Virus record (IMG/VR): IMGVR_UViG_3300049914_000251 | Span: 1-64,000 of that record | Strand: one strand, 5' to 3' | Source: a virus | DNA: 64,000 nucleotides | Shown here: positions 1 through 64,000 of the stretch, piece by piece | Layout: each line of letters starts with the position of its first letter | Numbering within the stretch: position 1 is the first letter of the stretch | Program-made: the position numbers and the translations under genes | Notes under the pieces: model-generated | Told to the model about the DNA's origin: nothing | The model's database searches: none | Seen by the model: only the letters and a program-made list of their open reading frames with translations

Positions 1-59
1 GGATTATGTACTGGATCGAAATCAGGAGTTCTCTTTATATTTATTACTGTAGTCTCCAT
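1..59 (-). CDS. Hypothetical protein, N-terminal fragment cut by window edge
   Basis: An ATG at 57-59 opens a frame that stays open to the left window edge. The 19 visible residues start METTVINIKRTP. A purine-rich stretch (GTAAAGAAG) precedes the start. The product continues outside the window, so no function can be given; the start loosely recalls small phage DUF4326-type proteins, which is only a guess. Confidence 0.5.
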   Translation of the reverse strand, partial: METTVINIKRTPDFDPVHN

Positions 60-64
60 CTTCT

Positions 65-427
65 TTACATTCCCACGGACTTATGCTTCTCACAGTTAAA
101 CGAAGCGTTGCCAGCTTCCCGGCAACCGCACTTTGGACAGCCCCCGGGATATTTTATCATATTCGGAAGACCATAACAGCAATCCTCTTCTTCTTTATAT
201 TCCCACGGAGGAACTATTCGAGGATCATTACCAGTTACCTTAGAATAATCTACTGCTAACAGAACAAGCATCAACCGCTCATCTCCAACTTCCACAGCTA
301 TAGAGGGAGGAGATGAAATCACCTCAACCGAAATCCCATTCCTTATAAGCAAACGCTGAAGCTTCATCATAGAACGAATCAGCTTCTGCTTTTCCCACTC
401 TTTATGCTCTGCTTCATGCTCATCCAT
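65..427 (-). CDS. Hypothetical protein with C-terminal Cys cluster
   Basis: About 120 residues if started at MDEHEAEH, which has AGGGGTG upstream; an in-frame ATG six codons earlier has a poorer site. The N-terminal half is charged and helical. The C-terminus carries CPKCGC followed by a further Cys and His, which suggests a bound zinc ion. I do not recognise the family. It lies 5 nt upstream of the partial gene at the window edge. Confidence 0.6.
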   Translation of the reverse strand: MDEHEAEHKEWEKQKLIRSMMKLQRLLIRNGISVEVISSPPSIAVEVGDERLMLVLLAVDYSKVTGNDPRIVPPWEYKEEEDCCYGLPNMIKYPGGCPKCGCREAGNASFNCEKHKSVGM

Positions 428-463
428 TATAACACCCCTGAACATCCATGTTTTTCATAAAGT

Positions 464-1102
464 TTATTCCACCCGGTCCACAAGACCATACTCCATAGCC
501 TCTTCTGATGTAAAGTACACCGGAGTGTTGCTCAGTAATATATCTGCCCATGTAACCGGATCTCTGTACTTAGATTCGATGTCTTTAGCCGTACAGCGGG
601 TAGACAGCAAAGAAGCAAACAGTTCTTGAAAGAAATCCATTTGTTTCTTTTCGGCCTCCATATCACGAATATCACCATGAATACCCAAAGATACGCCGTG
701 GCACATTAAAATGTCCCCGACCCCCATGACACGCTCATCACAATACTGAAGAATAAAAAATGCCATAGACTGTGCTTGACCGTACACATGACCGATAACT
801 CTCACCCCCCGAGACTGCGCGAGTCTCACAGCACGCACGACACCCATGCCGTTGTACAGACTACCACCTTCACTTGAAATGTTAAATCGAATCTCTTTAG
901 CGCCAAACTCCACCAGACAAAGAATGTCCTGAATAACATCCTCAGCCTCTTCGCTAGTAATTTCATTATATAAGCCTACAATACCTTTTTGCCTCAGCTG
1001 CCTGCGAGATGTAACTACCATCGCAGCCTTAACCATCTCAGCAGCCGTCAGCTCGTCATGAGAATCAGTCTCAGATTGAATACCGCCATCAAATTTCTTC
1101 AT
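464..1102 (-). CDS. ClpP-like serine protease (first of two)
   Basis: A ClpP/crotonase-fold peptidase of about 212 residues, started at MKKFDGG, where GAGGAG lies 6 nt upstream; a longer frame reaches 1213 but lacks a ribosome site. The putative nucleophile is Ser112 in GQAQSMA, where ClpP has GxxASM, and the putative catalytic His135 lies in MCHG. The oligomer-contact glycine strand reads NISSEGGSLYNGMG. The C-terminus (EEAMEYGLVD) is typical of the family. Phage members usually act in head maturation or host proteolysis. Here it lies among replication genes, so host-protein turnover is as likely. A second, more canonical ClpP is at 47268-47933. Confidence 0.85.
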   Translation of the reverse strand: MKKFDGGIQSETDSHDELTAAEMVKAAMVVTSRRQLRQKGIVGLYNEITSEEAEDVIQDILCLVEFGAKEIRFNISSEGGSLYNGMGVVRAVRLAQSRGVRVIGHVYGQAQSMAFFILQYCDERVMGVGDILMCHGVSLGIHGDIRDMEAEKKQMDFFQELFASLLSTRCTAKDIESKYRDPVTWADILLSNTPVYFTSEEAMEYGLVDRVE

Positions 1103-1121
1103 ATCAATCTCCTCACTCCAT

Positions 1122-1301
1122 CTACTTTCTTGGAAAAATAAGTATTCCCACCCCCCGACCGAAAATACCTGCCGCCACACCCAGCCTAAACGATGCCGGA
1201 CTCCACACATCAAACTTCGGCCACAAATCGTCGATTTTCAGGAACATAAAAGTACCGAAACTTGTCACCCTATCTTTCCAGAAAAAACTTAAATGCCTCA
1301 T
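1122..1301 (-). CDS. Small hypothetical protein, hydrophobic C-terminus
   Basis: A 59-residue frame starting MRHLSFFWKD after AGGATAAAGTA, ending 19 nt before the ClpP-like start and so filling that gap. The C-terminal third (LGVAAGIFGRGVGILIF) could be membrane-associated. No family recognised. Confidence 0.5.
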   Translation of the reverse strand: MRHLSFFWKDRVTSFGTFMFLKIDDLWPKFDVWSPASFRLGVAAGIFGRGVGILIFPRK

Positions 1302-1317
1302 TACTTTATCCTTTCTA

Positions 1318-1602
1318 CTACCCCTTGACAACAGGTAATTCCCCTATCTCAATGTTGCGTTTAGCCAGTTCTTCTATCCAGAGTTTTTGCATTCCCTCAG
1401 AGCAATGAGCCATAGCATCTTTCCATGTTGGGAATCGATTATGGTCAGCATAAAAATGATACTGGTAATAGAAGCTCTGTTGATTATGCGGATAGGTAGG
1501 GTCGTGCTTGGTAGCACACTCCTCGCAAGTCCCAGGCTGCGCAGGCAAAAGATGAAACCCTGGTTTTGATAGGTCTAGGTCATTCGTTATTTCATTTGCC
1601 AT
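1318..1602 (-). CDS. Conserved small hypothetical phage protein
   Basis: 94 residues with a GGGGG ribosome site. The central motif CEECATKHDPTYPHNQQS followed by aromatic residues (YYQYHFY) resembles a small protein found in many phages and mobile elements, but I know of no assigned function. Cys and His residues suggest metal binding. The stop lies 17 nt past the start of the next small gene, so the two overlap slightly. Confidence 0.75.
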   Translation of the reverse strand: MANEITNDLDLSKPGFHLLPAQPGTCEECATKHDPTYPHNQQSFYYQYHFYADHNRFPTWKDAMAHCSEGMQKLWIEELAKRNIEIGELPVVKG

Positions 1603-1652
1603 TTTAATCCCCCTTATTCTAGCCTCATCCCTGCTTTCAAGGAATAGTTACC

Positions 1653-2297
1653 TTACTTTATCCTTTCTGCTATCGTGGCTCCCTTCGGAGCCGTTAATTT
1701 ATATGTTATGTCCGCAAACTCCATAAATTCCGGCTGATGCGTCACCATAATCACCTGAATACCCAAACGCTTAGACAACATCTTCAGCAGCATACCCATC
1801 CTCGTAGTGTATTCATCGGACAGATGTGCTAGTGCCTCATCCAGAAATAGCACCTGATCAACCCTGCTACGCATGAATGACAGCATCACTATCTGAAGCA
1901 ATACACCCACCACAGCAGAGATACCGCCTCCACGAGAGTTCAATACATCGGCCTCTACCCCATGTCCGTCCAATAATATGAACTGAGCCGTTATCTGATC
2001 TGCCTTAGGAACCATCTTAATATAAAATACGAAAGGCTCCTGAAACACGGCCTTCAATCCCAGGCTCACTAAACGCTCTATTCTCTCCCGCAGAACGTCC
2101 TGCCTTTCCTCAGACATACTACGAAACAAAGCAGACACCTTGCGCAGTGTGATGTCAAGACTTTCAAGACCCATAAACTGAGTTTGCAATTCCTTACCGC
2201 GCTCAGCGATCTGCTTCGCTCGACCTAAATCCTGCTGGTACTTCGTGTACTCACGCTCCAGCTCGATATCCAAATCTTTAATCTTTAACTTATCCAT
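1653..2297 (-). CDS. SbcC/Rad50-type ATPase, C-terminal half only
   Basis: A 214-residue protein that starts directly in coiled coil (about 1-80) and ends as the C-terminal ATPase lobe of SMC/Rad50 proteins. It has a degenerate signature motif (NSRGGGIS, 120-127), Walker B with D-loop (VLFLDEALAHLSDEY, about 149-163) and an H-loop (VTHQ, 185-188). No Walker A is present. The matching N-terminal lobe with Walker A and zinc hook is a separate gene at 13458-14432. The two probably assemble with the SbcD/Mre11 nuclease at 12126-13100 into a DNA-end-processing complex. The start ATG sits directly after the upstream stop, with CGGAG as ribosome site. Confidence 0.85.
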   Translation of the reverse strand: MDKLKIKDLDIELEREYTKYQQDLGRAKQIAERGKELQTQFMGLESLDITLRKVSALFRSMSEERQDVLRERIERLVSLGLKAVFQEPFVFYIKMVPKADQITAQFILLDGHGVEADVLNSRGGGISAVVGVLLQIVMLSFMRSRVDQVLFLDEALAHLSDEYTTRMGMLLKMLSKRLGIQVIMVTHQPEFMEFADITYKLTAPKGATIAERIK

Positions 2298-2606
2298 CTA
2301 ATGCTCCGACGGAGTAAAATGCTCATCACATGCTTGGCTAGGAAGCGCAAAAGGAGAAATTTTTATAGCATCCTCAGCAAACTGCTTATGCTCTTCTGCC
2401 GTTGCCACATAACCTTCTCTCAACAGCTCCTCCCCGCTCCTAATCCTCTCAGCGACAACATACCTTAAGGCACATGCAAATCTCTTAGATTGCAAGGACA
2501 GCGCCTCAAATTCTTCAGCATACACCGCAAGTTCACTTGCCGCACAGCTCTCAACATCCTGATCATCGAAGTCCAAAGGCCCCAGACCTGGAATATTTAT
2601 TCTCAT
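2298..2606 (-). CDS. Hypothetical acidic helical protein
   Basis: 102 residues, ribosome site AGAGGT. It is mostly helical and acidic, with no zinc or nucleotide motif. It abuts the split SbcC half with zero spacing, which suggests translational coupling and perhaps a linked role. No family recognised. Confidence 0.65.
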   Translation of the reverse strand: MRINIPGLGPLDFDDQDVESCAASELAVYAEEFEALSLQSKRFACALRYVVAERIRSGEELLREGYVATAEEHKQFAEDAIKISPFALPSQACDEHFTPSEH

Positions 2607-2618
2607 AACGCTACCTCT

Positions 2619-3008
2619 TTATTTCATAAATTTTTCAGGGAATAATCTCTTAACGGATTCGAACACGCCGCTGACTGTTTCCTTAGGAACCACCTCTCCC
2701 AGAGTAATAGTACCTACGAGTGTCTGCCAATCAATCTCCTCGCCCTTCTTCGGATCTCTTCCAAGAAGTGCCTTCGCCCAGATGTACAGCTTGCACTTCG
2801 GTATCAAAGGCTCATACTGCGTACACATTCCCTTAACAATGCGTCCGGCGTTCTCGCCCTCACAAATCTTGAACGCAAATATGAGAACGTTACCATAATC
2901 CTTTTTATCAGGGATCACCCCGGTCAATTCAACTTTAAATAGACCTTGCACAGTCGGTTGCTTAGTTCCTACAGTGCTTTTAGGATTGCTACTTTCCTTT
3001 TTGTCCAT
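2619..3008 (-). CDS. Hypothetical protein, possible DNA-binding accessory factor
   Basis: About 129 residues. Start MDKKES is chosen because GGAGG lies 6 nt upstream; this overlaps the clamp gene by 20 nt. After a polar tail, the body (about 25-110) has beta-rich pattern including FKVELTGV, FAFKICEGENAGR and KLYIWAKALLG. That is reminiscent of phage OB-fold or DUF669-like recombination accessory proteins. The resemblance is weak. The position directly downstream of the sliding clamp supports a replication or repair role by inference. Confidence 0.6.
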   Translation of the reverse strand: MDKKESSNPKSTVGTKQPTVQGLFKVELTGVIPDKKDYGNVLIFAFKICEGENAGRIVKGMCTQYEPLIPKCKLYIWAKALLGRDPKKGEEIDWQTLVGTITLGEVVPKETVSGVFESVKRLFPEKFMK

Positions 3009-4158
3009 CTTTGCCTCCATCTTTCCCTTCAGTAATTCTTAACTGATTTAAAATAGCTATGAATCCAGGCTCCGTGAACAGAAGAGGCGTCTTGCGATTC
3101 TTCGTATCAGGACCCAGACTTATTTCCACTGTCGGTCCTGCTATCTGTTGCAGCGTCAACAGCATAAAATTCCAGTTCACACCAATCACCCGCTCGCCGT
3201 CATTCCACGTAAGATCCAGGTCCTGCGTAGCTTTATTGCCATACCTGTCCTTAGCAGCAAGAATCATTTTATTGTCACCTAATGTCATCACTACCAGATT
3301 GGTGTCCACATCAGCGGTCAGCCTTACCCGTTTAATACCGTCAATCAGCTGCTGCCGATCTACCGTGAACTTCTGATTAATCGCCGCGAGAGTCGGCGCT
3401 GTAAATACCTTCTCTATATCTGGAAACTCAGCCGTAGCTTTAGTAGCGATGAAAACATCCACGCCAAACTTGAACACGATATGATTATCCGTCTGAGCTA
3501 TGTAGACCTTCTCATCCTCTGTTATCTTCAAAAACCTTACCAGATCCTCAGTAGCCTGTATAGGTATCTGTATCTTACCGGCGAATGGCACCACCATCTG
3601 ATGCATCCTTATACCATCAGCTGCCTGCATCTTCCCATTAGCTATGCTAATCATAGACAATCCTGGCCTGTACGTGCCCATCGGAGCCGCTACCCGGGTG
3701 CGCTGAACCGCCTCTAGGAATACCTTCCTATCAATATTGGCATATTCCAACTTCTCAGCATCAGGAATATCCGGATAATCACTAGGATCCATGAGTTTCA
3801 GGTTCCACTTAGACCGAGCACAAGTAACCTCGACGTCTGTCGGAATAGCTCCCTTATCCCCAGCACGCCCGCCGGTAACCGTAAATGTCATCACATCGTC
3901 CTCTGCCGACCGGACTATTTCCAGTAAACGCTCTCCAGGAAACACTATCTTGGAATAAGCATCTCCCTTCATCTCTACCAGCGTAGTCTTAGCCACGATG
4001 CTTAACGCCAAATCAGTTGCGATGACCAGTACCGTATCCGGAGGAGTCAACTTGAAATAATAATTCTTTAAGATTGGCTTGCCATCCGTAGACGCCAGTG
4101 CCAACGCTGCCTTTTCTAATAAGCTCTGCGCTACATATTTTTTGATCTTGAATTCCAT
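2989..4158 (-). CDS. dnaN: DNA polymerase sliding clamp (beta subunit)
   Basis: About 389 residues, the usual DnaN length. The N-terminal pattern (KYVAQSLLEKAALALASTDGKPILKNYYFKL in outline) followed by VIATDLALSIV matches domain 1 of bacterial beta clamps, and two further repeats follow. It should form the ring that tethers the family A polymerase at 22854-25451. Clamp-loader-type genes at 33098-34024 and 38161-38916 support a phage-owned loading system. The second of two adjacent ATGs is preferred because AAGGAGG is then 5 nt upstream. The C-terminus ends in a lysine/glycine-rich tail. Confidence 0.9.
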   Translation of the reverse strand: MEFKIKKYVAQSLLEKAALALASTDGKPILKNYYFKLTPPDTVLVIATDLALSIVAKTTLVEMKGDAYSKIVFPGERLLEIVRSAEDDVMTFTVTGGRAGDKGAIPTDVEVTCARSKWNLKLMDPSDYPDIPDAEKLEYANIDRKVFLEAVQRTRVAAPMGTYRPGLSMISIANGKMQAADGIRMHQMVVPFAGKIQIPIQATEDLVRFLKITEDEKVYIAQTDNHIVFKFGVDVFIATKATAEFPDIEKVFTAPTLAAINQKFTVDRQQLIDGIKRVRLTADVDTNLVVMTLGDNKMILAAKDRYGNKATQDLDLTWNDGERVIGVNWNFMLLTLQQIAGPTVEISLGPDTKNRKTPLLFTEPGFIAILNQLRITEGKDGGKDGQKGK

Positions 4159-4168
4159 CATTGCCTCC

Positions 4169-4423
4169 TTAACCTAACTGCTTCACCTGCTCCAGTATAC
4201 CCCTGACCTCAATCAGCTCTGCATCGAGCTGACTTTCAGTAGATGATACCAAAGCAGCAAGCTCCTCGACTGTTTTTACTCCAAATTCCTTTTCGACTTT
4301 CTGCATCTTCTCGGTCAACGCAGACTGACCGGCCGACTTTTCCGCCCCTGCTTTAACGAAAGCAGACTTGTATTTCTCCACTTCCTTTTTTAATGCTACA
4401 AACTCCTGAACTTTATCGCCCAT
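4169..4423 (-). CDS. Small coiled-coil protein
   Basis: 84 residues, almost entirely heptad-like helix rich in Lys, Glu and Ala, with a strong GGAGG site. It sits between the glycosyltransferase and the clamp. It could be a structural linker or a clamp-associated factor; the sequence does not decide. The upstream spacer carries the recurring GGTATAA motif. Confidence 0.65.
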   Translation of the reverse strand: MGDKVQEFVALKKEVEKYKSAFVKAGAEKSAGQSALTEKMQKVEKEFGVKTVEELAALVSSTESQLDAELIEVRGILEQVKQLG

Positions 4424-4444
4424 GCCAAACCTCCGTACTATATC

Positions 4445-5614
4445 TTATACCTTCGCAATATAATTCCACCCAGCACCTTTACCCGTCGTGGACAGAAACA
4501 CCTGGTACAAATCGTCGAACCACTTCTGATACTCCCATTTCACGTTGTCCATCAAAAATCTCTCACCATACTTACGTATAAGGTAAGGATCTAATTTCCC
4601 CACATCTCTGGCTGCTCTGACGAAATCATCTAGAACATCGCACCTAAACCCATTCCTACCATTCACGACGGTCTCCGGAAACACTCCGAAATTAGTTGTA
4701 ATAACTGGAGTACCACAAATCATGGCCTCTATGTGAGTCCCAGCAAAAGGCTCAAGATAAAAAGTGGGCACAAAAACCGCCTTTGCTTTCTTCATAATAT
4801 CAGTACGTTCCTTAGGCTCCACATACCCTATAAACTCACAGTGCTTAGGTAACTTATGCACATCTATTTCTGGATCCACCTGTCCGGCTAAAATTAACTT
4901 AGACCCCACAGCCGCTGTGGCCTTCACAGCCGTCCACACACCTTTCCGAATTATCATCCGCCCTATGTAGAAATAATAATCTTCCTTCTTATCGCAGAAT
5001 TCAAAATCTTTCGGATCGAAATAATTCGGTATCACCCGATCATAATAATTGCCGTTTGGCCCTGTGCCCTCTCTGGGATGTTCACTACCATAGGTATAGT
5101 TCATTATATAAGACGACTCGAAAGCCCTGAAATGTTTCTTATCAGGTTTAGCTGGATACGATCCCCTGTAGCCTATCCCAGGCTCACATGACAAATATAT
5201 CCCCACGGCGTCGTCGATTGGCTTATGATAAAACCCCTGCGCTAACAGAAGGAAATCTCCCGGCCTCTTACGTCTTGCTATCTCCTCTATGCAGGCACCA
5301 TAAAATTTCATGGTGGTCTCGGTACGCTTTGCGTTGAAATCATGCTTAAACTGCCTCTGCTTCCAGTCATACCCCAGTTCGAATCTATTATCTCCTTCTC
5401 CCCACTCCCGACGAACATCAGCCAGCGTATGCGTCTGAATAAACTCAGTACAGGAAACATCGCTGCCCTCACACCCGTAAATGAATACCTCATGCCCCAG
5501 AGACATCAGCATTTTGGTAAGTTTTACAATCTTCTGCGTAAAGGCGCATCCCATATACCGCTCTGTCACCGGAAGATGTACCAGTCCCGGATAGTGAAAT
5601 CTATACTTTTCCAT
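4445..5614 (-). CDS. Glycosyltransferase, GT4-like (GT-B fold)
   Basis: 389 residues from MEKYRF (GGAG upstream). Two Rossmann-like halves are visible. The N-terminal half has an acceptor-type GHEVFIYG strand. The C-terminal donor-binding half has FIGYV, KAKAVFVPTFYLEPFAGTHIEAMICGTPVI in outline, including the EPFxxxxxEA signature of GT4 retaining enzymes, and TNFGVFPE. It probably transfers an activated sugar to a glycan or to phage or host surface material. It overlaps the giant GT/MT fusion gene by 14 nt, so the two form one decoration unit. Confidence 0.85.
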   Translation of the reverse strand: MEKYRFHYPGLVHLPVTERYMGCAFTQKIVKLTKMLMSLGHEVFIYGCEGSDVSCTEFIQTHTLADVRREWGEGDNRFELGYDWKQRQFKHDFNAKRTETTMKFYGACIEEIARRKRPGDFLLLAQGFYHKPIDDAVGIYLSCEPGIGYRGSYPAKPDKKHFRAFESSYIMNYTYGSEHPREGTGPNGNYYDRVIPNYFDPKDFEFCDKKEDYYFYIGRMIIRKGVWTAVKATAAVGSKLILAGQVDPEIDVHKLPKHCEFIGYVEPKERTDIMKKAKAVFVPTFYLEPFAGTHIEAMICGTPVITTNFGVFPETVVNGRNGFRCDVLDDFVRAARDVGKLDPYLIRKYGERFLMDNVKWEYQKWFDDLYQVFLSTTGKGAGWNYIAKV

Positions 5615-8564
5615 AACCATCTCCTTTAAAGATTCCAAAATAAGCCTTGCCTGAACAGGCCCCTGCTACTACTTCGACTTTACCCTCTCCCTTAAGCCAC
5701 TCATTCAGATTAACCTCCGTCAACATCCACGGATGCCCCGGACACGGTAGCAAATCTACCCACTCAAACAGCCTTACCAGCCTACCAGCCGCCTTTGCCT
5801 TCCTTATAACTTCTTTTGGATCCCTCACATGCTGAAGCACATTATAAATCCAAACCTCATCCCATTCGGATTCGTTCATAACCTCAGCTGCAACACATTC
5901 ATACTCTACCCCAGCAGCCTTATACCTTTCACAAACCCATAAAGGAAACTTAATTGGATCTATCGCCTTGGCCTTCTTGTAATTAGCGCACTTCAGAAGT
6001 ATGGAAACAGGACCGGAACCTACATCAAGAACACTCTTACCATGCACGTCGTACCTGTACGGGGTCTTTTCGTTAGGAACCTTATCCAGCCCCATCTTGC
6101 CAGCATATACCAGCTGCTTCAGCTCCTCATTAAGACTGTTAATACACATCTCCTCCCACCACTTACTTTCCCACGCCTGAGCATCTTTCCACGCCCTGAA
6201 GGATCCATCCTTTGAACGTACCGACTCCCCAGCCTCGTTAAATGGATCATACTCATCTTTGGTCAGCACGCCTCTTACAGCCTTAGCTATACTAGATTGG
6301 GACGAGTCCACAAACTGCGGAGTTACCCTAGCAAAATAATTCTCCTTATGACCAAACCTGCCAGATGCCGCATACAAATGTACCACCCTCAGCTTCAACG
6401 AATTTGCTACATCCTCAGTCTCAAACAAATCGTTATAAGACTCCTTCTGAGTTCCACTACCACCTATAGGAACAGGAAGAGCCTCAACCTTATCTGGATA
6501 TCCTTCCACTAAACTGGTAGCAACTCCCGGTCCAGTCGCTCCCCACGGCATGTCCGAATTTTTTAACTCATTACTTGCATTTAAATATGCTGCATTGGCT
6601 ACGTAAGAATTCTGAACCGCGCCCACAAAGGCAGAATTCCACGGATTAGTATTTGGAAGATACTGCCCGCATATTAAAGCTTCCTTGTCACCCAAGTATC
6701 CGGTTATGTCCGCAAACGACAAAGTATCGCAATCAAAACAGAAACCTCCGTACCCCAGAAGGAGATTCCATGTATAATAATCTTTAGTATGACTCCTGAT
6801 GTAATGTGCATCTTTACCAACAAAGGCCGGTACGTCCAACCTCTTCAATTCACCCTTCTCCACATTCAACAAATCATAGTACCTACTATCCTTAAACGTC
6901 ACGCGTTCCATTTGCCATACCTTCACCTTATCGACCTTCTGTGTTTTTTGAGCCGTCCTCACAGCTAAATAATACTGATATGGAAACTCATCCCCTGTCA
7001 CGATAAAGTGCAAAATCTTAGGTTCACTGTCATGCACAAGAACATAATTGCACTTATTAACCCAACCAGTCTCAACTGTTTTATAGCCCGCTGATAGAAG
7101 ACGTGTCTTAGTAGGACCTGTGAAATCCTCCAAGAAAATTATAGGTACTCTTCCAACGAAGCTGCCAAGCCCTTCTACAACTTCAGCCTCAGCGCCCTCG
7201 ACATCTATCTTGAGCATATCAGGCTTTATACCGTTGCTAGATAAATACGCATCCAGCCTCATTGTCTTAATTGTCTCTGAAGAGCCGTCTGGATCTATCT
7301 TACCCTCATGCTCATGATGCCATGACACCATCCTATCGGGAAACATACTAGCCAAGCCCCGGTATTTACTGCCATAACCATACAGTACAGAAGCTCCATC
7401 TTTATCAGACGCTGCTGCGTTAATAGCCACTACATTGGTCAACTTATTCAGTTCTATGTTTTTCATCATGACAGGAAAGTTAATAGCGGATGGTTCAAAA
7501 GCATATACCTTACCAGTAGAACCGACTAACTTGGACGCTAGAACCGTAAAATACCCCACATGCGCGCCCACATCCACAAACACCTGACCCGTCTTCAAAT
7601 TCTTCTTCAAATACTCTGTAGTTCCCGGCTCATATACCTGATGACTCCGGATCTCAGGAGTTATCCAATGACCAGCTCTGAAAAAATACATCTTAGACCC
7701 ACCGGTCACATCGAGCAGCTCCAACTCAGACATCCTTCTCGCATCTGCTCTCGCATCTGCCGCATCCAAATCAATTACGCCAGTATGCAATCCACATACC
7801 TTACGTGCTAAACGAGCATACAGAGAATTTGATTTTGCTACCCATTCAGGAGTAATAGCCCTAAACTTATCCTTCCATGCAAAAGAGAACATATGAAGAA
7901 TATAGCAATCACGCGGAAGCTCAAAAGGAGACTCTTCATAAATACTGGCTGCTTCATAGCCAGTCAGTCCCCCAAGAAATCCGAAATTGACTCCCCTTAC
8001 CGTACCCGGCCACTCATGAGCAACCGTAGTAACTAGCACAGGGCCTGCTGCCGCAAAACGTATCTCCCACGGCTGCTTAAAAATATGCTCTGTAGTAGTC
8101 AGCAACTCTTTAATTGGAGGAGTTCCTTTCTTCCCCAAGAACATGCTGCTGCCGTGATCAAATTCTATCGTGCCCGGAGGAGCATCCATTGGAGTAACTA
8201 AATCATAATCTCCCAGAAGACCGGTCGCATCTTTCAACGAAAGAGTGTCGAGGTCACAAACAAAACCACCTTCCTCATAAAGAATCTTATAGGCGAAATA
8301 ATCCTTAAGATTAGAGGCCTTTGACCAGGCCGTATCCTTCTCAGTACCCGGCTTTGCAACCGTCCTATCCATCGACAAGAACCTGGGAACCTCAAGCATC
8401 TTGACCCGAACTAACTGCTTTACCAGATCAAAATGCAAACCGTCTGGTTTCTCAGAACACCAAAGATCAATTCCCTGCACCTTCTGAGTATTAGCTGCAC
8501 TTAAAACAGCAAGAGCATATGCGTAATTAAAACCGCCTCCCAGATAAATAAAGTGCATTCTCAT
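5601..8564 (-). CDS. Four-domain glycosyltransferase/FkbM methyltransferase/glycosyltransferase/methyltransferase fusion
   Basis: 987 residues with a GAGGAGG site. Domain 1 (about 1-270) is a DXD sugar transferase of the GT32-like type, with YEEGGFVCDLDTLSL and DLD at 104-106. Domain 2 (about 320-510) is an FkbM-type SAM methyltransferase, with VDVGAHVGY at 330-338 and MLKIDVEGAEAE at 450-461. Domain 3 (about 515-760) repeats the sugar-transferase fold with GYGGFCFDCDTLSF and DCD at 611-613. Domain 4 (about 800-987) is a class I methyltransferase with VLDVGSGP at 845-852 and an NVLQHV post-I motif. The GT-MT order occurs twice, which suggests assembly from modules. The likely job is sequential sugar addition and O-methylation of a glycan; the substrate is unknown. 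Confidence 0.88.
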   Translation of the reverse strand: MRMHFIYLGGGFNYAYALAVLSAANTQKVQGIDLWCSEKPDGLHFDLVKQLVRVKMLEVPRFLSMDRTVAKPGTEKDTAWSKASNLKDYFAYKILYEEGGFVCDLDTLSLKDATGLLGDYDLVTPMDAPPGTIEFDHGSSMFLGKKGTPPIKELLTTTEHIFKQPWEIRFAAAGPVLVTTVAHEWPGTVRGVNFGFLGGLTGYEAASIYEESPFELPRDCYILHMFSFAWKDKFRAITPEWVAKSNSLYARLARKVCGLHTGVIDLDAADARADARRMSELELLDVTGGSKMYFFRAGHWITPEIRSHQVYEPGTTEYLKKNLKTGQVFVDVGAHVGYFTVLASKLVGSTGKVYAFEPSAINFPVMMKNIELNKLTNVVAINAAASDKDGASVLYGYGSKYRGLASMFPDRMVSWHHEHEGKIDPDGSSETIKTMRLDAYLSSNGIKPDMLKIDVEGAEAEVVEGLGSFVGRVPIIFLEDFTGPTKTRLLSAGYKTVETGWVNKCNYVLVHDSEPKILHFIVTGDEFPYQYYLAVRTAQKTQKVDKVKVWQMERVTFKDSRYYDLLNVEKGELKRLDVPAFVGKDAHYIRSHTKDYYTWNLLLGYGGFCFDCDTLSFADITGYLGDKEALICGQYLPNTNPWNSAFVGAVQNSYVANAAYLNASNELKNSDMPWGATGPGVATSLVEGYPDKVEALPVPIGGSGTQKESYNDLFETEDVANSLKLRVVHLYAASGRFGHKENYFARVTPQFVDSSQSSIAKAVRGVLTKDEYDPFNEAGESVRSKDGSFRAWKDAQAWESKWWEEMCINSLNEELKQLVYAGKMGLDKVPNEKTPYRYDVHGKSVLDVGSGPVSILLKCANYKKAKAIDPIKFPLWVCERYKAAGVEYECVAAEVMNESEWDEVWIYNVLQHVRDPKEVIRKAKAAGRLVRLFEWVDLLPCPGHPWMLTEVNLNEWLKGEGKVEVVAGACSGKAYFGIFKGDGYGKV

Positions 8565-8574
8565 AACTACCTCC

Positions 8575-9615
8575 TCAGCTCTCTAAGAGAAAAATAGGTC
8601 TGAATCCATACCTGTCAACTGTAGGATGCCACGTATCCACTAATTTCATTCCCGTCTCTTCGGCTACTCTGGCTGCAAACTCGGCCTCCGTAAAATTAAA
8701 CAGCTTCGCCCTGTTAAATGTTCTCCAGCACTCTGCAGAAGTCAAAGGAGACTCGACAAACAACCTGCCGACCTTTCCTCTTACAAGTTTCAAAGAATCA
8801 AACGTCTGCTCTACACCTTTATGAGCCATATCCACATGAAGAACAGACAGCATTAAAACCACATCATAATAGCTATGTAAAAAATATTGCCATTCAGAAA
8901 CACCGCATTTTACCTTAAGATTCTTAATGGTTGCTAAATACCTTGTTATCGCAACCCTGTTCATATCCATATCGATAGCCGTAACATTATAACCCTTACC
9001 CGCTAATGCAAGAGAGAAATAACCCTCGCTACACCCCACATCCAAAACATCACACTGAGGACTTAAACGACTGAGAATATAATCTAAACGGTGCTGACTG
9101 TCCTTCCGCCAGACGCGAAAGTTCTTTACCCTTTCATCATCTACCGGATCATACACGATTGCATCAATGCCGAACACATGATTTATATTCCGAAGTGTCT
9201 GTGCTAATGGAAAATCCTTTGGCATTGGCGGCTTCCCAAAACGCACCAGTTTAACCTCAAGAATAGGATCGATCCCAAGATACCTCATAATAGCTATCCT
9301 GTGATTACCGTCATAAACGTGCACAAAACCAGCCGAGTCAAACCACACCGATACCGGACGACCTTGCTGGCTATAACCCTCACATTTAATTTTCTCATAC
9401 AAATCAAAAATATCCTTCTGATATTTCCTGACCTCCTCGATACTTTTACAATTATGCCACCACAGCCCTCGTTTAATAAATCCCATAGCTATGGCTACAT
9501 ACGGAGAGTTGCTGACATCCTGACCAGCATCATACATGCGCAACGTCGGATATATCCGACTAATTTGTACAGCCTCCGACAACAAACTCCTTCTAATGTG
9601 ATACGTCACTTCCAT
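8575..9615 (-). CDS. ParB-like domain fused to SAM methyltransferase
   Basis: 346 residues from MEVTYHIRR (AGGAGGG upstream). The N-terminal half (about 1-125) has a ParB/Srx-like motif VYDGNHRIAIMRYLG. The C-terminal half (about 170-346) is a class I methyltransferase with VLDVGCSEGYFS, TAIDMDMNRVAI and VVLMLSVLHV. A similar pairing occurs in glycan-modification clusters, where the ParB-like part may bind a nucleotide or act on a substrate; that role is inferred. A shortened relative of the whole gene is at 10228-11143. It ends 11 nt before the giant fusion gene. Confidence 0.8.
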   Translation of the reverse strand: MEVTYHIRRSLLSEAVQISRIYPTLRMYDAGQDVSNSPYVAIAMGFIKRGLWWHNCKSIEEVRKYQKDIFDLYEKIKCEGYSQQGRPVSVWFDSAGFVHVYDGNHRIAIMRYLGIDPILEVKLVRFGKPPMPKDFPLAQTLRNINHVFGIDAIVYDPVDDERVKNFRVWRKDSQHRLDYILSRLSPQCDVLDVGCSEGYFSLALAGKGYNVTAIDMDMNRVAITRYLATIKNLKVKCGVSEWQYFLHSYYDVVLMLSVLHVDMAHKGVEQTFDSLKLVRGKVGRLFVESPLTSAECWRTFNRAKLFNFTEAEFAARVAEETGMKLVDTWHPTVDRYGFRPIFLLES

Positions 9616-9760
9616 TATTGCTCCCTCCTGACTTCCATGTGCCCAGAACATCGTTATCGACGCACCATTCGAAAGCTCCACACGTCTTGCAAATCACAAC
9701 CTCAGCTCCATTAAAAACAGCTTTGACCGTGTTCTTACTGTCGCACTCACCGCACTTCAT
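9593..9760 (-). CDS. Small zinc-ribbon protein
   Basis: 55 residues from MKCGECDS, with GAGGAGG upstream. Two CxxC knuckles (CGEC and CKTCGAF) are spaced as in a zinc ribbon. It overlaps both neighbours: the deaminase by 14 nt and the ParB-methyltransferase by 23 nt. A degraded relative with an in-frame stop is at 50210-50338. Function unknown; such ribbons often bind nucleic acid or protein. Confidence 0.7.
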   Translation of the reverse strand: MKCGECDSKNTVKAVFNGAEVVICKTCGAFEWCVDNDVLGTWKSGGSNNGSDVSH

Positions 9761-10241
9761 TTTGAAGGGCCTCCTCATCATGACGCAGCATTCTCTTCAA
9801 ATCATAATCCTGAAAAGTCTTGGTTCCAATTCCCTCTTCCTGCATGTGAACTGCCTTTAGACCGGCGTTAATTATCATTTTAACGCACATCATACACGGC
9901 TTATCATAAGTAGTACCTGTAGCATGTCGTACGCTGTAAATGTACATCTCACCGCCCACTACGCTCACGCCCGTCCGTGCTGCATTGATTATAGCGTTCT
10001 GCTCAGCGTGCACGCTCCGGCACAACTCGTACCGCTGCCCCGAGGGTATTCCCAACTTCTCCCTTAGACACGTGCCTCTTTCGGTACAATGCTCAGACCC
10101 TCTGGAAGACCCTACATATCCGGAGCTAACTTCCACACCATCCTTGATTATAACAGCTCCAATACTCCTGCGCAGACAGGTGCTCATCTCAGAGGAAACC
10201 TTCGCCCGATTCAAAAAATGTTCAAACTTACTTGGCCTCAT
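9747..10241 (-). CDS. Deoxycytidylate (dCMP) deaminase family protein
   Basis: 164 residues from MRPSKFE with GGGAGGG upstream. The zinc site is complete: HAE at 78-80 and PCMMC with Cys116 and Cys119. The extra CTERGTCLREK region and SSGYVG segment match phage and bacterial dCMP deaminases or ComEB. The expected reaction is dCMP to dUMP, feeding dTTP synthesis. No thymidylate synthase is seen in this window. A cytidine-type or modified-nucleotide substrate is the main alternative. Confidence 0.88.
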   Translation of the reverse strand: MRPSKFEHFLNRAKVSSEMSTCLRRSIGAVIIKDGVEVSSGYVGSSRGSEHCTERGTCLREKLGIPSGQRYELCRSVHAEQNAIINAARTGVSVVGGEMYIYSVRHATGTTYDKPCMMCVKMIINAGLKAVHMQEEGIGTKTFQDYDLKRMLRHDEEALQNEVR

Positions 10242-10824
10242 TATACCCTCCCTCAAAAAGAAAAGTTGAAGTGTTAGACCCGTATCCTGTAGGATGCCAA
10301 ATGTGCGCCAACTTCATTCCCGTCTCACTGGAAACCCTTGCTGCAAAGTCCTCCTCTGAAAAATGAAATATGTGCATAAGTGGCCCTTTCCAAACATCAG
10401 ACGAATTCAAAGGCACCTCAATAAATAACTTACCCACCCGACCCTCAAAAAGCCTCAGCGACCGAAACGTCTGCTCAACACTTTTACGATACATGTCAAG
10501 ATGAAGTACTGAGAACATCAAAACCACATCATAATACCCCATCCCAAAACATTGCCACTCAGAAATGTGGCACTTAATCGGAAGATTATTTATCAAAGCC
10601 AAATACCTGGATACCGCCACACTATCGTAATTGATATCGATAGCCGTAACATCAAAGCCCCGCTCTGCCAGGGCACGACTAAAATATCCTTCGTGACATC
10701 CTATGTCTAACACCCTTCTTCCCTCACCCAACCATCTAAGCACATACTCCAAACGATGCTCACTATCATGTCTGTGCAAAGTAAAAGATTTCACTCTTTC
10801 ATCATCAACAGGCAAGATAATCAA
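10228..10824 (-). pseudogene. Methyltransferase half of a broken ParB-like/methyltransferase gene
   Basis: The frame encodes about 198 residues closely parallel to the methyltransferase half of 8575-9615, including VLDIGCHEGYFS, TAIDINYDSVAV and VVLMFSVLHL. The catalytic part looks intact. The only available start is a TTG at 10824 without a ribosome site, inside the end of the preceding half gene. About 45 codons present in the intact relative are missing at the junction, and the frame shifts there. It could still be expressed by coupling or frameshifting, so it may be a working split enzyme rather than a dead gene. Confidence 0.7.
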
Positions 10825-11143
10825 GTATAGAAAGTCTATGATTACCCTCTAAAATATGCACGGCCCCTGAATTATCAAACCAGACAATTATTTCCCCGCT
10901 ATGTACCCCATCACGTTTAATACTCTCGTACATACCGATAAGCTTATTTTGATACCCCAGCACATCCTCAACAGTTTTACACGTAGTGTGCCACGGATGA
11001 CCTGCTTTTATACGTTCCAAAGCAGCCAGCACATAAGGAGAACGACTAACATCCTCCCCCGCATCATGCATACGCAACGTCGGATGAAGCAGCACACTAT
11101 AACGTAATAAACTTCGTCTGATATCATAATACACAGGCACCAT
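10805..11143 (-). CDS. ParB-like half of the broken ParB-like/methyltransferase gene
   Basis: 112 residues with an AGGAG site. It parallels the N-terminal half of 8575-9615 (RRSLL, PTLRMHDAGEDVSRSPYV in outline, ILEGNHRLSILDYL) and then stops at TGA just after the ParB-like motif. The downstream methyltransferase half is in another frame. This looks like a tandem duplicate with an internal deletion that broke the fusion. The protein may be stable by itself. Confidence 0.7.
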   Translation of the reverse strand: MVPVYYDIRRSLLRYSVLLHPTLRMHDAGEDVSRSPYVLAALERIKAGHPWHTTCKTVEDVLGYQNKLIGMYESIKRDGVHSGEIIVWFDNSGAVHILEGNHRLSILDYLAC

Positions 11144-11151
11144 TTTAACTC

Positions 11152-11967
11152 CTAAAACTTCACAGCTCTCATTCCAAAATGCTGCTTTGAAGTATCAATC
11201 GCTCTAACAGCCCACGCCGGACACTCAGCTCCACGGAACTTACACCCATAGCACATCCGACTCTTGCCCGCAGGCGTAAACTTTCCAGCCTCTATAAGTT
11301 GGATCGCGTCCAGGCACCTTCTCAACACACCCCTCACATCGTAATACTCGAACGGAACTTCTATTATCGGATGCTGCATAAGTGGAGCTATAAAAGCTAT
11401 CCTGCTCACCTTAGCCTTATCCAACGCCGTGAACAGCGCCACGTAAAATAACAACTGGTCCTTATTCAGCCATTCCTTATTGGTCGTAACCTTCATCTCA
11501 AATACTGTTCTCTTCTCGTGGTCAAAGAAATCAGCCGTGCCCGCCAGTTCATGCTCTGTATGACCCGGAAATGGTGCTAGCCCGTATCTCTGAGTTTGCA
11601 GATTCTTATTTCCCGTCAATTCATATCTCAGAAACACCTGCTCTATCCTCGGCACGTACTTTAATACCCTATGCCTGAGCAACTCCCTGTCTGTACTAAC
11701 CCCTTCCTTTGAAAGAGTAGCTTTAGAAAGAACGAGCCACGTTACTCGGTTCTTCTCCAAATACCACTCAAAACACTTCTCAGCATGTTTCTGCATCCAT
11801 CCCCGCTCGCAACCATGTTTGAACCAGGACACTACTAACTTATCACAAACCGCCCCAACCACAAAATTACGATTATTTGGCTGACCCTCTACCCGATCAA
11901 TCCAATCAAGCTTATACTGCCAGGAACATCCCTCAATCTGAGACAGTATGTGCGGACCGATTCTCAT
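11152..11967 (-). CDS. PD-(D/E)XK nuclease, Cas4/RecB-like
   Basis: 271 residues. The core reads GTADFF then VFEMKVTT then a QLLFY helix, the D, ExK and Q elements of the PD-(D/E)XK fold (about 148-180). An N-terminal Cys (SQIEGCSWQYKLDWI) and a C-terminal CYGCKFRGAEC (about 245-256) could hold an Fe-S cluster as in Cas4 and AddB. It probably acts as an exonuclease in recombination and sits next to SbcD and SbcC. The start overlaps the stop of the 51-residue gene upstream by 4 nt (ATGA). Confidence 0.82.
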   Translation of the reverse strand: MRIGPHILSQIEGCSWQYKLDWIDRVEGQPNNRNFVVGAVCDKLVVSWFKHGCERGWMQKHAEKCFEWYLEKNRVTWLVLSKATLSKEGVSTDRELLRHRVLKYVPRIEQVFLRYELTGNKNLQTQRYGLAPFPGHTEHELAGTADFFDHEKRTVFEMKVTTNKEWLNKDQLLFYVALFTALDKAKVSRIAFIAPLMQHPIIEVPFEYYDVRGVLRRCLDAIQLIEAGKFTPAGKSRMCYGCKFRGAECPAWAVRAIDTSKQHFGMRAVKF

Positions 11968-12119
11968 CCCATCTCTCCTCTAACGTCGGTCCACCCACGC
12001 TTCCACGGCAAGTCATAAGTATCTAATCTGTCCGAACCTCTCCACCACTTCAAATCCTCTAATTTAATCCAATAATAAAACCCATCCGGTATCTGCATAT
12101 TAAACAACAAACCATCCAT
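11964..12119 (-). CDS. Small hypothetical protein (51 aa), gap-filling
   Basis: An ATG at 12117-12119 opens 51 codons ending in ATGA overlap with the nuclease start. The product is rich in Trp, Tyr and Asp (for example WIKLEDLKWWRGSD). GGAGG lies 11 nt upstream, slightly far, inside the end of sbcD. Tight packing with both neighbours supports it as a real gene. Function unknown. Confidence 0.6.
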   Translation of the reverse strand: MDGLLFNMQIPDGFYYWIKLEDLKWWRGSDRLDTYDLPWKRGWTDVRGEMG

Positions 12120-12125
12120 TTGAAA

Positions 12126-13100
12126 TTATACCTCCTGCAGCATCTTATGAGCCATCTCTGCCACGTCCGGATCCAAATCTTTCATAGCATCTATCTCTGC
12201 AAGCAACCCTTCCAGCGTAACGTAATCGAATGTTGTATCAGTCAGGCTCTCCAGAAATGTATCTATCTCCTCTTCCTTCTGCTGCTCAGCCTGATACTCA
12301 TCCATTAAATAAACTTCTTCGATAGGCTTAACGTTCTTTAGCTTTATATAATCCACGCTTATCTTCCGTGTACTCTGATCGATCTCGATATAAGCCACTT
12401 GTGGCTGCCTTCGCAAATCATCCCCTGCTATTGAACAGCGAGCGATTCCACCCGGATTAACAAAAACAGTTTTACCTTCCCCGTTCCAATCAGGACTGTA
12501 AAACACATCGTCCGCCACATGCTTATGTCCCCACAGTACCATATCAGCCTTGCCCACCACCTCATGCCAACTTATCGTATCAAAAGGATACGGCTTATCA
12601 TCAAGTACGATGGGCTGATGCGCTATGATAACAGACATATACCTGCCTCTTAGCTCTTTAGAAATACTTGCCCAAACCCCATCAGGTAACTTAGATACCC
12701 CGGGCACGATCAACCATATAATATCCTTCCACTTAGTAACACTGTACGGATGAAGCTTGACCACGCTCGGCATAGAGTCCAAAGCCCCGAACGGTTGCCT
12801 GACCAGCGTTTCAAGATTATCGTCTTTAATATCATGATTGCCTGGAACCGCTATCAACCTGCTAGGAAGCAAATCCGCTACCCACGACAGTACCCTGTTG
12901 GTCAGATCATGAGATACCCGGTACGCCGACTTCTGATGAAATATATCTCCAGCATGTAGCACAACATCCACCTTATACCTGTGTGCTATCTCGGAAACCT
13001 CATTCATCTTAGCTATAACGTCTTCAGCATAAGTTCCGGTACGCCTTGACGGAGGCCTATCTGCTAAATGAGAATCTTGAACCTGCAACAGCTTTAACAA
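12126..13100 (-). CDS. sbcD: SbcD/Mre11-type nuclease
   Basis: 324 residues from a TTG start with GAGGG upstream. All calcineurin-like phosphoesterase motifs are visible in order: DSH (9-11), HAGDIFH, VPGNHD, IIAHQP and GHKH. A C-terminal acidic helical tail could dock on SbcC. With the two SbcC halves (13458-14432 and 1653-2297) it should form an ATP-regulated end-processing nuclease. T4 gp47/gp46 is the classic phage parallel. It overlaps the upstream small gene by 7 nt. Confidence 0.9.
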   Translation of the reverse strand: MLKLLQVQDSHLADRPPSRRTGTYAEDVIAKMNEVSEIAHRYKVDVVLHAGDIFHQKSAYRVSHDLTNRVLSWVADLLPSRLIAVPGNHDIKDDNLETLVRQPFGALDSMPSVVKLHPYSVTKWKDIIWLIVPGVSKLPDGVWASISKELRGRYMSVIIAHQPIVLDDKPYPFDTISWHEVVGKADMVLWGHKHVADDVFYSPDWNGEGKTVFVNPGGIARCSIAGDDLRRQPQVAYIEIDQSTRKISVDYIKLKNVKPIEEVYLMDEYQAEQQKEEEIDTFLESLTDTTFDYVTLEGLLAEIDAMKDLDPDVAEMAHKMLQEV

Positions 13101-13420
13101 TTCTCGACCCTCTTCCTGGCCAAAAAAACCTTAAATCTCTCCAGTTGCCTCTCCCGTGCCGCTTTACTCTGCCAAAGCCAACTCACGCTAAGGCCTAACA
13201 CTCTGAATAAAATAAACATCCCATCTCGATTAATGTTCGTTCGCCAATCTAAAAACCATCTCCGTCCTAATTGAGAACGAGAATTGTACCCAAGATAAAA
13301 ACATCCCGGCAGTCGTTCGGTATCAAAAGAAAACCCCTCGTCATCATTCCACACATACACAAACACGCCTAAAACGCTAAAACCGATCAATTCACCATCC
13401 ACTTCCACACGTTTTTTCAT
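13094..13420 (-). CDS. Hypothetical protein, one possible membrane segment
   Basis: About 108 residues from MKKRVEVDG, with AAGGGTGG upstream; the frame is open further up but earlier starts lack a ribosome site. A hydrophobic stretch (MFILFRVLGLSVSWLW) near residue 80 could be membrane-associated, followed by a basic tail. It sits between sbcD and the N-terminal half of sbcC. No family recognised. Confidence 0.55.
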   Translation of the reverse strand: MKKRVEVDGELIGFSVLGVFVYVWNDDEGFSFDTERLPGCFYLGYNSRSQLGRRWFLDWRTNINRDGMFILFRVLGLSVSWLWQSKAARERQLERFKVFLARKRVENC

Positions 13421-13457
13421 AATAATACCACCCTTCTTAATTTCTTGCGAATCTTTC

Positions 13458-14432
13458 TTAACTTCCATTCTTATCACCCATTGGCCTCTCGCACAGCGGA
13501 CAAACTCCCAACTTCTCCTCAAACTCATGAAGCTCTTTATGCTTCGCCTCCATAAGTTCCTCCGCTGCCGCCACCATCTGGCCCAGCTCTAATACCCTCT
13601 TAATTTGCCTACGTAGGTCGTTCAAGGCCTCAACCATACGATTCAGCATAGCTGCTTTGTCAGAAGCAGCCTCGAGGTCTACTTTAGCTATCGGTGCTAT
13701 CTTCACTTCAACCTTATTCAGAGCTGCGACCCTATCAGTCAACTGACGTAGATCAGTCAAATATTCTTGACATCGAAGAAGATTTGTCATGCTCTTATAA
13801 TAGGATTCTCGCTTTACTTTAGCCTGCTCCAGCAACTCACCACGCCTCTTCAGACTAACAAATTCCTGTACCTGTTTCAACCTATCAGCCAGCTCAGCTC
13901 CCACTGTCTCCTTATCCCGGCTCGTTCTCTTAGCTAGTGTATTAGCGCTCTGCGTTGCCATGTAAAGAATGTTTACCCCGGAAAGCTCTCCCAATATCTT
14001 TGCTACCCGGGGAGAAGTCTCATCAGCCAGAAAAGGTAACGAGAACTGGTTGTGGAAATTAGGAGTAAACTTTATACCAGAACCCAGCGAAATCTCTCCC
14101 ATTCGCATGGCCTTAACAACATCTTCTGGAACTGCTCCACCTGTCTTACCGTATGACCTTACATCATTCCCCACAATAATATCATACTCAGCTATCTTAG
14201 CTGTCTTCTGCCATCTCACGGACACATTATCCTTCTCGATCAAAACAATAGCACTCCTCTTACCCTTAGTAATAAAAGAAGTGCCTGTTTCGTTTTCCAA
14301 TAAAGCGCGCACGGCTCTGATAACAGCCGTCTTACCCACATTAGATTCGCCCACTATCACAGTAAATGGAGCCAGATCAAGCTTCACATCTTGAAGGGAT
14401 TGATACCCCTCTATTTTTAAAGATTTTAACAA
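13458..14432 (-). CDS. SbcC/Rad50-type ATPase, N-terminal half with zinc hook
   Basis: 324 residues from a TTG start with AGGAG. Walker A is GESNVGKT (28-35), a Q-loop-like FHNQFSLPF follows near 130, then coiled coil from about 165 to 305, then a zinc-hook CPLC (311-314). The chain ends right after the hook. The returning coil and Walker B lobe are missing from this frame but present as a separate gene at 1653-2297. Neighbour sbcD lies just downstream. The split at the hook apex is structurally reasonable because both halves meet there. Confidence 0.88.
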   Translation of the reverse strand: MLKSLKIEGYQSLQDVKLDLAPFTVIVGESNVGKTAVIRAVRALLENETGTSFITKGKRSAIVLIEKDNVSVRWQKTAKIAEYDIIVGNDVRSYGKTGGAVPEDVVKAMRMGEISLGSGIKFTPNFHNQFSLPFLADETSPRVAKILGELSGVNILYMATQSANTLAKRTSRDKETVGAELADRLKQVQEFVSLKRRGELLEQAKVKRESYYKSMTNLLRCQEYLTDLRQLTDRVAALNKVEVKIAPIAKVDLEAASDKAAMLNRMVEALNDLRRQIKRVLELGQMVAAAEELMEAKHKELHEFEEKLGVCPLCERPMGDKNGS

Positions 14433-14440
14433 TGCAACTC

Positions 14441-14854
14441 CTAAGTGATACGTTCAGATTCAGAAAGGTAAAAGGCACCTGCGTCGATCACCCTAATTTT
14501 ATATCCCTCGAACTCCTGTACATTCTTCCATCTGTATAATGAGTACCATCTTCTTTGAAACAAATACCATAAACCCCTGAACCCTACCTTATAAGTTTTA
14601 ATTCCCACTCCCTTCCCACCGGCATCTTTGACATACTTGTTAAAATCCCACCTACCATCATCTGTATTTGTAATATTAAGTCCTTTAATCTCCCTACCAT
14701 AATAACAATCAAAAGCTCTCCCACACCTATAACAAAATGTAGCTTCACCACCACCCAACCCACTATGATGATGGTGATATTTTTTGTGAAAAATAGAGCA
14801 AAACAAAAACGGTAACCACCTTCGTTCCCAAAAATTTCTAGGAGTTATATCCAT
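14441..14854 (-). CDS. Hypothetical protein with Cys pair and His run
   Basis: 137 residues from MDITPRN with GGAGG upstream. An N-terminal hydrophobic/basic part is followed by a short His run and CYRCGRAFDC, then an aromatic-rich middle (YLFQRRWYSLYRW). It may bind zinc or nucleic acid. No family recognised. Confidence 0.6.
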   Translation of the reverse strand: MDITPRNFWERRWLPFLFCSIFHKKYHHHHSGLGGGEATFCYRCGRAFDCYYGREIKGLNITNTDDGRWDFNKYVKDAGGKGVGIKTYKVGFRGLWYLFQRRWYSLYRWKNVQEFEGYKIRVIDAGAFYLSESERIT

Positions 14855-14875
14855 AATTACCTCCACAATTCTCCC

Positions 14876-15070
14876 TCAGCCAGAGCCATCTTTACCTCCA
14901 TTAAAGGCCTCTGCGAACTCCGCCACTTTTTTATCCTGACACTCTGTAGAACATAAAAAAGTACCGAAGTCCACATCTACAAAAACAGTGGATTCGCAAC
15001 AGTTCCAACAAGGCCCCGATACCTTGAGTTCAATTATACCCCTGTCCGGAACTTTCTCCGTGAACTTCAA
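14876..15070 (-). CDS. Small zinc-finger protein
   Basis: 64 residues from a TTG start with AGAGGT upstream. CWNCC and CSTEC pairs separated by about 20 residues form a probable treble-clef or ribbon zinc site. A Gly/Lys-rich tail follows. Function unknown. Confidence 0.6.
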   Translation of the reverse strand: MKFTEKVPDRGIIELKVSGPCWNCCESTVFVDVDFGTFLCSTECQDKKVAEFAEAFNGGKDGSG

Positions 15071-15079
15071 ACTACCTCT

Positions 15080-16111
15080 TTATTTATGTGCGCCGTTTGG
15101 CATCACCCTGTGACAACTCGGGCACACATCAGGATGTGCAGCTACCCTACCGGCCGCTGTCATCAGCCTAACCTGCAATTGTGCATTATCCACCACTTCC
15201 GGATCATGTGAAATCACATATGTCATAGCGTCTATCACATCGTAGACTGTAGTAGCTCCAGTGTTCAACACCCTGTCCGTGATCAAATCTCTAATATCAG
15301 CGGGAACTTTATACGTAGAGAATATAGAGTTCATAACTTCTCCCACGTGCTCGGTCAGCCCTACTTCCTTAGTTCTCATGAGCCTTTCATGCTCATTCTT
15401 CAAAGCATCGTAAGCTGCCCCGGCTGCCATCTCGATCCACTCGTAAATACCCTCTTCTCCACCCTGCCCGGCCCTGCGTTGCCATTTAACGAGAGTAACC
15501 GGTGCTACCATACCATTAGTACAAACCAGCTTCAACAGATAAGACCCCAGCACCAGCGGACACTTTCCGCTCGGAGAATATTGTATTGTCACTCCACCAT
15601 TCATAGTATCATCTCCGACACCAAAAGGCTTGCCCATCTGTACTATTGCCATATGACAGTAATCGATATCGAAAGATGCCTTATCATACCCTATGGCCTC
15701 CGCCCCGGGTTTAACTCCCATGGCTCTTTCCACCGTGCTCAGCACCATAGAAGGCGGTATGAACTCCACGTTGGGTTTAACAAAAGCTTCCACCACGGTC
15801 TCGTTAGATACCAGCATCTTAAGATCCTTAAGCGAACGACTCGCCCAATAGTTAATATGCGGTATGATTAGCTGCACCGGACACTTAGCTGCATACGGAC
15901 CTGGAATACCGCACATCTGCGCTATGTCAATAAAGGCCCTCTGCGTAACCTTATACTCCGTGTTACCTGACCGCATCAAAACCTCGGACTTTTCTTCCTC
16001 AATCTGCCTTGCCGTGAGCTGCGTCGCTGGCGGCGCCCAATTCAGGATCTTCTCCCTCAGCACCTCCACCGGCATCATCTCCGTCAACAACGACTCTCGA
16101 TTCGTACTCAA
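15080..16111 (-). CDS. DUF932-like protein
   Basis: 343 residues. The middle (LVLGSYLLKLVCTNGMV) resembles the DUF932/TIGR03299 phage-plasmid family. A C-terminal CPSCHR pair may bind zinc. The start is a TTG with GGAGG 5 nt upstream, which places the first 37 codons inside the recA 3' end in another frame. Internal ATGs have weaker sites. A clearer DUF932 member is at 45330-46304. The biochemical role of the family is unknown to me; members often lie near recombination genes, as here. Confidence 0.75.
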   Translation of the reverse strand: MSTNRESLLTEMMPVEVLREKILNWAPPATQLTARQIEEEKSEVLMRSGNTEYKVTQRAFIDIAQMCGIPGPYAAKCPVQLIIPHINYWASRSLKDLKMLVSNETVVEAFVKPNVEFIPPSMVLSTVERAMGVKPGAEAIGYDKASFDIDYCHMAIVQMGKPFGVGDDTMNGGVTIQYSPSGKCPLVLGSYLLKLVCTNGMVAPVTLVKWQRRAGQGGEEGIYEWIEMAAGAAYDALKNEHERLMRTKEVGLTEHVGEVMNSIFSTYKVPADIRDLITDRVLNTGATTVYDVIDAMTYVISHDPEVVDNAQLQVRLMTAAGRVAAHPDVCPSCHRVMPNGAHK

Positions 16112-17177
16112 CCTTTCCTCCTTCTGCTAATCCCTTAGCCATTTCTATTGCTTTATTCCTTTTCGTTGCCCCTTCCCCAAGATATGAAAGCAGCTTGGAA
16201 AATCCGGCGGCGGAATAAGGTTCACCACCAGTTATCTCAGAGGGTACAATAAATCTTGTACCATGTTGCCCTATAACATTCCTGGCTATCAGCACATCCA
16301 CAGCCATCCGCATCTCTGAAATTCCCTCTCCAAAATGGATGTAAAAGTACCCGATTCTAAACGGAGATGCCATTTTATTTTTCGTGATCACAGCCTTAAC
16401 CTTTAATGTAGTAAATCCATCTATAAAGGCTCCTGAAATCGGGTCCTGAATTTTACCTTTTATAGCGTCTGCCTTAGCCATCTCAATACGCATCGAACTG
16501 TAGAACTTAAGAGCCTTCCCGCCAGGAGTAGTTTTTCTCTTAATACCCAGCTTTGCAGTGAACCCTGTCTCTATCACATCATGAACATGATTGATAAATA
16601 CCACACAAACCTGCGACTTATGAATAGCAGCTGTTAATCTCCTAAGTTCCTGAGACATAGCCCTGGCTAAAACTGCAACATGAACATCGCCAGGTTCTCC
16701 AGCTAATTCCTTCTCAGTAGCCATCGCTGCCAGGGAATCAAACACTACCATGCTGACTAAGTTATTTGTAATATACAGCTCAGCTATCTTCATACCAGAC
16801 TCAAAAGAATCCGGCTGACTAAGAATAAACTTCTCCTTTGACAAATCGACGCCTAACAACCTGCAATACTTTGGATCAATAGCATGCTCATAATCCAAAC
16901 AAAGCACCGGTTTACCATACTTCTTCTGTGCCTCGGCCATCGCAGACAACGTCGCAGTAGTCTTTCCAGATGAAGGCTCCCCATATATCTCCACCAACCT
17001 ACCAATAGGAAGACCGCCTATCCCCGTTGCTATGTCCAACATAAAAGCTCCGGTAGAAATCGCGTCCACGTTTTCAGCATGCTCATCATCGAGATTAACT
17101 ACTCCGCCCTTCTCGATGCTCTTATTGACGAATGCCTTCGCCTCAGCAAGCGTCAATTTTTTCTCTTCTTTAACCAT
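15999..17177 (-). CDS. recA: RecA recombinase
   Basis: 392 residues, ribosome site AGAGG. Walker A GEPSSGKT (66-73), LDYEHAIDP after it, Walker B VVFDSLAAM and the LARAMSQELRR L1-type segment all match RecA. It should form filaments on ssDNA and promote strand exchange. Compared with bacterial RecA, loop 2 and the core are divergent, for example INHVHDVIETGFTAKLG. The acidic Gly-rich C-terminal tail is encoded by DNA that also encodes the first 37 residues of the DUF932-like protein. SSB-like, RuvC-like and SbcCD genes nearby complete a recombination set. Confidence 0.93.
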   Translation of the reverse strand: MVKEEKKLTLAEAKAFVNKSIEKGGVVNLDDEHAENVDAISTGAFMLDIATGIGGLPIGRLVEIYGEPSSGKTTATLSAMAEAQKKYGKPVLCLDYEHAIDPKYCRLLGVDLSKEKFILSQPDSFESGMKIAELYITNNLVSMVVFDSLAAMATEKELAGEPGDVHVAVLARAMSQELRRLTAAIHKSQVCVVFINHVHDVIETGFTAKLGIKRKTTPGGKALKFYSSMRIEMAKADAIKGKIQDPISGAFIDGFTTLKVKAVITKNKMASPFRIGYFYIHFGEGISEMRMAVDVLIARNVIGQHGTRFIVPSEITGGEPYSAAGFSKLLSYLGEGATKRNKAIEMAKGLAEGGKVEYESRVVVDGDDAGGGAEGEDPELGAASDAAHGKAD

Positions 17178-17179
17178 AA

Positions 17180-17929
17180 TTACCTCTTGTTCTGCATGTC
17201 AGCTCTCCCGGCCAAAACATGCTTTGGAGACATCAGACCATCTATATCTCCGTGCCCGTAATACAACCCGTTCAGTACCTGATTACCCCGGACCTCTTTT
17301 TCAGTTTCAATATCCTCTGCTTCATGCAGCAGATAAATACCGCCTATCATAGCCAGCACAAAAGCATCCGTAGCATCGGTCCTCTCTTTAGCATGCGCGA
17401 GTCTGGATTTAAACCCGAAATAATGTTCCGTCAACACAGCTACTTGCTGCTTAGTCTTTGGATATGAACATTCTGGATCTGCGCATAAAAACTTCTTCAG
17501 CCACACTGGAGAACACCACAGCTGACGAATTCCCTCAAAAAACAACAACATTCTGAGCATACCACTCAGTTCCCCGGTAGTGTATGAATTAAACGACATC
17601 CTTTGCCTGGTATAATCCTCTATAACCACCAGATCTACCTTCACAGATTTAACCATGTCTACCATAGACTTTGCAGCGCTTATACGTTCTGCCGTAGAAT
17701 TCCCAGCCTCTACCTGGGACTCGAACAAAAGAGTATACCTCTTATCCCTTTGCCATAAAGGGAAAGCTAACATATCAACTCCGACCACTCCCGAATATTT
17801 CACGGCCAGATCAATTCCGACTACTGTCCGAGACAAATACCCTGACGTACCTACTTCCTCACCCAGATCGCCACACAACCCATGTGGCTGACTACAATAA
17901 CAAGTAGGATCCGAACACTCTCTCACCAT
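17180..17929 (-). CDS. RuvC-like Holliday junction resolvase
   Basis: 249 residues. RNase H-fold acidic positions are visible: GIDLAVKYSG (Asp near 40), VVIEDYTRQR (Glu near 104) and ERTDATDAFVLAM (Asp near 187). This spacing fits RuvC and phage resolvases that cut four-way junctions. An unusual N-terminal Cys-rich start (CSDPTCYCSQPHGLCG) may bind a metal. It directly precedes recA with a 2-nt gap, so junction formation and resolution are probably co-expressed. Confidence 0.82.
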   Translation of the reverse strand: MVRECSDPTCYCSQPHGLCGDLGEEVGTSGYLSRTVVGIDLAVKYSGVVGVDMLAFPLWQRDKRYTLLFESQVEAGNSTAERISAAKSMVDMVKSVKVDLVVIEDYTRQRMSFNSYTTGELSGMLRMLLFFEGIRQLWCSPVWLKKFLCADPECSYPKTKQQVAVLTEHYFGFKSRLAHAKERTDATDAFVLAMIGGIYLLHEAEDIETEKEVRGNQVLNGLYYGHGDIDGLMSPKHVLAGRADMQNKR

Positions 17930-17958
17930 ACCTAACCCCCTCTATGACAATAATCAGA

Positions 17959-18576
17959 TCATCCTCGTTCCGGCTCATTTTTAACTTCTCTATTTAACCA
18001 CTCCTCATTCGGTATAGCGTATACCGCCTCTACGTGAAACGCGCTCCAACAATCTGCAAAATGCAACATCAGAGTAAGCGGAGTTTCCTTCCCAGACATG
18101 TCCTTATTAGCACTTATATATTGACCGTCATGGCCTGCTATGGCTTGCGCCTCCCACGTCTTAAGCTTCACAAAATGGGACACCGTGACAACAGAACGTA
18201 TCGCGTGGTCCAAATACACCGGCCTATTATTGTTCTCATTAATGGTGTACCCTTGGTTCCACTTAGGAACATAATAAGGCCTTCCCTCTGTTCCAAGCTT
18301 ACCAATATCATGAAATAACCCCACCAGGATACACGACTCTCCCGACACTTGCTTCATATCTTTAAGCAACACCTTACGCAATCTCAGCAAGATCTCAGTT
18401 ACCATGACACTGTGACACAACAAACCACCGTTAAAAGAGCCATGATAATTGCGACTTGCCGGAGCCGTCTTATACCCTAATTTCTCCACGTAATCAAAAA
18501 GCTCCGGCACTCCCTTGCGTCCACATATAGCGTCCTTAAGTTGCTTATACTTAGGCTCTATCTCTTGCAAACTCAC
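17959..18576 (-). CDS. HD-domain phosphohydrolase
   Basis: 205 residues from a probable GTG start. The HD metal ligands are visible: LLCHSVMV, LFHDIGK, IAGHDGQY and LHFADCWSA. Such phage proteins may hydrolyse nucleotides or cyclic nucleotides; the sequence does not show which. It lies between the ssDNA-binding candidate and the resolvase. A dNTPase-like or anti-signalling role is inference only. Confidence 0.78.
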   Translation of the reverse strand: MSLQEIEPKYKQLKDAICGRKGVPELFDYVEKLGYKTAPASRNYHGSFNGGLLCHSVMVTEILLRLRKVLLKDMKQVSGESCILVGLFHDIGKLGTEGRPYYVPKWNQGYTINENNNRPVYLDHAIRSVVTVSHFVKLKTWEAQAIAGHDGQYISANKDMSGKETPLTLMLHFADCWSAFHVEAVYAIPNEEWLNREVKNEPERG

Positions 18577-18590
18577 GCATTTCCCACTTT

Positions 18591-19496
18591 CTATTTATCG
18601 AGGTTAGTCAACAGCTCCTCAAAATCCGTTGATGGAACATCCGGGTCAGCAGTTTTAACTGCCTCTACTTTGGCTCCTGCCGAAGCTCCCGCATGTGCCG
18701 GTCCAGTTGGTCCTACTGGAGTATCAACTGTTTTACCCAACTTATTCTCCCCGGCATCTATATCCAGCAAAGACTCCACGCTCTCAGAAGAAGCAGTTAC
18801 ACCTGTGGCCTCATCAGCAAACACCTCGTCGCCAATGTCTTCAACATTGACCTTACCGCCCTTTCTAACAGCCTTAGAAACTGCCACTGTTAGCTCCTGC
18901 TTATTAAGAGTCTTACCCAACAATCGCCCTATGTCCTGACGATGTTCCGCCTTGAAAAGAAACTTAGCTCGCTCTTTTAGCTCCGGAGATGCCATCCAAA
19001 AACATCCTTTGGTGGACACATCTATATCATATTTCTGATAATCCTTGCCCTGGCACGTTATGATCAGATCCTTCTGCCGGAGATCTCCGTGTTCACTTGT
19101 TCTATCACTCAGCACACCAAACTTATCGTTACCATATACCCATGCCTTCACCCTGAAATTGGTAGGCGGAATCACCGTCCCCTTATTATTAGTGATGTAC
19201 TCAAAGATGTGAGTAACGAATCTTCGAGTAGGCATGCTTACAGCAGATTCCCTTCCCTGAGTTGCATGCTTACAAGCGGGACAATTCTCATCGACCTCGC
19301 CTTTGCTCACAATCTCGTAATCACCCAGGCACTCACAGTATCCGGTATCCGTGACCCAGTGCACCACGGCGCAAATAGGTTCCTTATCAAGCATACAGAT
19401 GCGCCTTTTCTCGCCCTTCTCCAACCCCTTGAACTGCTCCATGTCGAATACAGTGGAGACCTTGTTCGACTGATCATAACTCATCGGTTTAGCCAT
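18591..19496 (-). CDS. Putative ssDNA-binding protein (gp32-like)
   Basis: 301 residues from MAKPMSYDQ with GAGGAGG upstream. The core contains a CECLG and CPACKHA Cys set (about 50-75), a strand-rich region with PTRRFVTHIFEY, and a long acidic C-terminal tail with repeated Asp and Glu ending DFEELLTNLDK. A zinc-containing OB-type core with an acidic tail is the organisation of T4 gp32-like SSBs. The neighbourhood of recA and resolvase supports it. Sequence similarity is not strong enough to be certain. Confidence 0.65.
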   Translation of the reverse strand: MAKPMSYDQSNKVSTVFDMEQFKGLEKGEKRRICMLDKEPICAVVHWVTDTGYCECLGDYEIVSKGEVDENCPACKHATQGRESAVSMPTRRFVTHIFEYITNNKGTVIPPTNFRVKAWVYGNDKFGVLSDRTSEHGDLRQKDLIITCQGKDYQKYDIDVSTKGCFWMASPELKERAKFLFKAEHRQDIGRLLGKTLNKQELTVAVSKAVRKGGKVNVEDIGDEVFADEATGVTASSESVESLLDIDAGENKLGKTVDTPVGPTGPAHAGASAGAKVEAVKTADPDVPSTDFEELLTNLDK

Positions 19497-19501
19497 GCTT
19501 C

Positions 19502-20659
19502 TTACCTCCTCTTCCTTAAATACAAGATTAAAATGAAAACCGTCAAAACACCAAGCCACAGCCACACCAAACCCCACAGCCACCGATAATTTGAAGCTGC
19601 TTTTATGACCGGAGTTACTGTAGGCGAAGGTGTTATCGTTACCACAGGAGTCTGACTCGGTGTTATATTTCCACCCGGCGTCGGAGTCACTACAGGAGCC
19701 TCTGTTGGTATTATCGTTACCACAGGAGACTCTGTAGGCGTTATATTTCCACCATTAATCGGAGTCACTACTGGAGGCGGCACATAACCGCCACCACCAG
19801 ACACTGGCGTCGATATAGGAATAGTTTCATTTCCACCGGATGGACTCGGTGTTACCTCAGGAGTAACTTCTGGCGTCACCGTAGGAGTAACTTCTGGCGT
19901 CACCGTAGGAGTAACTTCTGGCGTCACCGTAGGAGTAACTTCTGGAATCGGACTCGGAGTTATCTCAGGAATCGGACTCGGAGTTATCTCAGGAATCGGA
20001 CTCGGAGTTATCTCAGGAATCGGACTCGGAGTAACTAATACCGATGTCGGACAAACGATCGTTCTGAAATTAGCGATGACCGTATAACCGGTAGACACCG
20101 TGAACTCAAACGGATTAAGATAATACGTACCGCCATTTATTGTCCAGCTTACGAACTCACAGCAACTACCAGGCACCGCCTTGATCTCTAATTGAGAACC
20201 TCTGTGTATAGGCCAGTAGAACGGAGTTTCTACCCCCATACCATATACTTCGACGGCACCACAACCACCAGATTTAAGAACAGTCAAATTAAAACAATCA
20301 GGACACCCCGGAGTAATAACTGGAGTAGACGTCGGTGTCGGCGTCGGTGTAGGTGTAGGTGTCGGTGTAGGTGTCGGTGTCGGAATAGGCGTAGGTGTCG
20401 GTGTCGGAGTAGGCGTACACGTCGGTGTCGGCGTCGGTGTAGGCGTAGGCGTAGACGTAGGCGTAGGCGTAGGCGTACGCGTAGGCGTACACGTCGGTGT
20501 AGGCGTACACGTCGGTGTAGGCGTCGGTGTCGGCGTAGGCGTACACGTCGGTGTCGGCGTCGGTGTCGGCGGCGGACACGCTGAAACTGGAGCTGCCGCG
20601 AACATCAACCCCATTGCTAAAACCAATACCATCACACACAGCAATATTTTATTCTTCAT
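19502..20659 (-). CDS. Secreted proline/threonine-repeat protein with C-terminal membrane anchor
   Basis: 385 residues. An N-terminal signal peptide (about 1-27, [17 protein letters not shown] then AAAPVSA) leads into about 85 residues of PT and CTPT repeats. A compact Cys-containing domain (about 118-205) resembles a bacterial extracellular repeat ([18 protein letters not shown]). Then come repeats of the type PSPIPEIT and TVTPEV, and a C-terminal transmembrane helix with RKRR. The layout is that of a cell-surface protein, unusual in a replication region. It may alter the infected cell envelope or be a captured host gene; superinfection exclusion is a guess. Confidence 0.8.
19858..20036 (-). 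repeat. Tandem repeats within surface-protein gene (TVTPEV and PSPIPEIT units)
   Basis: Near-perfect 24-nt tandem DNA repeats encode two successive peptide repeat blocks: about three TVTPEV-type units (19858-19937) and four PSPIPEIT units (19938-20036). The near identity at DNA level suggests recent slippage expansion. Confidence 0.85.
20315..20577 (-). repeat. Low-complexity PT/CTPT repeat tract
   Basis: A tract built from GT(A/C)GG(C/T)-type hexamers on the plus strand encodes alternating Pro-Thr with occasional Cys. It causes long spurious arginine-rich frames on the opposite strand. Length variation between related genomes would be expected. Confidence 0.85.
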
Positions 20660-20686
20660 AATACCCCCTATCTATTTTCTACTTCC

Positions 20687-20869
20687 TTATTTTGGAGTAA
20701 ATACAGCCACTATCGGCTTCTTACCAGCTTTTATCTGAGCACTCACCTCAAAAAGCAACGAATTCATTGCCTCAGGTCCATTAACAAACCCGTCCCAGCT
20801 TACTGTATATTCTACCTCAACCGCACTCGCCAAACATACGTTATAATCCTTAACCCTTGAATAGTCCAT
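20687..20869 (-). CDS. Small hypothetical protein
   Basis: 60 residues with AAAGGAGG upstream. Mixed alpha/beta pattern without motifs; ends [10 protein letters not shown]. It immediately precedes the surface-protein gene. No family recognised. Confidence 0.65.
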
Positions 20870-20896
20870 GCTCCCTCCTTTAATCCTTTAATTTAT

Positions 20897-21385
20897 CTAT
20901 TCTATCTCCCCAAGAATATTTCCTGTCCTCAGTAACGATGCCATTGCGTTAGCATCACCTTTAGCCTGCAAGAACAACATATATCTGCGCTCTACCGCCT
21001 TATGGTACACATCAACCACATCAATAGCATTTTGAACTTCGTTCAGCTTTAACCGCATATCCACAGTCATAGTGCGCCTGACTGATGCCCGCTCTTCCCA
21101 GTTTATACCTTTGCCCAGCAACTCCGGAACTGTTTGTGCCACAGCCTCATCCTGCTTCTTCTCAATATTAAACTCCAGCGATCTCTTAGCAGCTACCATT
21201 TTAACCTTAATACGTGCAAATTCCAGAAGTATCTCTTCCAACCTAGCACAAATGCCCCTCACCTTTGGAATAAACTGATACAACTCCCGGGCACCTTCCT
21301 GACTCCATGTAGGATTCATACCTATCTCATACGACAGTGCTTCCTGCACAAGCTTATTAAAATGATCAATGTTAATACCTTCCAC
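20897..21385 (-). CDS. Hypothetical helical protein
   Basis: 162 residues from GTG with GAGGAAGG upstream, overlapping the upstream stop (TAGTG). Long amphipathic helices suggest a coiled-coil or helical-bundle protein. No catalytic motif seen. Co-directional and coupled with the next upstream gene. Confidence 0.65.
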   Translation of the reverse strand: MEGINIDHFNKLVQEALSYEIGMNPTWSQEGARELYQFIPKVRGICARLEEILLEFARIKVKMVAAKRSLEFNIEKKQDEAVAQTVPELLGKGINWEERASVRRTMTVDMRLKLNEVQNAIDVVDVYHKAVERRYMLFLQAKGDANAMASLLRTGNILGEIE

Positions 21386-21732
21386 TATGCCTTCCTCACC
21401 AGATGCAACTCAGTCACCCCAACGACCCTTTTCCCTCTCAGCACTGTGCACCTGCGAGCATTTGGTTCACCCTCAAACTTTGCCTCTGTCATCCTTATAC
21501 GATAAACTATTACGCACAGGGAACATAAGCGTCTGGTAAACTTATTCTCGCCCATCAAGGATACCAACGCCATGCACCACACCGGCATGGCCTTCCTCGA
21601 AAGCTCTTCCTGCTCCATAAGATACTTACGTATGCTTTTCGTGGCCTCTTCCTGAATAAAAGTTACCGCCTGCTCCCACGTAGCCATAGCGCCATCACTA
21701 GGAGTAACTGCTGATTTCAAAGCCTCTTCCAC
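21385..21732 (-). CDS. Hypothetical protein
   Basis: 115 residues from GTG with GAGGAG upstream. The N-terminal two thirds is helical with two Cys near the middle (LCSLCV), ending in a short basic beta-like segment. Translationally coupled with the downstream helical protein. No family recognised. Confidence 0.62.
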   Translation of the reverse strand: MEEALKSAVTPSDGAMATWEQAVTFIQEEATKSIRKYLMEQEELSRKAMPVWCMALVSLMGENKFTRRLCSLCVIVYRIRMTEAKFEGEPNARRCTVLRGKRVVGVTELHLVRKA

Positions 21733-21742
21733 TTTCGCTCCT

Positions 21743-22030
21743 CTAGTCTATCTTGGGCTTAATATCGGAAGATACTTTAGCCCTCCCATGTACAAAAACC
21801 TGCGTAACTAACGCAGCTTTGTTCTTAGCCTGTTCTATTGTCAACGCCTCATGAACCAAACCGAAAGCTATGCACTTCTTACTCCCAATAGCAATAGCCT
21901 TATCTATACGGTCCTGTAAAGTGATTAGCTCCGGATAATTTTCCAGATCCTCATCATTCAACTTTATTTCTAACCCGTGCATCTCATAAGGCATCTCACC
22001 ACGAAATTTAGCTGTTACCATCACTTCCAT
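21743..22030 (-). CDS. Hypothetical protein
   Basis: 95 residues with GAGGG upstream. It starts with a beta strand (VTAKFRGEMPYEM) followed by helices and a final basic strand. It looks like a small folded alpha/beta protein; no known motif. Confidence 0.62.
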   Translation of the reverse strand: MEVMVTAKFRGEMPYEMHGLEIKLNDEDLENYPELITLQDRIDKAIAIGSKKCIAFGLVHEALTIEQAKNKAALVTQVFVHGRAKVSSDIKPKID

Positions 22031-22032
22031 TT

Positions 22033-22257
22033 TTAACCCTCTTTTCTAACTTTTTGATGAAACCCATAACCACAAGATTTGCACGTCCGCTCCAGATATT
22101 CATCTGAAACGTAACAGTTGTCGCCACAATGCTGTGTATAGCAATAAAGCTTAGAGTAAACCTCAAACCCGTCACCCATCAAAGAGCCAAACCCACATTT
22201 GGGACATGGCTTATCCAACAGTGTAAACTCGACCAGCTCAACCCCATAAATTTTCAT
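22033..22257 (-). CDS. Small zinc-ribbon protein
   Basis: 74 residues with AAGGAGG. CPKCG and CKSCGYG pairs flank a middle with three further Cys (LYCYTQHCGDNC). This is a probable zinc ribbon, one of many in this genome. Function unknown. Confidence 0.65.
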   Translation of the reverse strand: MKIYGVELVEFTLLDKPCPKCGFGSLMGDGFEVYSKLYCYTQHCGDNCYVSDEYLERTCKSCGYGFHQKVRKEG

Positions 22258-22259
22258 AT

Positions 22260-22586
22260 TTACCTCCTTTTATGTTCAGGATTTAACCCTATTCTGTGTA
22301 ATAAAATAGCCAGAGGCCATCCTACCGGAATTACAAAAAACGTGACTGCCATAAGAGATAAATTCTCCGTCCTCCGAAGAACCTGCTTCTTAACTGTTCT
22401 GGTTAATCTTATCCTCAACCTGCAATACGGAGCTTTAAAATTCATGAACCAGTTGCCGTGTTCGGCGTCGTAATCATCAAACGTCCGCTTCATGCCACTT
22501 ACCTTTGACCAAGGCTCATGACAATGAACGCACGTCATCTCCGGATACTGTAACTTATGCCCCATCAATTTACAAATTATCTTCAT
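22260..22586 (-). CDS. Small zinc-knuckle protein with hydrophobic helix
   Basis: 108 residues. An N-terminal CVHCHEPW knuckle near residue 19 is followed by a basic helix and a hydrophobic segment (LMAVTFFVIPVGWPLAILL) that may insert in the membrane. Its ATG overlaps the stop of the newly found 52-residue gene (ATGA). Confidence 0.6.
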   Translation of the reverse strand: MKIICKLMGHKLQYPEMTCVHCHEPWSKVSGMKRTFDDYDAEHGNWFMNFKAPYCRLRIRLTRTVKKQVLRRTENLSLMAVTFFVIPVGWPLAILLHRIGLNPEHKRR

Positions 22587-22741
22587 TTTCTAACCCTCAG
22601 CATCTTACCATGATCCAGCAACACCACGCCGTCAAACAAAAACCACATGCTATACTTTAAATCCAAAACCAATTCTTGATTCCCGCAAACTGATATATCC
22701 TTATCAAATCTCCAGAAACCAAAGCCGCTCATCAGTGCCAT
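22583..22741 (-). CDS. Small hypothetical protein (52 aa), gap-filling
   Basis: An ATG at 22739-22741 opens 52 codons ending in ATGA overlap with the next gene; its own start overlaps the preceding stop (TGATG). The product is compact and beta-like (GFGFWRFDKDIS, MWFLFDGVVLLDHG). AAGGATTG precedes the start. Perfect coupling on both sides supports it. Confidence 0.6.
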   Translation of the reverse strand: MALMSGFGFWRFDKDISVCGNQELVLDLKYSMWFLFDGVVLLDHGKMLRVRK

Positions 22742-22857
22742 CAATCCTTATTACCTCTCCTGTTGTAAGGGTCATCTTCTGGAAAGACATAAGGCAGTGC
22801 GAAGCAAAATAGCAGTGCTACAATCACTACTACAAGAATGACCGTATTCAAGCTCAT
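22741..22857 (-). CDS. Tiny single-span membrane protein (38 aa)
   Basis: Starts in ATGA overlap with the polymerase stop. The first 25 residues are a strongly hydrophobic helix (VILVVVIVALLFCFALP) followed by an acidic/basic tail. The arrangement fits a small inner-membrane peptide. Function unknown. Confidence 0.6.
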   Translation of the reverse strand: MSLNTVILVVVIVALLFCFALPYVFPEDDPYNRRGNKD

Positions 22858-25451
22858 GCTAACAAGCTCTCTACTTTCACGCTCTTCCTATCTAGGAATA
22901 CCTCGCACTTCACTACCGCCTTAAAATCCATAACATCATTCTCAGTTAATGACGTTGGATACTTATCCAGCCGCTTCTGAAAATTACTTCCCTCTATTAG
23001 TATTATATTACTTCCCTTGTACTTTGTCAACAACTTCACTAGTTCCTGCGCCTGAGAATTGGTAATACCGTCCTGTAGTTTAAGCACTATCTCTTTAGAA
23101 GGACCTGCTGGCGCGACATTAGCTGGAACAGCCTCTAATACCTCTGTAGTCTTGACAGGCTCTTGCTTTTCCTCAACTACTACCTTTTCCACCACCTTCT
23201 CTTTGACCCTGTCTGTTCCACTCAGACCCATAATAACCTTCCATTGCTCCGCCCCGAAAACTTCTTTCATCTTTCCCCAATTATCACCCTTCTTAATCGT
23301 AATCGTGATCTTGGGAAAGTCCTTAATAGGAAATACCATTGCATCGATAACAGCGTTAATAACCTCTTGATCCGGAACATCCTCCCTTGCCATAAATAGC
23401 AGTGAGTCATGATTGGTATGTATCATTATCACCTTTTGCGACAGCCCAATCACCGTATTCAACTGCACCTGGCATTTCTCAAAAAACCTTTTAATCAATA
23501 TCCTGGCAGCTCGTACCATAGCTATCTTTAATATATCACCACCGGTCCCCTGGATTATCCTGTTCACCGAGGCCCTTTCAGCCTTAGCCTGCGCCTGCCT
23601 GCCTTCCATGAAAAACTCAGGCACCACTTGGATCCTGCCGAAATACGTCACTACTTTCTTAGAAATCCTGGCTCTATCTCTCACACGCTCTATGTACAAA
23701 GCCACAGCAGGACGCACCTCAAAATACTTTGCCAGAAGCTGTCTCGCAGCTTCTCTGGTCTTACCTTGTCTCTGAGCCAGTCCAACTTCAGTTAGTCCAT
23801 ACGGAATAGCATGATTCAAAGGCTTACCAATATTCTGCCTCTGTTCCTTCGTAACCTGTGACACTGGAATTCCCAGCACATCCGCAGCCACCATAGAATG
23901 AATATCATCCATGCGCTCGAACTGCGCCAGCAACGTAGGCTCCGGTGCTAAAGCAGCCAATATTTTTGACTCTATCTGGTCGTAATCAGCCTCCCACAAC
24001 TTCCATCCCTTAAAAGGTATAATAGAACACCTGGGCACAGTATCAACCTCATAGGCTACTTCACCGCTCCTGAGAATTACCCACCTCCTACCCTTCCACT
24101 CAGACCGCCTCTCAAACTTACCGTCAGGCCCGAACACCTCACCCAGCTTCTTATTCCCCAACTCTGGCAGCAGCTTCCTCAGGTCCTCACCCGGCTTATA
24201 CTCGATGCCAAACTCCTTCAGCATAGCCTGCTTGAACTCTGCATTGGTAGGATATCCGGCATAAGCCGACATGATAATAACATGCCACTCTTTAGATCTG
24301 GCAATATTCTGACAATTTGGTCCTGAAGATGTGAACCTGCCTGATGAAGCTCCTATTGTCCCGAACAAAGTATGTATCATATCGTTTTCGTCGGCATGCT
24401 TCAAATATCCCTTCTCCGGACTGTAGAATTCCTCAGCGCTTTTACAAAGCTCCCTATATGTCAATACCAAATGCACTATGGGCCAGTCATCCTGTATCTT
24501 CTCCAGGAACTGAGCATTAGTTGATGGATTTCCGGTCTTCTCAGACTTCTTAGTTATAGGCACTCCCAGCTTATCAAATAATATGTCACACAGCTGCTTC
24601 ACAGAATCGATGTTAAAATCTACTCTGTAGCCCAATCGCTCCGAACAGTAATCCATAATCTGCTGCCTGACCTCAACTGCCTCCTTAGACAACCTCTCAG
24701 ACTCAGCCCTCATATACTCCCGATCGAACAACAATCCCAGCATCTCCATGTCCACTACGTTAGGAATAAGTTCCATCTCTACCTTATACAGGAACTCGCC
24801 CGTAATCCTATGCCTCATCATATTGTGCAGCCTTAAAGAAAAATCGGCATCCGCCGATGAATACTCAGCCGCTGCCTCTACTCCAACGGTAGCAAACTTT
24901 ATATCCTTTTTCTTGGCTGTAGGAAACAGGTCAACTATCTTTTTCATCTTATAACTGAAATACTTCTCCACCAGATCCTTCAGTGCCAACTGCTCAGAAT
25001 TTCCTGCAGAACTCATGTCGCCCAGGTCAGCCGCTGCCCGCCTAAAGGCAATCAGTCCCTCACCAGCCAGATGAGTTTCTATCATGCTATCCCACGCGGG
25101 CTTAAAATCAATCCCCTCGTTCTTACATACCGTCAAATCATACTTGATATTATGCCCGCCCACCTGCTTGGCCGGGTTCTCCAATATAGGTTTGATGGCC
25201 TCGAGCACCACCTTAACCGGTAACTGAACTCCGTAATCGTGCCTTATAGGCACGTAATACCCCTCGCCCTCAGCAACGGCGAAGCTCACGCCGACTATTG
25301 GCTCACACGGCTTTAAAAGCATGTTGGGCTTATACAAGTCTTTGGTCTCTGTATCAAACGATATGACCGTAGCCTTATTCAGCTTATCCAACAGCTCGTT
25401 AAACTGTTCCGGAGTGTTTACCAGATGCCATCTTGTCGGACTTCTTAACAC
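22854..25451 (-). CDS. Family A DNA polymerase with 3'-5' exonuclease and extra C-terminal domain
   Basis: 865 residues from GTG with AGAGG. The exonuclease motifs are DTET (33-36), HNIKYD (100-105) and SSADADFS (198-205). The polymerase region has GRFTSSGPNCQNI (371-383), motif A ADYDQIESK (488-496), motif B KPLNHAIPYG (543-552) and motif C NHDS (680-683). Canonical enzymes have DYSQIE, an aromatic residue where His547 sits, and VHDE. About 70 extra residues lie between the primer-grip region and motif A. After residue 740 a charged linker leads to a separate alpha/beta domain (about 785-865) that recalls the C-terminal domain of DnaE. It is probably the main replicase, working with the phage clamp. 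No 5' nuclease domain is present. Confidence 0.9.
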   Translation of the reverse strand: MLRSPTRWHLVNTPEQFNELLDKLNKATVISFDTETKDLYKPNMLLKPCEPIVGVSFAVAEGEGYYVPIRHDYGVQLPVKVVLEAIKPILENPAKQVGGHNIKYDLTVCKNEGIDFKPAWDSMIETHLAGEGLIAFRRAAADLGDMSSAGNSEQLALKDLVEKYFSYKMKKIVDLFPTAKKKDIKFATVGVEAAAEYSSADADFSLRLHNMMRHRITGEFLYKVEMELIPNVVDMEMLGLLFDREYMRAESERLSKEAVEVRQQIMDYCSERLGYRVDFNIDSVKQLCDILFDKLGVPITKKSEKTGNPSTNAQFLEKIQDDWPIVHLVLTYRELCKSAEEFYSPEKGYLKHADENDMIHTLFGTIGASSGRFTSSGPNCQNIARSKEWHVIIMSAYAGYPTNAEFKQAMLKEFGIEYKPGEDLRKLLPELGNKKLGEVFGPDGKFERRSEWKGRRWVILRSGEVAYEVDTVPRCSIIPFKGWKLWEADYDQIESKILAALAPEPTLLAQFERMDDIHSMVAADVLGIPVSQVTKEQRQNIGKPLNHAIPYGLTEVGLAQRQGKTREAARQLLAKYFEVRPAVALYIERVRDRARISKKVVTYFGRIQVVPEFFMEGRQAQAKAERASVNRIIQGTGGDILKIAMVRAARILIKRFFEKCQVQLNTVIGLSQKVIMIHTNHDSLLFMAREDVPDQEVINAVIDAMVFPIKDFPKITITIKKGDNWGKMKEVFGAEQWKVIMGLSGTDRVKEKVVEKVVVEEKQEPVKTTEVLEAVPANVAPAGPSKEIVLKLQDGITNSQAQELVKLLTKYKGSNIILIEGSNFQKRLDKYPTSLTENDVMDFKAVVKCEVFLDRKSVKVESLLA

Positions 25452-25479
25452 TAACTACCTCTGCTTCCACAAAACAAGA

Positions 25480-25701
25480 TTACAACAAACCTGCACTCTT
25501 TAACCTGGCTTCTGCAATACTCAGCCACGTCTTAGACTCTTTAGGAGACTTCCAATGCCCGCACTGAACGCACCGCTTGCCCAGCTCCCGATGATCCATC
25601 CACGCATGCCTGCCCACCAAACATAATACCGCCATCCGCAACACACGAAAATCGAAACGCACATAAAAAGTGAACCAGTCCTTGTCCATGAACCATTTCA
25701 T
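25480..25701 (-). CDS. Small zinc-knuckle protein
   Basis: 73 residues. A hydrophobic aromatic N-terminus is followed by HAWMDHRELGKRCVQCGHWK, a probable zinc site using His and Cys. The start codon overlaps the upstream stop by 1 nt. Function unknown. Confidence 0.6.
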   Translation of the reverse strand: MKWFMDKDWFTFYVRFDFRVLRMAVLCLVGRHAWMDHRELGKRCVQCGHWKSPKESKTWLSIAEARLKSAGLL

Positions 25702-26252
25702 TATCTTGCCTCGTTCAACCCCAGTTTGGACACACGTGACCTAATAGCCCCAACGCTTCGGCCGTGCTTCTTAGCCAACTCAGCACAATTCTGACTAGCT
25801 AAAAAGAACTCCCCCTCCAACTGCTTATCCTCTTCTTCGGTCCATTTCCGCCCTTCCCGGGCTGGTCCTATGTTAGCCATAGCAGTAGGCTCATTCTTTC
25901 CTATGTTAGCAGTAGGCTCAGGTTCTGCACAGATCACCTTCTCCTTATTTACCACACCCGCTCCGATTATCCTCATCACATCGTAAAACATAGCGTCCTG
26001 CCCGGAATGATAACCTGCAGCATGACCCTGCTTAAAGCCCTCATGCAGGCCATCGACATATGCTCGCATAATAGCGGAATCTCCTTTATTTATACCAAGA
26101 GGATACGTGACAATCATATAAACTTTTCGCAGCCATGCCACTAATATGTTCAGCGGTATAGGATAACACACCGCCGCGTAAAAATTGAGGTCCCAGTAAC
26201 TGAAACCATACCCGAACGGAATCCCCTCTGCTTCACCCACTCTTTTCTTCAT
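25701..26252 (-). CDS. SANT/Myb-like DNA-binding protein
   Basis: 183 residues. The C-terminal 50 residues (RKWTEEEDKQLEGEF then CAELAKKHGRSVGAIRSRVSKLGL in outline) match a SANT/Myb-like helix-turn-helix of the kind seen in phage proteins. The N-terminal part is aromatic and hydrophobic with LNILVAWLRKVYMIV, and a Gly/Ala/Pro linker joins them. Possibly a transcription factor. A second SANT-like protein is at 30260-30874. Confidence 0.68.
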   Translation of the reverse strand: MKKRVGEAEGIPFGYGFSYWDLNFYAAVCYPIPLNILVAWLRKVYMIVTYPLGINKGDSAIMRAYVDGLHEGFKQGHAAGYHSGQDAMFYDVMRIIGAGVVNKEKVICAEPEPTANIGKNEPTAMANIGPAREGRKWTEEEDKQLEGEFFLASQNCAELAKKHGRSVGAIRSRVSKLGLNEAR

Positions 26253-26553
26253 CGCCTTTAACCTCCTCGCTATTTAAACTCTTCCAGCACTCAGGACATT
26301 CTCTCTTCGTAAGAACGCCTCCACCTTTGCTATGTTCAAAACAAGATGCTATTCCCCAGAGATATAGCTGTTTCTTATCATTAGCTAATTGAGCCTCTGC
26401 AACTTTCTCCATAGCATCTTGTATTACTCCACAGGTCCTGGGAAATTTAAAACGAACTCCATCATTCGTACCAAATACCGCCAGGGCAACTCCCTTGACT
26501 ATTTCTTCATCCACAAAAAGGATGACCTCTTTTGTTACCTTTACTGTATTCAC
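26233..26553 (-). CDS. Hypothetical protein with Cys pair
   Basis: 107 residues from a GTG with AAGGGGAA upstream; the frame is open further but would lie inside the primase gene. A strand-helix body is followed by a C-terminal CFEH then CPECWK set likely to bind zinc. It overlaps the SANT-like gene by 20 nt. The recurring GGTATAA motif lies 25 nt upstream of the start. Confidence 0.55.
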   Translation of the reverse strand: MNTVKVTKEVILFVDEEIVKGVALAVFGTNDGVRFKFPRTCGVIQDAMEKVAEAQLANDKKQLYLWGIASCFEHSKGGGVLTKRECPECWKSLNSEEVKGDEEKSG

Positions 26554-26597
26554 TTGTTCCCCTTCCCGACCCCGCCCAACGTAGTTTATACCTTGCC

Positions 26598-27227
26598 TTA
26601 TATATAAGGGATACCCGTACATTCCTGCATCCACCGCTCGGCCCTGTTCTGTAACTTCATCTTAAATGACTGCAACCGCTCCCCTGCTTTAATATCGGTA
26701 GCCCTTACAATATCGTCGGGATCCCCTGCAGCTAATCCTATGGTTAATACGTTGAACTGCAGCCTCAGTTCCGGATCTAACAGAAGTTCCTGAGTCTTAG
26801 CAGAACCTTCCCGACCGCCGTCATCACCATCGAACAGCAAAAGCAACTTATCAGTCCACCGCCTCAACAGCAGGCCCTGCCACCGCGTAAGATTATTAGA
26901 CATCGCTCCGATCGTATTAGTAAACCCGACATAATGCATCGCTATCACATCCAACGGTCCCTCAACCACGATAGCATATCCCCGCTGAAGAATAGGCACT
27001 AATGCCCTATCAAGACCGAACACATTAAATGCGGTAGGAGCATCACTAGGATAATCCCACCTCATACCACCATCCGAGAAAAGTTTCTTGATCGTAAAAA
27101 TATACTTACCGGTAAAATCCAACACAGGTATCTGTATCGAATCTTCAGAGGTAAGTATATGCCAGTCTGAGATTTCCTCTTCTGTAATATGTCTTTTATC
27201 GAGAAGATAAACTAATCCTTTATCCAT
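26598..27227 (-). CDS. TOPRIM domain of a split DnaG-type primase
   Basis: 209 residues. The TOPRIM acidic motifs are clear: VVEGPLDVIAM (about 87-97) and LLLLFDGDDGGREGS (about 136-150). An N-terminal segment (RHITEEEISDWHIL, IPVLDFTGKYIF) matches the primase core before TOPRIM. There is no zinc-binding domain here. A separate CHC2 zinc protein is at 55952-56512, so the primase seems to be made as two chains. It should prime lagging strands with the DnaB helicase at 56824-59304. Confidence 0.85.
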   Translation of the reverse strand: MDKGLVYLLDKRHITEEEISDWHILTSEDSIQIPVLDFTGKYIFTIKKLFSDGGMRWDYPSDAPTAFNVFGLDRALVPILQRGYAIVVEGPLDVIAMHYVGFTNTIGAMSNNLTRWQGLLLRRWTDKLLLLFDGDDGGREGSAKTQELLLDPELRLQFNVLTIGLAAGDPDDIVRATDIKAGERLQSFKMKLQNRAERWMQECTGIPYI

Positions 27228-27231
27228 CTCT

Positions 27232-27588
27232 TTACCACGGCGCAGGAATACCCGCTAATGCTAATTTTATCTCATACCACCAAGTACTGAGCCTTTCCCT
27301 GATACGCTTAAAAGATATAATAGACGTAAACTCAAATAAATTCACCCACGGATCTCTCTTAACCTCGCACTTACTCACTACCTTTTCCAGCAGAGCATCG
27401 GCTGTTTGAGAATAACACTTCTTCCAATGCCTCTGAAAATTAGCCGCTCCGCTTACCCACCGGCCGCTTTTCTTACTGTAATAATAAGAAGGTAAATAGC
27501 CACCGCACGATCCACACCGGAATACTCCTTTATACTTTTCCGGAGCGTCTTCCGGTAAAATTTCTGGTAAATAACCAATAGCCTTCAT
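27232..27588 (-). CDS. Hypothetical zinc-finger protein
   Basis: 118 residues from MKAIGYLPE. FRCGSCGGYLP with a later HWKKC supplies a CCHC-type zinc site. The C-terminal half is amphipathic helices. Start is uncertain; the next upstream small gene overlaps it by 59 nt. Confidence 0.55.
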   Translation of the reverse strand: MKAIGYLPEILPEDAPEKYKGVFRCGSCGGYLPSYYYSKKSGRWVSGAANFQRHWKKCYSQTADALLEKVVSKCEVKRDPWVNLFEFTSIISFKRIRERLSTWWYEIKLALAGIPAPW

Positions 27589-27754
27589 TTTGACAAACCC
27601 CCTCTTTTTCTTTAATAGCAACTACCCTCATCGCACATACAAAACCGTACGGACTTCCTTCTATCATTATAGCATTAACCCGGTTGACCCTGTGTCCGCA
27701 CTTGGAGCATTTAACCACGCTCCAATCCAATGCCTTATTTATTATTGTTCTCAT
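27530..27754 (-). CDS. Small zinc-knuckle protein overlapping its neighbour
   Basis: 74 residues starting MRTIINKALDW, with VKCSKCGHRV near the N-terminus and two later Cys. It overlaps the downstream gene by 59 nt in another frame. Either both are real or the C-terminal part of this frame is fortuitous. The tail (FTGRRSGKV) ends in the KV-stop sequence that recurs before other genes. Confidence 0.45.
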   Translation of the reverse strand: MRTIINKALDWSVVKCSKCGHRVNRVNAIMIEGSPYGFVCAMRVVAIKEKEGVCQNEGYWLFTRNFTGRRSGKV

Positions 27755-29039
27755 TTTTCATAGTGTCAGCCCAAACATCTGGCAGCGCATCCTGAAACTG
27801 AAGCTTAGGTTTACTGTCAGCCTCAGCCAGATAAATAGGCCCTCCACCCAACGGACCATTCTTGCTGTGGAAATACAGCAAATTCTGAGATGGTGCGCTG
27901 GTAGTCTGCATTGCTCCCATTGCAAACTCATCTCCACCCTTAACCGAACCATTGATAAATATTGGTCCCGTAGCCATAGGGATCTCTGCCTTCCGATGAA
28001 AGTGATACAACAATGCTACATCGAAATAATCCCCCTGCGCTTGCAACATCTCCCGGAGCCTCATTAATGCTCTCTCTATACCGTAATATGGCAAACCCAT
28101 CCAGCTCCTTACCCAGTCACCATGCAGCATAATGATCCTGGTCTTCTCCGCATTGAACAGCATGAACGGAGCCTTAGGAACATCGAACCTCACGTTAAGC
28201 AGATCCTTGCAAAACACCGCCTGCCACTGATAGCAAAGATAATCCCAGTTATAATACCTCTCTTTAAACGCTGGCTTTTTCGACAGCCTGGGATGATTAC
28301 CAACTATACAAGGAACATAAATGTTTTCAAAATGCGGGGACAAGAACCCTATCCCCTGTGCCATAATATACGCTACCCGGGCAGCCAACATCATCATATT
28401 AGACACGTTAGTCCTGACCAACTCCTCATGAATATCGCCGCTCAACATATCACCGCCCTGTGCGATAATAAGATTTGGAATATTCAGAGAAGAACGCCGC
28501 AGCTCCACCAGCTCCAACGTTTTCCGGAACATCATACCTAAGCGCCTGTTCATAATGGTCATATCATAAGCGTTAATGCCCATAGTCTCCTCATACTTTA
28601 CAACCTCTCCACCATGAAGATCGGAGACCTGAACCACATCTGTCTCAGTACCCTTATCCTGCGGTATCACCCTTTCGTACCTGGGAGCTGTCTTCACCAC
28701 CACCGCAGGAATAATATGAGCCACTTCCTGAATAGCATCCGAAAACAATTCATGCTTCGCCAGCTCATCAGCTGCTTGCCGGTACAACCCCTTAAAATAC
28801 TTCAGTTCCGCAGTTAACTTCTGAGCCTTCACATCCTCTTTAACCGTACCTTTAAGTCCAGAACCATGCTGAGGTCTCGAATATCCCAGCCTGCGCATGC
28901 TAGTCATAAAGGACTCCGCATTACTGAACCCCAAAGACTTTGCAAACACTGTCAGCTCCTCATAAGAAAAAAAGTTGATAGCATCTATGCACTTTTGAAA
29001 TTCTGGAGTGTCCTTCTCAGGCATTTTCCGTTCGAACAT
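27735..29039 (-). CDS. Calcineurin-like phosphoesterase with N-terminal helical region
   Basis: 434 residues with GGAGG. The metal-site motifs are VSDLHGG, QGGDMLSGDIH, VGNHPR, LHGDWV and YHFHRK. The first 130 residues hold a helix-turn-helix-like segment (YEELTVFAKSLGFSNAESFMTSMRRLGY in outline) and coiled coil. It is one of three phosphoesterases here, with SbcD and 31450-32130. Its substrate is unknown; the linked N-terminal DNA-binding-like segment hints at nucleic acid. Confidence 0.75.
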   Translation of the reverse strand: MFERKMPEKDTPEFQKCIDAINFFSYEELTVFAKSLGFSNAESFMTSMRRLGYSRPQHGSGLKGTVKEDVKAQKLTAELKYFKGLYRQAADELAKHELFSDAIQEVAHIIPAVVVKTAPRYERVIPQDKGTETDVVQVSDLHGGEVVKYEETMGINAYDMTIMNRRLGMMFRKTLELVELRRSSLNIPNLIIAQGGDMLSGDIHEELVRTNVSNMMMLAARVAYIMAQGIGFLSPHFENIYVPCIVGNHPRLSKKPAFKERYYNWDYLCYQWQAVFCKDLLNVRFDVPKAPFMLFNAEKTRIIMLHGDWVRSWMGLPYYGIERALMRLREMLQAQGDYFDVALLYHFHRKAEIPMATGPIFINGSVKGGDEFAMGAMQTTSAPSQNLLYFHSKNGPLGGGPIYLAEADSKPKLQFQDALPDVWADTMKNENNNK

Positions 29040-29497
29040 TATGCGCCTCCTGCATCCATGTCATCTAATTGCTTCTTTATATTAAACAGCCGCGCCTCGA
29101 GATCTTCACGGCTCGGCTTTTTAGCCAGATCCTGGGAAATGAGAATTGCTAATTTGGCATACACTGACACGTCCCCGAGCCTGCCTTTCAACCCCTCGAT
29201 CTTTCCCTCGTACCCCTGACACAACTGCCACAAAGCACTGTCAAGTTGCTTCATAGCATATGCCAAAGCTACCACCACCGGATTACTCAGGTCCAGCTCA
29301 GGATAATTCTTAAAAATAGCCGCTACCCTGTAAAAATTGCCCAGAGAATCCCCACCGTGAGCGTAATCATAGTTCTTAGCCGAATGCAGTGCCATCTCCT
29401 GAACCGTCATAGGAATAAAATCAGCGTGTCCATAAGGAAACGCCTTTTGTAGCGCCTCTACAATTACCCTCAACTCTTCTTCTGGTATCTCGTTCAT
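29039..29497 (-). CDS. Hypothetical protein, weak resemblance to nucleotide-modification/DUF1599 domains
   Basis: 152 residues. The central region has SAKNYDYAHGGDSLGNFYR, MKQLDSALWQLCQG and RLGDVSVYAKL. This order (K-DY, KQ helix, RLxDxxVY) resembles phage domains linked to nucleotide modification or MazG-like all-alpha hydrolases. The match is weak and by eye only. It overlaps the phosphoesterase start by 1 nt. Confidence 0.55.
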   Translation of the reverse strand: MNEIPEEELRVIVEALQKAFPYGHADFIPMTVQEMALHSAKNYDYAHGGDSLGNFYRVAAIFKNYPELDLSNPVVVALAYAMKQLDSALWQLCQGYEGKIEGLKGRLGDVSVYAKLAILISQDLAKKPSREDLEARLFNIKKQLDDMDAGGA

Positions 29498-29536
29498 CTA
29501 AACCTCCTCTATTATAGTTTATACCTACACAATTAA

Positions 29537-30175
29537 CTAACTACCTAAACCATCGACAGTCTCTTCAGGCTCCGACAACACACCCTTTGGATCGTACTTA
29601 TACAAAGCTTCCTGAATCAAAGCTGTGATTGTCCTTTTATCCTCTATGGACATATCCTCAGGAAAATTAGTAGCCACTGTAAACCCCGCAGCCCTGCCCC
29701 AACCCGAAAACTCCCCGTCCATAACGTCATTAAGCTCTCTAATAACCAGCTCCACCTGTTTATCTGTCATGTTCACAGGCTCACGATATAACGGCATCCT
29801 TCCCAAATTCTTAACATATTTCCAGCACTCAGAAATGACCTCTATCACTCTCTGCACCGGCGCCGGAGTGGGCAGTAACCACAAATTCCTGGATTGTATC
29901 TTCATAACACAATCTGGAATAATCACATACTCGAATTCGAGATCCTTGCAATTTACTATGTTAGAAAATTTATACCCGATGACCGACTTATCATAATGAC
30001 TAATGCGCTGTTCAACCGTGGGCTGCAAACCACAAAGCATGTCCAGCTCAATCTCATCCCAGCAGCCGCCAAAAGGCACCAGCTCCATTTCCTCCACACC
30101 TAAAACCTCATCCATACGTGCCTCCTCATCGATGATAATGACAGGCTCTAAAAAACCGGCTGTAAACTCCTCCAT
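29537..30175 (-). CDS. Hypothetical acidic protein
   Basis: 212 residues with AGGGGT upstream. Acidic and mixed alpha/beta with no motif. A conserved-looking core (YKFSNIVNCKDLEFEYVIIPD) is beta-rich. The 40 nt downstream of its stop contain a GGTATAA motif before the next gene. Function unknown. Confidence 0.6.
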   Translation of the reverse strand: MEEFTAGFLEPVIIIDEEARMDEVLGVEEMELVPFGGCWDEIELDMLCGLQPTVEQRISHYDKSVIGYKFSNIVNCKDLEFEYVIIPDCVMKIQSRNLWLLPTPAPVQRVIEVISECWKYVKNLGRMPLYREPVNMTDKQVELVIRELNDVMDGEFSGWGRAAGFTVATNFPEDMSIEDKRTITALIQEALYKYDPKGVLSEPEETVDGLGS

Positions 30176-30259
30176 TACCCCTACACCACTACGCCATTCA
30201 CCTCGACGATTTTATAATATCGTCGCGCTATGGTGACAAGCTCATTCATATAGCCTCGG

Positions 30260-30874
30260 CTAACATACCAGCAGGATTTGATACTTCCATCTCCGGTCGT
30301 GCTGCGGAAGCTCATTCTTGATGTCGCGCACAAAGTCTGACTTGTAAGGCGTGATGACGCATACACTACCAATACTATCACCATCGAAGATGACCGCTCT
30401 ATCGTCGAATCCTTCATCAAGCCATGCTACGTCCTGATTTTTCTCCATGAGATCCTGTACATGAGACGTTCCATATTTTTTTAGCTCTCCACTTCTCACG
30501 GTCTTCAGCGTATACATCCGCTGCTCTATACTCTGTCTGGTACGGTCATGTGCCTCCGCGATTTCCCCATTGCTGAGACCACGCGCGACCTCAGCCAATA
30601 ACTGCCTATCTTCCTCTTTAGACCATATAGATCCGCCTCTTTTCGAATACGGTGAAGACCTTCTACGCCTATTCTTAGATCTCGTTGGCTCCGGGCCTGT
30701 CGGTCCGATCTCCCTTCTTAATCCTTCGGAGATAACCTCGCTTGTTAAGGTAGTAGGGATACTATCCTTTAATTCAGCCTGACGTATACCCCTGATCAGC
30801 CCGCTCTGAAAGCGCCCCTCCACACAGCCTTCCCTGTAGTACTTGTCCTTTACCTTCTTTAACCACTCCCACAT
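30260..30874 (-). CDS. SANT/Myb-like DNA-binding protein (second)
   Basis: 204 residues with GGAGG. A basic linker (NRRRRSSPYSKRGGS) leads into a SANT/Myb-like helix-turn-helix: IWSKEEDRQLLAEVARGLSNGEIA then DRTRQSIEQRMYTLK in outline (about 85-130). The last 60 residues look like a small folded domain. It probably binds DNA and could regulate transcription. It resembles 25701-26252 only in the SANT part. About 84 nt downstream of its stop hold no clear gene beyond a 22-codon frame. Confidence 0.68.
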   Translation of the reverse strand: MWEWLKKVKDKYYREGCVEGRFQSGLIRGIRQAELKDSIPTTLTSEVISEGLRREIGPTGPEPTRSKNRRRRSSPYSKRGGSIWSKEEDRQLLAEVARGLSNGEIAEAHDRTRQSIEQRMYTLKTVRSGELKKYGTSHVQDLMEKNQDVAWLDEGFDDRAVIFDGDSIGSVCVITPYKSDFVRDIKNELPQHDRRWKYQILLVC

Positions 30875-30952
30875 GATGTACCTCCTTCTCTATATTTTAT
30901 GTTTTTAATCCCCGCAGTTTACTCCCAGCCCCGTAACTTTAGTCTTGACAAT

Positions 30953-31276
30953 TTATCCTCCGAAATACTTGTAATAAATCACCAGGATAAGCAATACCGT
31001 CATCAAAAAGAGAGAAGCGAAACAGTTTAACTTCCAAACCCAGAAAGTTGACGACAAGCTCCTGGGTATATGAAAAGCTTCGCCTACCGTTAGCATGATT
31101 AGCCATGCGATAGCGAAGCTCGTCACATTATGCGTAGTCGCAGTCTTATATATTTGATTAATGCTAGATGTTGAAATCATAACCATGCCTAGAAAATAGA
31201 GCGCATCCAAGAAGCGCTGCTTAAAAACGGCATCCGCCTTATTTTTAGACTTCTTTAGATAATCAGAATATTTCAT
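30953..31276 (-). CDS. Small membrane protein, three predicted spans
   Basis: 107 residues. Hydrophobic helices near 27-40, 50-65 and 80-103 are separated by short polar loops; the N-terminus is Lys-rich. It starts in ATGA overlap with the zinc-ribbon gene upstream. Function unknown; could act at the host membrane. Confidence 0.65.
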   Translation of the reverse strand: MKYSDYLKKSKNKADAVFKQRFLDALYFLGMVMISTSSINQIYKTATTHNVTSFAIAWLIMLTVGEAFHIPRSLSSTFWVWKLNCFASLFLMTVLLILVIYYKYFGG

Positions 31277-31437
31277 TCAGATCCTTTCATAGAAAAGGGC
31301 TGCGGAGTATACACTCTCTCGCTAATCTCTCCACACTGAGGACATCTTTGAACCTGCAAAACCTCAGAAAAAGCCGTAGGCTTTAATTTGATTTCAAACT
31401 CACCATGTTCAGGACATTTAAATACATACCACGGCAT
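31273..31437 (-). CDS. FmdB-type zinc-ribbon protein (54 aa), gap-filling
   Basis: Starts MPWYVFKCPEHGEFE and has a second pair CPQCGE near residue 32. The pattern matches small FmdB-like zinc ribbons, where the family normally has two CxxC; here the first pair is C-PE-H. AAAGGGGT precedes the start and the end overlaps the membrane-protein start (ATGA). Confidence 0.68.
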   Translation of the reverse strand: MPWYVFKCPEHGEFEIKLKPTAFSEVLQVQRCPQCGEISERVYTPQPFSMKGSE

Positions 31438-31449
31438 ACCTACCCCTTT

Positions 31450-32130
31450 CTATTGCTCTATAACGAAAGAATTCCCACTTACAACATGAAACGTGCCGTC
31501 TGTTTTAACATCCCCGCAATCGCCGAACCAAATCTCCTTCATTCCGGCAATCGTGGTAGAAACCTTCCACTTGTGAGTATGTCCTATCACGACATTAATA
31601 CCACGAGCTTCCCCGTACGCTTCCCATGCTGTTTGAATAGTTCTCGTTATCATAGTATATTTCTGAGACTCTCCACCAAACTTCAGCTTTGCCGTGCTCG
31701 GCAACCAGCCGAAGGCCCTGCAGATCCTGTACCAAAGCATCGGCTCATGTGCGACCATCCACTCTACCAGCCCCGGAGCGAACAGCTTCCAAACAGCCCA
31801 ATCCGACCTCTGATACCCGTGAATAAATAACCAATCGTCCTTTTCGTAATATGACAGCACTGGAATATCAACACCAGCAAATAATGGAACCATATACTTC
31901 TGAGGATCATGATTACCTTCCACGATAACATCGCCAGGTCTCAAGACCATCTTTATATCATCCACTATGGGAGTACGCGAACTCCACTTAGAAGGTCCCC
32001 ACGGCAATATATTAAACCAATCCCCTACAAGCACATGCTGTCCTCTAATATCAAAAAACCTTTGCACATTAGGATAATCAGCCAGCCTGTCCGTAGGATC
32101 GAAATGAGCATCTGAACCAGCTACTAACAT
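31450..32130 (-). CDS. Metallophosphoesterase
   Basis: 226 residues from an ATG with AAGGAAGG upstream. Motifs are GSDAHF, VGDWFN, VEGNHD, FIHGY and GHTH, a full calcineurin-like site. The layout is similar to small LpxH/YfcE-type hydrolases. Substrate not evident. Phage enzymes of this class may hydrolyse cyclic or 2',3'-phosphate RNA ends; with the RNA ligase gene at 36995-37933 that is possible but not shown. Confidence 0.75.
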   Translation of the reverse strand: MLVAGSDAHFDPTDRLADYPNVQRFFDIRGQHVLVGDWFNILPWGPSKWSSRTPIVDDIKMVLRPGDVIVEGNHDPQKYMVPLFAGVDIPVLSYYEKDDWLFIHGYQRSDWAVWKLFAPGLVEWMVAHEPMLWYRICRAFGWLPSTAKLKFGGESQKYTMITRTIQTAWEAYGEARGINVVIGHTHKWKVSTTIAGMKEIWFGDCGDVKTDGTFHVVSGNSFVIEQ

Positions 32131-32143
32131 CACGCCTTCCTTC

Positions 32144-32329
32144 TTACATCGGTGGTATAAGCGGCCCTATTCTCCGAACTATTTTAGTCTTTTGCACCGG
32201 ACAATACGTATCTGGAGATGGTTCAGGACCTCTTTCCGGTTCTGGATGCGGTGCCACTTTAGGCTTTGTTTTTTCTGGATCCTTAGTCTTTTCCGGACTC
32301 TTCTCCGGACTCTTCGTTGGTTCCGCCAT
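32144..32329 (-). CDS. Small Pro/Glu/Lys-rich protein
   Basis: 61 residues with GAGGAGG upstream. Begins MAEPTKSPEKSPEK and continues with charged repeats (KDPEKTKPK), then ends in a short hydrophobic tail. It overlaps the upstream gene by 47 nt. Intrinsically disordered by appearance. The good ribosome site supports expression. Confidence 0.5.
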   Translation of the reverse strand: MAEPTKSPEKSPEKTKDPEKTKPKVAPHPEPERGPEPSPDTYCPVQKTKIVRRIGPLIPPM

Positions 32330-32678
32330 TTTTCGCCTCCTCGACCTTCATACTTTTGTCCATATCTTGAAATATGCCATCAAGCATTGCCTGCTCTTCC
32401 CTCGACCTGGGAGCAGACTTAGAACCGAACTCCTGCATCAAAATATCATAGGCTACGCGCGCCCTCAATTCCCGGTATATCTTAGCCATAGTCTGAGACT
32501 CTAAGGGAATACGTCTTAACAACCCGCGCAGAAATTCAACGGAGAACTTCAAATCCTCAGCAGGAGCCTTCATATCGTTCATATAGAAAATAGACAGCAT
32601 TTTAGCTTCATTCTCCAGCTTAACATCCTCTGGAAGAAAATAAAAAATTATTTCTGCGTCTACAGGATTTACTAACAT
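32283..32678 (-). CDS. Hypothetical helical protein
   Basis: 131 residues with GGGGGA upstream. Mostly helical; the C-terminus becomes Glu/Gly/Asn-rich exactly where it overlaps the start of the Pro/Glu-rich gene in another frame. No family recognised. Confidence 0.62.
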   Translation of the reverse strand: MLVNPVDAEIIFYFLPEDVKLENEAKMLSIFYMNDMKAPAEDLKFSVEFLRGLLRRIPLESQTMAKIYRELRARVAYDILMQEFGSKSAPRSREEQAMLDGIFQDMDKSMKVEEAKNGGTNEESGEESGKD

Positions 32679-32687
32679 AGATTCCCC

Positions 32688-33041
32688 CTAAGCAATAACT
32701 CCCTGCCCCTTGCATGTGCTACACTTTAAATAACCAGCTCCCTTGCACCGAGGACAGCTTCCTACTGCCACTACACTTCTTATTCCCTGTAATGCCTCTT
32801 CCCGAGTACCGGCAAGCCAGCTTAAACTAGGAAATTCCGCGCATAAACCTACGTATTCCTTATCTTCATCGGACCAGGCAACCCCATAAGTATAGTGATC
32901 ATCGGCCTCCTCCTGCCTAATAACATTATAATCGGCCCCAGTACCAGATATCAAAAATAACGAACTTCCCTTTCCTATAGGAGTGACCTGCTCTACCTCA
33001 CTTTCATTACCTGCCTGCAAAGCCAACACCGCCACATCCAC
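32688..33041 (-). CDS. HicB-like domain fused to DnaJ-type zinc motif
   Basis: About 117 residues, start uncertain (GTG without a clear ribosome site). The middle (YTYGVAWSDEDKEYVGLCAEFP then TREEALQGI) matches the HicB-like fold, and the C-terminus has CPRCKGAG and CSTCKGQG, the CxxCxGxG units of DnaJ. No HicA toxin is seen next to it, so it is probably not a classical antitoxin. The combination is unusual. Confidence 0.65.
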   Translation of the reverse strand: MDVAVLALQAGNESEVEQVTPIGKGSSLFLISGTGADYNVIRQEEADDHYTYGVAWSDEDKEYVGLCAEFPSLSWLAGTREEALQGIRSVVAVGSCPRCKGAGYLKCSTCKGQGVIA

Positions 33042-33097
33042 GTGTCCAGTACATTCTTTACTTTATTTAATATGCTCATCTTTATTGCCCTTCTACC

Positions 33098-34024
33098 TTA
33101 CCACATTGACAGTAAATATTCAATAGTTCCTGTCTCACTACCGCTGCGTATCAGCTTATCCACCTTATACAATACCACAAAACGCTTCAGAACTGTCTCC
33201 AACGTTACCACCTTAGCCTGGTCCAACCTCTGCCCTATTTGATATGGTGGTATCCCGGTCCTGTCCATCAACTCTCTAGCCGTTAACCTCTTACCTCTTA
33301 ACAGCACTATCAAAACTATCTGAATCAACCGATAAGTAACACCACCAATGAACTGCCTCAAATCTACGCTCTTGCTTACAGCCAACAGATCTCCGATTCT
33401 ACCATCCAGCAAAGCCTCCACAGCGTCGGACTCAGAATTTATCATCACTACAGATCTCACCAACGCCTCATCCAACTCAGGGAACATCTTCAGTTTATTA
33501 CATTCGTTCATCACCACGCTTGGAACTTCCCCGCATCGATTAAGAATCAGATGTGCCAACGACGTAGTAATCTTTGGAAACTCCCCCCTAATATAATCAA
33601 ATAAAGAGTCCTGAGATAGCTCAGTGCAATCTATGTAACATACTTCCGGATGCTTAGGAATCCAACGATCTTCTCCCCTCGCCGATCGCACCTTATCTGC
33701 AGTAGCCACTAATACCACAGACCGATCGCCCTTTTGTAAACCATCGAGCCATTCAGTAATAAACGATACGTCTTTTATCTTCTGCACATCCTCAAGCACC
33801 ACTACCCTAGAATATTGACTGTACTGCTTAAGAGCGGCATCCAATTCGCTTGCTTTAGAGTTACCGTGCAACCTTACAACTTCAGTAGTGCTATACCTCA
33901 CTACCCCGGACAAAACCTCAGCTACAACACGATTAGCTAATATAACATCCGAACCAGACACCATGAAACAACGCCTGGAACGAACTTCTTTGTCCTTGTG
34001 ATCAAGCCATTGTAAATAGTTCAT
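33098..34024 (-). CDS. DNA polymerase III delta-like clamp-loader subunit
   Basis: 308 residues. The organisation follows HolA: a degenerate AAA+ N-terminal lobe with VVVLEDVQKI and VVLVATADKVR, then a lid, then a helical collar with LDGRIGDLLAVS and an ARELMDRTGIPPYQI-type segment. There is no Walker A, as expected for delta. It should open the phage clamp (2989-4158) together with the ATPase subunit at 38161-38916. It follows tRNA-Trp by 9 nt. Confidence 0.78.
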   Translation of the reverse strand: MNYLQWLDHKDKEVRSRRCFMVSGSDVILANRVVAEVLSGVVRYSTTEVVRLHGNSKASELDAALKQYSQYSRVVVLEDVQKIKDVSFITEWLDGLQKGDRSVVLVATADKVRSARGEDRWIPKHPEVCYIDCTELSQDSLFDYIRGEFPKITTSLAHLILNRCGEVPSVVMNECNKLKMFPELDEALVRSVVMINSESDAVEALLDGRIGDLLAVSKSVDLRQFIGGVTYRLIQIVLIVLLRGKRLTARELMDRTGIPPYQIGQRLDQAKVVTLETVLKRFVVLYKVDKLIRSGSETGTIEYLLSMW

Positions 34025-34032
34025 ACTTCACT

Positions 34033-34106
34033 TGGCAGGAGCTGAGAGATTCGAACTCCCGCCTCCACTTTTGGAGAGTGGCGTTCTACCCCTGAACTAA
34101 GCTCCT
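34033..34106 (-). tRNA. tRNA-Trp (CCA)
   Basis: Cloverleaf read on the minus strand: acceptor AGGAGCT/AGCTCCT, D arm GTTC/GAAC, anticodon arm CCACT-CTCCAAA-AGTGG with anticodon CCA, T arm GGGAG/CTCTC, discriminator G, encoded CCA. The first 10 nt overlap the 3' end of the upstream protein gene. Confidence 0.95.
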
Positions 34107-34291
34107 GTCTCCGTTTCCATCGTTACCAATGTCTCGCTTCCTACCTGCTCCCTAGTAACTTTGATACGCCTACCTGTCAAATCCTGTACAAAGTCAACAT
34201 AAGCGTCGAACTCCTCATCAGTTAACCGCTTATTCGGCACCACAGGAGGTTCAACATCAGCTGGTACGAACACCTTCTTAATCCTAATCAT
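34097..34291 (-). CDS. Small hypothetical protein
   Basis: 64 residues, basic strand at the N-terminus then helix and strand. The stop codon TAG lies inside tRNA-Trp, so coding and tRNA sequence share 10 nt. The start overlaps the upstream stop by 4 nt. No motif recognised. Confidence 0.6.
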   Translation of the reverse strand: MIRIKKVFVPADVEPPVVPNKRLTDEEFDAYVDFVQDLTGRRIKVTREQVGSETLVTMETETGA

Positions 34292-34554
34292 TTCAAGAAC
34301 CTCTGAATAAAGTCCCCCACCGAATCTTTAGCTATCCTCGTACCGTCATGAAAAGTATCCATATGCCGGAACAACTTATCCACAGGCGCAGCATCCACCA
34401 AAACCAAAGCTTCCTCTTTTACGGCCTCTAATACCCTATCTGAAAAATCTGATTTGGACTTAATTTCCCCTCTCTCCAGGTCACTCAAATAGTCCTGGAT
34501 TCTGATTCGTAAACTCGGCACTGACACCCCCAAAAAAAACAAATTCTTACTCAT
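34288..34554 (-). CDS. Small hypothetical protein
   Basis: 88 residues, helical after a hydrophobic N-terminus. It overlaps the zinc-ribbon gene upstream by 8 nt. Nothing diagnostic in the sequence. Confidence 0.6.
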   Translation of the reverse strand: MSKNLFFLGVSVPSLRIRIQDYLSDLERGEIKSKSDFSDRVLEAVKEEALVLVDAAPVDKLFRHMDTFHDGTRIAKDSVGDFIQRFLK

Positions 34555-34633
34555 ACTCTAAGTCTTCACCGCACACCGGACAAACCTCTTCACCACCCTC
34601 CAATTTAGTTCCACAGTAAGGACACTCTTCCAT
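34547..34633 (-). CDS. Tiny zinc-ribbon protein (28 aa), gap-filling
   Basis: MEECPYCGTKLEGGEEVCPV then CGEDLEYE: two CxxCG knuckles with a short spacer, a textbook minimal zinc ribbon. A GGA sequence lies upstream at long spacing. It fills the space between two real genes exactly. Confidence 0.6.
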   Translation of the reverse strand: MEECPYCGTKLEGGEEVCPVCGEDLEYE

Positions 34634-34639
34634 ATTAAA

Positions 34640-34906
34640 TTATTCCTTTTTCCCGCTATCCTCTCCAAACGCCTTTAATATCTCATCCGGAATTGCTATG
34701 TGCTTACAGTAAGTGTCCCTGAAATTATCCATTATCTGCGTAAAGATGTTGAACGTGTCTAGATCTAGAAAATCTACTCCTACAGCATTCCTTTCTAACG
34801 ACATGCCAGGCGCTCTAGCTACACGCAGATGTATATGACCGTGCTCACACCGCCAGATTTTAAACTGGCTGGTTTGCATCATAGGACCTTCACCACACTC
34901 AGCCAT
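34640..34906 (-). CDS. Small hypothetical protein
   Basis: 88 residues with AAGGAGG. Mixed alpha/beta with CEHGHIHLRV near the N-terminus, which could be metal-binding, and an acidic tail. It overlaps the sigma-factor stop by 1 nt. Confidence 0.62.
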   Translation of the reverse strand: MAECGEGPMMQTSQFKIWRCEHGHIHLRVARAPGMSLERNAVGVDFLDLDTFNIFTQIMDNFRDTYCKHIAIPDEILKAFGEDSGKKE

Positions 34907-35667
34907 TAAACCTCCTTACCGGATAACTTCTTATTTCTTGTCAGTGACTTTAACAAAACACAGCGTAATCTCCAGTTGGCATGATGTAATGTCTTAGCCG
35001 ACCCCACAAACCCGCCATCAAACCAAACCATATAGGATGAACCGTCAAACTCCACGCCTGTCTTGCCTTTATGAACTATTGCCCATTCCAGTATAGCCCT
35101 CTTCTCAGACAATTCACGTATCCAAAAAGATATTTTTCTCTTGGAAACTCCAAACTGATCTGCAAGTTCCGCCTTATCGATGTTATCTCTTATAGAAAGC
35201 TGCTTTGTAATAGCCATGAACAGCTCTGCCAACTTTCTATCACCAGCCGCCGAGGACAACTTATCATAAATATCCTTAACGTCCTGACTGCACTCCCAAG
35301 TCTCTACCTCATTGTTAGGATCCGGATAATCCAGCTCTACCTCACCATCTGCGGAATCGATAGTCATAGGCAGCTCTCGAAATGCTATCTTACGTCTCCT
35401 CTTTGTTATATTCCATAAACGAGTCCTTACAAAACGCCATACATATGTAGAAGGTGCTCCTTTTGCCGGATCATAGGCTTTCAAATAACCACCATCCACG
35501 TTAAGCAATCCGTCCCGGCCTTTTCCACTTATAAACTCAAGCATCATGTCCTGCACTATATCATCAACATCGCACTCTTTAAAACAGCCCGCTCCCCTGA
35601 CAGCCGTACGAAACTTAGGCGCCCACTCAGTATAAAAATCCTCATAATTAGATGGCATTTCCTTCAT
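34906..35667 (-). CDS. RNA polymerase sigma-like factor
   Basis: 253 residues. Region 2 is visible near 25-110: CDVDDIVQDMMLEFI then YDPAKGAPSTYVWRFVRTRLWNITKRRR in outline, which is the -10 recognition and core-binding helix of ECF-type sigma factors. A helix-turn-helix near 165-190 (DKAELADQFGVSKRKISFWIREL) stands for region 4. The last 60 residues are an extra domain. It probably directs host RNA polymerase to a phage promoter class. Confidence 0.78.
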   Translation of the reverse strand: MKEMPSNYEDFYTEWAPKFRTAVRGAGCFKECDVDDIVQDMMLEFISGKGRDGLLNVDGGYLKAYDPAKGAPSTYVWRFVRTRLWNITKRRRKIAFRELPMTIDSADGEVELDYPDPNNEVETWECSQDVKDIYDKLSSAAGDRKLAELFMAITKQLSIRDNIDKAELADQFGVSKRKISFWIRELSEKRAILEWAIVHKGKTGVEFDGSSYMVWFDGGFVGSAKTLHHANWRLRCVLLKSLTRNKKLSGKEV

Positions 35668-35712
35668 TTACATTAACCTCACCAAAATCTTTTTCATCAT
35701 CCCCTAAATAAA

Positions 35713-35991
35713 TTAAACTCGTTCAAATACGTGAAATATCAAAGACCCGCCCATTAACATAACAGTTCCTATAAAGCGAGCGCCGTCTAAATCCCCATCC
35801 TCTATAGAATGGCCGGTCCCTTTGATTACGAATATGCGCTTCTCTGTGTTACAATGACTACCCGTATTAACCAATGCCCACATAAAAACAAACTCTCGCT
35901 GATTTCCTACCGATAAAACCTTAGCGCCAATAGGTAATTCTATGGTTTGCTCATCGGTAACTTCTAATTGATATTTAAAGATGCTTTCCAC
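35713..35991 (-). CDS. DUF7352-like phage protein
   Basis: 92 residues from GTG with AAGGAGAG. The start FKYQLEVTDEQTIELPIGAK in outline and the later FIGTVMLMGGSLIFHVF match a small beta-sandwich-like family common in phages and named DUF7352. No function is established. Confidence 0.75.
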   Translation of the reverse strand: MESIFKYQLEVTDEQTIELPIGAKVLSVGNQREFVFMWALVNTGSHCNTEKRIFVIKGTGHSIEDGDLDGARFIGTVMLMGGSLIFHVFERV

Positions 35992-36044
35992 TTGCTCTCC
36001 TTTCTATACTCCCCGCAGTGGCAAAGTAGATAATCCTGTCAAAC

Positions 36045-36317
36045 TCATTTCACGCTCCCACCCCAAGAACTGAGAAAATCCTGGCTATACTTTACTCTAC
36101 GTCCTTTAGGCCGCTTCGGAATAGTACCAGGAGGTAAATGTCTTAATGCACAGCGCTCCCCGAGAATGACCCGCTCTCCGGTAACAATATCCTCAAACAA
36201 CAAACCTTTCATACTTTCTCCACCACACAGGCAAGTAAAACTGCCTTTATAATTATCTATGTATTTCAATGTCCTGCCTTCGAGAGCCTTCTTGATATTT
36301 TCCGCCCGATGATTCAA
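36045..36317 (-). CDS. Small hypothetical protein with Cys motif
   Basis: 90 residues from TTG with GGAGGAAGG. A CLCGG then ERCALRHLPPG pattern may form a metal site. The start overlaps the upstream stop. No family recognised. The 53 nt downstream before the next gene hold nothing clear. Confidence 0.58.
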   Translation of the reverse strand: MNHRAENIKKALEGRTLKYIDNYKGSFTCLCGGESMKGLLFEDIVTGERVILGERCALRHLPPGTIPKRPKGRRVKYSQDFLSSWGGSVK

Positions 36318-36649
36318 CCTTCCTCCTCCGGCAAAGGCGTTCCTGTTAATTTCATCGCCTCGACAGTCGCTTCATTAGCTTCCAATACACAGATCAGCTT
36401 TTTATTCAGGTCATCTATGTCCGCCCTGATCTTAATAGACCTCTCTCTTATCATCCGGGATTCATTAATAAAACTCATTAACTGATTAAGATGCTCGGAA
36501 CTAATATCCTCAGGCGGAGTTTTTAAAAGAACCTCACCATATTTTATAACCCTGTCCAACTCCCTCACCGTTACGAACCACGCAGACGATAACAGCTCCA
36601 TCTTGCTTACCATTTCAGCTACTTGAGATTTATATTCCGGAAGTATCAT
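36314..36649 (-). CDS. Hypothetical helical protein
   Basis: 111 residues with AAGGAAG. Long helices with heptad-like spacing; no motif. Overlaps the downstream gene start by 4 nt. Confidence 0.62.
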   Translation of the reverse strand: MILPEYKSQVAEMVSKMELLSSAWFVTVRELDRVIKYGEVLLKTPPEDISSEHLNQLMSFINESRMIRERSIKIRADIDDLNKKLICVLEANEATVEAMKLTGTPLPEEEG

Positions 36650-36657
36650 TCTCTTCC

Positions 36658-37008
36658 TTACAGCTCGACATTAAATAAACGTAACTGACCTTTATATGGA
36701 ATGGGCTTATCGTACAGCTTCGCATTAGCAAGCACGAAACCATACTTACCAAAGAACCACTTACTATCGGAGGAAGTGACACAATCCACTATGTCCACTT
36801 CGCCGATCAGATAGCCGTGAATGAAATTTCCCGGAGCCGGTACATCAATACCATGCTGAACTAGCCACCTGTAATGTTCGATATTGAAACCTTGGGACGC
36901 ATGGATGATAATTCTTCCCCTGAACTTCGCAGGCCAGTTCCTATTCTCTATATCCTTACCATTAAAGATCGCCCACGCCATCGGTTGAGTAAGACTAAGC
37001 GCCTTCAT
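36658..37008 (-). CDS. ASCH-domain protein
   Basis: 116 residues. MKALSLTQPMAWAIFNG then DIENRNWPAKFRGRIIIHAS in outline is the ASCH signature (QPxAxxIxxGxKxxExRxW then RGxxxIHAS). ASCH folds bind RNA or modified nucleosides. It overlaps the RNA ligase gene by 14 nt, which suggests a joint RNA role. Confidence 0.85.
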   Translation of the reverse strand: MKALSLTQPMAWAIFNGKDIENRNWPAKFRGRIIIHASQGFNIEHYRWLVQHGIDVPAPGNFIHGYLIGEVDIVDCVTSSDSKWFFGKYGFVLANAKLYDKPIPYKGQLRLFNVEL

Positions 37009-37933
37009 GACCTGCCCTCTCTCTTAAATCCTGGGCCACCCTCTGTTTGACCAGATCAGCCGTCTTTGCCCCTACAAACTTCTGTACTTCCGGACTCCAT
37101 TCAAAACCCACGCCCTCTTTCTTCACATCATCGAACATACCGTTTATAATCTCCCGCATATTAACAAGATCGGCCTTCACGTTCAACTTATCCAGTACAT
37201 GTGTCAGCCTCATAGGAGAGACCCATTGCTCTGCAATAGCCTTAGCAGAAGCATACGCTTCCCTCTTTGCCGGATCTACACTAACCTCTTTATTAGTCTC
37301 CCGGAACTCAGCTCTCTTATGCTTAACAATAATCCGAGCACCATTATTCTTTCGCAGTTCGATCATTGGATGCAGCACCACGCCTTCACGCATCTTACAA
37401 GGGCCCATACCATTGCGCACAGCCTGAACCGAATCCAACAAACACTCTGTTTCGATTGCTTCTAACGTTGCCGGAATCTTTCTGTAATGAACGAACTCAA
37501 ATCCCATCTTCAAGGCCACAGCTTCAGCCGCGGGCACCGCGAGCCAACACTCTCCTACCTTGACCTCGAACACTATGAATCGAAGCTTCGACCCATAAGT
37601 ATTTCCCATCTTCTGACATTTACCTCCGTAAGCCTCACCATACAGCGTAACTTCGGTGTCGCCGAACTCTGCCATGAACTTGTCAAAAAGCTCTTCTTCA
37701 TTAAACAAAGCCAGAAAATCTTCACGACTAACACCGCCTTCAAAGAACTGTACGCCATGCATAGGCGGCAGCGTAACAAAACTCATAGTATTAGGCACCA
37801 TCGGAATCACAGGACGCACCTTCCACGATATATGGGCAGACGTACCATGTATCTTCTCGGTTGCCCAGACCTCTTTGAACAGGTCTATAATGGTAGTATC
37901 CTTATAAAGATTAACAATATCCATGTACGACAT
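36995..37933 (-). CDS. RNA ligase, Rnl2-like
   Basis: 312 residues. Nucleotidyltransferase motifs in order: I, EKIHGT with Lys27; III, YGEAYGG; IIIa, FIVFEV; IV, REGVVLHP; V, IIVKHKRAEFRE. This order fits T4 Rnl2/RNA-editing-type ligases that seal RNA nicks. In phages such ligases can repair tRNAs cut by host anticodon nucleases; the large tRNA set here makes that plausible. No polynucleotide kinase is seen in this window. Confidence 0.87.
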   Translation of the reverse strand: MSYMDIVNLYKDTTIIDLFKEVWATEKIHGTSAHISWKVRPVIPMVPNTMSFVTLPPMHGVQFFEGGVSREDFLALFNEEELFDKFMAEFGDTEVTLYGEAYGGKCQKMGNTYGSKLRFIVFEVKVGECWLAVPAAEAVALKMGFEFVHYRKIPATLEAIETECLLDSVQAVRNGMGPCKMREGVVLHPMIELRKNNGARIIVKHKRAEFRETNKEVSVDPAKREAYASAKAIAEQWVSPMRLTHVLDKLNVKADLVNMREIINGMFDDVKKEGVGFEWSPEVQKFVGAKTADLVKQRVAQDLRERAGHEGA

Positions 37934-37934
37934 T

Positions 37935-38150
37935 TTAATTATCCTTCTTGAAGACCTTAAAGAACGAAAGACTGTCCCTAAAATTGGGATCGAACAGGTA
38001 CTCGATGCTGTAACCGGGCCACATATACCACCCTGTTGACTTCAATACACCTATGACTTCATCACGATACCCCATCACCAACTGCAAACCGCCTGCTGGC
38101 ATCTCTTGTGTCCATTTGCGAAAAATAATCTTACCTGTTATCTCGATCAT
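37935..38150 (-). CDS. Small hypothetical protein
   Basis: 71 residues with GGGGGAAGG. Beta-rich with WTQEMPAGG and GWYMWPGYSIEYLF; may be a small barrel. It abuts the RNA ligase gene by 1 nt. Confidence 0.62.
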   Translation of the reverse strand: MIEITGKIIFRKWTQEMPAGGLQLVMGYRDEVIGVLKSTGWYMWPGYSIEYLFDPNFRDSLSFFKVFKKDN

Positions 38151-38160
38151 GCCTTCCCCC

Positions 38161-38916
38161 TTACTTTTTCATTAACGTAGAAGCCACTACGATTGCCGTC
38201 AGCCTTTGATTTCCCCCGGTTGCAAGTATCTCCAACGCAGCTACAAGCTTACGATTATACCCGCCACCCACCAAAATTTGCTTCAACTCGGTCTCTAATA
38301 TCTCGTTATCGACGTCCTGCCACTTAGAAATCACCCTAAACACCAGCTCCCAGTCCCTGTCCTCTACAGCCTTAATAAATGATTGTACGGCTGCGTTAGA
38401 TTGCTCTTTTGCATACAACCTCAACGCTTCACCCGGAGAACCTACATGACAATACCTTTCAGCCACTGGCCTGGACATCCCCCGCAGCATCAGCACTTCG
38501 GTAACTTCTTCCTGTGACAATGACAAAAACCTTACCCGCTTACATCGAGATACTATTGTTTCGGGTAAGGCTACAGACGACACCAGGATAATAATCACGT
38601 TATTTGGCGGTTCCTCTAACAGCTTCAACATAGCGTTAGGTGCCTCTGGAGTATGCCTGTCCATGTCCACTATCAAAACCTTAGAACCGCTGCCAAACGG
38701 TCTTATACTTGCTACGTCTATCAGATGCCTCGCTGCCTCTACGCTTAATACGTCCTTGAACACAAAAACATCTACAGGATCCGCCACCATCAAAGCCGCT
38801 TTCTCAGCAGCCACAGACTTACCGACTCCTGCAGGCCCGTCTAATAAAATCACGCGAGCCGTAGAAACCATGTTGTCCAATGTCTCGCACGCTGAACAGT
38901 TACCTATAACTTTCAC
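38161..38916 (-). CDS. Clamp-loader AAA+ ATPase (HolB/DnaX-like)
   Basis: 251 residues from GTG. Walker A GPAGVGKS (27-34), sensor strand VLIVDMD, the conserved LKLLEEPP segment and SRCKRVRF all match delta-prime or gamma/tau subunits. Unlike delta-prime it keeps a full P-loop, so it may be the active ATPase. It lacks the tau C-terminal extension. With 33098-34024 and the clamp it should make a minimal loader. A phage-type promoter lies just upstream. Confidence 0.85.
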   Translation of the reverse strand: MKVIGNCSACETLDNMVSTARVILLDGPAGVGKSVAAEKAALMVADPVDVFVFKDVLSVEAARHLIDVASIRPFGSGSKVLIVDMDRHTPEAPNAMLKLLEEPPNNVIIILVSSVALPETIVSRCKRVRFLSLSQEEVTEVLMLRGMSRPVAERYCHVGSPGEALRLYAKEQSNAAVQSFIKAVEDRDWELVFRVISKWQDVDNEILETELKQILVGGGYNRKLVAALEILATGGNQRLTAIVVASTLMKK

Positions 38917-38924
38917 TACCTATT

Positions 38925-38954
38925 ATCCTACCATACTTCCTTGTTTCTTGTCAA
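38925..38954 (-). promoter_or_regulatory. Phage-type sigma70 promoter before clamp-loader gene
   Basis: Minus strand: TTGACA at 38949-38954 and TAGGAT at 38925-38930 with 18 nt between. The spacer has CAAGG and TATGG just before the -10, as in the sister promoters at 45151, 51435 and 53285. Transcription would start about at the GTG codon, leaving almost no leader. Confidence 0.6.
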
Positions 38955-38985
38955 GAATAGAAGTTTACGAAGACCTATACCAAAT

Positions 38986-39420
38986 TTATTTCGGTCCCTT
39001 GTCTATGATTAATATGCCGTCCAGGTGGTCAACTTCATGCTGCACTATCCGGGCTTCCAAACCCTCCAATGAATATTCCGCCGGACCTCCCGGATTTAAT
39101 ACCTTCACAATAACGCACCAGCTACGAACTACCTTAACCTTGACACCAGGCAAACTCTCACAACCTTCCTGAAATTCCACTATTATATCCGAACGATACG
39201 TGATCTCTGGATTGATCAATACCCTAAGAACATGATTCACAGGTACACAAATCACCCGGATATTGAACCCGAGCTGATTGGCTGCTAAACCGGCACATTT
39301 CTTATCCGCACACATATAATTCAGCAACGCCCTGGCTACCGGGTTCACATCAACTTCCGCCGTTACTGGCTTGCACGCCTTCCGAAGCTTGGCTATGTTC
39401 GTCACTACCTTGATTTGCAT
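38986..39420 (-). CDS. def: Peptide deformylase
   Basis: 144 residues with AGGAAGG. Motif 1 GLAANQ (44-49), motif 2 EGCES (85-89; the family norm is EGCLS) and motif 3 HEVDH (128-132) give the complete Cys-His-His metal site. It removes the N-formyl group from new proteins. Like other phage deformylases it is short and lacks the C-terminal helix. Together with bS21 and tRNAs it points to modified translation in infected cells. Confidence 0.92.
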   Translation of the reverse strand: MQIKVVTNIAKLRKACKPVTAEVDVNPVARALLNYMCADKKCAGLAANQLGFNIRVICVPVNHVLRVLINPEITYRSDIIVEFQEGCESLPGVKVKVVRSWCVIVKVLNPGGPAEYSLEGLEARIVQHEVDHLDGILIIDKGPK

Positions 39421-39568
39421 CTAATACCTTCCTTTGTTCCTTGAACTCTGACTTAGACCTGCGCTTGGCATTCTTGACCCGTGTCCTGCGCATTACCTGA
39501 TTCTTCAACTTGCTGCCCGTTACTGCTCCCGGGCTGTTTTTCCTCTTCTTTTCTTCCTTCTCGGCCAT
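39350..39568 (-). CDS. Small basic protein
   Basis: 72 residues with GGGGAG upstream. Very Lys/Arg-rich (RRTRVKNAKRRSKSEF) with a Ser/Gln-rich end. It overlaps the deformylase by 71 nt and the zinc-ribbon gene upstream by 116 nt. It may bind nucleic acid. Heavy overlaps lower confidence. Confidence 0.45.
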   Translation of the reverse strand: MAEKEEKKRKNSPGAVTGSKLKNQVMRRTRVKNAKRRSKSEFKEQRKVLDANQGSDEHSQASEGVQASNGGS

Positions 39569-39743
39569 CAGCTTCTCCCCCCTTCACTAATTGCGGTATT
39601 GGAAACTTGGTCCCATCCAAAAAACAAACCCAGCATCCCTCACCACCAGAATAATATGTTTTGCTTTGATGACATTCAGGACATTCCAACGCCGGACCTA
39701 TGGTTTTAGCTTTCTTATCTATCAAACGCTCGACCTTCTCCAT
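39453..39743 (-). CDS. Zinc-ribbon protein with charged tail
   Basis: 96 residues with AGGAG. ECPECHQSKTYYSGGEGCWVC in outline (about 20-41) is a clear ribbon; the second half is a disordered Glu/Gln/Gly tail that coincides with the overlapping basic gene. Only the first half looks constrained. Confidence 0.55.
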   Translation of the reverse strand: MEKVERLIDKKAKTIGPALECPECHQSKTYYSGGEGCWVCFLDGTKFPIPQLVKGGEADGREGRKEEEKQPGSSNGQQVEESGNAQDTGQECQAQV

Positions 39744-39751
39744 TTTTCTCC

Positions 39752-39840
39752 TGGTGGGCAGGATAGGATTTGAACCTATTCAGGCCTTTCGACCGCCAGA
39801 TTTACAGTCTGGTGCGACTCCCCGTCTTCGCCGCCTACCC
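39752..39840 (-). tRNA. tRNA-Tyr (GTA)
   Basis: Class II tRNA: acceptor GGGTAGG/CCTGCCC, anticodon arm CCAGA-CTGTAAA-TCTGG, long variable arm, T arm ATAGG/CCTAT, discriminator A, encoded CCA. Confidence 0.95.
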
Positions 39841-39949
39841 ATAAATCAAATACTCCCAGCACTTCATTGGTCATATCATCAAGCTTAACAATTTTTCCAA
39901 TGTAAAGATTTGCCAGCTCTATCTCTTTATCGTTGTACGTTATTGACAT
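39776..39949 (-). CDS. Small hypothetical protein running into tRNA-Tyr
   Basis: From MSITYNDKEI the frame gives about 57 residues. The first 37 look like a small beta protein (LANLYIGKIVKLDD, VLGVFDLW); the rest is translated from tRNA-Tyr, with a stop inside it. Ribosome site is weak. Either the gene really ends in the tRNA or it is a remnant. Confidence 0.4.
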   Translation of the reverse strand: MSITYNDKEIELANLYIGKIVKLDDMTNEVLGVFDLWVGGEDGESHQTVNLAVERPE

Positions 39950-40026
39950 ACGATCTCTAATCCAGCCCCTTCCACCAGACCGTACCCCCAAACACCTTTT
40001 TGCATCTTATCCCTCTTCGACAGACT

Positions 40027-40221
40027 TTACTTTTCCAATTTTAGCCCCTCGCGCAAACCCATCAAAAATGTGCCCATTCCATATGTGAACAGCCACTCTC
40101 CGAACTCTTTACCGGCCTGTTCATACGTCTCCAAAGGAGACGACACTACGGCTTTGATGCTAACCCCTGACCCTTTCAAACCACGCTCAACCCATACGGG
40201 TATCACGAACTGCTTCTTCAT
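40027..40221 (-). CDS. Small hypothetical protein
   Basis: 64 residues from MKKQFVI with AGGAGG. A beta strand pair followed by a helix (TYEQAGKEFGEWLFTYG). No family recognised. Confidence 0.6.
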   Translation of the reverse strand: MKKQFVIPVWVERGLKGSGVSIKAVVSSPLETYEQAGKEFGEWLFTYGMGTFLMGLREGLKLEK

Positions 40222-40229
40222 TTTGCCTC

Positions 40230-40460
40230 CTAGCACACCCTAAAATCTTTATTAGGAATGAACCCGACCTCGATCAACCCCGCTGCTATATCAGCGATGT
40301 ACCGGTGCTCCACCACAACGCCATCTCCCTGCTTCTGATATGACTCATAATGAACACTCTCTTTTATCCAGACCTTAGCCCCATCACTGATTGGAGTCAA
40401 CACGAACACTGTCTGCAATCTTGCAGCTTTGAGAGCCATTCTCTGATGATTGCTACTCAT
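40230..40460 (-). CDS. Small hypothetical protein
   Basis: 76 residues from MSSNHQ with GGGAGGG. Alpha/beta, with VWIKESVHYESYQKQGDG and IADIAAGLIEVGFIP. No motif. Confidence 0.6.
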   Translation of the reverse strand: MSSNHQRMALKAARLQTVFVLTPISDGAKVWIKESVHYESYQKQGDGVVVEHRYIADIAAGLIEVGFIPNKDFRVC

Positions 40461-40461
40461 T

Positions 40462-40778
40462 TCACCCTCCCGTATTGTAATTACTCCTGTCATTTCGTAT
40501 CCTCCCTAACAATTTCGCCAGAACCCCTCTTACTTTCTTAGCCTTGTCCCGCAGTTCCTGCAGCTGCGCTAACCCAGATTTACACCCCAAACTGTTTCCG
40601 GTTATCTGTTCAAACCGCACCAGAAGATTTAACCTTGCATCAAGCCAGCTCTGCTTATAAGCGGTGAACCCCAGACCGTCCTCTAGCTCCTGTACTGTAA
40701 TATTTCTCTTTTTGGCTGTGTTCTGGATCCAAATCCCCAAATTACTGTCACCAGCAAATGCCCCGGCCTCGATGGGGG
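40462..40778 (-). CDS. Downstream frame of a frameshifted hypothetical gene
   Basis: The frame is open from about 40810 and gives natural-looking protein from PIEAGAFAGDSNLGIWIQNT onwards (about 105 residues, helical). It has no good start: only a TTG at 40740 without ribosome site. The upstream frame (40683-41159) turns unnatural at the same place. I therefore read the two as one gene joined by a -1 shift at a run of five C (plus-strand G run 40774-40778). Confidence 0.55.
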
Positions 40779-41159
40779 CAGCCCGTAATACATACAGATG
40801 GCCTCAAAGATACTGCCAGGGGTTTGATAGACCTCTAATAAGCTGTTAATGCCTCCAAGAGCCTTATCACCAGAAGCACCTGTATCTCTCAGCAGCTTAT
40901 CAAGATCCACTTGCTGTAAAGCCTTGCCATCATTACCTGTTATTGTCTGCTCCTCACTATCATAAATTGCGTTATAATTATCTTCCGCCTGCACGTTCAC
41001 CCCACCACAAATAGGACAGCGCAACTCAAAGGACTGCATCTCAACAGGCGCATCATTAACATCATAACCAGTAGTTAAAGTCACCGGTTGATGCCTAACC
41101 TGGTCCTCAGGTCCGTACCACAAACAATCCTGACAACTCATTTTCATTTTCATTTCCAT
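40683..41159 (-). CDS. Zinc-ribbon protein, upstream frame of the frameshifted gene
   Basis: Starts MEMKMKMSCQDCLW with GAAGG upstream. CQDC and a later CPICGG give a zinc ribbon (about 8-55), then an acidic helical part to TPGSIFEAICMYYGLP. After the C run its frame reads PSRPGHLLV and ends unnaturally. See the downstream frame at 40462-40778. Confidence 0.55.
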   Translation of the reverse strand: MEMKMKMSCQDCLWYGPEDQVRHQPVTLTTGYDVNDAPVEMQSFELRCPICGGVNVQAEDNYNAIYDSEEQTITGNDGKALQQVDLDKLLRDTGASGDKALGGINSLLEVYQTPGSIFEAICMYYGLPPSRPGHLLVTVIWGFGSRTQPKREILQYRS

Positions 41160-41181
41160 CACTTTACCTTCTTCCATTAAC

Positions 41182-41210
41182 AGGTTACCATAAAACTTGT
41201 ATCCAGTCAA
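41182..41210 (-). promoter_or_regulatory. Weak phage-type promoter candidate
   Basis: TTGACT (41205-41210), 17-nt spacer, TAACCT (41182-41187). The -10 is poor, but the spacer (GATACAAGTTTTATGG) closely follows that of the promoter at 51435-51463. It lies at the end of the CCA-adding gene, upstream of the frameshifted zinc-ribbon gene. Confidence 0.35.
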
Positions 41211-42559
41211 TCATGTAAAAAATCAAACTCCTCCCTAAGAATTCTCTCTGCAGTTTCCTTATCTTCCGGATCCAGCTTACCGTCCAGCACCAGGCCTAAA
41301 AGATAATCCTTCAACTCACCTATCCGCTTACCCGGCACCAGACCAAATCGTTCCATTATCTCATCCCCGGTCAGTGGAGATACTATCATTTCGGGATGCT
41401 CTGTTAAACACCCCTCCACCACCTTCTCCAATCTGGATACAAACTCCTGTCTTGGAGATGCACTAGAGTACAAATCGCAGCGTACCAGTGACAGCAACAT
41501 CCTGACGTAATCCGGACCTATCTTCCGAATCATCCTGCGAATTACGGCCCTCTTCAGGCTCTTTTCCTTCTCTAACAGAATAGGATACATGTGAAACTTT
41601 ATCAGCGTATAGACAGCTTCTATAGTATCTGTATCAAACCTAAGAGCCTGGAGCCGGTCCTTAGCCATCTCAGCCCCAACATCCTGATGCCCGTAAAAAT
41701 GAACGTCATTATCATCTTCCGTTCGAGTAACGGGCTTCGCTATATCATGAAGAAGACACGCTAACCTGAACTTAAGATTACTCTCCCCGAAATCAATCGC
41801 TACAGACCTCTCCAGCACATCCATAGTGTGTTGAAAAGCGTCCTTAATATGATGCCTCCCCTGATTTATGAGAAGCAATTGCTCTATTTCTGGGATAATA
41901 TACTGCATCAAACCAAATGCACAGAGATTCCGTACCCCGAAAGACGGATTGGGAGACTCCAGAATCTTTACCAGCTCATCATGTATTCTCTCCGATGAAA
42001 TGATCTCCAGCCTTTCCGGATGCTCCATCTTTATATCTTGAAAACCGAACCCCAGCTGAGAAGCAAACCTTATAGCTCGCATCATCCTAAGTGGATCCTC
42101 TTCGAACCTCTGTGTTCCGCCTACTAACCTGATGAGCCTTTCCTGAATATCCTGAATCCCACCGAAATAATCATAAATAGCTCCATTAATAGGCCTTCTA
42201 GCTATGGAGTTAATGGTAAAATCGCGCCTCCTCAAATCCTCCATAAGACTGTAACCGAACTCCACCTTGGGCTTTCTGGAGTCCTGTGGGTATATCTCAG
42301 CCCTGAAAGTGGTTATCTCCAACTTCAACCCTTCATGCATCAGACCTATGGTGCCGAACTCTTCCCCCACCGTATAGATATCCCCAAGATCATGAAGCAA
42401 CAGCTTTATCACTCCCGGGGTAGCGTCAGTACAGAAATCATAATCGCTAGGCTCCCGTCCCATAATGGAATCGCGCACAGAACCGCCTACCTCCAGGAAC
42501 TGATATCCGGAGCCTTCAAACCTCTCTGCTATTGTCCTGAACAGCTCTGTCTTAATCAT
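41207..42559 (-). CDS. cca: tRNA nucleotidyltransferase (CCA-adding enzyme)
   Basis: 450 residues with AAGGT. Class II features: GGSVRD (24-29), DYDF (39-42), EIxTFR, RRRDFTINSIA and EEDPLRMMRAIRFA, followed by an HD domain (CLLHDIAKP, YGHQDVGAE). It adds or repairs 3' CCA ends. That fits the tRNA arrays, where many genes lack encoded CCA. The HD part may supply phosphatase activity, as in E. coli. Confidence 0.93.
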   Translation of the reverse strand: MIKTELFRTIAERFEGSGYQFLEVGGSVRDSIMGREPSDYDFCTDATPGVIKLLLHDLGDIYTVGEEFGTIGLMHEGLKLEITTFRAEIYPQDSRKPKVEFGYSLMEDLRRRDFTINSIARRPINGAIYDYFGGIQDIQERLIRLVGGTQRFEEDPLRMMRAIRFASQLGFGFQDIKMEHPERLEIISSERIHDELVKILESPNPSFGVRNLCAFGLMQYIIPEIEQLLLINQGRHHIKDAFQHTMDVLERSVAIDFGESNLKFRLACLLHDIAKPVTRTEDDNDVHFYGHQDVGAEMAKDRLQALRFDTDTIEAVYTLIKFHMYPILLEKEKSLKRAVIRRMIRKIGPDYVRMLLSLVRCDLYSSASPRQEFVSRLEKVVEGCLTEHPEMIVSPLTGDEIMERFGLVPGKRIGELKDYLLGLVLDGKLDPEDKETAERILREEFDFLHD

Positions 42560-42574
42560 CTTACCTTAAAAACC

Positions 42575-43513
42575 CTATATCTCTTTCTTAAACGACGGAT
42601 TCACTAAATACCCATCGTTAGAATACTCCAAATACTGAACCTCGACACTGATCCCCGAATCTACCCACACCGTGCCCTTAGGAACATTTACCTTACCTTT
42701 AAAAGGACACCCCATCGTTGGCATAGCCTTGAGCCTAATCGTCAAATCTCTAAGCTCTCCATCATCCGGCCCAGAGCCAGCTCTTCCCACATGCACAAGT
42801 TTGCCATCCCGCAGCTCACCCAACACCAAAGCCCCGAAATATTCCTCTCTTGCATTCTTGCCCGGGGTATAACCTATGACCTTAAAAATGCCTTTCTGCC
42901 ATGTCTTGATCTTCAACCAAGCCTTCGGATGCCTATATCCTGGGTAGTAAAAGGAATTTAGCTCCTTTGCCACGATCCCCTCAACACCCAAGGACTTCAC
43001 CCAGCCGAACAACTCCACTCCCTTACCTATCACAAAAGGAGCCTGAAGCGCTAAGCCGCTCGAAATTAAGCACTCACTTATCAGTTGCTTCCTGCAACCT
43101 AATGGTGCCTTCTGCCCCCGGCTAGTAAAATCCACCTCGTTAGCTTCCAAAATATCCCATACCACAAACGTTGCGGGAAACTGCCTTGCAAGTCTTGCCA
43201 CTATCAAAGGATCGGTGTTCTTAATCCTACGTTGAATCCTGTTAAAATTAGGAAGACCATTCTCATCAAAACAGACCATCTCGCCATCCAGCACCACTTT
43301 ATTCCACTTAATTTGCCTCCAAATTCCTTGTAGCTCCGGAAAGCTAGCCGTCATGTTTGTACCCTTCCTACCTATAAAGGACACCTTAGCGCCTTCCTTA
43401 TAACACAAAGCTCGACAGCCGTTATACTTGATCTCATACAGATGTTGATCATCGTCAAACGGCTGCCGAACTAGGGTACACAACATTGGTTGAAACTTCT
43501 CATTCATCTTCAT
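42575..43513 (-). CDS. ATP-dependent DNA ligase, LigD-like (NHEJ partner of Ku)
   Basis: 312 residues. Motif I EIKYNGCRA (Lys29; KYNG where KxDG is usual), motif III LDGEMVCF, IIIa VVWDIL, IV EGIVAKE and V WLKIKT are followed by an OB-fold (YFGALVLGEL, HVGRAGSG). This is the minimal LigD ligase-domain layout, without polymerase or phosphoesterase domains. It probably seals Ku-bound ends with the product of 44329-45114. A structured element sits 13 nt before its start codon. Confidence 0.9.
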   Translation of the reverse strand: MKMNEKFQPMLCTLVRQPFDDDQHLYEIKYNGCRALCYKEGAKVSFIGRKGTNMTASFPELQGIWRQIKWNKVVLDGEMVCFDENGLPNFNRIQRRIKNTDPLIVARLARQFPATFVVWDILEANEVDFTSRGQKAPLGCRKQLISECLISSGLALQAPFVIGKGVELFGWVKSLGVEGIVAKELNSFYYPGYRHPKAWLKIKTWQKGIFKVIGYTPGKNAREEYFGALVLGELRDGKLVHVGRAGSGPDDGELRDLTIRLKAMPTMGCPFKGKVNVPKGTVWVDSGISVEVQYLEYSNDGYLVNPSFKKEI

Positions 43514-43526
43514 TTCTCTTTCAAGT

Positions 43527-43608
43527 GGGGCCGGTTCTACCTAGATCTACCGCTGTTCCCAGTCGGTTTACTTCCTCATTTCGGAGGTTCTCGATTAGAC
43601 CCGGCCCC
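43527..43608 (-). ncRNA. Structured three-way-junction element in ligase leader
   Basis: An outer 8-bp perfect stem (43527-43534 with 43601-43608, GGGGCCGG/CCGGCCCC) extends by TCTA/TAGA after one mismatch. Inside are a 7-bp hairpin (43549-43555/43560-43567) with one bulge and, on the transcribed strand, a GGAA (GNRA) tetraloop, and a CCTC/GAGG hairpin (43574-43577/43584-43587). It is not a tRNA: no T arm or 7-nt anticodon loop. It is probably a 5' untranslated regulatory or processing element of the ligase mRNA. Confidence 0.6.
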
Positions 43609-43621
43609 TCTTCTACGTAAA

Positions 43622-44026
43622 TTATTTGCATTTGCTGTCATACCAGCAGATTGGATGAGGTATTATACGTATCGAAGGAGGAGGCACCACCACAAATTTC
43701 TGCATGCGCTCCGGAATTTCGCCACTTTCCCCTCTGGCCCGAAGCTCTATCCGCAGCTGATGCAGATCAAAAAACTTCAATATCACACCACCTCCAACGT
43801 GGTGCTTTTTCTCCATGTGTATAAAATAAAGTCCGAAATCCTTAACAGCACTCCCGCAAATCCCGCACCTAACCTTACAAGTTGATGTCGGACTTTCGTA
43901 ATAATACCAAGAAAGCTCCCCATGCCTCAAAAGCATGTGCTCACCCTTAGTATACAAACGACCGTCATGATACCCTACATGCTTGCCGCAACCCTGACAA
44001 ATACTTACAGGCCATCTCGCTGTCAT
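43622..44026 (-). CDS. Multi-zinc-finger hypothetical protein
   Basis: 134 residues with CAGGT upstream. Cys/His pairs at CQGCGKH, CGICGSAV and HMEKKHH suggest two zinc sites, the second C2H2-like. The tail ends in CWYDSKCK. It lies between the Ku-side gene and the ligase and could be part of the NHEJ operon; no known role. Confidence 0.6.
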   Translation of the reverse strand: MTARWPVSICQGCGKHVGYHDGRLYTKGEHMLLRHGELSWYYYESPTSTCKVRCGICGSAVKDFGLYFIHMEKKHHVGGGVILKFFDLHQLRIELRARGESGEIPERMQKFVVVPPPSIRIIPHPICWYDSKCK

Positions 44027-44314
44027 TTACCTGTTTCCACCTTCCTCTTGAAATAAAAACCCGGGGTCAATCCCTCTATCGTCGAGATATCGAGCCAGTT
44101 GTATGTCCAAAGCCCTCTTAAGAGATATGGCAATAAGCCCGCGCTGGCACAGCTCCCGCTGCAACGCGAATTGATATATCCGTCCTCTTGTAAGCAAACT
44201 CTCTGGCACCTTAAACATGGGAAGCTCTCCCACCCGGAACATCGCCTCTTGCCCACGTACTTCAAAATCGGGCAGCTCCTTTATCTGTTGCCTCAGCTCA
44301 TTTAAATCTTCCAT
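44027..44314 (-). CDS. Hypothetical helical protein next to Ku
   Basis: 95 residues from an ATG with AGAGGT upstream. Helical, with MFRVGELPMFKVPESLL and an ALDIQLARYLDDRGIDPGFLF end. Located 14 nt after Ku, so probably in the same transcript. No family recognised. Confidence 0.62.
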   Translation of the reverse strand: MEDLNELRQQIKELPDFEVRGQEAMFRVGELPMFKVPESLLTRGRIYQFALQRELCQRGLIAISLKRALDIQLARYLDDRGIDPGFLFQEEGGNR

Positions 44315-44328
44315 CTTCAACCTCTTCC

Positions 44329-45114
44329 TTAAGCTGCCACCGGCTCCGCAGCCTTCACTGATGCTACCAAAGCGTCCAGCAAACCAACTTCCTTAATTGC
44401 CGCGGCCTGTGGTTGAATCTTGACCACCCCACCCGCTAACTTAGCTTCGATTCTCTCTTTCAAAGCCTCGGTGTACTCATCGTGGAAATTTTTCAACTCC
44501 GCCTTCTTCGTTAGCTTAGAGATTAACTGCTTGGCTATCTTCAGCTCATCTTCCTTAGTATCCGCCAGGCCCTCGCTGTACTCTGTTGCATCCCGCAACT
44601 CTGTGGAGTACTTCAGGGGCTGTACAAGCAAGATGTCATTCAACGGCCGAATCAGTACCAGGTGCTGCTTATCCCGTAAGGTATACTTTGCTATGGCTGC
44701 CTTGCCCTCTGAAACGATGCCCGTGAACAGCAGTGCAAACGCCTTCGCGCCACCTTTATCCGGAGTAGCGTAGTAGAAATCGTTCTTAATATACCGCGGG
44801 TCTACTTCCTTTGGGTCTACGAACTCCACTATCTGAATGGTATCTTTATCACCTATTGGCAGATTTTCAAAATCTGCATCGGTCATCTGCAACCACTCAT
44901 CCTTATCCAGTGGATACCCCTTGATAATATCTTCCTGTACCAGATCAATCTTACCGCATTTGGAACAGCGTTTCGGCAGCTCTATCTTACCACCGCATTC
45001 CTTATGCAGCTGATTGAACTTCACCGTGGGATCCTCGTTCCCCTTATATAACTTCACCGGTATCGAAACGAGGCCGAACCCTAAGGTTCCTGCCCAAGTT
45101 GCTCTCTTACCCAT
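44329..45114 (-). CDS. ku: Ku protein (non-homologous end joining)
   Basis: 261 residues, the bacterial Ku length. The start RATWAGTLGFGLVSIPVKLY in outline, the CGGKIE and RCSKCGK Cys set, DIIKGYPLDKDEWLQM, and LVLIRPLNDILLVQPL are all Ku hallmarks. The protein should form a ring on DNA ends and recruit the LigD-like ligase. Rare phage Ku proteins are known, for example in mycobacteriophages Corndog and Omega. A dedicated promoter lies at 45151-45179. Confidence 0.95.
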   Translation of the reverse strand: MGKRATWAGTLGFGLVSIPVKLYKGNEDPTVKFNQLHKECGGKIELPKRCSKCGKIDLVQEDIIKGYPLDKDEWLQMTDADFENLPIGDKDTIQIVEFVDPKEVDPRYIKNDFYYATPDKGGAKAFALLFTGIVSEGKAAIAKYTLRDKQHLVLIRPLNDILLVQPLKYSTELRDATEYSEGLADTKEDELKIAKQLISKLTKKAELKNFHDEYTEALKERIEAKLAGGVVKIQPQAAAIKEVGLLDALVASVKAAEPVAA

Positions 45115-45150
45115 CTTTAAACCCCCTTTAGCTTCATTCCTTCTACTATC

Positions 45151-45179
45151 ATACTACCACTAACCTTATAGAATGTCAA
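45151..45179 (-). promoter_or_regulatory. Promoter of the Ku-ligase operon
   Basis: TTGACA at 45174-45179, 17-nt spacer with TATAAGG, TAGTAT at 45151-45156 preceded by TGG. Start of transcription is expected near 45144, about 30 nt upstream of the Ku ATG. Confidence 0.75.
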
Positions 45180-45251
45180 GCTGTATACCTATCAAAACTT
45201 ACCTGTTTTACTCTCTGAACTACACCCAACCTCCAACATTAGAGGAAATCT

Positions 45252-45319
45252 GACGTTGGGGGAACTTCTGGGAAAATGCTGCCTTATTCACTCGATATTT
45301 AGGCAATTCCCCCAACGTC
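45252..45319 (-). repeat. Perfect 13-bp inverted repeat between DUF932 and Ku
   Basis: GACGTTGGGGGAA (45252-45264) and TTCCCCCAACGTC (45307-45319) are exact inverted copies 42 nt apart, with a TGCCT/AGGCA stem nested inside. It begins 10 nt past the DUF932 stop. There is no following U tract, so it is not a standard terminator. The 215-nt gap has no coding frame; besides this it holds the Ku promoter. Confidence 0.8.
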
Positions 45320-45329
45320 TTACAAATTA

Positions 45330-46304
45330 CTAGTTTTTAGCTGTGAGCAAGTGACTCCAAGCCCGCTGCTTGATCTCGTCACCGCTGCCGAACCAAGCCC
45401 CATACAACCTCTGGTCGTCTCCCTTGTTAATACCCCTGCCGAACTCCCGGTAATAATCCACATACTCCACCAGAGCGTTATAAGCCTTCCACGCCGAATC
45501 CTTAATAGCCGGATTATCCATGCCCCGACCCTTCTCCATGACAGCCAGCACTTTGGCCTTCTCCCGCTCAAATATTGGTCCTGGTTTGTCAGGATGTGCC
45601 ACATCGAAAGCATGCATCAGCAGCTCATCCAGAGCCTCACCCGTAAGCTTATAATCCACCAGGTACTTAGCCTGCTCTTCCCACTTCGCGTAGAACTGCC
45701 CAGCCAACCCCAGCACCTGTCGAGCCATATCCAACTTTGCGGCAATATTAGGTAAATGCCGTGCATAAAATCGCTCACCGCCTCCGCCCAACGCCATCTT
45801 CAAAGTGTTCATGCACACCACGTTAATAGGTGTCCAGAACATTTGAAACGCCAGCTGCCCGTTGTGACTGTTTGCCAATAAGATGTACTTCTCAACGTGA
45901 ACATCCTTAGCTATCACTATCGGCAGCCCCTCGACCTGTGCCAATATCCAGACTATCCCACCGCCCCTCAGACTTCCAGCCGTATGATACTTTGCCTCTC
46001 CGGTGCCTACTACGGAATCAAAGAAGTCAAAGGCCTCCCGGTTCTGTACAGGAGTATACTGCTTCGACACTATGTTGTAGCATGAATCATCTGTCTTACG
46101 CACCACAACATGCTTCCCGGGAACCGGAATATAGATACCACCTTCCCTAGTGGTAAAGGCCGATCGAAGTTCAACTTCCCAATCCAGACCGGCTGCTATG
46201 ATGGCTTCCTGGGCAGTGGCAACCTTATCCAGTTTAGTTCCCAGGCCATGCCAGGGCACACCATCAGCTCCTAAATAGAACATGTTTTCCAACTCTGCTG
46301 ACAT
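45330..46304 (-). CDS. DUF932 protein (TIGR03299-like)
   Basis: 324 residues with GAGGAGG. The start GVPWHGLGTKLDKVATAQEAI in outline with EVELRSAFT and the later VVRKTDDSCYNIVSKQYTPVQNREAFDFFD pattern is typical of the TIGR03299/DUF932 phage-plasmid family. Function is unknown; members are often abundant near replication or defence loci. A divergent relative overlaps recA at 15080-16111. Confidence 0.9.
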   Translation of the reverse strand: MSAELENMFYLGADGVPWHGLGTKLDKVATAQEAIIAAGLDWEVELRSAFTTREGGIYIPVPGKHVVVRKTDDSCYNIVSKQYTPVQNREAFDFFDSVVGTGEAKYHTAGSLRGGGIVWILAQVEGLPIVIAKDVHVEKYILLANSHNGQLAFQMFWTPINVVCMNTLKMALGGGGERFYARHLPNIAAKLDMARQVLGLAGQFYAKWEEQAKYLVDYKLTGEALDELLMHAFDVAHPDKPGPIFEREKAKVLAVMEKGRGMDNPAIKDSAWKAYNALVEYVDYYREFGRGINKGDDQRLYGAWFGSGDEIKQRAWSHLLTAKN

Positions 46305-46326
46305 ACTAGACCTCCTCTTTAATTTT

Positions 46327-46578
46327 TTAATTACAGAAGGGGATTTTGTCTGCCTCTTCTTTCATCCTATCCACTTCAGCATGTATCTGAATCTTACACC
46401 CGGCCTCTGATAATAACCACTCGACCTCGCTATGCGGAATCTTCAACCACCCAATATCCCGCATTGCCTCTTCCCACTCCCAAAACTCGTCCCATTTACC
46501 GGTTCTAAACATCGAACCCGCTGCTTGTTTAATAATTTCAACCCTGGAAACCCTGTGCTCTTTTACAGACCTCTTCAT
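46327..46578 (-). CDS. Small hypothetical protein
   Basis: 83 residues, helical and rich in Glu and Trp (WDEFWEWEEAMRDIGW). Ribosome site weak. No motif. Confidence 0.58.
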   Translation of the reverse strand: MKRSVKEHRVSRVEIIKQAAGSMFRTGKWDEFWEWEEAMRDIGWLKIPHSEVEWLLSEAGCKIQIHAEVDRMKEEADKIPFCN

Positions 46579-46582
46579 AAAT

Positions 46583-46825
46583 CTAATCTTCTTCGGGATC
46601 TTTTCCTACTGGAATAACTTTACCAAAGACTATCTCATCCAGTTTATCCCTTAAAACCCTGTCTTTTACCTGCTTACCTTCCGGTTCGTAGGCCCAACCA
46701 TAGCGGTCGTCAACACCTATCTTCTTATTATCTAAATAATAGAAATGTAGAGATAATACCTCATTCAATCCTACGTTGAATGTATGTAAGTTACCCTTTC
46801 CATCCACCACCTGATACTCTTCCAC
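46583..46825 (-). CDS. Small hypothetical protein
   Basis: About 80 residues. A GTG at 46825 with GAGG upstream is preferred over a GTG at 46834, which would lie almost at the transcription start of the promoter above it. Beta-rich start (YQVVDGKGNLHTFNVG) and acidic end. Confidence 0.58.
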   Translation of the reverse strand: MEEYQVVDGKGNLHTFNVGLNEVLSLHFYYLDNKKIGVDDRYGWAYEPEGKQVKDRVLRDKLDEIVFGKVIPVGKDPEED

Positions 46826-46843
46826 TCTTCCCACCTCACATCT

Positions 46844-46872
46844 AATATATCATACTACTTATACCATGTCAA
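46844..46872 (-). promoter_or_regulatory. Phage-type promoter downstream of tRNA-Gly
   Basis: TTGACA at 46867-46872, 17-nt spacer with GGTATAAG, TATATT at 46844-46849. It begins 4 nt after the encoded CCA of tRNA-Gly and drives the small genes and DUF932 below. Confidence 0.72.
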
Positions 46873-46875
46873 CCT

Positions 46876-46949
46876 TGGAGCGGGAAGCGGGAATCGAACC
46901 CGCGTAACCTGCTTGGAAGGCAGACACTCTACCATTGAGTTACTCCCGC
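46876..46949 (-). tRNA. tRNA-Gly (TCC)
   Basis: Acceptor GCGGGAG/TTCCCGC, anticodon loop CTTCCAA, T loop TTCGATT, discriminator T, encoded CCA. Confidence 0.94.
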
Positions 46950-46950
46950 A

Positions 46951-47041
46951 TGGCGGAAGGGGAGGGATTCGAACCCCCGACTCATTTCTGAGTGGTCGGT
47001 TTCAAGCCGACTGCATTTAAACCGGACTCTGCCACCCTTCC
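46951..47041 (-). tRNA. tRNA-Ser (TGA)
   Basis: Class II tRNA with acceptor GGAAGGG/CCCTTCC, anticodon arm GTCGG-CTTGAAA-CCGAC, long variable arm, discriminator G, encoded CCA. Confidence 0.95.
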
Positions 47042-47045
47042 ATCT

Positions 47046-47121
47046 TGGTAGCGGGGGAGGGAGTCAAACCCTCTTCTGTGGTTTATGAGACCACCGCCTT
47101 AATCGCTTTGGCTTCCCCGCA
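47046..47121 (-). tRNA. tRNA with CAT anticodon (Met or Ile2), divergent
   Basis: Anticodon arm GTGGT-CTCATAA-ACCAC, T arm GAGGG/CCCTC with unusual loop TTTGACT, encoded CCA. The acceptor has six pairs and a T-T mismatch at 1-72, like the 1-72 mismatch of initiator tRNA, but the anticodon stem lacks the three G-C pairs of initiators. The D loop lacks the usual GG. Confidence 0.85.
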
Positions 47122-47134
47122 TCGTATTAGATAT

Positions 47135-47209
47135 TGGAGTGAGGAACGGGAGTTGAACCCGTAACTTGGGAGCCACAATCCCGTGCTTTACCACTTAAGC
47201 TATCCCCAC
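47135..47209 (-). tRNA. tRNA-His (GTG)
   Basis: Acceptor GTGGGGA/TCCTCAC, anticodon stem GGGA/TCCC with loop TTGTGGC, T loop TTCAACT, encoded CCA. Discriminator is T; a typical bacterial tRNA-His has C73 paired with an extra G. Confidence 0.88.
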
Positions 47210-47215
47210 ATACAA

Positions 47216-47242
47216 AGCAGCCCCGCTGATATCGGAGCTGCT
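47216..47242 (-). terminator. Hairpin after clpP, possible terminator or tRNA-processing site
   Basis: AGCAGC/GCTGCT stem (47216-47221/47237-47242) with a short inner CCG/CGG pairing, 25 nt past the clpP stop and just before tRNA-His. Only TTGT follows, so termination would be weak. Confidence 0.4.
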
Positions 47243-47267
47243 AAAACCATACGAAAAGCCAAGTCAC

Positions 47268-47933
47268 TCAGCTTTTCTTCGCTCTAAAACTGGCCTTAAC
47301 ATCTGACTTAAATAATCCCATGCTATAAGGTTCATGCAACACCAGATCGCTAGGTGTTGCAACCGCATCCGCCAGCCCATATTCCACAGCTTCCTCACCG
47401 GTTAAATAAAACTCCCTGTCGATGTCACGAAGTATCTGCTTCCTGCTTTTCTTAACTCCGCATTCGCAAAGGATCCTGACCAGAGTCTCCTTCATTTTCT
47501 CCATCTGAATAGCCTCTATCTTAGCCTGCTTAACATCACCCTCGATATTTCCCGACGGCAGATGCAACATAATTGTGCTATTCGGAAACACATACCGATG
47601 CCCTTTAGTACCGGCAGCCAGTATAATAGCTCCCATACTGACAGCCGTCCGGCCTATGGTATAAACAGGAGCCTTGCAAAGCTTTATTGTATCATACAAC
47701 ATGAGTCCAGTATGTACTGCTCCACCCGGGCTATCTATCACCAGATAAATAGGATCACCGTTACGTTGGTCCAGCTCCCACATACAGTCTGCCACATACA
47801 CCGGAGAAACAGCATCGGCCCTCGGAGGAGTACCTATAATCGGACCATACAGGAACAGCACTCTCCGCATCTGCAACGCCTCCTGCGGCGTCATCATTTG
47901 ATCCATTCTCAATCCATTAGGTCTTTCGAACAT
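47268..47933 (-). CDS. ClpP-family protease (second)
   Basis: 221 residues with AGGAGGAG. Active-site Ser99 in GRTAVSMGA, His124 in IMLHLP and a later DIDREFYL Asp give the full ClpP triad. FLYGPIIG and IDSPGGAVHTGLMLYD match the ClpP core. No ClpX-type ATPase is seen in this window, so it may use host ATPases or modify host ClpP. It lies between tRNA-His and the bS21 region. Confidence 0.9.
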   Translation of the reverse strand: MFERPNGLRMDQMMTPQEALQMRRVLFLYGPIIGTPPRADAVSPVYVADCMWELDQRNGDPIYLVIDSPGGAVHTGLMLYDTIKLCKAPVYTIGRTAVSMGAIILAAGTKGHRYVFPNSTIMLHLPSGNIEGDVKQAKIEAIQMEKMKETLVRILCECGVKKSRKQILRDIDREFYLTGEEAVEYGLADAVATPSDLVLHEPYSMGLFKSDVKASFRAKKS

Positions 47934-48480
47934 CTTCTCCTCCTACCATATAAGTTCCTAAATCGTATAAACGCCACATACCTGAATACGCATAATGTCC
48001 TACAGCTGCCCACACATCAAACGTTTTATTGCCGCTGTCAACATTTTCCTTCAACACTTCCAGCTTAAATCCAATGCCCTTAGAATCAGAAGCATCTTCC
48101 AATACCTTAACTTCAGCAACGTAAAAATCCTCTTTATACGTATACTGCTGCCCCACCGAGACTACTCCATCTTTGGTACATATCTGGTTATGCTCGTACT
48201 TCATGCCTTCTATTTTTGCCAGCTCTAACACCAGATGAGTACCGTTTCCCAGCCTCATCTTATCCTCCACCACTTCCCTAATTTCATATTTATCCTCCTC
48301 AAACTCCAAAACATCCCCCGGCTTAATGCCTTTTTTGTCGTAAACAGCAGCTAACCACCGTACGCCGTACCCACTAATATTGCACGCCTGCCACGGATAC
48401 TTGGCTATGACCCATAAAGTATAACGAGTTAATAAAGACTCTTTAGCCCGGTCCCCAAAAAACAACTTCCAGAGTTTCAT
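47917..48480 (-). CDS. Hypothetical protein
   Basis: 187 residues with GGAGAACG. A beta-rich middle (GDVLEFEEDKYEIREVVED, LVLELAKIEG) suggests a barrel-like domain. Overlaps the clpP start by 17 nt and the bS21 gene end by 4 nt. No family recognised. Confidence 0.62.
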   Translation of the reverse strand: MKLWKLFFGDRAKESLLTRYTLWVIAKYPWQACNISGYGVRWLAAVYDKKGIKPGDVLEFEEDKYEIREVVEDKMRLGNGTHLVLELAKIEGMKYEHNQICTKDGVVSVGQQYTYKEDFYVAEVKVLEDASDSKGIGFKLEVLKENVDSGNKTFDVWAAVGHYAYSGMWRLYDLGTYMVGGEDVRKT

Positions 48481-48809
48481 ACTATCGTTCTCCAGTCCTT
48501 CTCAGTAAACTTAGCTGCCTCAGCTCGAAACACCTTCCTGACTCTCTGCAGTTCATCTGCATTTCGCCTCGGCCTCTTAATGACCATCATCTCCTCTTCT
48601 GCATCCATACCGGCCTGCTGATCTTCTATCTTTCGCTTCATCTTCTGTTCTTGATGATGCCTCCGTAAACTCGGTTTCTCAAAATACTGCCTCTGAGAAA
48701 GCTCACTTAATACCCCGGCTTCCTGAACGGATCTATTGAAACGCCTCAGCAAATGTTCAAACGACTCATCATTATATCCGTCCACATACACTATTGCTTT
48801 TTTACCCAC
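48477..48809 (-). CDS. rpsU: Ribosomal protein bS21 homologue with C-terminal extension
   Basis: 110 residues from GTG with GGAGGG. Residues 13-60 (ESFEHLLRRFNRSVQEAGVL then SELSQRQYFEKPSLRRHH in outline) follow the bS21 pattern FDxxLRRFKRxxEKAGVLxExRRRxxYEKPSxxRR. The extra 45 residues are charged and helical. bS21 sits near the mRNA 3'-end/anti-SD site on the 30S subunit; phage copies, known from huge phages, may bias ribosomes to phage mRNAs with strong SD sites, as used throughout this window. Confidence 0.85.
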   Translation of the reverse strand: MGKKAIVYVDGYNDESFEHLLRRFNRSVQEAGVLSELSQRQYFEKPSLRRHHQEQKMKRKIEDQQAGMDAEEEMMVIKRPRRNADELQRVRKVFRAEAAKFTEKDWRTIV

Positions 48810-48828
48810 TATAACCCTCCATTATAGC

Positions 48829-49080
48829 TTATACCGCCGCCGGAACTTTCTTTTCGCATTCAGCCTTCAACTTCTCAGCCGCCAGCTGATTAGCCAGCCT
48901 CTGTTCAGGAGTCATCTTAGCCAGGAATTCCATAATATGCTTTCTCTGCTCTTCCTGTGCCCTTACAGGATACATAGACCTGCACTGAGGACACACGCCT
49001 GTGATCTCAACTAGCTCCTGCTTATTAGCATCCAAACCTTCACAAGAACAAACCCGACATTTCTTATTTTTGATTGTCAT
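48829..49080 (-). CDS. Small zinc-finger protein
   Basis: 83 residues with GAGGT. CRVCSCEG and CPQCRSM make a zinc site, followed by a helical tail (MEFLAKMTPEQRLANQ). Function unknown. Confidence 0.62.
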   Translation of the reverse strand: MTIKNKKCRVCSCEGLDANKQELVEITGVCPQCRSMYPVRAQEEQRKHIMEFLAKMTPEQRLANQLAAEKLKAECEKKVPAAV

Positions 49081-49402
49081 CTTTTACCTCGCCACGATAA
49101 TATGATGTGAACGCTCCTACTACACCAGCCATCTCATCGATCCAGTACAATACCTCATGCAATCCGCTGGCATGACCTTCGGACCATGCATATGCAAACA
49201 ACTTATTAAACCCATCGGGACAATCGACTCCGACCTTAGTAACCACAAGTTGCCTGCAATCGGCCTTGAACAGTTCTACCAGTCTACCCTCTTCCGCATG
49301 ATACGCAAGATACTTGTCCCGACTTTCCTTCATCGTACTGAAGGGTTTTGTATTAAGATACCTACCGCCCTCTATGAACGCTATCACGTCATCATATGTC
49401 AT
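49064..49402 (-). CDS. Small hypothetical protein
   Basis: 112 residues from MTYDDVI with GGAGGG. Helical, ending in a basic/acidic tail that overlaps the next gene by 17 nt. No motif. Confidence 0.62.
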   Translation of the reverse strand: MTYDDVIAFIEGGRYLNTKPFSTMKESRDKYLAYHAEEGRLVELFKADCRQLVVTKVGVDCPDGFNKLFAYAWSEGHASGLHEVLYWIDEMAGVVGAFTSYYRGEVKDDNQK

Positions 49403-49448
49403 TTCAAACCCTCCAAAATGTCCGCTACTTCGCAATTTAAGATATAGA

Positions 49449-50195
49449 CTAAACCCAGGCGGGCTTTTTGTCCGCATCTGGAAGCCCCGCTATAAAATCC
49501 ACCACGCTTTGTGGCAGCGCCTTTTTCTTCCATCCGGTCCCGTACCCGTAACCGCACACCGGACATTTCTTACCCAGAACTCCCTCAGGATGTTCCTCTT
49601 CCCTTATCCAGCCACACGTCTCCGTCTTTTTCCGGTCATACACATAATTATCTTCAACTGCTTCCCTCAGCAGAGCATACTCATCTTCCCCCGGCAGTGC
49701 AACAGTATAAGGCAGCTTCAACAACACCCGTGTTTCAACTGGAATAAGAATAGGCTCTCCCGCAATCGCAGCGTCCAAAATTTCCTTTTTAGCATCTTCC
49801 TGCTTTTTCAGCACATTGGCCTGCAGCCTATAAAAGATGACCGTTATTCTTTTCTTACCCCACCGTTCGGCCTGTTGATGCTCGCAACCGGCCTGCATGT
49901 CATTCATATGCCACGCTTTCCAAATCCCAAGCAGATCAAACCACTTCTCTTTATCCCACCCCGGAGCGAAAGAAATGTCTTCTGCTTTTGTCGGAGCGGT
50001 ATATCGATAATCATTATCCTCAGGATTACGATGCTCAAACTCCATATCAATCTGCCCACAACCGCCCAAAGCGTTACCACTTTTCAAAGGTCCTATTACT
50101 CCGCTTAAGGACAGGACACCGTCTTTGATTTCAGCTGTCACGAACACGTCAGCATGCCGCCCATGTATGTTATGATTGATGATGCCTATTCTCAT
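49449..50195 (-). CDS. Conserved hypothetical phage/plasmid protein with zinc pair
   Basis: 248 residues; the ATG at 50195 has AAGG upstream, a TTG 12 nt earlier is possible. The segment KAWHMNDMQAGCEHQ and the C-terminal CGWIREEEHPEGVLGKKCPVCG in outline recall a hypothetical protein found widely in phages and plasmids of low-GC bacteria. Beta-rich N-terminus, zinc-like C-terminus. No function known. Confidence 0.7.
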   Translation of the reverse strand: MRIGIINHNIHGRHADVFVTAEIKDGVLSLSGVIGPLKSGNALGGCGQIDMEFEHRNPEDNDYRYTAPTKAEDISFAPGWDKEKWFDLLGIWKAWHMNDMQAGCEHQQAERWGKKRITVIFYRLQANVLKKQEDAKKEILDAAIAGEPILIPVETRVLLKLPYTVALPGEDEYALLREAVEDNYVYDRKKTETCGWIREEEHPEGVLGKKCPVCGYGYGTGWKKKALPQSVVDFIAGLPDADKKPAWV

Positions 50196-50209
50196 TACCT
50201 TCTTCAATC

Positions 50210-50338
50210 TTACCCCTTCCTTTTATCTGCATCTGCGTACCAGTTCAAAGCTCCGCACGTCTTGCAGTCACACAATTACCATCAGTAGTCTTAACTGTGT
50301 TGATACCACCGCATTGCCCACACACATTCTTATTCATC
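50210..50338 (-). pseudogene. Zinc-ribbon gene interrupted by an in-frame TAA
   Basis: A single frame reads MNKNVCGQCGGINTVKTTDG, then TAA at 50276-50278, then LCDCKTCGALNWYADADKRKG. It parallels the intact gene at 9593-9760 (NTVK and CKTCGAF in the same order). The whole is 43 codons. Start overlaps the upstream stop. Confidence 0.7.
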
Positions 50339-50911
50339 GAATAAACCTTTCTCCACCCTTTCGGTAGCGAATAGTGTCACGTATCCCTCACCGCCACCTA
50401 TTGCCAGCCGCTCATAATCCACGGCTACCCTACACCCGGAATCTATCAGCTCGAGCGCCTTATCGCAAAACTGCTTCGCCGTTTCCTTACTGGTCACCTT
50501 GAAATCTATAAACCCACGTACCTTTTCGTAACCGCGCTCTTCCAGGTTCCCCCTATTGAAAAACATGCCCGGAATCCTGCATTGCTCAAACTCAGCTCTT
50601 GACAGTCCATTCTTAAAAATGTCCGCCTCGTAGCACTTCAGACAAATCTCCTCACCATCTTCCATCATATGAACGTAACTATGCCAACCGTTATGTGGAC
50701 ATTGCCTAATCACTACCCGGTCGCAATTCTCACAGATAAAATACCGGAAATCTCCCCACCCAGTATCAAAAAGTAAATCCTGACAACTCTCACCCCTATG
50801 ATTTGGATATTCCTTAACAAACGCCCTTGGCACGTTCTGATGAAGATACACTACCTTAGGTTCTTCCTGCCAAGGATCGTCATAAACCTCAAGTTTATAC
50901 ATCCTGCGCAC
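50330..50911 (-). CDS. Hypothetical zinc-containing protein
   Basis: About 193 residues from a GTG (ATG nine nt later possible). The core CENCDRVVIRQCPHNGWHSYV and CLKCYE suggests a zinc site using Cys and His, followed by a helical domain and a beta-like end. Conserved appearance but no known function. Confidence 0.65.
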   Translation of the reverse strand: MRRMYKLEVYDDPWQEEPKVVYLHQNVPRAFVKEYPNHRGESCQDLLFDTGWGDFRYFICENCDRVVIRQCPHNGWHSYVHMMEDGEEICLKCYEADIFKNGLSRAEFEQCRIPGMFFNRGNLEERGYEKVRGFIDFKVTSKETAKQFCDKALELIDSGCRVAVDYERLAIGGGEGYVTLFATERVEKGLFDE

Positions 50912-50912
50912 A

Positions 50913-51041
50913 CTACCAGACCTTATGGAAAGCCTCTTTCAAAACCTCTAACCGTTCCAGCTCCGCAACCTCGTCCGGAGTCAGCTTCCTTGTTTTCCGC
51001 GTCTCCCGAAGCCACGCCAGCCTCTTACCTTTATCCTGCAT
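50913..51041 (-). CDS. Small basic helical protein (42 aa), gap-filling
   Basis: AGGAGG lies 6 nt before the ATG. Product MQDKGKRLAWLRETRKTRKL then TPDEVAELERLEVLKEAFHKVW: a basic start and an amphipathic helix, perhaps nucleic-acid binding. Stop lies 2 nt before the next start. Confidence 0.65.
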   Translation of the reverse strand: MQDKGKRLAWLRETRKTRKLTPDEVAELERLEVLKEAFHKVW

Positions 51042-51055
51042 CAAAAACCTCCTGT

Positions 51056-51403
51056 CTATCTCTCCGGTGGCGTCTCGTTATTTCTCCCGTGGCTCCTTAC
51101 AAACAATCCTCTTACTGCCTCAACCTGGGCAGGGTCATTAATCTTCTTTAATAAAGTCGCAGACACGTTCCAACGCGTACCATCATCGACCGCAACCTTA
51201 ATACATGTCTTACCTAACCGGTTCACCGTTCCCCTGATAAGCGTACCTCTGCCCTTGAACTCCACCCGGTCTCCTACGCTGAACGCAAACTTGGCTAACT
51301 GTTGCTTATTTCTCCAAGCCTCTTTCAGAATAGAGCCAGCCTCATGCAGCTCATCAGAAGTCGCACCTACCAACATCTCGAACAATTTAGCCTTATCTAA
51401 CAT
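51056..51403 (-). CDS. Hypothetical protein with C-terminal SH3-like segment
   Basis: 115 residues from MLDKAKLFEM with AGGAAG. Helical first half, then FSVGDRVEFKGRGTLIRGTVNRLGKTCIKVAVDDG in outline, an SH3/KOW-like barrel, and a disordered tail. It has its own promoter at 51435-51463. Possibly an RNA or ribosome-binding protein, by analogy only. Confidence 0.62.
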   Translation of the reverse strand: MLDKAKLFEMLVGATSDELHEAGSILKEAWRNKQQLAKFAFSVGDRVEFKGRGTLIRGTVNRLGKTCIKVAVDDGTRWNVSATLLKKINDPAQVEAVRGLFVRSHGRNNETPPER

Positions 51404-51434
51404 CTCGCACTTCCTTCTAGATCTCCCTACTAAT

Positions 51435-51463
51435 ATACTACCATAAAGCTTATACGATGTCAA
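51435..51463 (-). promoter_or_regulatory. Phage-type promoter between tRNA array and SH3-like gene
   Basis: TTGACA at 51458-51463, 17-nt spacer with GTATAAG and TATGG, TAGTAT at 51435-51440. It lies just past the 3' end of the tRNA array, 7 nt from tRNA-Pro. Confidence 0.75.
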
Positions 51464-51470
51464 ATGAAGC

Positions 51471-51547
51471 TGGTCGGAGTGGAAGGAATCAAACCTCCGA
51501 CAATATGGCCCCGAACCATACGCTCTATCAAACTGAGCTACACTCCG
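51471..51547 (-). tRNA. tRNA-Pro (CGG)
   Basis: Acceptor CGGAGTG/CACTCCG, anticodon arm TATGG-TTCGGGG-CCATA, discriminator A, encoded CCA. Confidence 0.94.
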
Positions 51548-51551
51548 ATTG

Positions 51552-51623
51552 TGGGTCTGGTAGGATTTGAACCTACGACAGTCTGCTTAAGAGGCAGCTG
51601 CTCTACCCCTGAGCTACAAACCC
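51552..51623 (-). tRNA. tRNA-Lys (CTT)
   Basis: Acceptor GGGTTTG/CAGACCC, anticodon loop CTCTTAA, T loop TTCAAAT, discriminator A; CCA not encoded. Confidence 0.93.
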
Positions 51624-51625
51624 AA

Positions 51626-51699
51626 TGGTGGAGGTAACAGGAATCGAACCCGCGTCTACTCGGTGCAAACGAGTCGTTCTCCCTCTGAACTATACCCCC
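51626..51699 (-). tRNA. tRNA-Ala (TGC)
   Basis: Acceptor GGGGGTA/TACCTCC, anticodon arm ACTCG-TTTGCAC-CGAGT, encoded CCA. Confidence 0.94.
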
Positions 51700-51701
51700 G
51701 G

Positions 51702-51773
51702 TTGGCACGGAAGGAGTTAAACCTTCTTCCCCGATTTATAAGATCGGAGCACTGTTCGTTGTGCTACATGCCA
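51702..51773 (-). tRNA. tRNA-Ile (TAT)
   Basis: Acceptor TGGCATG/CGTGCCA, anticodon arm CCGAT-CTTATAA-ATCGG, T loop TTTAACT, discriminator A; CCA not encoded. Reads AUA directly, without lysidine. D loop is reduced. Confidence 0.88.
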
Positions 51774-51775
51774 TT

Positions 51776-51849
51776 AGATGGTGAGTGGAATCGGACCACC
51801 TTATAATAGTTTTGCAGACTACCGCCTATACCATTCGAGCCACACCATC
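51776..51849 (-). tRNA. tRNA-Cys (GCA)
   Basis: Acceptor GATGGTG/CACCATC, anticodon stem TAGT/ACTA with loop CTGCAAA, T loop TCCGATT, discriminator T; CCA not encoded. Confidence 0.92.
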
Positions 51850-51852
51850 ATG

Positions 51853-51924
51853 AGTGAGAGGAGGGATTCAAACCCTCGATATCCTACATGGCAAGCAGGT
51901 GTTCTATCGCTGAACTACTCCCAC
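51853..51924 (-). tRNA. tRNA-Gly (GCC)
   Basis: Acceptor GTGGGAG/CTCTCAC, anticodon arm CCTGC-TTGCCAT-GTAGG, discriminator T; CCA not encoded. Confidence 0.93.
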
Positions 51925-51927
51925 ATG

Positions 51928-51999
51928 TTGGCCTGGTAAGACTCGAACTTACGACCCCTGCTTTATCAGAGCAGTGCTTTACCCCTAAGCTACAAGCCA
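51928..51999 (-). tRNA. tRNA-Ile (GAT)
   Basis: Acceptor TGGCTTG/CAGGCCA, anticodon arm CTGCT-CTGATAA-AGCAG, discriminator A; CCA not encoded. Confidence 0.94.
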
Positions 52000-52008
52000 G
52001 TCTATAAG

Positions 52009-52079
52009 TAGGCACTATACGACTTGAACGTATACCCTACAGGTTCAAAGCCTGTTGCTCTGCATTGAGCTAAGTGCCT
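52009..52079 (-). tRNA. tRNA-Gln (TTG)
   Basis: Acceptor AGGCACT/AGTGCCT, anticodon arm ACAGG-CTTTGAA-CCTGT, T loop TTCAAGT, discriminator A; CCA not encoded. Confidence 0.94.
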
Positions 52080-52083
52080 TATG

Positions 52084-52156
52084 TAGTCCCTGTAGGACTC
52101 GAACCTACAACCTCTTCCTTGTAAGGGAAAAGCTCTGTCCATTGAGCTAAGGGACT
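52084..52156 (-). tRNA. tRNA-Val (TAC)
   Basis: Acceptor AGTCCCT/AGGGACT, anticodon arm TTTCC-CTTACAA-GGAAG, discriminator A; CCA not encoded. Confidence 0.94.
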
Positions 52157-52158
52157 AT

Positions 52159-52233
52159 TGGCAGCAGAGGCAGGGGTCGAACCTGCAACCATCTCGTTAA
52201 CAGCGAGCCGCTCAACCATTGAGCTACTCTGCT
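52159..52233 (-). tRNA. tRNA-Asn (GTT)
   Basis: Acceptor AGCAGAG/CTCTGCT, anticodon loop CTGTTAA, T loop TTCGACC, discriminator G, encoded CCA. Confidence 0.94.
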
Positions 52234-52235
52234 AT

Positions 52236-52310
52236 TGGTGCTCCCAACAGGATTTGAACCTGTGTCCTTAGATTGAGAATCTAACGTCCTAACCACTAGA
52301 CTATGAGAGC
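52236..52310 (-). tRNA. tRNA-Glu (CTC)
   Basis: Acceptor GCTCTCA/TGGGAGC, anticodon arm TTAGA-TTCTCAA-TCTAA, discriminator A, encoded CCA. Confidence 0.94.
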
Positions 52311-52311
52311 A

Positions 52312-52387
52312 TGGCGCACCCAGAGGGAGTCGGACCCTCCACCACTCGGTTGACAGCCGAGCATTCTAACCGCTGAACTATGAGTGC
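52312..52387 (-). tRNA. tRNA-Asp (GTC)
   Basis: Acceptor GCACTCA/TGGGTGC, anticodon arm CTCGG-CTGTCAA-CCGAG, discriminator G, encoded CCA. Confidence 0.94.
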
Positions 52388-52388
52388 A

Positions 52389-52476
52389 TGGCGGGAAGTA
52401 CAGGATTTGAACCTGTGAGACTGTTACATCTAAAGATTTAGCAAACCTTCTCAATAAGCCACTCTGACAACCAATA
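52389..52476 (-). tRNA. tRNA-Ser (GCT), acceptor stem disrupted
   Basis: Class II body: D-arm region, anticodon arm AAGGT-TTGCTAA-ATCTT, variable arm, T arm ACAGG/CCTGT and 3' ACTTCCC-G-CCA. The 5' acceptor strand should be near GGGAAGT but reads TATTGGT, which does not pair. About 20 nt upstream carry no replacement. Probably non-functional or in need of repair. Confidence 0.65.
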
Positions 52477-52495
52477 TATTCAGTTGTTAATGTTC

Positions 52496-52569
52496 TGGTA
52501 CAGGCAGGAGGAATCAGACCTCCGTTAATCGGTTAAAAGCCGACTGCTTTATCACTAAGCTATACCTGC
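52496..52569 (-). tRNA. tRNA-Lys (TTT)
   Basis: Acceptor GCAGGTA/TGCCTGT, anticodon arm GTCGG-CTTTTAA-CCGAT, T loop TCTGATT, discriminator A, encoded CCA. Confidence 0.92.
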
Positions 52570-52572
52570 ACA

Positions 52573-52648
52573 TGGCTGGCTCTATACGACTTGAACGTAT
52601 AACCCCTAGCTTCAGAGGCTAGTGCTCTGCCAATTGAGCTAAGAGCCA
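52573..52648 (-). tRNA. tRNA-Gln (CTG)
   Basis: Acceptor TGGCTCT/AGAGCCA, anticodon arm CTAGC-CTCTGAA-GCTAG, T arm identical in sequence to that of tRNA-Gln(TTG), discriminator G, encoded CCA. The two Gln genes look like a duplication. Confidence 0.94.
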
Positions 52649-52650
52649 AT

Positions 52651-52723
52651 AGCCCTCGACAGGACTTGAACCTGCGACCGTATGTTTAGGAAACATCCTC
52701 TCTTCCAACTGAGATACGAGGGC
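52651..52723 (-). tRNA. tRNA-Arg (CCT)
   Basis: Acceptor GCCCTCG/CGAGGGC, anticodon arm GATGT-TTCCTAA-ACATA, discriminator T; CCA not encoded. Confidence 0.93.
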
Positions 52724-52724
52724 A

Positions 52725-52801
52725 TGGCATCCTCGGTGGGAGTCGGACCCACGACCCACGGTTTAGAAAACCGCTGCTCTAATCCTCTGAGCTACGAGGA
52801 C
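52725..52801 (-). tRNA. tRNA-Arg (TCT)
   Basis: Acceptor GTCCTCG/CGAGGAT, anticodon arm GCGGT-TTTCTAA-ACCGT, discriminator G, encoded CCA. Confidence 0.93.
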
Positions 52802-52808
52802 AGAAATA

Positions 52809-52884
52809 TGGTGCTGGAGAGTGGAATTGGACCACCTACCCTCCCGTCTTCGGCGGGATGCTACTACCGATGAGCTACCCCAGC
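52809..52884 (-). tRNA. tRNA-Phe (GAA), C at position 33
   Basis: Acceptor GCTGGGG/CTCCAGC, anticodon arm TCCCG-CCGAAGA-CGGGA, T loop TCCAATT, encoded CCA. Position 33 is C instead of the near-universal T. Confidence 0.88.
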
Positions 52885-52887
52885 ACA

Positions 52888-52964
52888 TGGAAGGGATAGA
52901 GGGACTTGAACCCTCAACTTTCAGTTTCGAAGACTGCTGCTCTTATCCATTGAGCTATATCCCC
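52888..52964 (-). tRNA. tRNA-Arg (TCG)
   Basis: Acceptor GGGGATA/TATCCCT, anticodon arm GCAGT-CTTCGAA-ACTGA, discriminator T, encoded CCA. TCG rather than inosine-type ACG anticodon. Confidence 0.92.
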
Positions 52965-52972
52965 AAAATAAG

Positions 52973-53044
52973 TGCCACCAGCGAGATTCGAACTCACCTT
53001 TTCACGTTGAAAGCGTGATATACTAACCACTATGTGATGATGGC
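52973..53044 (-). tRNA. tRNA-Glu (TTC)
   Basis: Acceptor GCCATCA/TGGTGGC, anticodon arm TCACG-CTTTCAA-CGTGA, T loop TTCGAAT, discriminator A; CCA not encoded. Confidence 0.93.
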
Positions 53045-53047
53045 ATG

Positions 53048-53123
53048 TGGAGCTGGAGAGAGGACTTGAACCCCCAACCCGATCATTACAGGTGATCCGC
53101 TCTTCCACTTGAGCTACTCCAGC
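53048..53123 (-). tRNA. tRNA-Thr (TGT), C at position 33
   Basis: Acceptor GCTGGAG/CTCCAGC, anticodon arm GATCA-CCTGTAA-TGATC, encoded CCA. As in tRNA-Phe, position 33 is C. The acceptor 3' strand equals that of tRNA-Phe. Confidence 0.9.
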
Positions 53124-53144
53124 CAACAGAAAAGAGATAATAAA

Positions 53145-53256
53145 GGGCAGGCACGTCAATATCGACCGCTTAACGTCGTGCCTGCCCCTCCGCGAAATAC
53201 TTGGTACGCACTACACTTACTTCTACCATCTCGCACATCCCTCCGTTGCGTACCAA
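53145..53256 (-). promoter_or_regulatory. Leader of the tRNA array with two long inverted repeats
   Basis: Between promoter and first tRNA there is no coding frame. Repeat 1: GGGCAGGCACG/CGTGCCTGCCC, 11 perfect pairs (53145-53155/53177-53187), followed on the transcribed strand by a T-rich stretch (TTTATTATCTCTTTT), so it could be an intrinsic terminator or attenuator. Repeat 2: TTGGTACGCA/TGCGTACCAA, 10 perfect pairs (53201-53210/53247-53256). Confidence 0.7.
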
Positions 53257-53284
53257 ACGGAGCCGTGCCCCCAACTCAGTCTTT

Positions 53285-53313
53285 AATATACCACATTACT
53301 TATTTCTTGTCAA
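53285..53313 (-). promoter_or_regulatory. Promoter of the main tRNA array
   Basis: TTGACA at 53308-53313, 17-nt spacer with AAATAAG and TGTGG, TATATT at 53285-53290. It overlaps the last codons of the 53300-53584 gene. Confidence 0.75.
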
Positions 53314-53584
53314 GACCCGGAAAAACTTCCCCATTTTCTGCACACTTCTTATCCTCCCACCTGGCAGCCACTTTACGATAGAACTCCAACTTAGCCATCT
53401 CGAGCGCCTTTATAGCATCTCCTATCATATCATAACCCCGCACTCCATAAACAGCTATGAGAAGTTTCGTAATAACATAGTTTACCTTACCATCGATATC
53501 AGGAGAATCAGGAACTAACCTGTAAACCAACTTATCAATAACCTCGTCTAAATAACCCCGCTTCACGTCTTCAATATAAGGCAT
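53300..53584 (-). CDS. DUF6899-like phage protein
   Basis: 94 residues from MPYIEDVKR with GGAGGGGAG. The pattern MPYI, LDEVIDKL, GKVNYVITKLL, AIKALEMAKLEFYRKV and ENGEVFPGLDK follows a small family seen in many phages (DUF6899-type). No function known. Confidence 0.72.
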   Translation of the reverse strand: MPYIEDVKRGYLDEVIDKLVYRLVPDSPDIDGKVNYVITKLLIAVYGVRGYDMIGDAIKALEMAKLEFYRKVAARWEDKKCAENGEVFPGLDKK

Positions 53585-53592
53585 CTCCCCTC

Positions 53593-54288
53593 CTAGCGTG
53601 CCCGGACTTCGACCGGATCCCAATGCTCTGCCCATAAAACTAAAACTTCCACAGCTTCATCTTCGCTGTACACCACTTTTGTAGCATAATGATCCCGCCA
53701 TCCGGAAGGAACACGCTCGCCGTTCGGACCCTGTTTACAAAGAACGCACGTAGGCTTATCCTCCATGAACGTCATGTACCAGAACTCTCCCTGAGTTCCC
53801 CACGATAAATCAGATCCTGTAAGGGTTAGAACCGCGTCGCTCATCCGCATATCATGTAAGTCCCTAGACGTAATTTCCCGCATAGAAAACTTTTCGCTTA
53901 CCTCGGGAATGTCACAGCGTATCTCTTTAAGGTTTCGCAAAAAGCTCTTTCCTCGCATCGGATCCCGCACGGCTATTCCACGCTTTTCAAGCATCTTAGT
54001 AACACGAAGCCGTTGAGCTGACGCTTCCTCAAAAGACAATCCATCTATCCTTCCGGAAAGGTACACAGTAAATGGTCTGCCTGCCTCTATTCTCTTGGCA
54101 TACCGTCTGATTAAATTTACAGCGGACTCTACCGTGTCAGCTACTGCATTCGAATAGACCTGACTAATTAGAGCATATACCGCAGGATCCTCTCCCCCAA
54201 CCTTTCCGGTTAAATCCTTTGGGATCTCTTTCTTAACCAGCTCCTGAATCTTAAATATCAACTCCGTCAATCTTGTTGGATCGGCCAT
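53593..54288 (-). CDS. Nucleoside 2-deoxyribosyltransferase-like protein
   Basis: 231 residues with GGAAGG. FTVYLSGRIDGLSFEEA (about 75-91), ITSRDLHDMRMSDAVLT and SWGTQGEFWYMTFMEDKPTCVL in outline match the nucleotide-binding and catalytic Glu (GTQGEFW) regions of NDT-like/DUF4406 enzymes. The N-terminal 70 residues are an extra helical part. Likely nucleotide salvage or modified-base metabolism, fitting with the dCMP deaminase. Confidence 0.78.
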   Translation of the reverse strand: MADPTRLTELIFKIQELVKKEIPKDLTGKVGGEDPAVYALISQVYSNAVADTVESAVNLIRRYAKRIEAGRPFTVYLSGRIDGLSFEEASAQRLRVTKMLEKRGIAVRDPMRGKSFLRNLKEIRCDIPEVSEKFSMREITSRDLHDMRMSDAVLTLTGSDLSWGTQGEFWYMTFMEDKPTCVLCKQGPNGERVPSGWRDHYATKVVYSEDEAVEVLVLWAEHWDPVEVRAR

Positions 54289-54311
54289 TTAACCTTCCTT
54301 ATTCTAATACA

Positions 54312-54848
54312 CTACCTTCTTACAGGAGGTACTCTCATCCCGGGCTTCACGCCACGAAGAAGTTCGCTTTGTATCCCAGATTTAACCTTCAACTCCTCCT
54401 CTTGCATTTCGAACTGCTTGTTAAGAATATAATTAACGCGAACCTTCAGAAACTCAGCTACCGCCATCATCTGCAAATTCATAACCCCCGGATGAAATCC
54501 AGCTGCCTCTATAGAGAATTGAATAGACTCGGCAGATTTGAACTGGATTATCAACGTAGGCTGCTTCACTTCAGGCTCTACACACGCCGGACAGCTTATT
54601 TCTTTAGTTCCGTTACATGCCGGACACTTGGGATTTGGTTTACTCTTACACACAGGACATTCAAGCTTCTGCTTGCCCTTGCACAGATCGCAAATAGGAG
54701 GGGTCTCTGCCTTAATCTCCCCAGCAACTAACTCTCCCGGCGCTCCCAATTCACCAGGCTCTCCTACCTTTTCCCCAACAGGACCTACCTCAGGCTCCCC
54801 GGCCACAGCTCCCGCACCATCATTGACTTGCACTTTAATCTCTTCCAA
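54312..54848 (-). CDS. DnaJ-type zinc-finger protein
   Basis: 178 residues from TTG with GGAGG. After a Gly/Glu/Pro-rich disordered N-terminus (about 1-50) come CDLCKG, CPVCKS, CPACNG and CPACVE (about 53-88), the four-knuckle layout of DnaJ zinc domains but with degenerate Gly positions. A folded C-terminal part (LIIQFKSAESIQFSIEAAGF) follows. Perhaps a co-chaperone-like binder. Confidence 0.68.
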   Translation of the reverse strand: MEEIKVQVNDGAGAVAGEPEVGPVGEKVGEPGELGAPGELVAGEIKAETPPICDLCKGKQKLECPVCKSKPNPKCPACNGTKEISCPACVEPEVKQPTLIIQFKSAESIQFSIEAAGFHPGVMNLQMMAVAEFLKVRVNYILNKQFEMQEEELKVKSGIQSELLRGVKPGMRVPPVRR

Positions 54849-55632
54849 CTTGACCTCCTAATCTACTTAATTTCCTAACCTCATGATAAGCCACAGGAGG
54901 ATATTCACTATTCCTGAGACCATCAATGTCCTCTACTTTAATTTTAACGCCATCGGCACTTATTAAAATGTCCTTAAAAAAACTACCTGCCCACATCACA
55001 AACGGAAATGCCTTCACAGCCCCATACATCTCCACCTGCCTGTCCACTTCCTCAGGAGTAACATCGCCCGCCTCAAGATCGCGCTTCTCCCAATCCGAAG
55101 CATATCTTCCTGTAGTACAGTACTTCTGCAGCCACTCCGTATTTGTTATCACCGCAAGATACACCACGTGTTCCCACGGCACAGGATTAGTTGTAGACAC
55201 ACAACGAGCCTTCTCCAAACTGGATCTCCACGATATTTTAAGCATCATATCTAATACCTGCTCAGGATAAGCTAAATCCGTCCCCAGCTTCTTACACCGC
55301 AGCAACTCCTTAGTGAGCCTTTTCTTGGCTTCCCTAGAATACATCACAAATCCAATATCAGGAGCCAAATACTTCCGCAATAATGCCACGCTGAGAAAAC
55401 ATGGCAACCCCTCAGACTCAGGGTCCTGCCGCCATCTGTGATATGCCCTCATAAGATGCCACTTAGTAGTGAAATGAAATGCCCTGACCCCACTTACGTT
55501 ATATATCACTTCAGCCACAGAAGGCTTAGTCGAATTCACTATGCACAAAGGAGGATCCGGCTTTGCAAACCCCTCTGCCCTTATCCTTTGCATAACATCA
55601 GCTGTAGTAGTACCATACATTAATCTAATCAT
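54835..55632 (-). CDS. Hypothetical protein
   Basis: 265 residues from MIRLMYGTT with GGAGAAAG. Alpha/beta with no recognised motif; a YREAKKRLTKELLRCKKLGT-like basic helix lies near the middle. It overlaps the HTH gene upstream by 8 nt and the DnaJ-type gene downstream by 14 nt. Confidence 0.65.
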   Translation of the reverse strand: MIRLMYGTTTADVMQRIRAEGFAKPDPPLCIVNSTKPSVAEVIYNVSGVRAFHFTTKWHLMRAYHRWRQDPESEGLPCFLSVALLRKYLAPDIGFVMYSREAKKRLTKELLRCKKLGTDLAYPEQVLDMMLKISWRSSLEKARCVSTTNPVPWEHVVYLAVITNTEWLQKYCTTGRYASDWEKRDLEAGDVTPEEVDRQVEMYGAVKAFPFVMWAGSFFKDILISADGVKIKVEDIDGLRNSEYPPVAYHEVRKLSRLGGQVGRD

Positions 55633-55933
55633 CTTTCTCCTTGTTAAAACCATTTGCTATCTGCTCTATCTCATCCAGAGGATTCACATCCGGCACCAGC
55701 TCTACCAAACCCTTGGCCATAGCCCGCTCCCTAAGAAATCGCTGAACCGCCTCTTCCTTAATCACGATTGCAGCGGATCCGATACGAAATATATCTTCAC
55801 CGGCTACAAACCTATTCTTATGAACTAACTGATTGACACGATTCGCCGTAATTCCCAGCCTATCAGCCACTTCAGGCACTGTAAGTAGCCCAGGATACTT
55901 GGGCAAATTTCCATTATTCAAACCGGACTTCAT
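55625..55933 (-). CDS. Excisionase/MerR-like HTH protein
   Basis: 102 residues with AGGAG. LTVPEVADRLGITANRVNQLVHKNRF in outline (about 17-42) is a winged HTH of the excisionase type, with a following wing (AIVIKEEAVQRFLRER). It could regulate transcription or recombination. The promoter-like GGTATAA motif lies 15 nt upstream. Confidence 0.75.
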   Translation of the reverse strand: MKSGLNNGNLPKYPGLLTVPEVADRLGITANRVNQLVHKNRFVAGEDIFRIGSAAIVIKEEAVQRFLRERAMAKGLVELVPDVNPLDEIEQIANGFNKEKDD

Positions 55934-55951
55934 CTTTACTCCTATTATATT

Positions 55952-56512
55952 TTATACCTTTGCTTGTGGGGTCTTGTAGTTTACCCAGCCCGCTACTGCC
56001 TTATCGTACCACTCCCGCAGCTTTTGAGTATCCTGAACCGCCCCGGTACGCAAACCTTCCACGATTTCATCGTACTCTATAAATAGTGGAGCCAACAACT
56101 TAACCCGCACATCCGGCCAATACTTTAATATAAATTCTCGCATCATCACCCATGCCAGTTCCATCCTATCCCGCTTCTCATTATGCTTCTTCACACTCTC
56201 CATAGACTGCCAGAACTTTGTAACATAACTAGAACGAAGTTCCTGAATCCCGAACCACTCCTGAATCTTATTTACCGCATTTGGCAGATCACAGTTCTCC
56301 ATCGCCATAACAACGTCAATACAATCATAAGATCTGCTGCATGCCCCGAAACAGTGCAATTTATTCGCATCAGGATATATCCTCAACGACGGCTTAGTAT
56401 CCGCATGAAGAAAACAGTTTATAGAATGCTCGAAATTACCCTGATGCCTTATCCCATAATGATCAAGAATGTCAAAAATATTTACCGACGTCTTTATCTG
56501 ATTAATGTCCAT
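55952..56512 (-). CDS. CHC2 zinc-binding protein, N-terminal part of split DnaG-type primase
   Basis: 186 residues. INCFLHADTKPSLRIYPDANKLHCFGACS in outline (about 31-59) is the CHC2 zinc motif of DnaG, with Cys33, His36, Cys54 and Cys58 as ligands, followed by SYDCIDVVMAMENC. The remaining 90 residues are helical. It has no TOPRIM. The catalytic TOPRIM half is at 26598-27227. This part should recognise the priming site on ssDNA. It lies one gene away from DnaB. Confidence 0.85.
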   Translation of the reverse strand: MDINQIKTSVNIFDILDHYGIRHQGNFEHSINCFLHADTKPSLRIYPDANKLHCFGACSRSYDCIDVVMAMENCDLPNAVNKIQEWFGIQELRSSYVTKFWQSMESVKKHNEKRDRMELAWVMMREFILKYWPDVRVKLLAPLFIEYDEIVEGLRTGAVQDTQKLREWYDKAVAGWVNYKTPQAKV

Positions 56513-56824
56513 TTACTTCTTCCTTTTCTTTGCGTCTGCCAGCTGCTCATATAAACACTTGCAACTCAACATTCCCACCAGATGCATTTTAGCTTTCTTA
56601 GTTTTTGCTTCCTTAATAAGTTTAATTGTTCCAAGCATTTTAAGATATTCAGATATGTAAAAAGCTGCACTGACGTGAACATTGGCCCAATGAGAGTTCC
56701 AATCAAACTCATCATCAACAGCACAGTACATGATATGAATACCAGCAGCGCGTTCACTTTGTTGTACTGTTTCGTTAGGAGATAAAAGACTACCAGGCTT
56801 TTCCCCATATTCTCCCTGTTCCAT
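56513..56824 (-). CDS. Hypothetical protein between primase half and helicase
   Basis: 103 residues; ATG at 56824 overlaps the DnaB stop (TGATG) with GGAGGA upstream. Helical second half (AAFYISEYLKMLGTIKLIKEAK) and a Lys-rich end. Location between DnaB and CHC2 suggests a primosome accessory role; no family seen. Confidence 0.62.
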   Translation of the reverse strand: MEQGEYGEKPGSLLSPNETVQQSERAAGIHIMYCAVDDEFDWNSHWANVHVSAAFYISEYLKMLGTIKLIKEAKTKKAKMHLVGMLSCKCLYEQLADAKKRKK

Positions 56825-59304
56825 CACTCCTCCACATTTAACAGATCATCAGCCTGACGCTTGGAGCCAATATAGCAACACCCGAAATCCTCCTCCAATT
56901 CGAAAGGCTCCAGAATCTTCTCACCGTCCCGGTTCTTTAATATCTGAGCACGCAGCTTACCCGGCTCATCGGCCATTTGTAGCAGGGTTAATATGACATC
57001 TGCACTTCTCTCAGACTCAGAAGTATTTGCCAACACAGCCAAAGTATATCTCCCAAGTTTGGCTGCCTCAACCCACTGGGCCTGTTTTGCCTGCCACGGA
57101 GAAAGCACAGGAATTCCGGAACCGTTAAAAGATACTGCTATCTGCTTCATCTCGATAATAACTTCGTCGATTTCCTCTCGCTTCTCGACTCTTTTTCGAT
57201 CAGAATGCACCAGATTCAGATAATCCAGAGCAAACAAGTCTATATTGAACATTGTCTGATAAGCTATTAACCGGTCATAAATATATCTAGGAGTACATCG
57301 ATAAGGCATTTGAAATATTTGAATCCGTCCATACCCGCCAGCCTTCAAATCATCGAGAACCTCATCATACAGCGCTTCGTCCGGAAGAGAAAGACCACCG
57401 CCCTTAATGTCCTTATACCTTAACACACGGCCTTCAAACTTCGGACTCTTACGACAATGCAAACAGGCCAAACGCCTTCTCACCTGCGCTCTTGTAGACT
57501 CTGCAGTGCCCAGCACCACATTCTTCCCCTGCACAAAAGCAGCATTATAAATAACATTCTCCACAAGAGTAGTTTTTCCTTGCGATGTGTTGTGTACCTT
57601 AAAAGGAGTTAGGTAATAACCAGACGTTGTTTTTAGGCCTATGACAGATCGCGGCTCTTCCCTGATTACACTTTTAACACGCGTCAAAACATATCCAGGA
57701 GTGCTTACCTTGAAATTATGATACCCCCTACCCGGAGGCCTTTCTTTTTCGCCCGCTGTATTCTGTACTGTAAATCTGTAATGTTTCCCAGATGAGTTAG
57801 GAAATGCCGTAATCCCATCTTTAATTTCCTGTAAACATCCAAACTTGCCTCTTTTGGCAACAAGAACTACTATGCCCTCCATGACCTCACGATTATAAGA
57901 TGTCCAGCTGCGCCGTTTACCCTGTATGTTTCTCATACCATCAAGATAATTGTCCAAAAATGCGTTTGTTAAATTCAAAGGAAGTTTGAATAACCATCCC
58001 GGTAGTCTCTTAGTCAAAGCGCCTCTACCAAATTCACGAACTATCCACTCAACAAAAGGCCGCCCCGTAAAAGTTATTCTTCTATACACTGTCCTGTGAT
58101 TATATTCCTTTAACGCAAACGAAATACCCATTTTCCGCAAAATGGCCTCTGCCTTATCTGCATCCTCATATAGTCTCTTACCATATGAGATACTTATAGA
58201 ATATAACCTATCCTCTTGTCCGCTTTTATTTGCCGATGGATTACCGTTTGAAACGTAATGTGCTAAAAGCAACATCAGATCCTCGTTGAACTCTACGCTA
58301 ACCCCACGTTTCAAATGCTCATGCTTAGACCCCAGCCTGAAACATAACTTTTCTGGGATCACCGCATCCTGTAACACCGGGATAGCTAAATAATCCCCAG
58401 CACTAACATCAGCAGCTTTTACTAATGTCAATGTACGAGGACCAGTCCTTCTCCTTACACAAATAGGATGTTGTAACGTAAACAACTTCGCTGGTAAAGA
58501 ATCCGTACGAATAGACACCAACGACTCAGGATCAAATTTCCACTTGCCAGCAACCCTACCGCACAACGGTACGCCATCCCCGATTTCAACATCTTCTATC
58601 TTTTTAAACCCCCCGTCCGTAAAAACAAATTCCCCTTCAGGCTGACAATAGGCACCGACCAACCACAAATCCCCTGCCGTCATACCAAAAGTCACTTCGT
58701 CAATTTCCCGAATCCCTGTCTTAATATAAACAGCCGCCTTATTAGCTTTAATGGACTTATACTCATCCCGCATCAATCCTATCTCATCCCGCATGTTTCC
58801 TTCAGGGAACACCCCGGACAACCTATCCAAATCAGTGCTCCTGGTCGCTATCATTTTTACAGCCGCATCATAGCCCTTAATTGCAGCTCCACCCACCATT
58901 TTACCCTCTGTAAGCACCTGCATCGCATCGGTCAACGTCTCAGCCAGCTTCTCAGACTTAATAATATCAACTAAACCATCCACAGCAAACTTAAACTTAG
59001 CTGTAGACACCTTAGCCTGCACAGCTACCAGCTTCTTATACAGCTCCATAACTTCGAATACCTGTGCCTCTGTCTTGCCCGCACCTTTAAGTGCAGATTC
59101 CAAATCTTCAGCGTCGATAATTTGCCCCGTCAGCTTATGATACCTTACCAGCGCCTGAAACAACGGCAAAAACCGCTCTTCAATCATCTCCTCGCGAAGC
59201 CTGCAGGACACGTGCCAGAACCTGTCCTTTATATCCTCACCAGAGCTTTGAATAAGAGCAGCAATTACGACTAACTGAAAACGCTCTTTGTCCTTTTCGT
59301 CCAT
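56824..59304 (-). CDS. dnaB: DnaB-type replicative helicase interrupted by an intein
   Basis: 826 residues, of which about 473 are helicase. The N-terminal domain (1-170) is followed by FGMTAGDLWLVGAY, where the P-loop is cut by the intein (220-572), and resumes as TSQGKTTLVENV, giving AYTSQGKT after splicing. Later motifs include LFALDYLNLVHSD (Walker B/H2), VPVLSPWQAKQ-like IPVLSPWQAK and LKNRDGEK (H4 region), all DnaB features. The ribosome site is GGGG; a GGTATAA motif lies upstream. It unwinds DNA ahead of the phage polymerase. Confidence 0.9.
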   Translation of the reverse strand: MDEKDKERFQLVVIAALIQSSGEDIKDRFWHVSCRLREEMIEERFLPLFQALVRYHKLTGQIIDAEDLESALKGAGKTEAQVFEVMELYKKLVAVQAKVSTAKFKFAVDGLVDIIKSEKLAETLTDAMQVLTEGKMVGGAAIKGYDAAVKMIATRSTDLDRLSGVFPEGNMRDEIGLMRDEYKSIKANKAAVYIKTGIREIDEVTFGMTAGDLWLVGAYCQPEGEFVFTDGGFKKIEDVEIGDGVPLCGRVAGKWKFDPESLVSIRTDSLPAKLFTLQHPICVRRRTGPRTLTLVKAADVSAGDYLAIPVLQDAVIPEKLCFRLGSKHEHLKRGVSVEFNEDLMLLLAHYVSNGNPSANKSGQEDRLYSISISYGKRLYEDADKAEAILRKMGISFALKEYNHRTVYRRITFTGRPFVEWIVREFGRGALTKRLPGWLFKLPLNLTNAFLDNYLDGMRNIQGKRRSWTSYNREVMEGIVVLVAKRGKFGCLQEIKDGITAFPNSSGKHYRFTVQNTAGEKERPPGRGYHNFKVSTPGYVLTRVKSVIREEPRSVIGLKTTSGYYLTPFKVHNTSQGKTTLVENVIYNAAFVQGKNVVLGTAESTRAQVRRRLACLHCRKSPKFEGRVLRYKDIKGGGLSLPDEALYDEVLDDLKAGGYGRIQIFQMPYRCTPRYIYDRLIAYQTMFNIDLFALDYLNLVHSDRKRVEKREEIDEVIIEMKQIAVSFNGSGIPVLSPWQAKQAQWVEAAKLGRYTLAVLANTSESERSADVILTLLQMADEPGKLRAQILKNRDGEKILEPFELEEDFGCCYIGSKRQADDLLNVEE
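57589..58647 (-). mobile_element. Intein with LAGLI-DADG-type endonuclease inside DnaB
   Basis: Residues 220-572 (353 aa). Splicing features: Cys1 (GAY/C), block A GEFVFTDGGFKKIEDVEIGD, block B LQHPICVRR (the usual block is T/QxxH), and C-terminal VIGLKTTSGYYL with PFKVHN before Thr+1. The middle has LLLAHYVSNGN and FLDNYLDGMRN, LAGLIDADG-like helices; the second has DGM where DGD is usual, so cutting may be reduced. The insertion site, inside the P-loop, is a conserved one used by inteins. Confidence 0.88.
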
Positions 59305-59322
59305 ATCAGCCCCTACTATAAT

Positions 59323-59628
59323 TTATACCTTATTGGCGTGATAAGTACCGTGATCTATCCGATCCATCACTTTAAGATCATCAAGATCAACATCGCTGTA
59401 ATTAACCGTCTTACCCTGCTCTATATCAACACACGTCCATATAGGAATCATGAACTTCTCTCGCCTGTCAATATCATTTACATAATATAAATCGTCTCCC
59501 GAAAACGTAGCTACTACCTTCCGCTGTGTTCCAGCCTTGCCCGTAAGAATCAGCACATCTTCCACCAGAACCAGCTGATATCCAGCTCCACGCTGCCACC
59601 TCAACAAATACCCGGTTAAATCATCCAT
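59323..59628 (-). CDS. Small hypothetical beta-rich protein
   Basis: 101 residues with GGAGG. Beta strands such as YQLVLVEDVLILTG and KVVATFSGDDLYYV; ends in KV-stop overlapping the GGTATAA motif before dnaB. No family recognised. Confidence 0.62.
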   Translation of the reverse strand: MDDLTGYLLRWQRGAGYQLVLVEDVLILTGKAGTQRKVVATFSGDDLYYVNDIDRREKFMIPIWTCVDIEQGKTVNYSDVDLDDLKVMDRIDHGTYHANKV

Positions 59629-59636
59629 ATTTCCTC

Positions 59637-61100
59637 CTACCCGAGCAGACTCAACAATTCTGCCCTTGTTAATGCCGGAAAGATATCGGATTTCTCCCCA
59701 AAAACCACATTTGAAATAGCTTCCTTTCGCTTCAGTAACTCAGGAATTTTATCCTCTAAAGTATCTCGCGCCATAATATTTATGAATACCACCTTAGCAT
59801 GCGGAGACCCGAACCTGCGCATCCGTCCTATCAGTTGCTCGGTGCGCTTGGGGTTAAAAAATTGGTTCAACGCTATAATATAGGCCGAAACCTGCAGATT
59901 CAGTGACTGTCCCAAAGCCTCTGTCCCCAAGCATACCGATACTCCGGGATCTTCCCAGAACCTTTTACGATTAACCTCCTTCTGCGTATTATTTTGCAGC
60001 CCTGTCATCAGCACATACCCCATCTTTTCCTTATCGAATCGCTTGGAAATAGCCTCTATCACCTTCAGATACCGTGCGAACACTATCACTTTCTGATCCG
60101 CCAAATCCCCGGTCAACATCTCCATCATCAGGTCCAGCTTAGACGAAACGTCGGCCTCTCCGATAGTATACAGTGTGTCAGCTATCATCTGCAACCTGTG
60201 CAACGAAGCCATTATATTAGCATTGCTCATCCCGCCCGCAGTATCTCGATACCCCTTCCTATCGGTAACATACCGAGCCTTCTGAGCCGCATGTAGCTCC
60301 ACCCACTTATCAACCACCGTAACCGGCGGTAGGAACTGCTCTATGTCCTTTAAGGTTCTTCTAATATAATATGGAGCTATCCGCTGCATGAAGTCGGCAA
60401 CATTCTTATACCCCAGCATTTTAGGATATTGAAACCTTCTGCCATACTTACTAACACCATCTATCATAAGCTCACGTTGATAACGCTTCCGAAATTGCTC
60501 GCGATCACCCAGCACATGCTCTAGCCCAAGCACACAGAACAATGTGTGCATATCCACCAACGTGTTCTGAATAGGAGTAGCAGTAATGTTTACACGCCTG
60601 GGAACGTGCCTGACTAACCGCATAACAGCCCTTTTAGTTTTAGTGACATAATTACGAAAATATGCCGCTTCATCGAACACAACAATATCAAACCTAATAT
60701 CCTTTAAATAGTCCTCATCCCTGAGCATCAAAGGATAAGAAATAATCAGCACGTCATACCAAGAGCCATACGTTGAAACCCTCTGCGTCTTTCCCCCGAT
60801 AGCTACTGCCGCCTCGAGGCCTGTGAACTTCTTGACCTCGCCCTCCCACTGTAATACCGCCTTCGGCTCCGCTAATATCAAAGCCTTGCCCAGCTCCCCT
60901 CTGCTCTTCAATAACTGCAACAAAGCGAGCGCCTGTATCGTTTTTCCACTTCCGCAGATATCGAACAGGTTCGCTCGCTCAGCGACATACAAATAAGCCA
61001 CACCCGTCTGTTGAAACGGATACAGCTCGCCCTTAAACCCGGGCACTTTTACGCTTATACGAGATGCCTTGACTTCAAGCAGCTTCTCTGGAGAAATCAC
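59637..61100 (-). CDS. SNF2-like helicase/translocase
   Basis: 487 residues from GTG. Superfamily 2 motifs: Q/I LYPFQQTGVAYL and LFDICGSGKTIQAL (I), ALILAEPKAVLQW (Ia), VVFDEAAYFRN (II), ITATPIQN (III), VIVFARYLKVIE (IV), CLGTEALGQSLNLQ (V) and QLIGRMRRFGSP (VI). DEAA replaces DEAH, and the usual GLGKT is GSGKT. Such phage SNF2 proteins may remodel replication forks or displace proteins. Start overlaps the small basic gene (GTGA). Confidence 0.88.
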   Translation of the reverse strand: MISPEKLLEVKASRISVKVPGFKGELYPFQQTGVAYLYVAERANLFDICGSGKTIQALALLQLLKSRGELGKALILAEPKAVLQWEGEVKKFTGLEAAVAIGGKTQRVSTYGSWYDVLIISYPLMLRDEDYLKDIRFDIVVFDEAAYFRNYVTKTKRAVMRLVRHVPRRVNITATPIQNTLVDMHTLFCVLGLEHVLGDREQFRKRYQRELMIDGVSKYGRRFQYPKMLGYKNVADFMQRIAPYYIRRTLKDIEQFLPPVTVVDKWVELHAAQKARYVTDRKGYRDTAGGMSNANIMASLHRLQMIADTLYTIGEADVSSKLDLMMEMLTGDLADQKVIVFARYLKVIEAISKRFDKEKMGYVLMTGLQNNTQKEVNRKRFWEDPGVSVCLGTEALGQSLNLQVSAYIIALNQFFNPKRTEQLIGRMRRFGSPHAKVVFINIMARDTLEDKIPELLKRKEAISNVVFGEKSDIFPALTRAELLSLLG

Positions 61101-61234
61101 GTCTGCTTCGCCTTTCTTTTTAATGTAGCGTTCTTAAAAGCGTTTACAAAACTCCTTCCATGCTTCGCCATACGAGAACCCTTGGCCTTGAGTTTTCTTT
61201 CCCGCTTTTCCTGCCTCGTTTCTACTTCTTCCAC
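61097..61234 (-). CDS. Small basic protein (45 aa), gap-filling
   Basis: Frame from a GTG to TGA overlapping the helicase start. Lys/Arg-rich (TRQEKRERKLKAKGSRMAKH) and likely nucleic-acid binding. No clear ribosome site; the GGTATAA motif sits just upstream. Good coupling downstream supports it moderately. Confidence 0.48.
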   Translation of the reverse strand: MEEVETRQEKRERKLKAKGSRMAKHGRSFVNAFKNATLKRKAKQT

Positions 61235-61270
61235 ACTATATGTTATACCTTCGCTTGTAGTTACACAATA

Positions 61271-61828
61271 CTACTCATCAGTATAATACACATCCAAAGT
61301 AGCTAATTTATCAAACCACACCTCACGATCCTCATTCCGCCTATCATCAGACCACATTAACCAACTAAACTTCTTTCCCCTGTTTTCGACAGCATCCCGA
61401 ACCAATGCAGTAACATCAACATCAATGGATGCAGGTGCGGGAACTACAGGCACGTAGACCCGAACAGGATCTGTATACGTATAATCACCACCAGTAGCAG
61501 CCCAATGACGCTGTGGAGGATCATAACAATTCCACGTAGCATCCCACGCCCAATCCGTTCGGGTACAACGATAAAGATACACCTCATCAGGCTCCCCGGC
61601 AAACGGAGGAATTGGCTGATGCCCTCCTGTCACTATCTCATTAAGATTCAATGTCGCACCACACACTATTTTGTGCGCCGGAAATGCCGCAAGATCAAAA
61701 ATTCCCAGGCCGTGCGTATCAGCAATACCGTATGTATCATAAGAAGGCCATATCCTAACTTCAATATAACTCAGACTTCCATAAGAATAATCCGGCATTC
61801 CCCAATAAAGAAACGTGCCGTTACCCAT
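61271..61828 (-). CDS. Virion or surface beta-sandwich protein (DNRLRE-like)
   Basis: 185 residues. Jelly-roll pattern: VRIWPSYDTYGIADTHGLGIFDL, IDVDVTALVRDAVENRGKKFSWLMWS and ATLDVYYTDE in outline resemble extracellular DNRLRE-type modules. Aromatic and Pro-rich. Together with the next gene it probably belongs to a tail fibre, decoration or capsid-surface module. Confidence 0.6.
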   Translation of the reverse strand: MGNGTFLYWGMPDYSYGSLSYIEVRIWPSYDTYGIADTHGLGIFDLAAFPAHKIVCGATLNLNEIVTGGHQPIPPFAGEPDEVYLYRCTRTDWAWDATWNCYDPPQRHWAATGGDYTYTDPVRVYVPVVPAPASIDVDVTALVRDAVENRGKKFSWLMWSDDRRNEDREVWFDKLATLDVYYTDE

Positions 61829-64000
61829 CTAAAATGTAATGTGTGGCAACGGTATAGCATTATAATAAACACCTGAAACATAATCGACAGAATACCCGCT
61901 TAAATACTCCCAAGAAATGTAAGACCAGGCACGAAAATAATAATGTATCGTTGTGTTCAAATACAACGTGACTGTCTCAAGAGGCCCAAAATACGCTAAA
62001 ATTCCATCCGTAGGAGATGTAGGATACCCCGTAGTTTTATATCGTATCATCGTCCACGGCGTAAACTCAGTCAATATTGTATTTTTCCAGTCCATTTTCA
62101 CTTTACCGGGCACTACCTCTGTCACCGCAAAACCTGTCGGCGGTCCCGGAGCCGTTAAAAAGTGCCTCGGATTTCCCCAATACGTTCCCGTACCAAAAGA
62201 AGCATCTTTAGCAAACGCCACACAATTATATAACGTACCTGGAGCTAATCCGTGTAAAGTAGCACTAAAAGGCTCGCCCTCCTGACAAATAGCGCCCCAC
62301 GCATTAACTATGCTGTGAAACCCCGCCGCAGACGGATCAAGCCTGTGCTCTCTTGGCCTTTGAACAGGCCAGCTGAATTCACCTGAACTGTATGCAAAAC
62401 CAGCACTGTCAAATAAATTATGACCCAGGCTAATTTTTGTATAATTTGTAGGCGCTCCCCACACCTCTACCTGATGTGCTGTTATATCAGATGGTGACAA
62501 CGTCACCACCATATCAGCTTCAGATTCCCAAGCATTAAAACCAATAGATGGCAAACCGGACACCCAGTCCGTACCTTTAAACACGAAAGCCCTATCCGGT
62601 AAAGTGTTCTGACTAAAAGCACACTTCAGCGGCCAGTATTGATGCATAAGACTAGGAGTAAAAGTGTCGTCAGAATCAATATTTCCGCCTACCCAATAAC
62701 GCTCTATCTCACTCCACCCCGTAATAGCATTACCGCTGCCCACCTTAAACAAGGTATCTTTCGTATCATCAGCCGTCCACGGTAACATAGGATCGCCATC
62801 CCAGTATACAAGATGCCCCGGATTTGTTGAGTCTACTGCATAATACACACGTATTGCATTACCAGCACCTACGCCAGTCCCTCGAATAGTAAAAGCGTAA
62901 ACAGTGTCTCCATCTAACAAAGGAGAAGGCGTAACTGGAAACCACACGCCTATCCACTGTGGCCCTGAAACAGCGAACGCCAAATCTGGAATAACATAAG
63001 AGAAAATCGGACTGCTGCCTGTCGGAATTCCACCACTACTAACATCCCACATCTCAAAAACCGCCGTTCCTGTTCCAGTACTAGCAGCGTAAATATCTAT
63101 ACACGTTACACTCAACCATCCAGGTTGCAACGTTTGCCCTACAGCCTTGTTATCATGCAGACTATAGTAAGCTGATGGAGTACCTGTTGCCATATCAGTA
63201 GACCACTCCCAAATCTCATCTACCTTTTGAGTACAACTTTGAAGCAAAACCCTCTTAGTCGTCCCATCATCCCACTCCCAAGCTATATGGGTCACTCCAT
63301 TCTTATCCACGGCAATAGAAGGACTGTAATGATCTCCAGCATAAGGCCAATCTACACCCCAGAAAGTATCCTCATACAGATTAATTATAGGCTCCCACCC
63401 TGACGGACCTTTGCGCCTGTACATAACTCGCGACTTAAGAGGTAAAAGGCCCCATCCTTTGCCCTGCCAAACAACCGCAGGATATCCCGACGGATCTACT
63501 GCAACACACGGATTTGTTTGCTTATCAACATACACCCCTTTCATAGATACATTATCATCGCCGCAATAAATATCCTGAGTATAAGGATCAGGCGGATGAT
63601 AACGCTGACTATCATAAGCTATGTGAATCGAGTTACTCAAACCTACAACTACACTTCCTTTAGTAGCATCTCCAACACCTCCCCAACGATACGCATCAAT
63701 CCAGCCACCAGAACCACCGTACAACACCCACAACTGTTGATAAATCGGCGGCACAGGAAGAACACGCGGTGCCGACGCTACCATCACCATCTGACTTAGA
63801 GAGTTTACAGAAATACTTACATCCCACACTCCTGCCTGCTCAATCCACCACGCATATTGTCCGACTGGAAGTGAAATCGACGTAGGTAATCCATGCCAAG
63901 AGTTCCATACGCCTAACTCGCTCCTGTATCTATACTCGACATATGTCTCATCATTATTCCACGCTACATACAAACCCCCATACGAATCACAAGCACAGCA
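61829..64000 (-). CDS. Large beta-propeller/fibronectin-type surface protein, N-terminus outside window
   Basis: More than 720 residues. The frame stays open to the right edge (SYGGLYVAWNND), so the gene continues. Repeated D-x-G-x-x-x-x-VAW/IAW units (VDPSGYPAVVWQG, VDKNGVTHIAWEWDD, DSYGGLYVAW) are typical of BNR/sialidase-like propeller blades. The C-terminal third (PGPPTGFAVTEVVPGKVKMDWKN) is a fibronectin type III domain. Probably a tail or surface receptor-binding/host-adhesion protein. Confidence 0.72.
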   Translation of the reverse strand, partial: CCACDSYGGLYVAWNNDETYVEYRYRSELGVWNSWHGLPTSISLPVGQYAWWIEQAGVWDVSISVNSLSQMVMVASAPRVLPVPPIYQQLWVLYGGSGGWIDAYRWGGVGDATKGSVVVGLSNSIHIAYDSQRYHPPDPYTQDIYCGDDNVSMKGVYVDKQTNPCVAVDPSGYPAVVWQGKGWGLLPLKSRVMYRRKGPSGWEPIINLYEDTFWGVDWPYAGDHYSPSIAVDKNGVTHIAWEWDDGTTKRVLLQSCTQKVDEIWEWSTDMATGTPSAYYSLHDNKAVGQTLQPGWLSVTCIDIYAASTGTGTAVFEMWDVSSGGIPTGSSPIFSYVIPDLAFAVSGPQWIGVWFPVTPSPLLDGDTVYAFTIRGTGVGAGNAIRVYYAVDSTNPGHLVYWDGDPMLPWTADDTKDTLFKVGSGNAITGWSEIERYWVGGNIDSDDTFTPSLMHQYWPLKCAFSQNTLPDRAFVFKGTDWVSGLPSIGFNAWESEADMVVTLSPSDITAHQVEVWGAPTNYTKISLGHNLFDSAGFAYSSGEFSWPVQRPREHRLDPSAAGFHSIVNAWGAICQEGEPFSATLHGLAPGTLYNCVAFAKDASFGTGTYWGNPRHFLTAPGPPTGFAVTEVVPGKVKMDWKNTILTEFTPWTMIRYKTTGYPTSPTDGILAYFGPLETVTLYLNTTIHYYFRAWSYISWEYLSGYSVDYVSGVYYNAIPLPHITF

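Follow-up and report, generated by a model that had tools for sequence, protein, structure and literature searches.

A phage SbcC/Rad50-like ATPase encoded as two separate genes that part at the zinc hook

The virus record IMGVR_UViG_3300049914_000251 from IMG/VR encodes an SbcC/Rad50-like ATPase as two separate genes, one for each ATPase lobe. The window analysed here is the 64,000-nucleotide stretch at positions 1 to 64,000 of this record, which has 113,818 bases (113.8 kb) and is possibly incomplete; all genes and motifs located below in the window are on the minus strand. The two-gene arrangement had been proposed in an initial annotation, and the list of open reading frames (ORFs) of the window gives the same coordinates for both genes and for the nuclease gene sbcD. 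We confirm that observation, and comparative sequence analysis supports its interpretation as a working split at the hook, with assembly of the two chains inferred. It is very probable that the two proteins, here called N and C, are halves of one Rad50/SbcC ATPase that works with SbcD in DNA-end processing, probably with a small helical protein, K, as a third subunit.

The N chain (13458-14432) has 324 aa and a TTG start. It carries the Walker A motif GESNVGKT at residues 28-35 (14328-14351) and a Q-loop glutamine at Q129, continues into coiled coil and, as first described, ends just past the zinc-hook motif CPLC (residues 311-314; 13491-13502), with the stop 10 residues after it. G33, K34 and Q129 are invariant across 54 diverse homologues, and the hook cysteines are kept in 53 of the 54. 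Pfam matches were obtained to AAA_23 (8.4e-8) and AAA_15 (1.3e-10), with the Rad50 zinc hook sub-threshold. The best PDB match of a profile built from the 54 proteins is Rad50 (5f3w, 3aux; E about 1e-14), and the same profile also picks out 1ii8_A, 3qkr_A, 1us8_A and 1f2t_A, the N-half chains of P. furiosus Rad50 crystallised as two chains. The final stretch of a 13-sequence profile matches the ascending half of the Rad50 hook structures 1l8d_A and 6zff_A. An AlphaFold2 model of N has helices at 153-244 and 251-308, interrupted at 245-249, and a loop of low confidence at 112-138; its best Foldseek match is 1f2u_A, with 9a9j_A also found. Much of the N family has a proline 45-75 residues before the hook and further breaks roughly 48 residues apart, and the hook would sit at the apex of the coil.

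The C chain (1653-2297; 214 aa) opens in a long helix, which spans residues 3-85 in an AlphaFold2 model with a mean pLDDT of 95.2. It then presents the ABC signature RGGG (residues 122-125; 1923-1934), the Walker B motif VLFLDE (residues 149-154; 1836-1853) and the switch/H-loop histidine H187, all of which had been noticed before. G123, D153 and E154 are invariant across 54 diverse homologues. The signature in the split family is RGGG or SGGG; the usual form is SGGE/Q. C matches PHROG 15167 (1.5e-28) and, below its cut-off, Pfam SMC_N (1.3e-4). With a 54-sequence profile, the C chains of Rad50 stand at or near the top (3qkr_B at 2.6e-15, 1ii8_B, 1us8_B, 1f2t_B), and the model's best Foldseek matches are the C half of an SMC head and 1f2u_D, with 9a9j_B and 1ii8_B also found. 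Neither protein has the essential motifs of the other; each is one lobe.

The gene at 12126-13100 encodes, as annotated initially, an SbcD/Mre11-type nuclease; it matches Pfam Metallophos (6.7e-12) and retains the active-site motifs DxH, GDIF (GDxF), GNHD and GHKH (GHxH). Between SbcD and K lies a gene for a Cas4-like nuclease (11152-11967; Pfam PF01930, just below cut-off), and a sliding clamp of the DNA polymerase III beta type (2989-4161; Pfam and PHROG matches) is a neighbour in several relatives. By reading of ORFs, the loci L002, L011 and L019 have the gene order K-clamp-C in common and the Cas4-like gene in the same position. Glycosyl- and methyltransferase-like genes fill the interval between N and C in the window. 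Over the whole 113,818-base record, possibly incomplete, we found one match to C, one match to AAA_23, which is N itself, and no other SbcC-type ATPase. A single-chain SbcC, which the initial annotation had named as the finding that would speak against it, is therefore absent from the known part of the genome.

N and C cover complementary parts of one chain: on 3aux_A the N profile aligns to 5-221 and the C profile to 175-368. Their coil arms are unequal, with about 150 residues in N and about 70 in C, which corrects the initial picture. In the AlphaFold2 models the C helix roughly equals the first N helix in length, so that the last N helix is left unpaired. Of the two-chain hook dimer first proposed, the split at the hook is well founded; the hook cysteines, however, are all on N, so C contributes no hook half. 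The crystals 1f2t, 1ii8, 3qkr and 1us8, which are engineered two-chain forms of Rad50, have separate N and C chains forming one head, and this makes the same assembly plausible for the phage proteins. Those constructs were produced artificially and lack most of the coil and the hook, whereas the phage pair is natural and has coil and hook on N; it appears to be a natural version of the crystallographers' hand-made construct with coil and hook added. Homology to Rad50/SbcC was found for the N lobe and for the C lobe, 82 of 88 distinct N proteins have a CxxC at most 25 residues before their end, and an SbcD/Mre11 gene is linked at 12126-13100. Both lobes and the antiparallel coil on one polypeptide, a further mark of Rad50/SbcC, are not seen here, the genes being separate in all phage loci. 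We would assign the split family to Rad50/SbcC by homology, outside the single-chain definition.

A search for other phages with the same split, suggested at the outset, brought many to light. The split is present in Bacillus phage vB_BboS-125, Tunturiibacter phage Tunturi_5, Microbacterium phage Magritte and Microcystis phage Mvi-JY20, in the 485 kb record LR745208, and in over a hundred further loci from scans of IMG/VR. In the collection scans the window's C protein alone as query gave no matches, the alignments A1 and A2, each of six rows, proved too diverse, and closer alignments worked. Loci distinct by C and selected for the presence of SbcD number 79, and in all of these N, SbcD and C are separate genes. 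SbcD usually lies between N and C in this set, chosen as it was for SbcD; the order N-D-K-C (D for SbcD), or N-D-C as first scored, holds in 74 of the 79, and the median gap from N to C is about 1.8 kb. Some operons are so tight that stop and start codons overlap, for example in L104 (N 7982-8884, D 8881-9759, K 9759-10004, C 10001-10612). The 11 kb between N and C was given correctly for the window but is atypical against this median; other cases have 90-108 kb between the two genes, the halves in Tunturi_5 being 108 kb apart. No phage ORF with both lobes of this split family was found over 159 loci, nor any single-chain SbcC in 48 related virus records. N is present in 44 of 50 virus records with C, and, judging by coordinates, in four of the six records without it the contig breaks off at the cluster. 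A Magritte-type subclade, whose existence amends the initial annotation, is without CxxC, and the hook is thus not indispensable. A profile scan of genome contigs yielded four true loci, all in MAGs; six further matches were false hits to ABC-F proteins or transporters. Matches of the C profile to two ORFs in the loci L157 and L158 proved to be Mre11-Rad50 fusions or fragments and not split C.

Quick trees were built separately for the C lobe and the N lobe with 16 single-chain controls and L157 as outgroup. In both trees a single branch sets the split proteins apart (SH-aLRT 98 for C and 97 for N), a result compatible with one old origin of the split. A single old origin is not proved, since split queries gathered the split sets, the branches are long and the trees are unrooted; fission of a joined gene and lobes never joined both fit.

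The two lobes also occur joined in the reverse order on proteobacterial megaplasmids, a form absent from the initial annotation. A 635-aa protein of Pseudomonas amygdali has matches in 21 plasmid records; the plasmids, of 250 kb to 1.3 Mb, belong to Pseudomonas, Vibrio, Variovorax, Alteromonas, Aeromonas, Bosea and Methylorubrum, among others. All seven proteins examined (546-663 aa) have the order C lobe, N lobe, coil and hook, with a CxxC 7-19 residues from the C-terminus. Such a chain is predicted to lead from the C arm by way of the two lobes to the hook, with the head joined and the tip open. A K-like coil gene lies directly upstream of the fusion in all six cases whose neighbours were read; two or three of the six have profile support, and the motif is visible by eye in all. 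An SbcD-like gene lies downstream in the same six neighbourhoods; in Variovorax it has the motifs and is clearly supported by the profile, and in several others it has no nuclease motifs. A close search of viral contigs found no such permuted fusion. Of all the sequence evidence that N and C would make one ATPase, the reverse fusions weigh most.

The third gene, K, also went unremarked in the initial annotation, which its presence in the set corrects. In the window it encodes an 84-aa helical hairpin (4169-4423), identified by a K profile and by linkage and proposed as a third subunit. K proteins mostly have 77-94 aa and, read from their sequences, two predicted helices flanking a turn of the form F/Y-G-V/C-x-S/T-x-E-E. 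The gene lies between SbcD and C, or directly after N in rearranged clusters (CDNK loci), and the profile has a match in every one of the 79 distinct loci described above. Because 21 of its members had been added by position, the profile was tested by halves; the K between N and C was recovered in 34-38 of 40 held-out loci, and all further matches were again to K genes, in two to three loci whose genes stand in another order. Against the PDB it matches generic coiled coils only. It also matches E. coli SbcC at 527-603, right after the hook, and among 28 single-chain SbcCs it matches the post-hook coil in 6, compared with 2-4 for control coil profiles. As the controls did almost as well, we do not claim homology between K and the start of the descending coil in SbcC.

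Other explanations of the two genes fare poorly. A sequencing or assembly error that shifted the frame and broke up a single gene would be conceivable in a single metagenomic record; it is hardly credible here, with 11 kb of other genes between the halves and the same split in the named isolates vB_BboS-125, Tunturi_5, Magritte and Mvi-JY20. Nor do the genes look like fission remnants of a decayed SbcC drifting towards loss. The distance of 11 kb in the window and the hook-less subclade would suit decay, but the frames are intact, the catalytic residues are invariant in 54 diverse sequences, the break point recurs in 82 of 88 N proteins and the split in 79 distinct loci, and reverse-order fusions exist on megaplasmids; the initial annotation had likewise argued against decay, and we regard it as most improbable. 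More serious, if still very unlikely, is the idea that the two are independent ATPases and not partners, with N as a P-loop protein of OLD/RecF-like type and C as an ABC protein of its own. N does match OLD-family and RecF profiles, and the two genes can lie 90-108 kb apart. Against this, Rad50 is the best PDB profile match for both on large alignments and outscores OLD/RecF for N; a Pfam search found in N no Toprim domain typical of OLD/RecF-type ATPases; and N has a hook, unlike single-chain, hook-less ABC heads. Each lobe, moreover, is without the other's essential motifs, and the two co-occur, share operons and are found fused C to N.

The alternative with the most weight concerns K, which might be a bystander small gene beside a real two-chain ATPase. 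Its product is a low-complexity coil whose profile matches coiled coils generally, and its mapping to the post-hook coil is no better than that of controls. Its presence in 79 of 79 loci, the held-out recovery, also where K follows N in rearranged clusters, and the K-like genes upstream of the permuted fusions speak against a bystander, which we consider unlikely. Gene linkage points to K as probably a third subunit of the complex.

In the complex of N, C and SbcD that we favour, N would supply Walker A, the Q-loop, the ascending coil and, at its C-terminus, the whole zinc hook, and C would supply a short coil arm, the signature, Walker B and the H-loop. Non-covalent association of the two would produce a single ABC head whose coil root has two strands. 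A pair of these heads would sandwich ATP and carry an SbcD dimer, and one zinc clamped between the CxxC tips of two N chains would link the arms. K may pair with the distal N coil beyond the reach of the short C arm. The predicted role of the complex is DNA-end processing in phage replication that depends on recombination, with RecA and the sliding clamp as neighbours. Counted against this explanation are the unequal N and C coils, the low-confidence loop at 112-138, the RGGG/SGGG signature, the hook-less subclade, the several megaplasmid SbcD-like partners without nuclease motifs and, for K, a tie to the ATPase through gene linkage only.

The split family resembles SbcCD/Mre11-Rad50 (E. coli SbcCD, archaeal and eukaryotic MR, T4 gp46/47, T5 D13/D12) in both ABC lobes, the coil, the CxxC hook, the SbcD nuclease partner and the neighbouring recombination genes. 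It differs in having the lobes on separate chains, a hook located at the end of a chain instead of within a loop, arms that are short and unequal, the extra K gene and the RGGG/SGGG signature. Fusions of the Mimivirus R555 type, with the nuclease and a single-chain Rad50 in one protein (PMC3175470), and that of L157 are likewise viral or plasmid rearrangements of the same complex, in the opposite direction. The relevant passages of a work on jumbo phages (PMC7824862) describe split Pol III alpha and split RNAP beta and beta', and treat SbcC only as conserved, with no mention there of a split; these polymerases are similarly single-chain enzymes encoded by separate phage genes, although the enzymes are other ones. 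Our search of the open-access literature, with subscription papers and preprints outside it, found no report of a split Rad50 or split SbcC.

We give even weight for and against a broader reading, in which phages and megaplasmids would share a class of Mre11-Rad50 with a three-chain arm (N, C and K), an open tip at which the hook ends a chain, a single origin and later re-joining of C to N. The covalent turn at the hook would then be dispensable, since the chain is split there and would later have been re-joined C to N on megaplasmids. Explanations of Rad50 and SMC proteins have signals pass between head and apex through the two arms of a single chain. With a natural family whose arms are separate chains cut at the apex, and a sister form joined at the head, the part of the covalent hook turn in tethering and in coupling ATP to the coil would be open to direct test; the family also offers structural biology two-chain Rad50 systems that are small and already at hand. 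Public phage and plasmid annotations of these proteins as 'exonuclease', 'ATPase' or 'chromosome partitioning protein ParA' can be corrected, and K added as a candidate MR subunit.

Across the family, the coil of the N chain (the Rad50/SbcC N lobe with its coil and terminal CxxC zinc hook; 13458-14432, minus strand, in the window) varies in length between members by steps of about 48 residues, and its proline breaks are concentrated at about 60, 107, 157 and 200 residues ahead of the hook, as if the coil had been assembled from helical units. No CxxC occurs near the end of the N chain in Magritte-type relatives (loci L004, L029, L030 and L031) or in L069; the zinc hook may have been lost there or may never have been present.

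Homing-endonuclease-like genes, of the HNH/AP2 type or GIY-YIG with NUMOD3, directly follow N at four loci (L101:4423-6015, L024:11056-11514, L126:7589-8203 and L001:7098-7670); that of L101 is in frame with N, downstream of the hook. Genes of this kind may have brought about the fission in the first place. On proteobacterial megaplasmids, Rad50-like fusions have the permuted order C-N (L247 and L249-L254), and several have SbcD-like neighbours that lack nuclease motifs.

The 695-residue SbcD (the Mre11-type nuclease partner) of L075 (704-2791) and L079 (3322-5409) is interrupted directly after its GNHD motif by an insertion that looks like an intein, beginning with CVSDDTEAL and ending in TGN, followed by S.

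Elsewhere in the window, a cluster of glycosyltransferase-like and methyltransferase-like genes (4445-11143) lies between recombination genes and contains two similar copies of one methyltransferase architecture (8575-9681 and 10228-11143). A protein rich in TPTP/TPSP repeats (19502-20659) probably carries a signal peptide as well as a membrane anchor at its C-terminus. The 26 tRNA genes span 34033-53123, 21 of them in one array (51471-53123).

Follow-up and report, generated by a model that had tools for sequence, protein, structure and literature searches.

Intercistronic hairpins processed by RNase III are found among the early genes of phage T7, and a processing site of this kind is an irregular duplex of roughly 15–22 bp lying between cistrons. 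Phages with adjoining Ku and ligase genes are uncommon and, to our knowledge, it is not known how those that carry both genes time the expression of NHEJ. In bacteria and in phage lambda, RNase III is an established regulator of mRNA that acts on duplexes in leaders and between cistrons (PMC3997798); the cases referenced there include sib of phage lambda and the rnc and pnp leaders of Escherichia coli.

We studied an 82-nt structured element in a Ku–ligase gene run of IMG/VR virus IMGVR_UViG_3300049914_000251, a record of 113,818 bases of which bases 1–64000 form the stretch analysed here (the window; Table 1). Nearly all genes around the element are carried by the minus strand and the order of transcription is Ku, a 97-aa ORF, a 134-aa ORF, the ligase and a CCA-adding/poly(A)-polymerase-like gene. 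The remaining joints in the Ku–ligase run measure 8 nt, 0 nt and 15 nt, so that the 108-nt gap in front of the ligase stands out; across the record there are 96 gaps, mostly short, that sum to 4.9 kb in 113.8 kb. The element leaves 13 nt of the gap unoccupied at either side. The Cys/His-rich protein that precedes it has a paralogue in the same record, with 46% identity over 78 aa to a segment of ORF 112691–113812 (BLASTP); PHROG contained no family for either ORF, and Pfam none for the 134-aa ORF.

Table 1 Coordinates of the element, its parts and the neighbouring genes
Feature	Position	Strand	Basis or partner
Whole structured element, 82 nt	43527..43608	minus	Fold energy compared with shuffles
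Outer helix, 5' arm GGGGCCGG	43601..43608	minus	Pairs with 43527–43534
Outer helix, 3' arm CCGGCCCC	43527..43534	minus	Partner of 43601..43608
Second outer-helix segment, 5' arm UCUA	43596..43599	minus	After G·A mismatch; pairs with 43536–43539
Second outer-helix segment, 3' arm UAGA	43536..43539	minus	Partner of UCUA
Hairpin A, CCUC-CGAAAU-GAGG, 4 bp, 6-nt loop	43574..43587	minus	MFE
Hairpin B, ACCG-A-CUG-GGAA-CAG-CGGU, 7 bp, one bulge, GNRA loop	43549..43567	minus	MFE
Intercistronic gap containing the element, 108 nt	43514..43621	minus	ORF ends
Downstream gene, ATP-dependent DNA ligase, 312 aa	42575..43513	minus	Pfam PF01068, PF04679; PHROG 114
Upstream gene, Cys/His-rich protein, 134 aa	43622..44026	minus	BLASTP paralogue, ORF 112691–113812
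Ku gene, same gene run	44329..45114	minus	Pfam PF02735
CCA-adding/poly(A)-polymerase-like gene	41207–42559		Downstream of ligase

The minimum free energy structure of the minus strand, read from 43608 to 43527, is ((((((((.((((.((.(((.((((......))))......((((.(((....)))))))...))).)))))).)))))))), with a folding energy of −36.4 kcal/mol. All eight pairs of the outer helix are Watson–Crick and they are paired across nearly the entire ensemble. Inward of the UCUA/UAGA segment the pairing continues through a bulged A, UC/GG, a G·A mismatch and AGA/UCU to the junction from which the two hairpins arise; for hairpin A, a competing register lies only 0.8 kcal/mol above the minimum. In longer context the foot of the outer helix gains three further pairs (AAG/CUU) past an A·A mismatch, which brings the element to a total of about 15–21 interrupted pairs with this extension included. 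Folding of the plus strand is almost as favourable (−34.1 kcal/mol, z = −3.9), as an inverted repeat would lead one to expect, and energy alone thus cannot choose the strand; gene direction does. The GNRA loop is confined to the minus strand since the complement of GGAA is UUCC. The original prediction had given the position and sequence of the element correctly, along with eight perfect outer pairs and four more (separated, as we found, by a 1×1 G·A mismatch), a second small hairpin, an intergenic gap filled to within 13 nt of the ligase start codon, and a GNRA loop on the transcribed strand only. It had also described an inner 7-bp hairpin with a GGAA tetraloop; the loop and the seven pairs are present, and the stem is interrupted by a bulged A.

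We compared the element with shuffled sequences as a whole and in parts. Random sequence folding to so low an energy had been named in advance as grounds for abandoning the structure, and none of 1,000 dinucleotide shuffles of the minus-strand element reached its energy (shuffle mean −23.0, z = −4.25), nor had any of 200 in a first, smaller run (z = −3.98). The composite outer helix, eight Watson–Crick pairs, a 1×1 mismatch and four Watson–Crick pairs, did not arise in any of 3,000 shuffles of the gap. The 66-nt interior folded alone gave a z of −1.25, with 109 of 1,000 shuffles as low. When the outer eight pairs were held fixed and the interior was shuffled, the interior was still branched in 67% of the sequences and combined branching with a GNRA loop in 6.4%, and 2.2% were at least as stable as −36.4 kcal/mol. 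These results single out the long closing helix as the remarkable part of the element; its three-way junction and GNRA loop are indistinguishable from chance. We take the branched interior, with its GNRA hairpin, as probable filling.

The space that separates the ligase from the 134-aa ORF is filled by a long GC-closed helix with interruptions, which leaves the ligase start region largely outside. The element is a real, stable and single-copy intergenic hairpin, and most likely an ordinary one. Our preferred reading, to which we give about an even chance, is that it forms a hairpin between cistrons of a polycistronic phage mRNA and has a role in mRNA processing, in stability or as a spacer. 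Ku, the two small ORFs, the ligase and the CCA-adding/poly(A)-polymerase-like gene would share one transcript, and transcription would run through the element. The folded RNA could then offer a double-stranded site for processing by a putative cleavage, block exonucleases and the read-through of ribosomes, or do both, and the ligase cistron would be uncoupled in stability and translation from the cistrons that precede it. In size the element compares with known RNase III sites (8 + 4 + 2 + 3 pairs, and three more past the A·A mismatch, with mismatches and a bulge). Like RNase III processing hairpins it is irregular, long and placed between cistrons, with the start codon outside the helix and no U tract; unlike them it is branched, the well-known cases being unbranched or differently branched, and its cleavage is only putative. 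It also resembles REP-type or stabilising intergenic hairpins in being an inverted repeat, closed by GC pairs, that lies between genes, yet REP elements are repeated within a genome and this element is single-copy. Other gaps of the record likewise hold strong hairpins that lack a U tract (45252–45319 before Ku, 82939–82973 after the capsid gene, and 104498–104531), and these, together with the RNase III precedent, make a processing, stability or spacer role the economical reading. If it holds, the timing of NHEJ expression would have a simple explanation in a hairpin that separates the cistrons by processing or insulation; as one stable hairpin in a single uncultured virus, the element has small general importance.

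The alternative that survives best is possible, if clearly less probable: the element may be a neutral quasi-palindrome, produced by template switching or inherited with an acquired fragment, and functionless in RNA. The near-equal folding of its two strands points this way, as does an excess of perfect inverted repeats whose arms measure 10 bp or more, of which the genome holds 13 compared with 3.4 in shuffles, many of them within genes. In a scan of the minus strand of the record, based on a thinned sampling of windows, the element ranked about seventh by z, and several of the windows above it sit within genes (27087–27168 and 43397–43478, for example). Folds as strong as this one within genes of the phage make stability alone weak evidence for function. 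Against neutrality stand the length of the composite helix and its close fit to the gap, as compact genomes usually lose useless DNA.

A neutral origin would also agree with the single copy and with the outcome of our search for relatives. A structure-aware model, for which the element was the only input sequence, found the element alone, both in the whole record with default filters and in the 64-kb window with filters off, and gave no hit better than chance in 87 Ku/ligase loci or in 84 loci selected by pattern. DNA similarity searches with the locus gave no relative among phages; those with the gap gave one chance match among phages (E = 1) and none among plasmids. An 86% match at 81089 spans 22 nt (E = 0.09) and was set aside as chance. 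The ligase, terminase and capsid proteins, the last represented by 334 residues of a gene that spans two loci, retrieved nothing related from viral contigs, and the terminase had no match in genome contigs. Alignment searches recovered 21 viral loci for Ku, none more than 35% identical, and 80 for the ligase, none more than 37% identical. By these comparisons, no near relative of the virus is present in the open collections searched. The most similar Ku–ligase arrangement we found (contig L130, IMGVR_UViG_3300020171_000031, 6001–8241; ligase 34% identical) shares the order Ku, small ORFs, ligase, which indicates that the NHEJ pair recurs in phages; there, in a distant virus, the genes overlap, with no gap and no hairpin at the corresponding place, which counts against our preferred reading. 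Patterns fared similarly: the junction with a GNRA hairpin matched 16 loci and the fold was present in none, the exact 17-mer of hairpin B occurred at eight viral loci that match at the hairpin level only, a longer 22-mer had no match in genome contigs, and the outer-helix pattern matched at least 120 loci, 60 of which gave nothing convincing with the structure model.

The position of the element, 13 nt 5' of the ligase ATG, its branched form with a GNRA loop and the presence of a further hairpin in the early ligase codons (43397–43478) would suit a cis-regulatory leader that controls ligase translation, either as a riboswitch or through autoregulation by bound ligase, Ku or the zinc-finger-like neighbour. 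We consider this doubtful. The bases directly 5' of the ATG are mostly unpaired and we saw no alternative pairing between the element and the bases before the start codon, so that the ribosome-binding site is left free and a simple switch over it is not indicated. An intrinsic terminator is a GC-rich stem followed by a U run; here ACUUGAAAGAG comes after the stem, and a terminator scan omitted the element. With ACUUGAAAG in that place and no U tract, the element is not an intrinsic terminator. A scan of the window with 4,227 Rfam models returned no match at gathering score except tRNAs elsewhere, and thus no known aptamer; at E ≤ 10 the only match was a chance one to GlsR13 (10.5 bits) that overlaps the element by 4 nt. 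The interior structure does not exceed chance, and no structure resembling the element was seen in the upstream regions of 78 other phage ligases, where the best-folding 82 nt within 150 nt upstream had a mean z of −1.1. A three-codon frame (AUG-AGG-AAG-UAA) in hairpin A and the junction was judged a chance occurrence. Of the structured leader in the original prediction, a structured intergenic RNA stands, by energy and by fit to the gap; its riboswitch, self-cleaving and protein-binding proposals found no support, the first two in view of the absence of any Rfam model at E ≤ 10, of a hammerhead core and of an expression platform, and the Rfam comparison that it called for produced no family for the element. 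More specifically, and in our view improbable, the element could be a lineage-specific regulatory RNA for the phage NHEJ operon (Ku and ligase), in which, for example, ligase, Ku or the zinc-finger-like neighbour binds the GNRA hairpin and junction.

The transcribed strand folds compactly into a closed structure whose core is branched, which might also suggest a self-cleaving ribozyme or a small RNA that is excised, and a closing helix with two hairpins at a junction is the layout of small three-way-junction riboswitches and hammerhead ribozymes. In the hammerhead a three-way junction is surrounded by a CUGANGA core and GAAA. The element differs from these classes in having no conserved core or Rfam match and an interior that does not exceed chance; neither the hammerhead CTGANGA core nor the short strings tried for pistol and hatchet were present in it, and no relative appeared in any collection searched, which leaves such an RNA very improbable. 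A degenerate tRNA or tRNA-like gene, suggested by the 82-nt length, the 8-bp closing stem and the 26 tRNA genes of the window (ARAGORN), some of them alone in gaps, can be dismissed almost entirely, as the element has no ARAGORN match, no Rfam tRNA match at E ≤ 10, no TTCRA T-loop and no similarity to the tRNAs of the phage. Across the 113.8-kb record ARAGORN found no tRNA gene for Leu or Met.

Several other features of the record were observed. The hairpin at 43397–43478 (minus strand) covers ligase codons ~12–39 by the KYNG nucleotidyl-lysine motif, contains 15 bp at −33.3 kcal/mol and, with a z of −5.75, surpasses the element. The 215-nt gap before Ku holds an inverted repeat at 45252–45319 (minus strand) with 13-bp arms GACGTTGGGGGAA and a 42-nt loop, the longest perfect inverted repeat of the record outside protein-repeat genes, which is followed by a promoter-like TTGACA-17-TAGTAT at 45179–45151 with TG preceding the second hexamer. 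Two large ORFs in the structural-gene part (78336–80291 and 99168–102863) consist of collagen-like GDTGIQ/GDTGADSTVA repeats. Within the window, an 826-aa ORF for a DnaB-type helicase (56824–59304) contains an apparent intein, which would follow WLVGAYC, start with C and end with VHNTSQGKTT.
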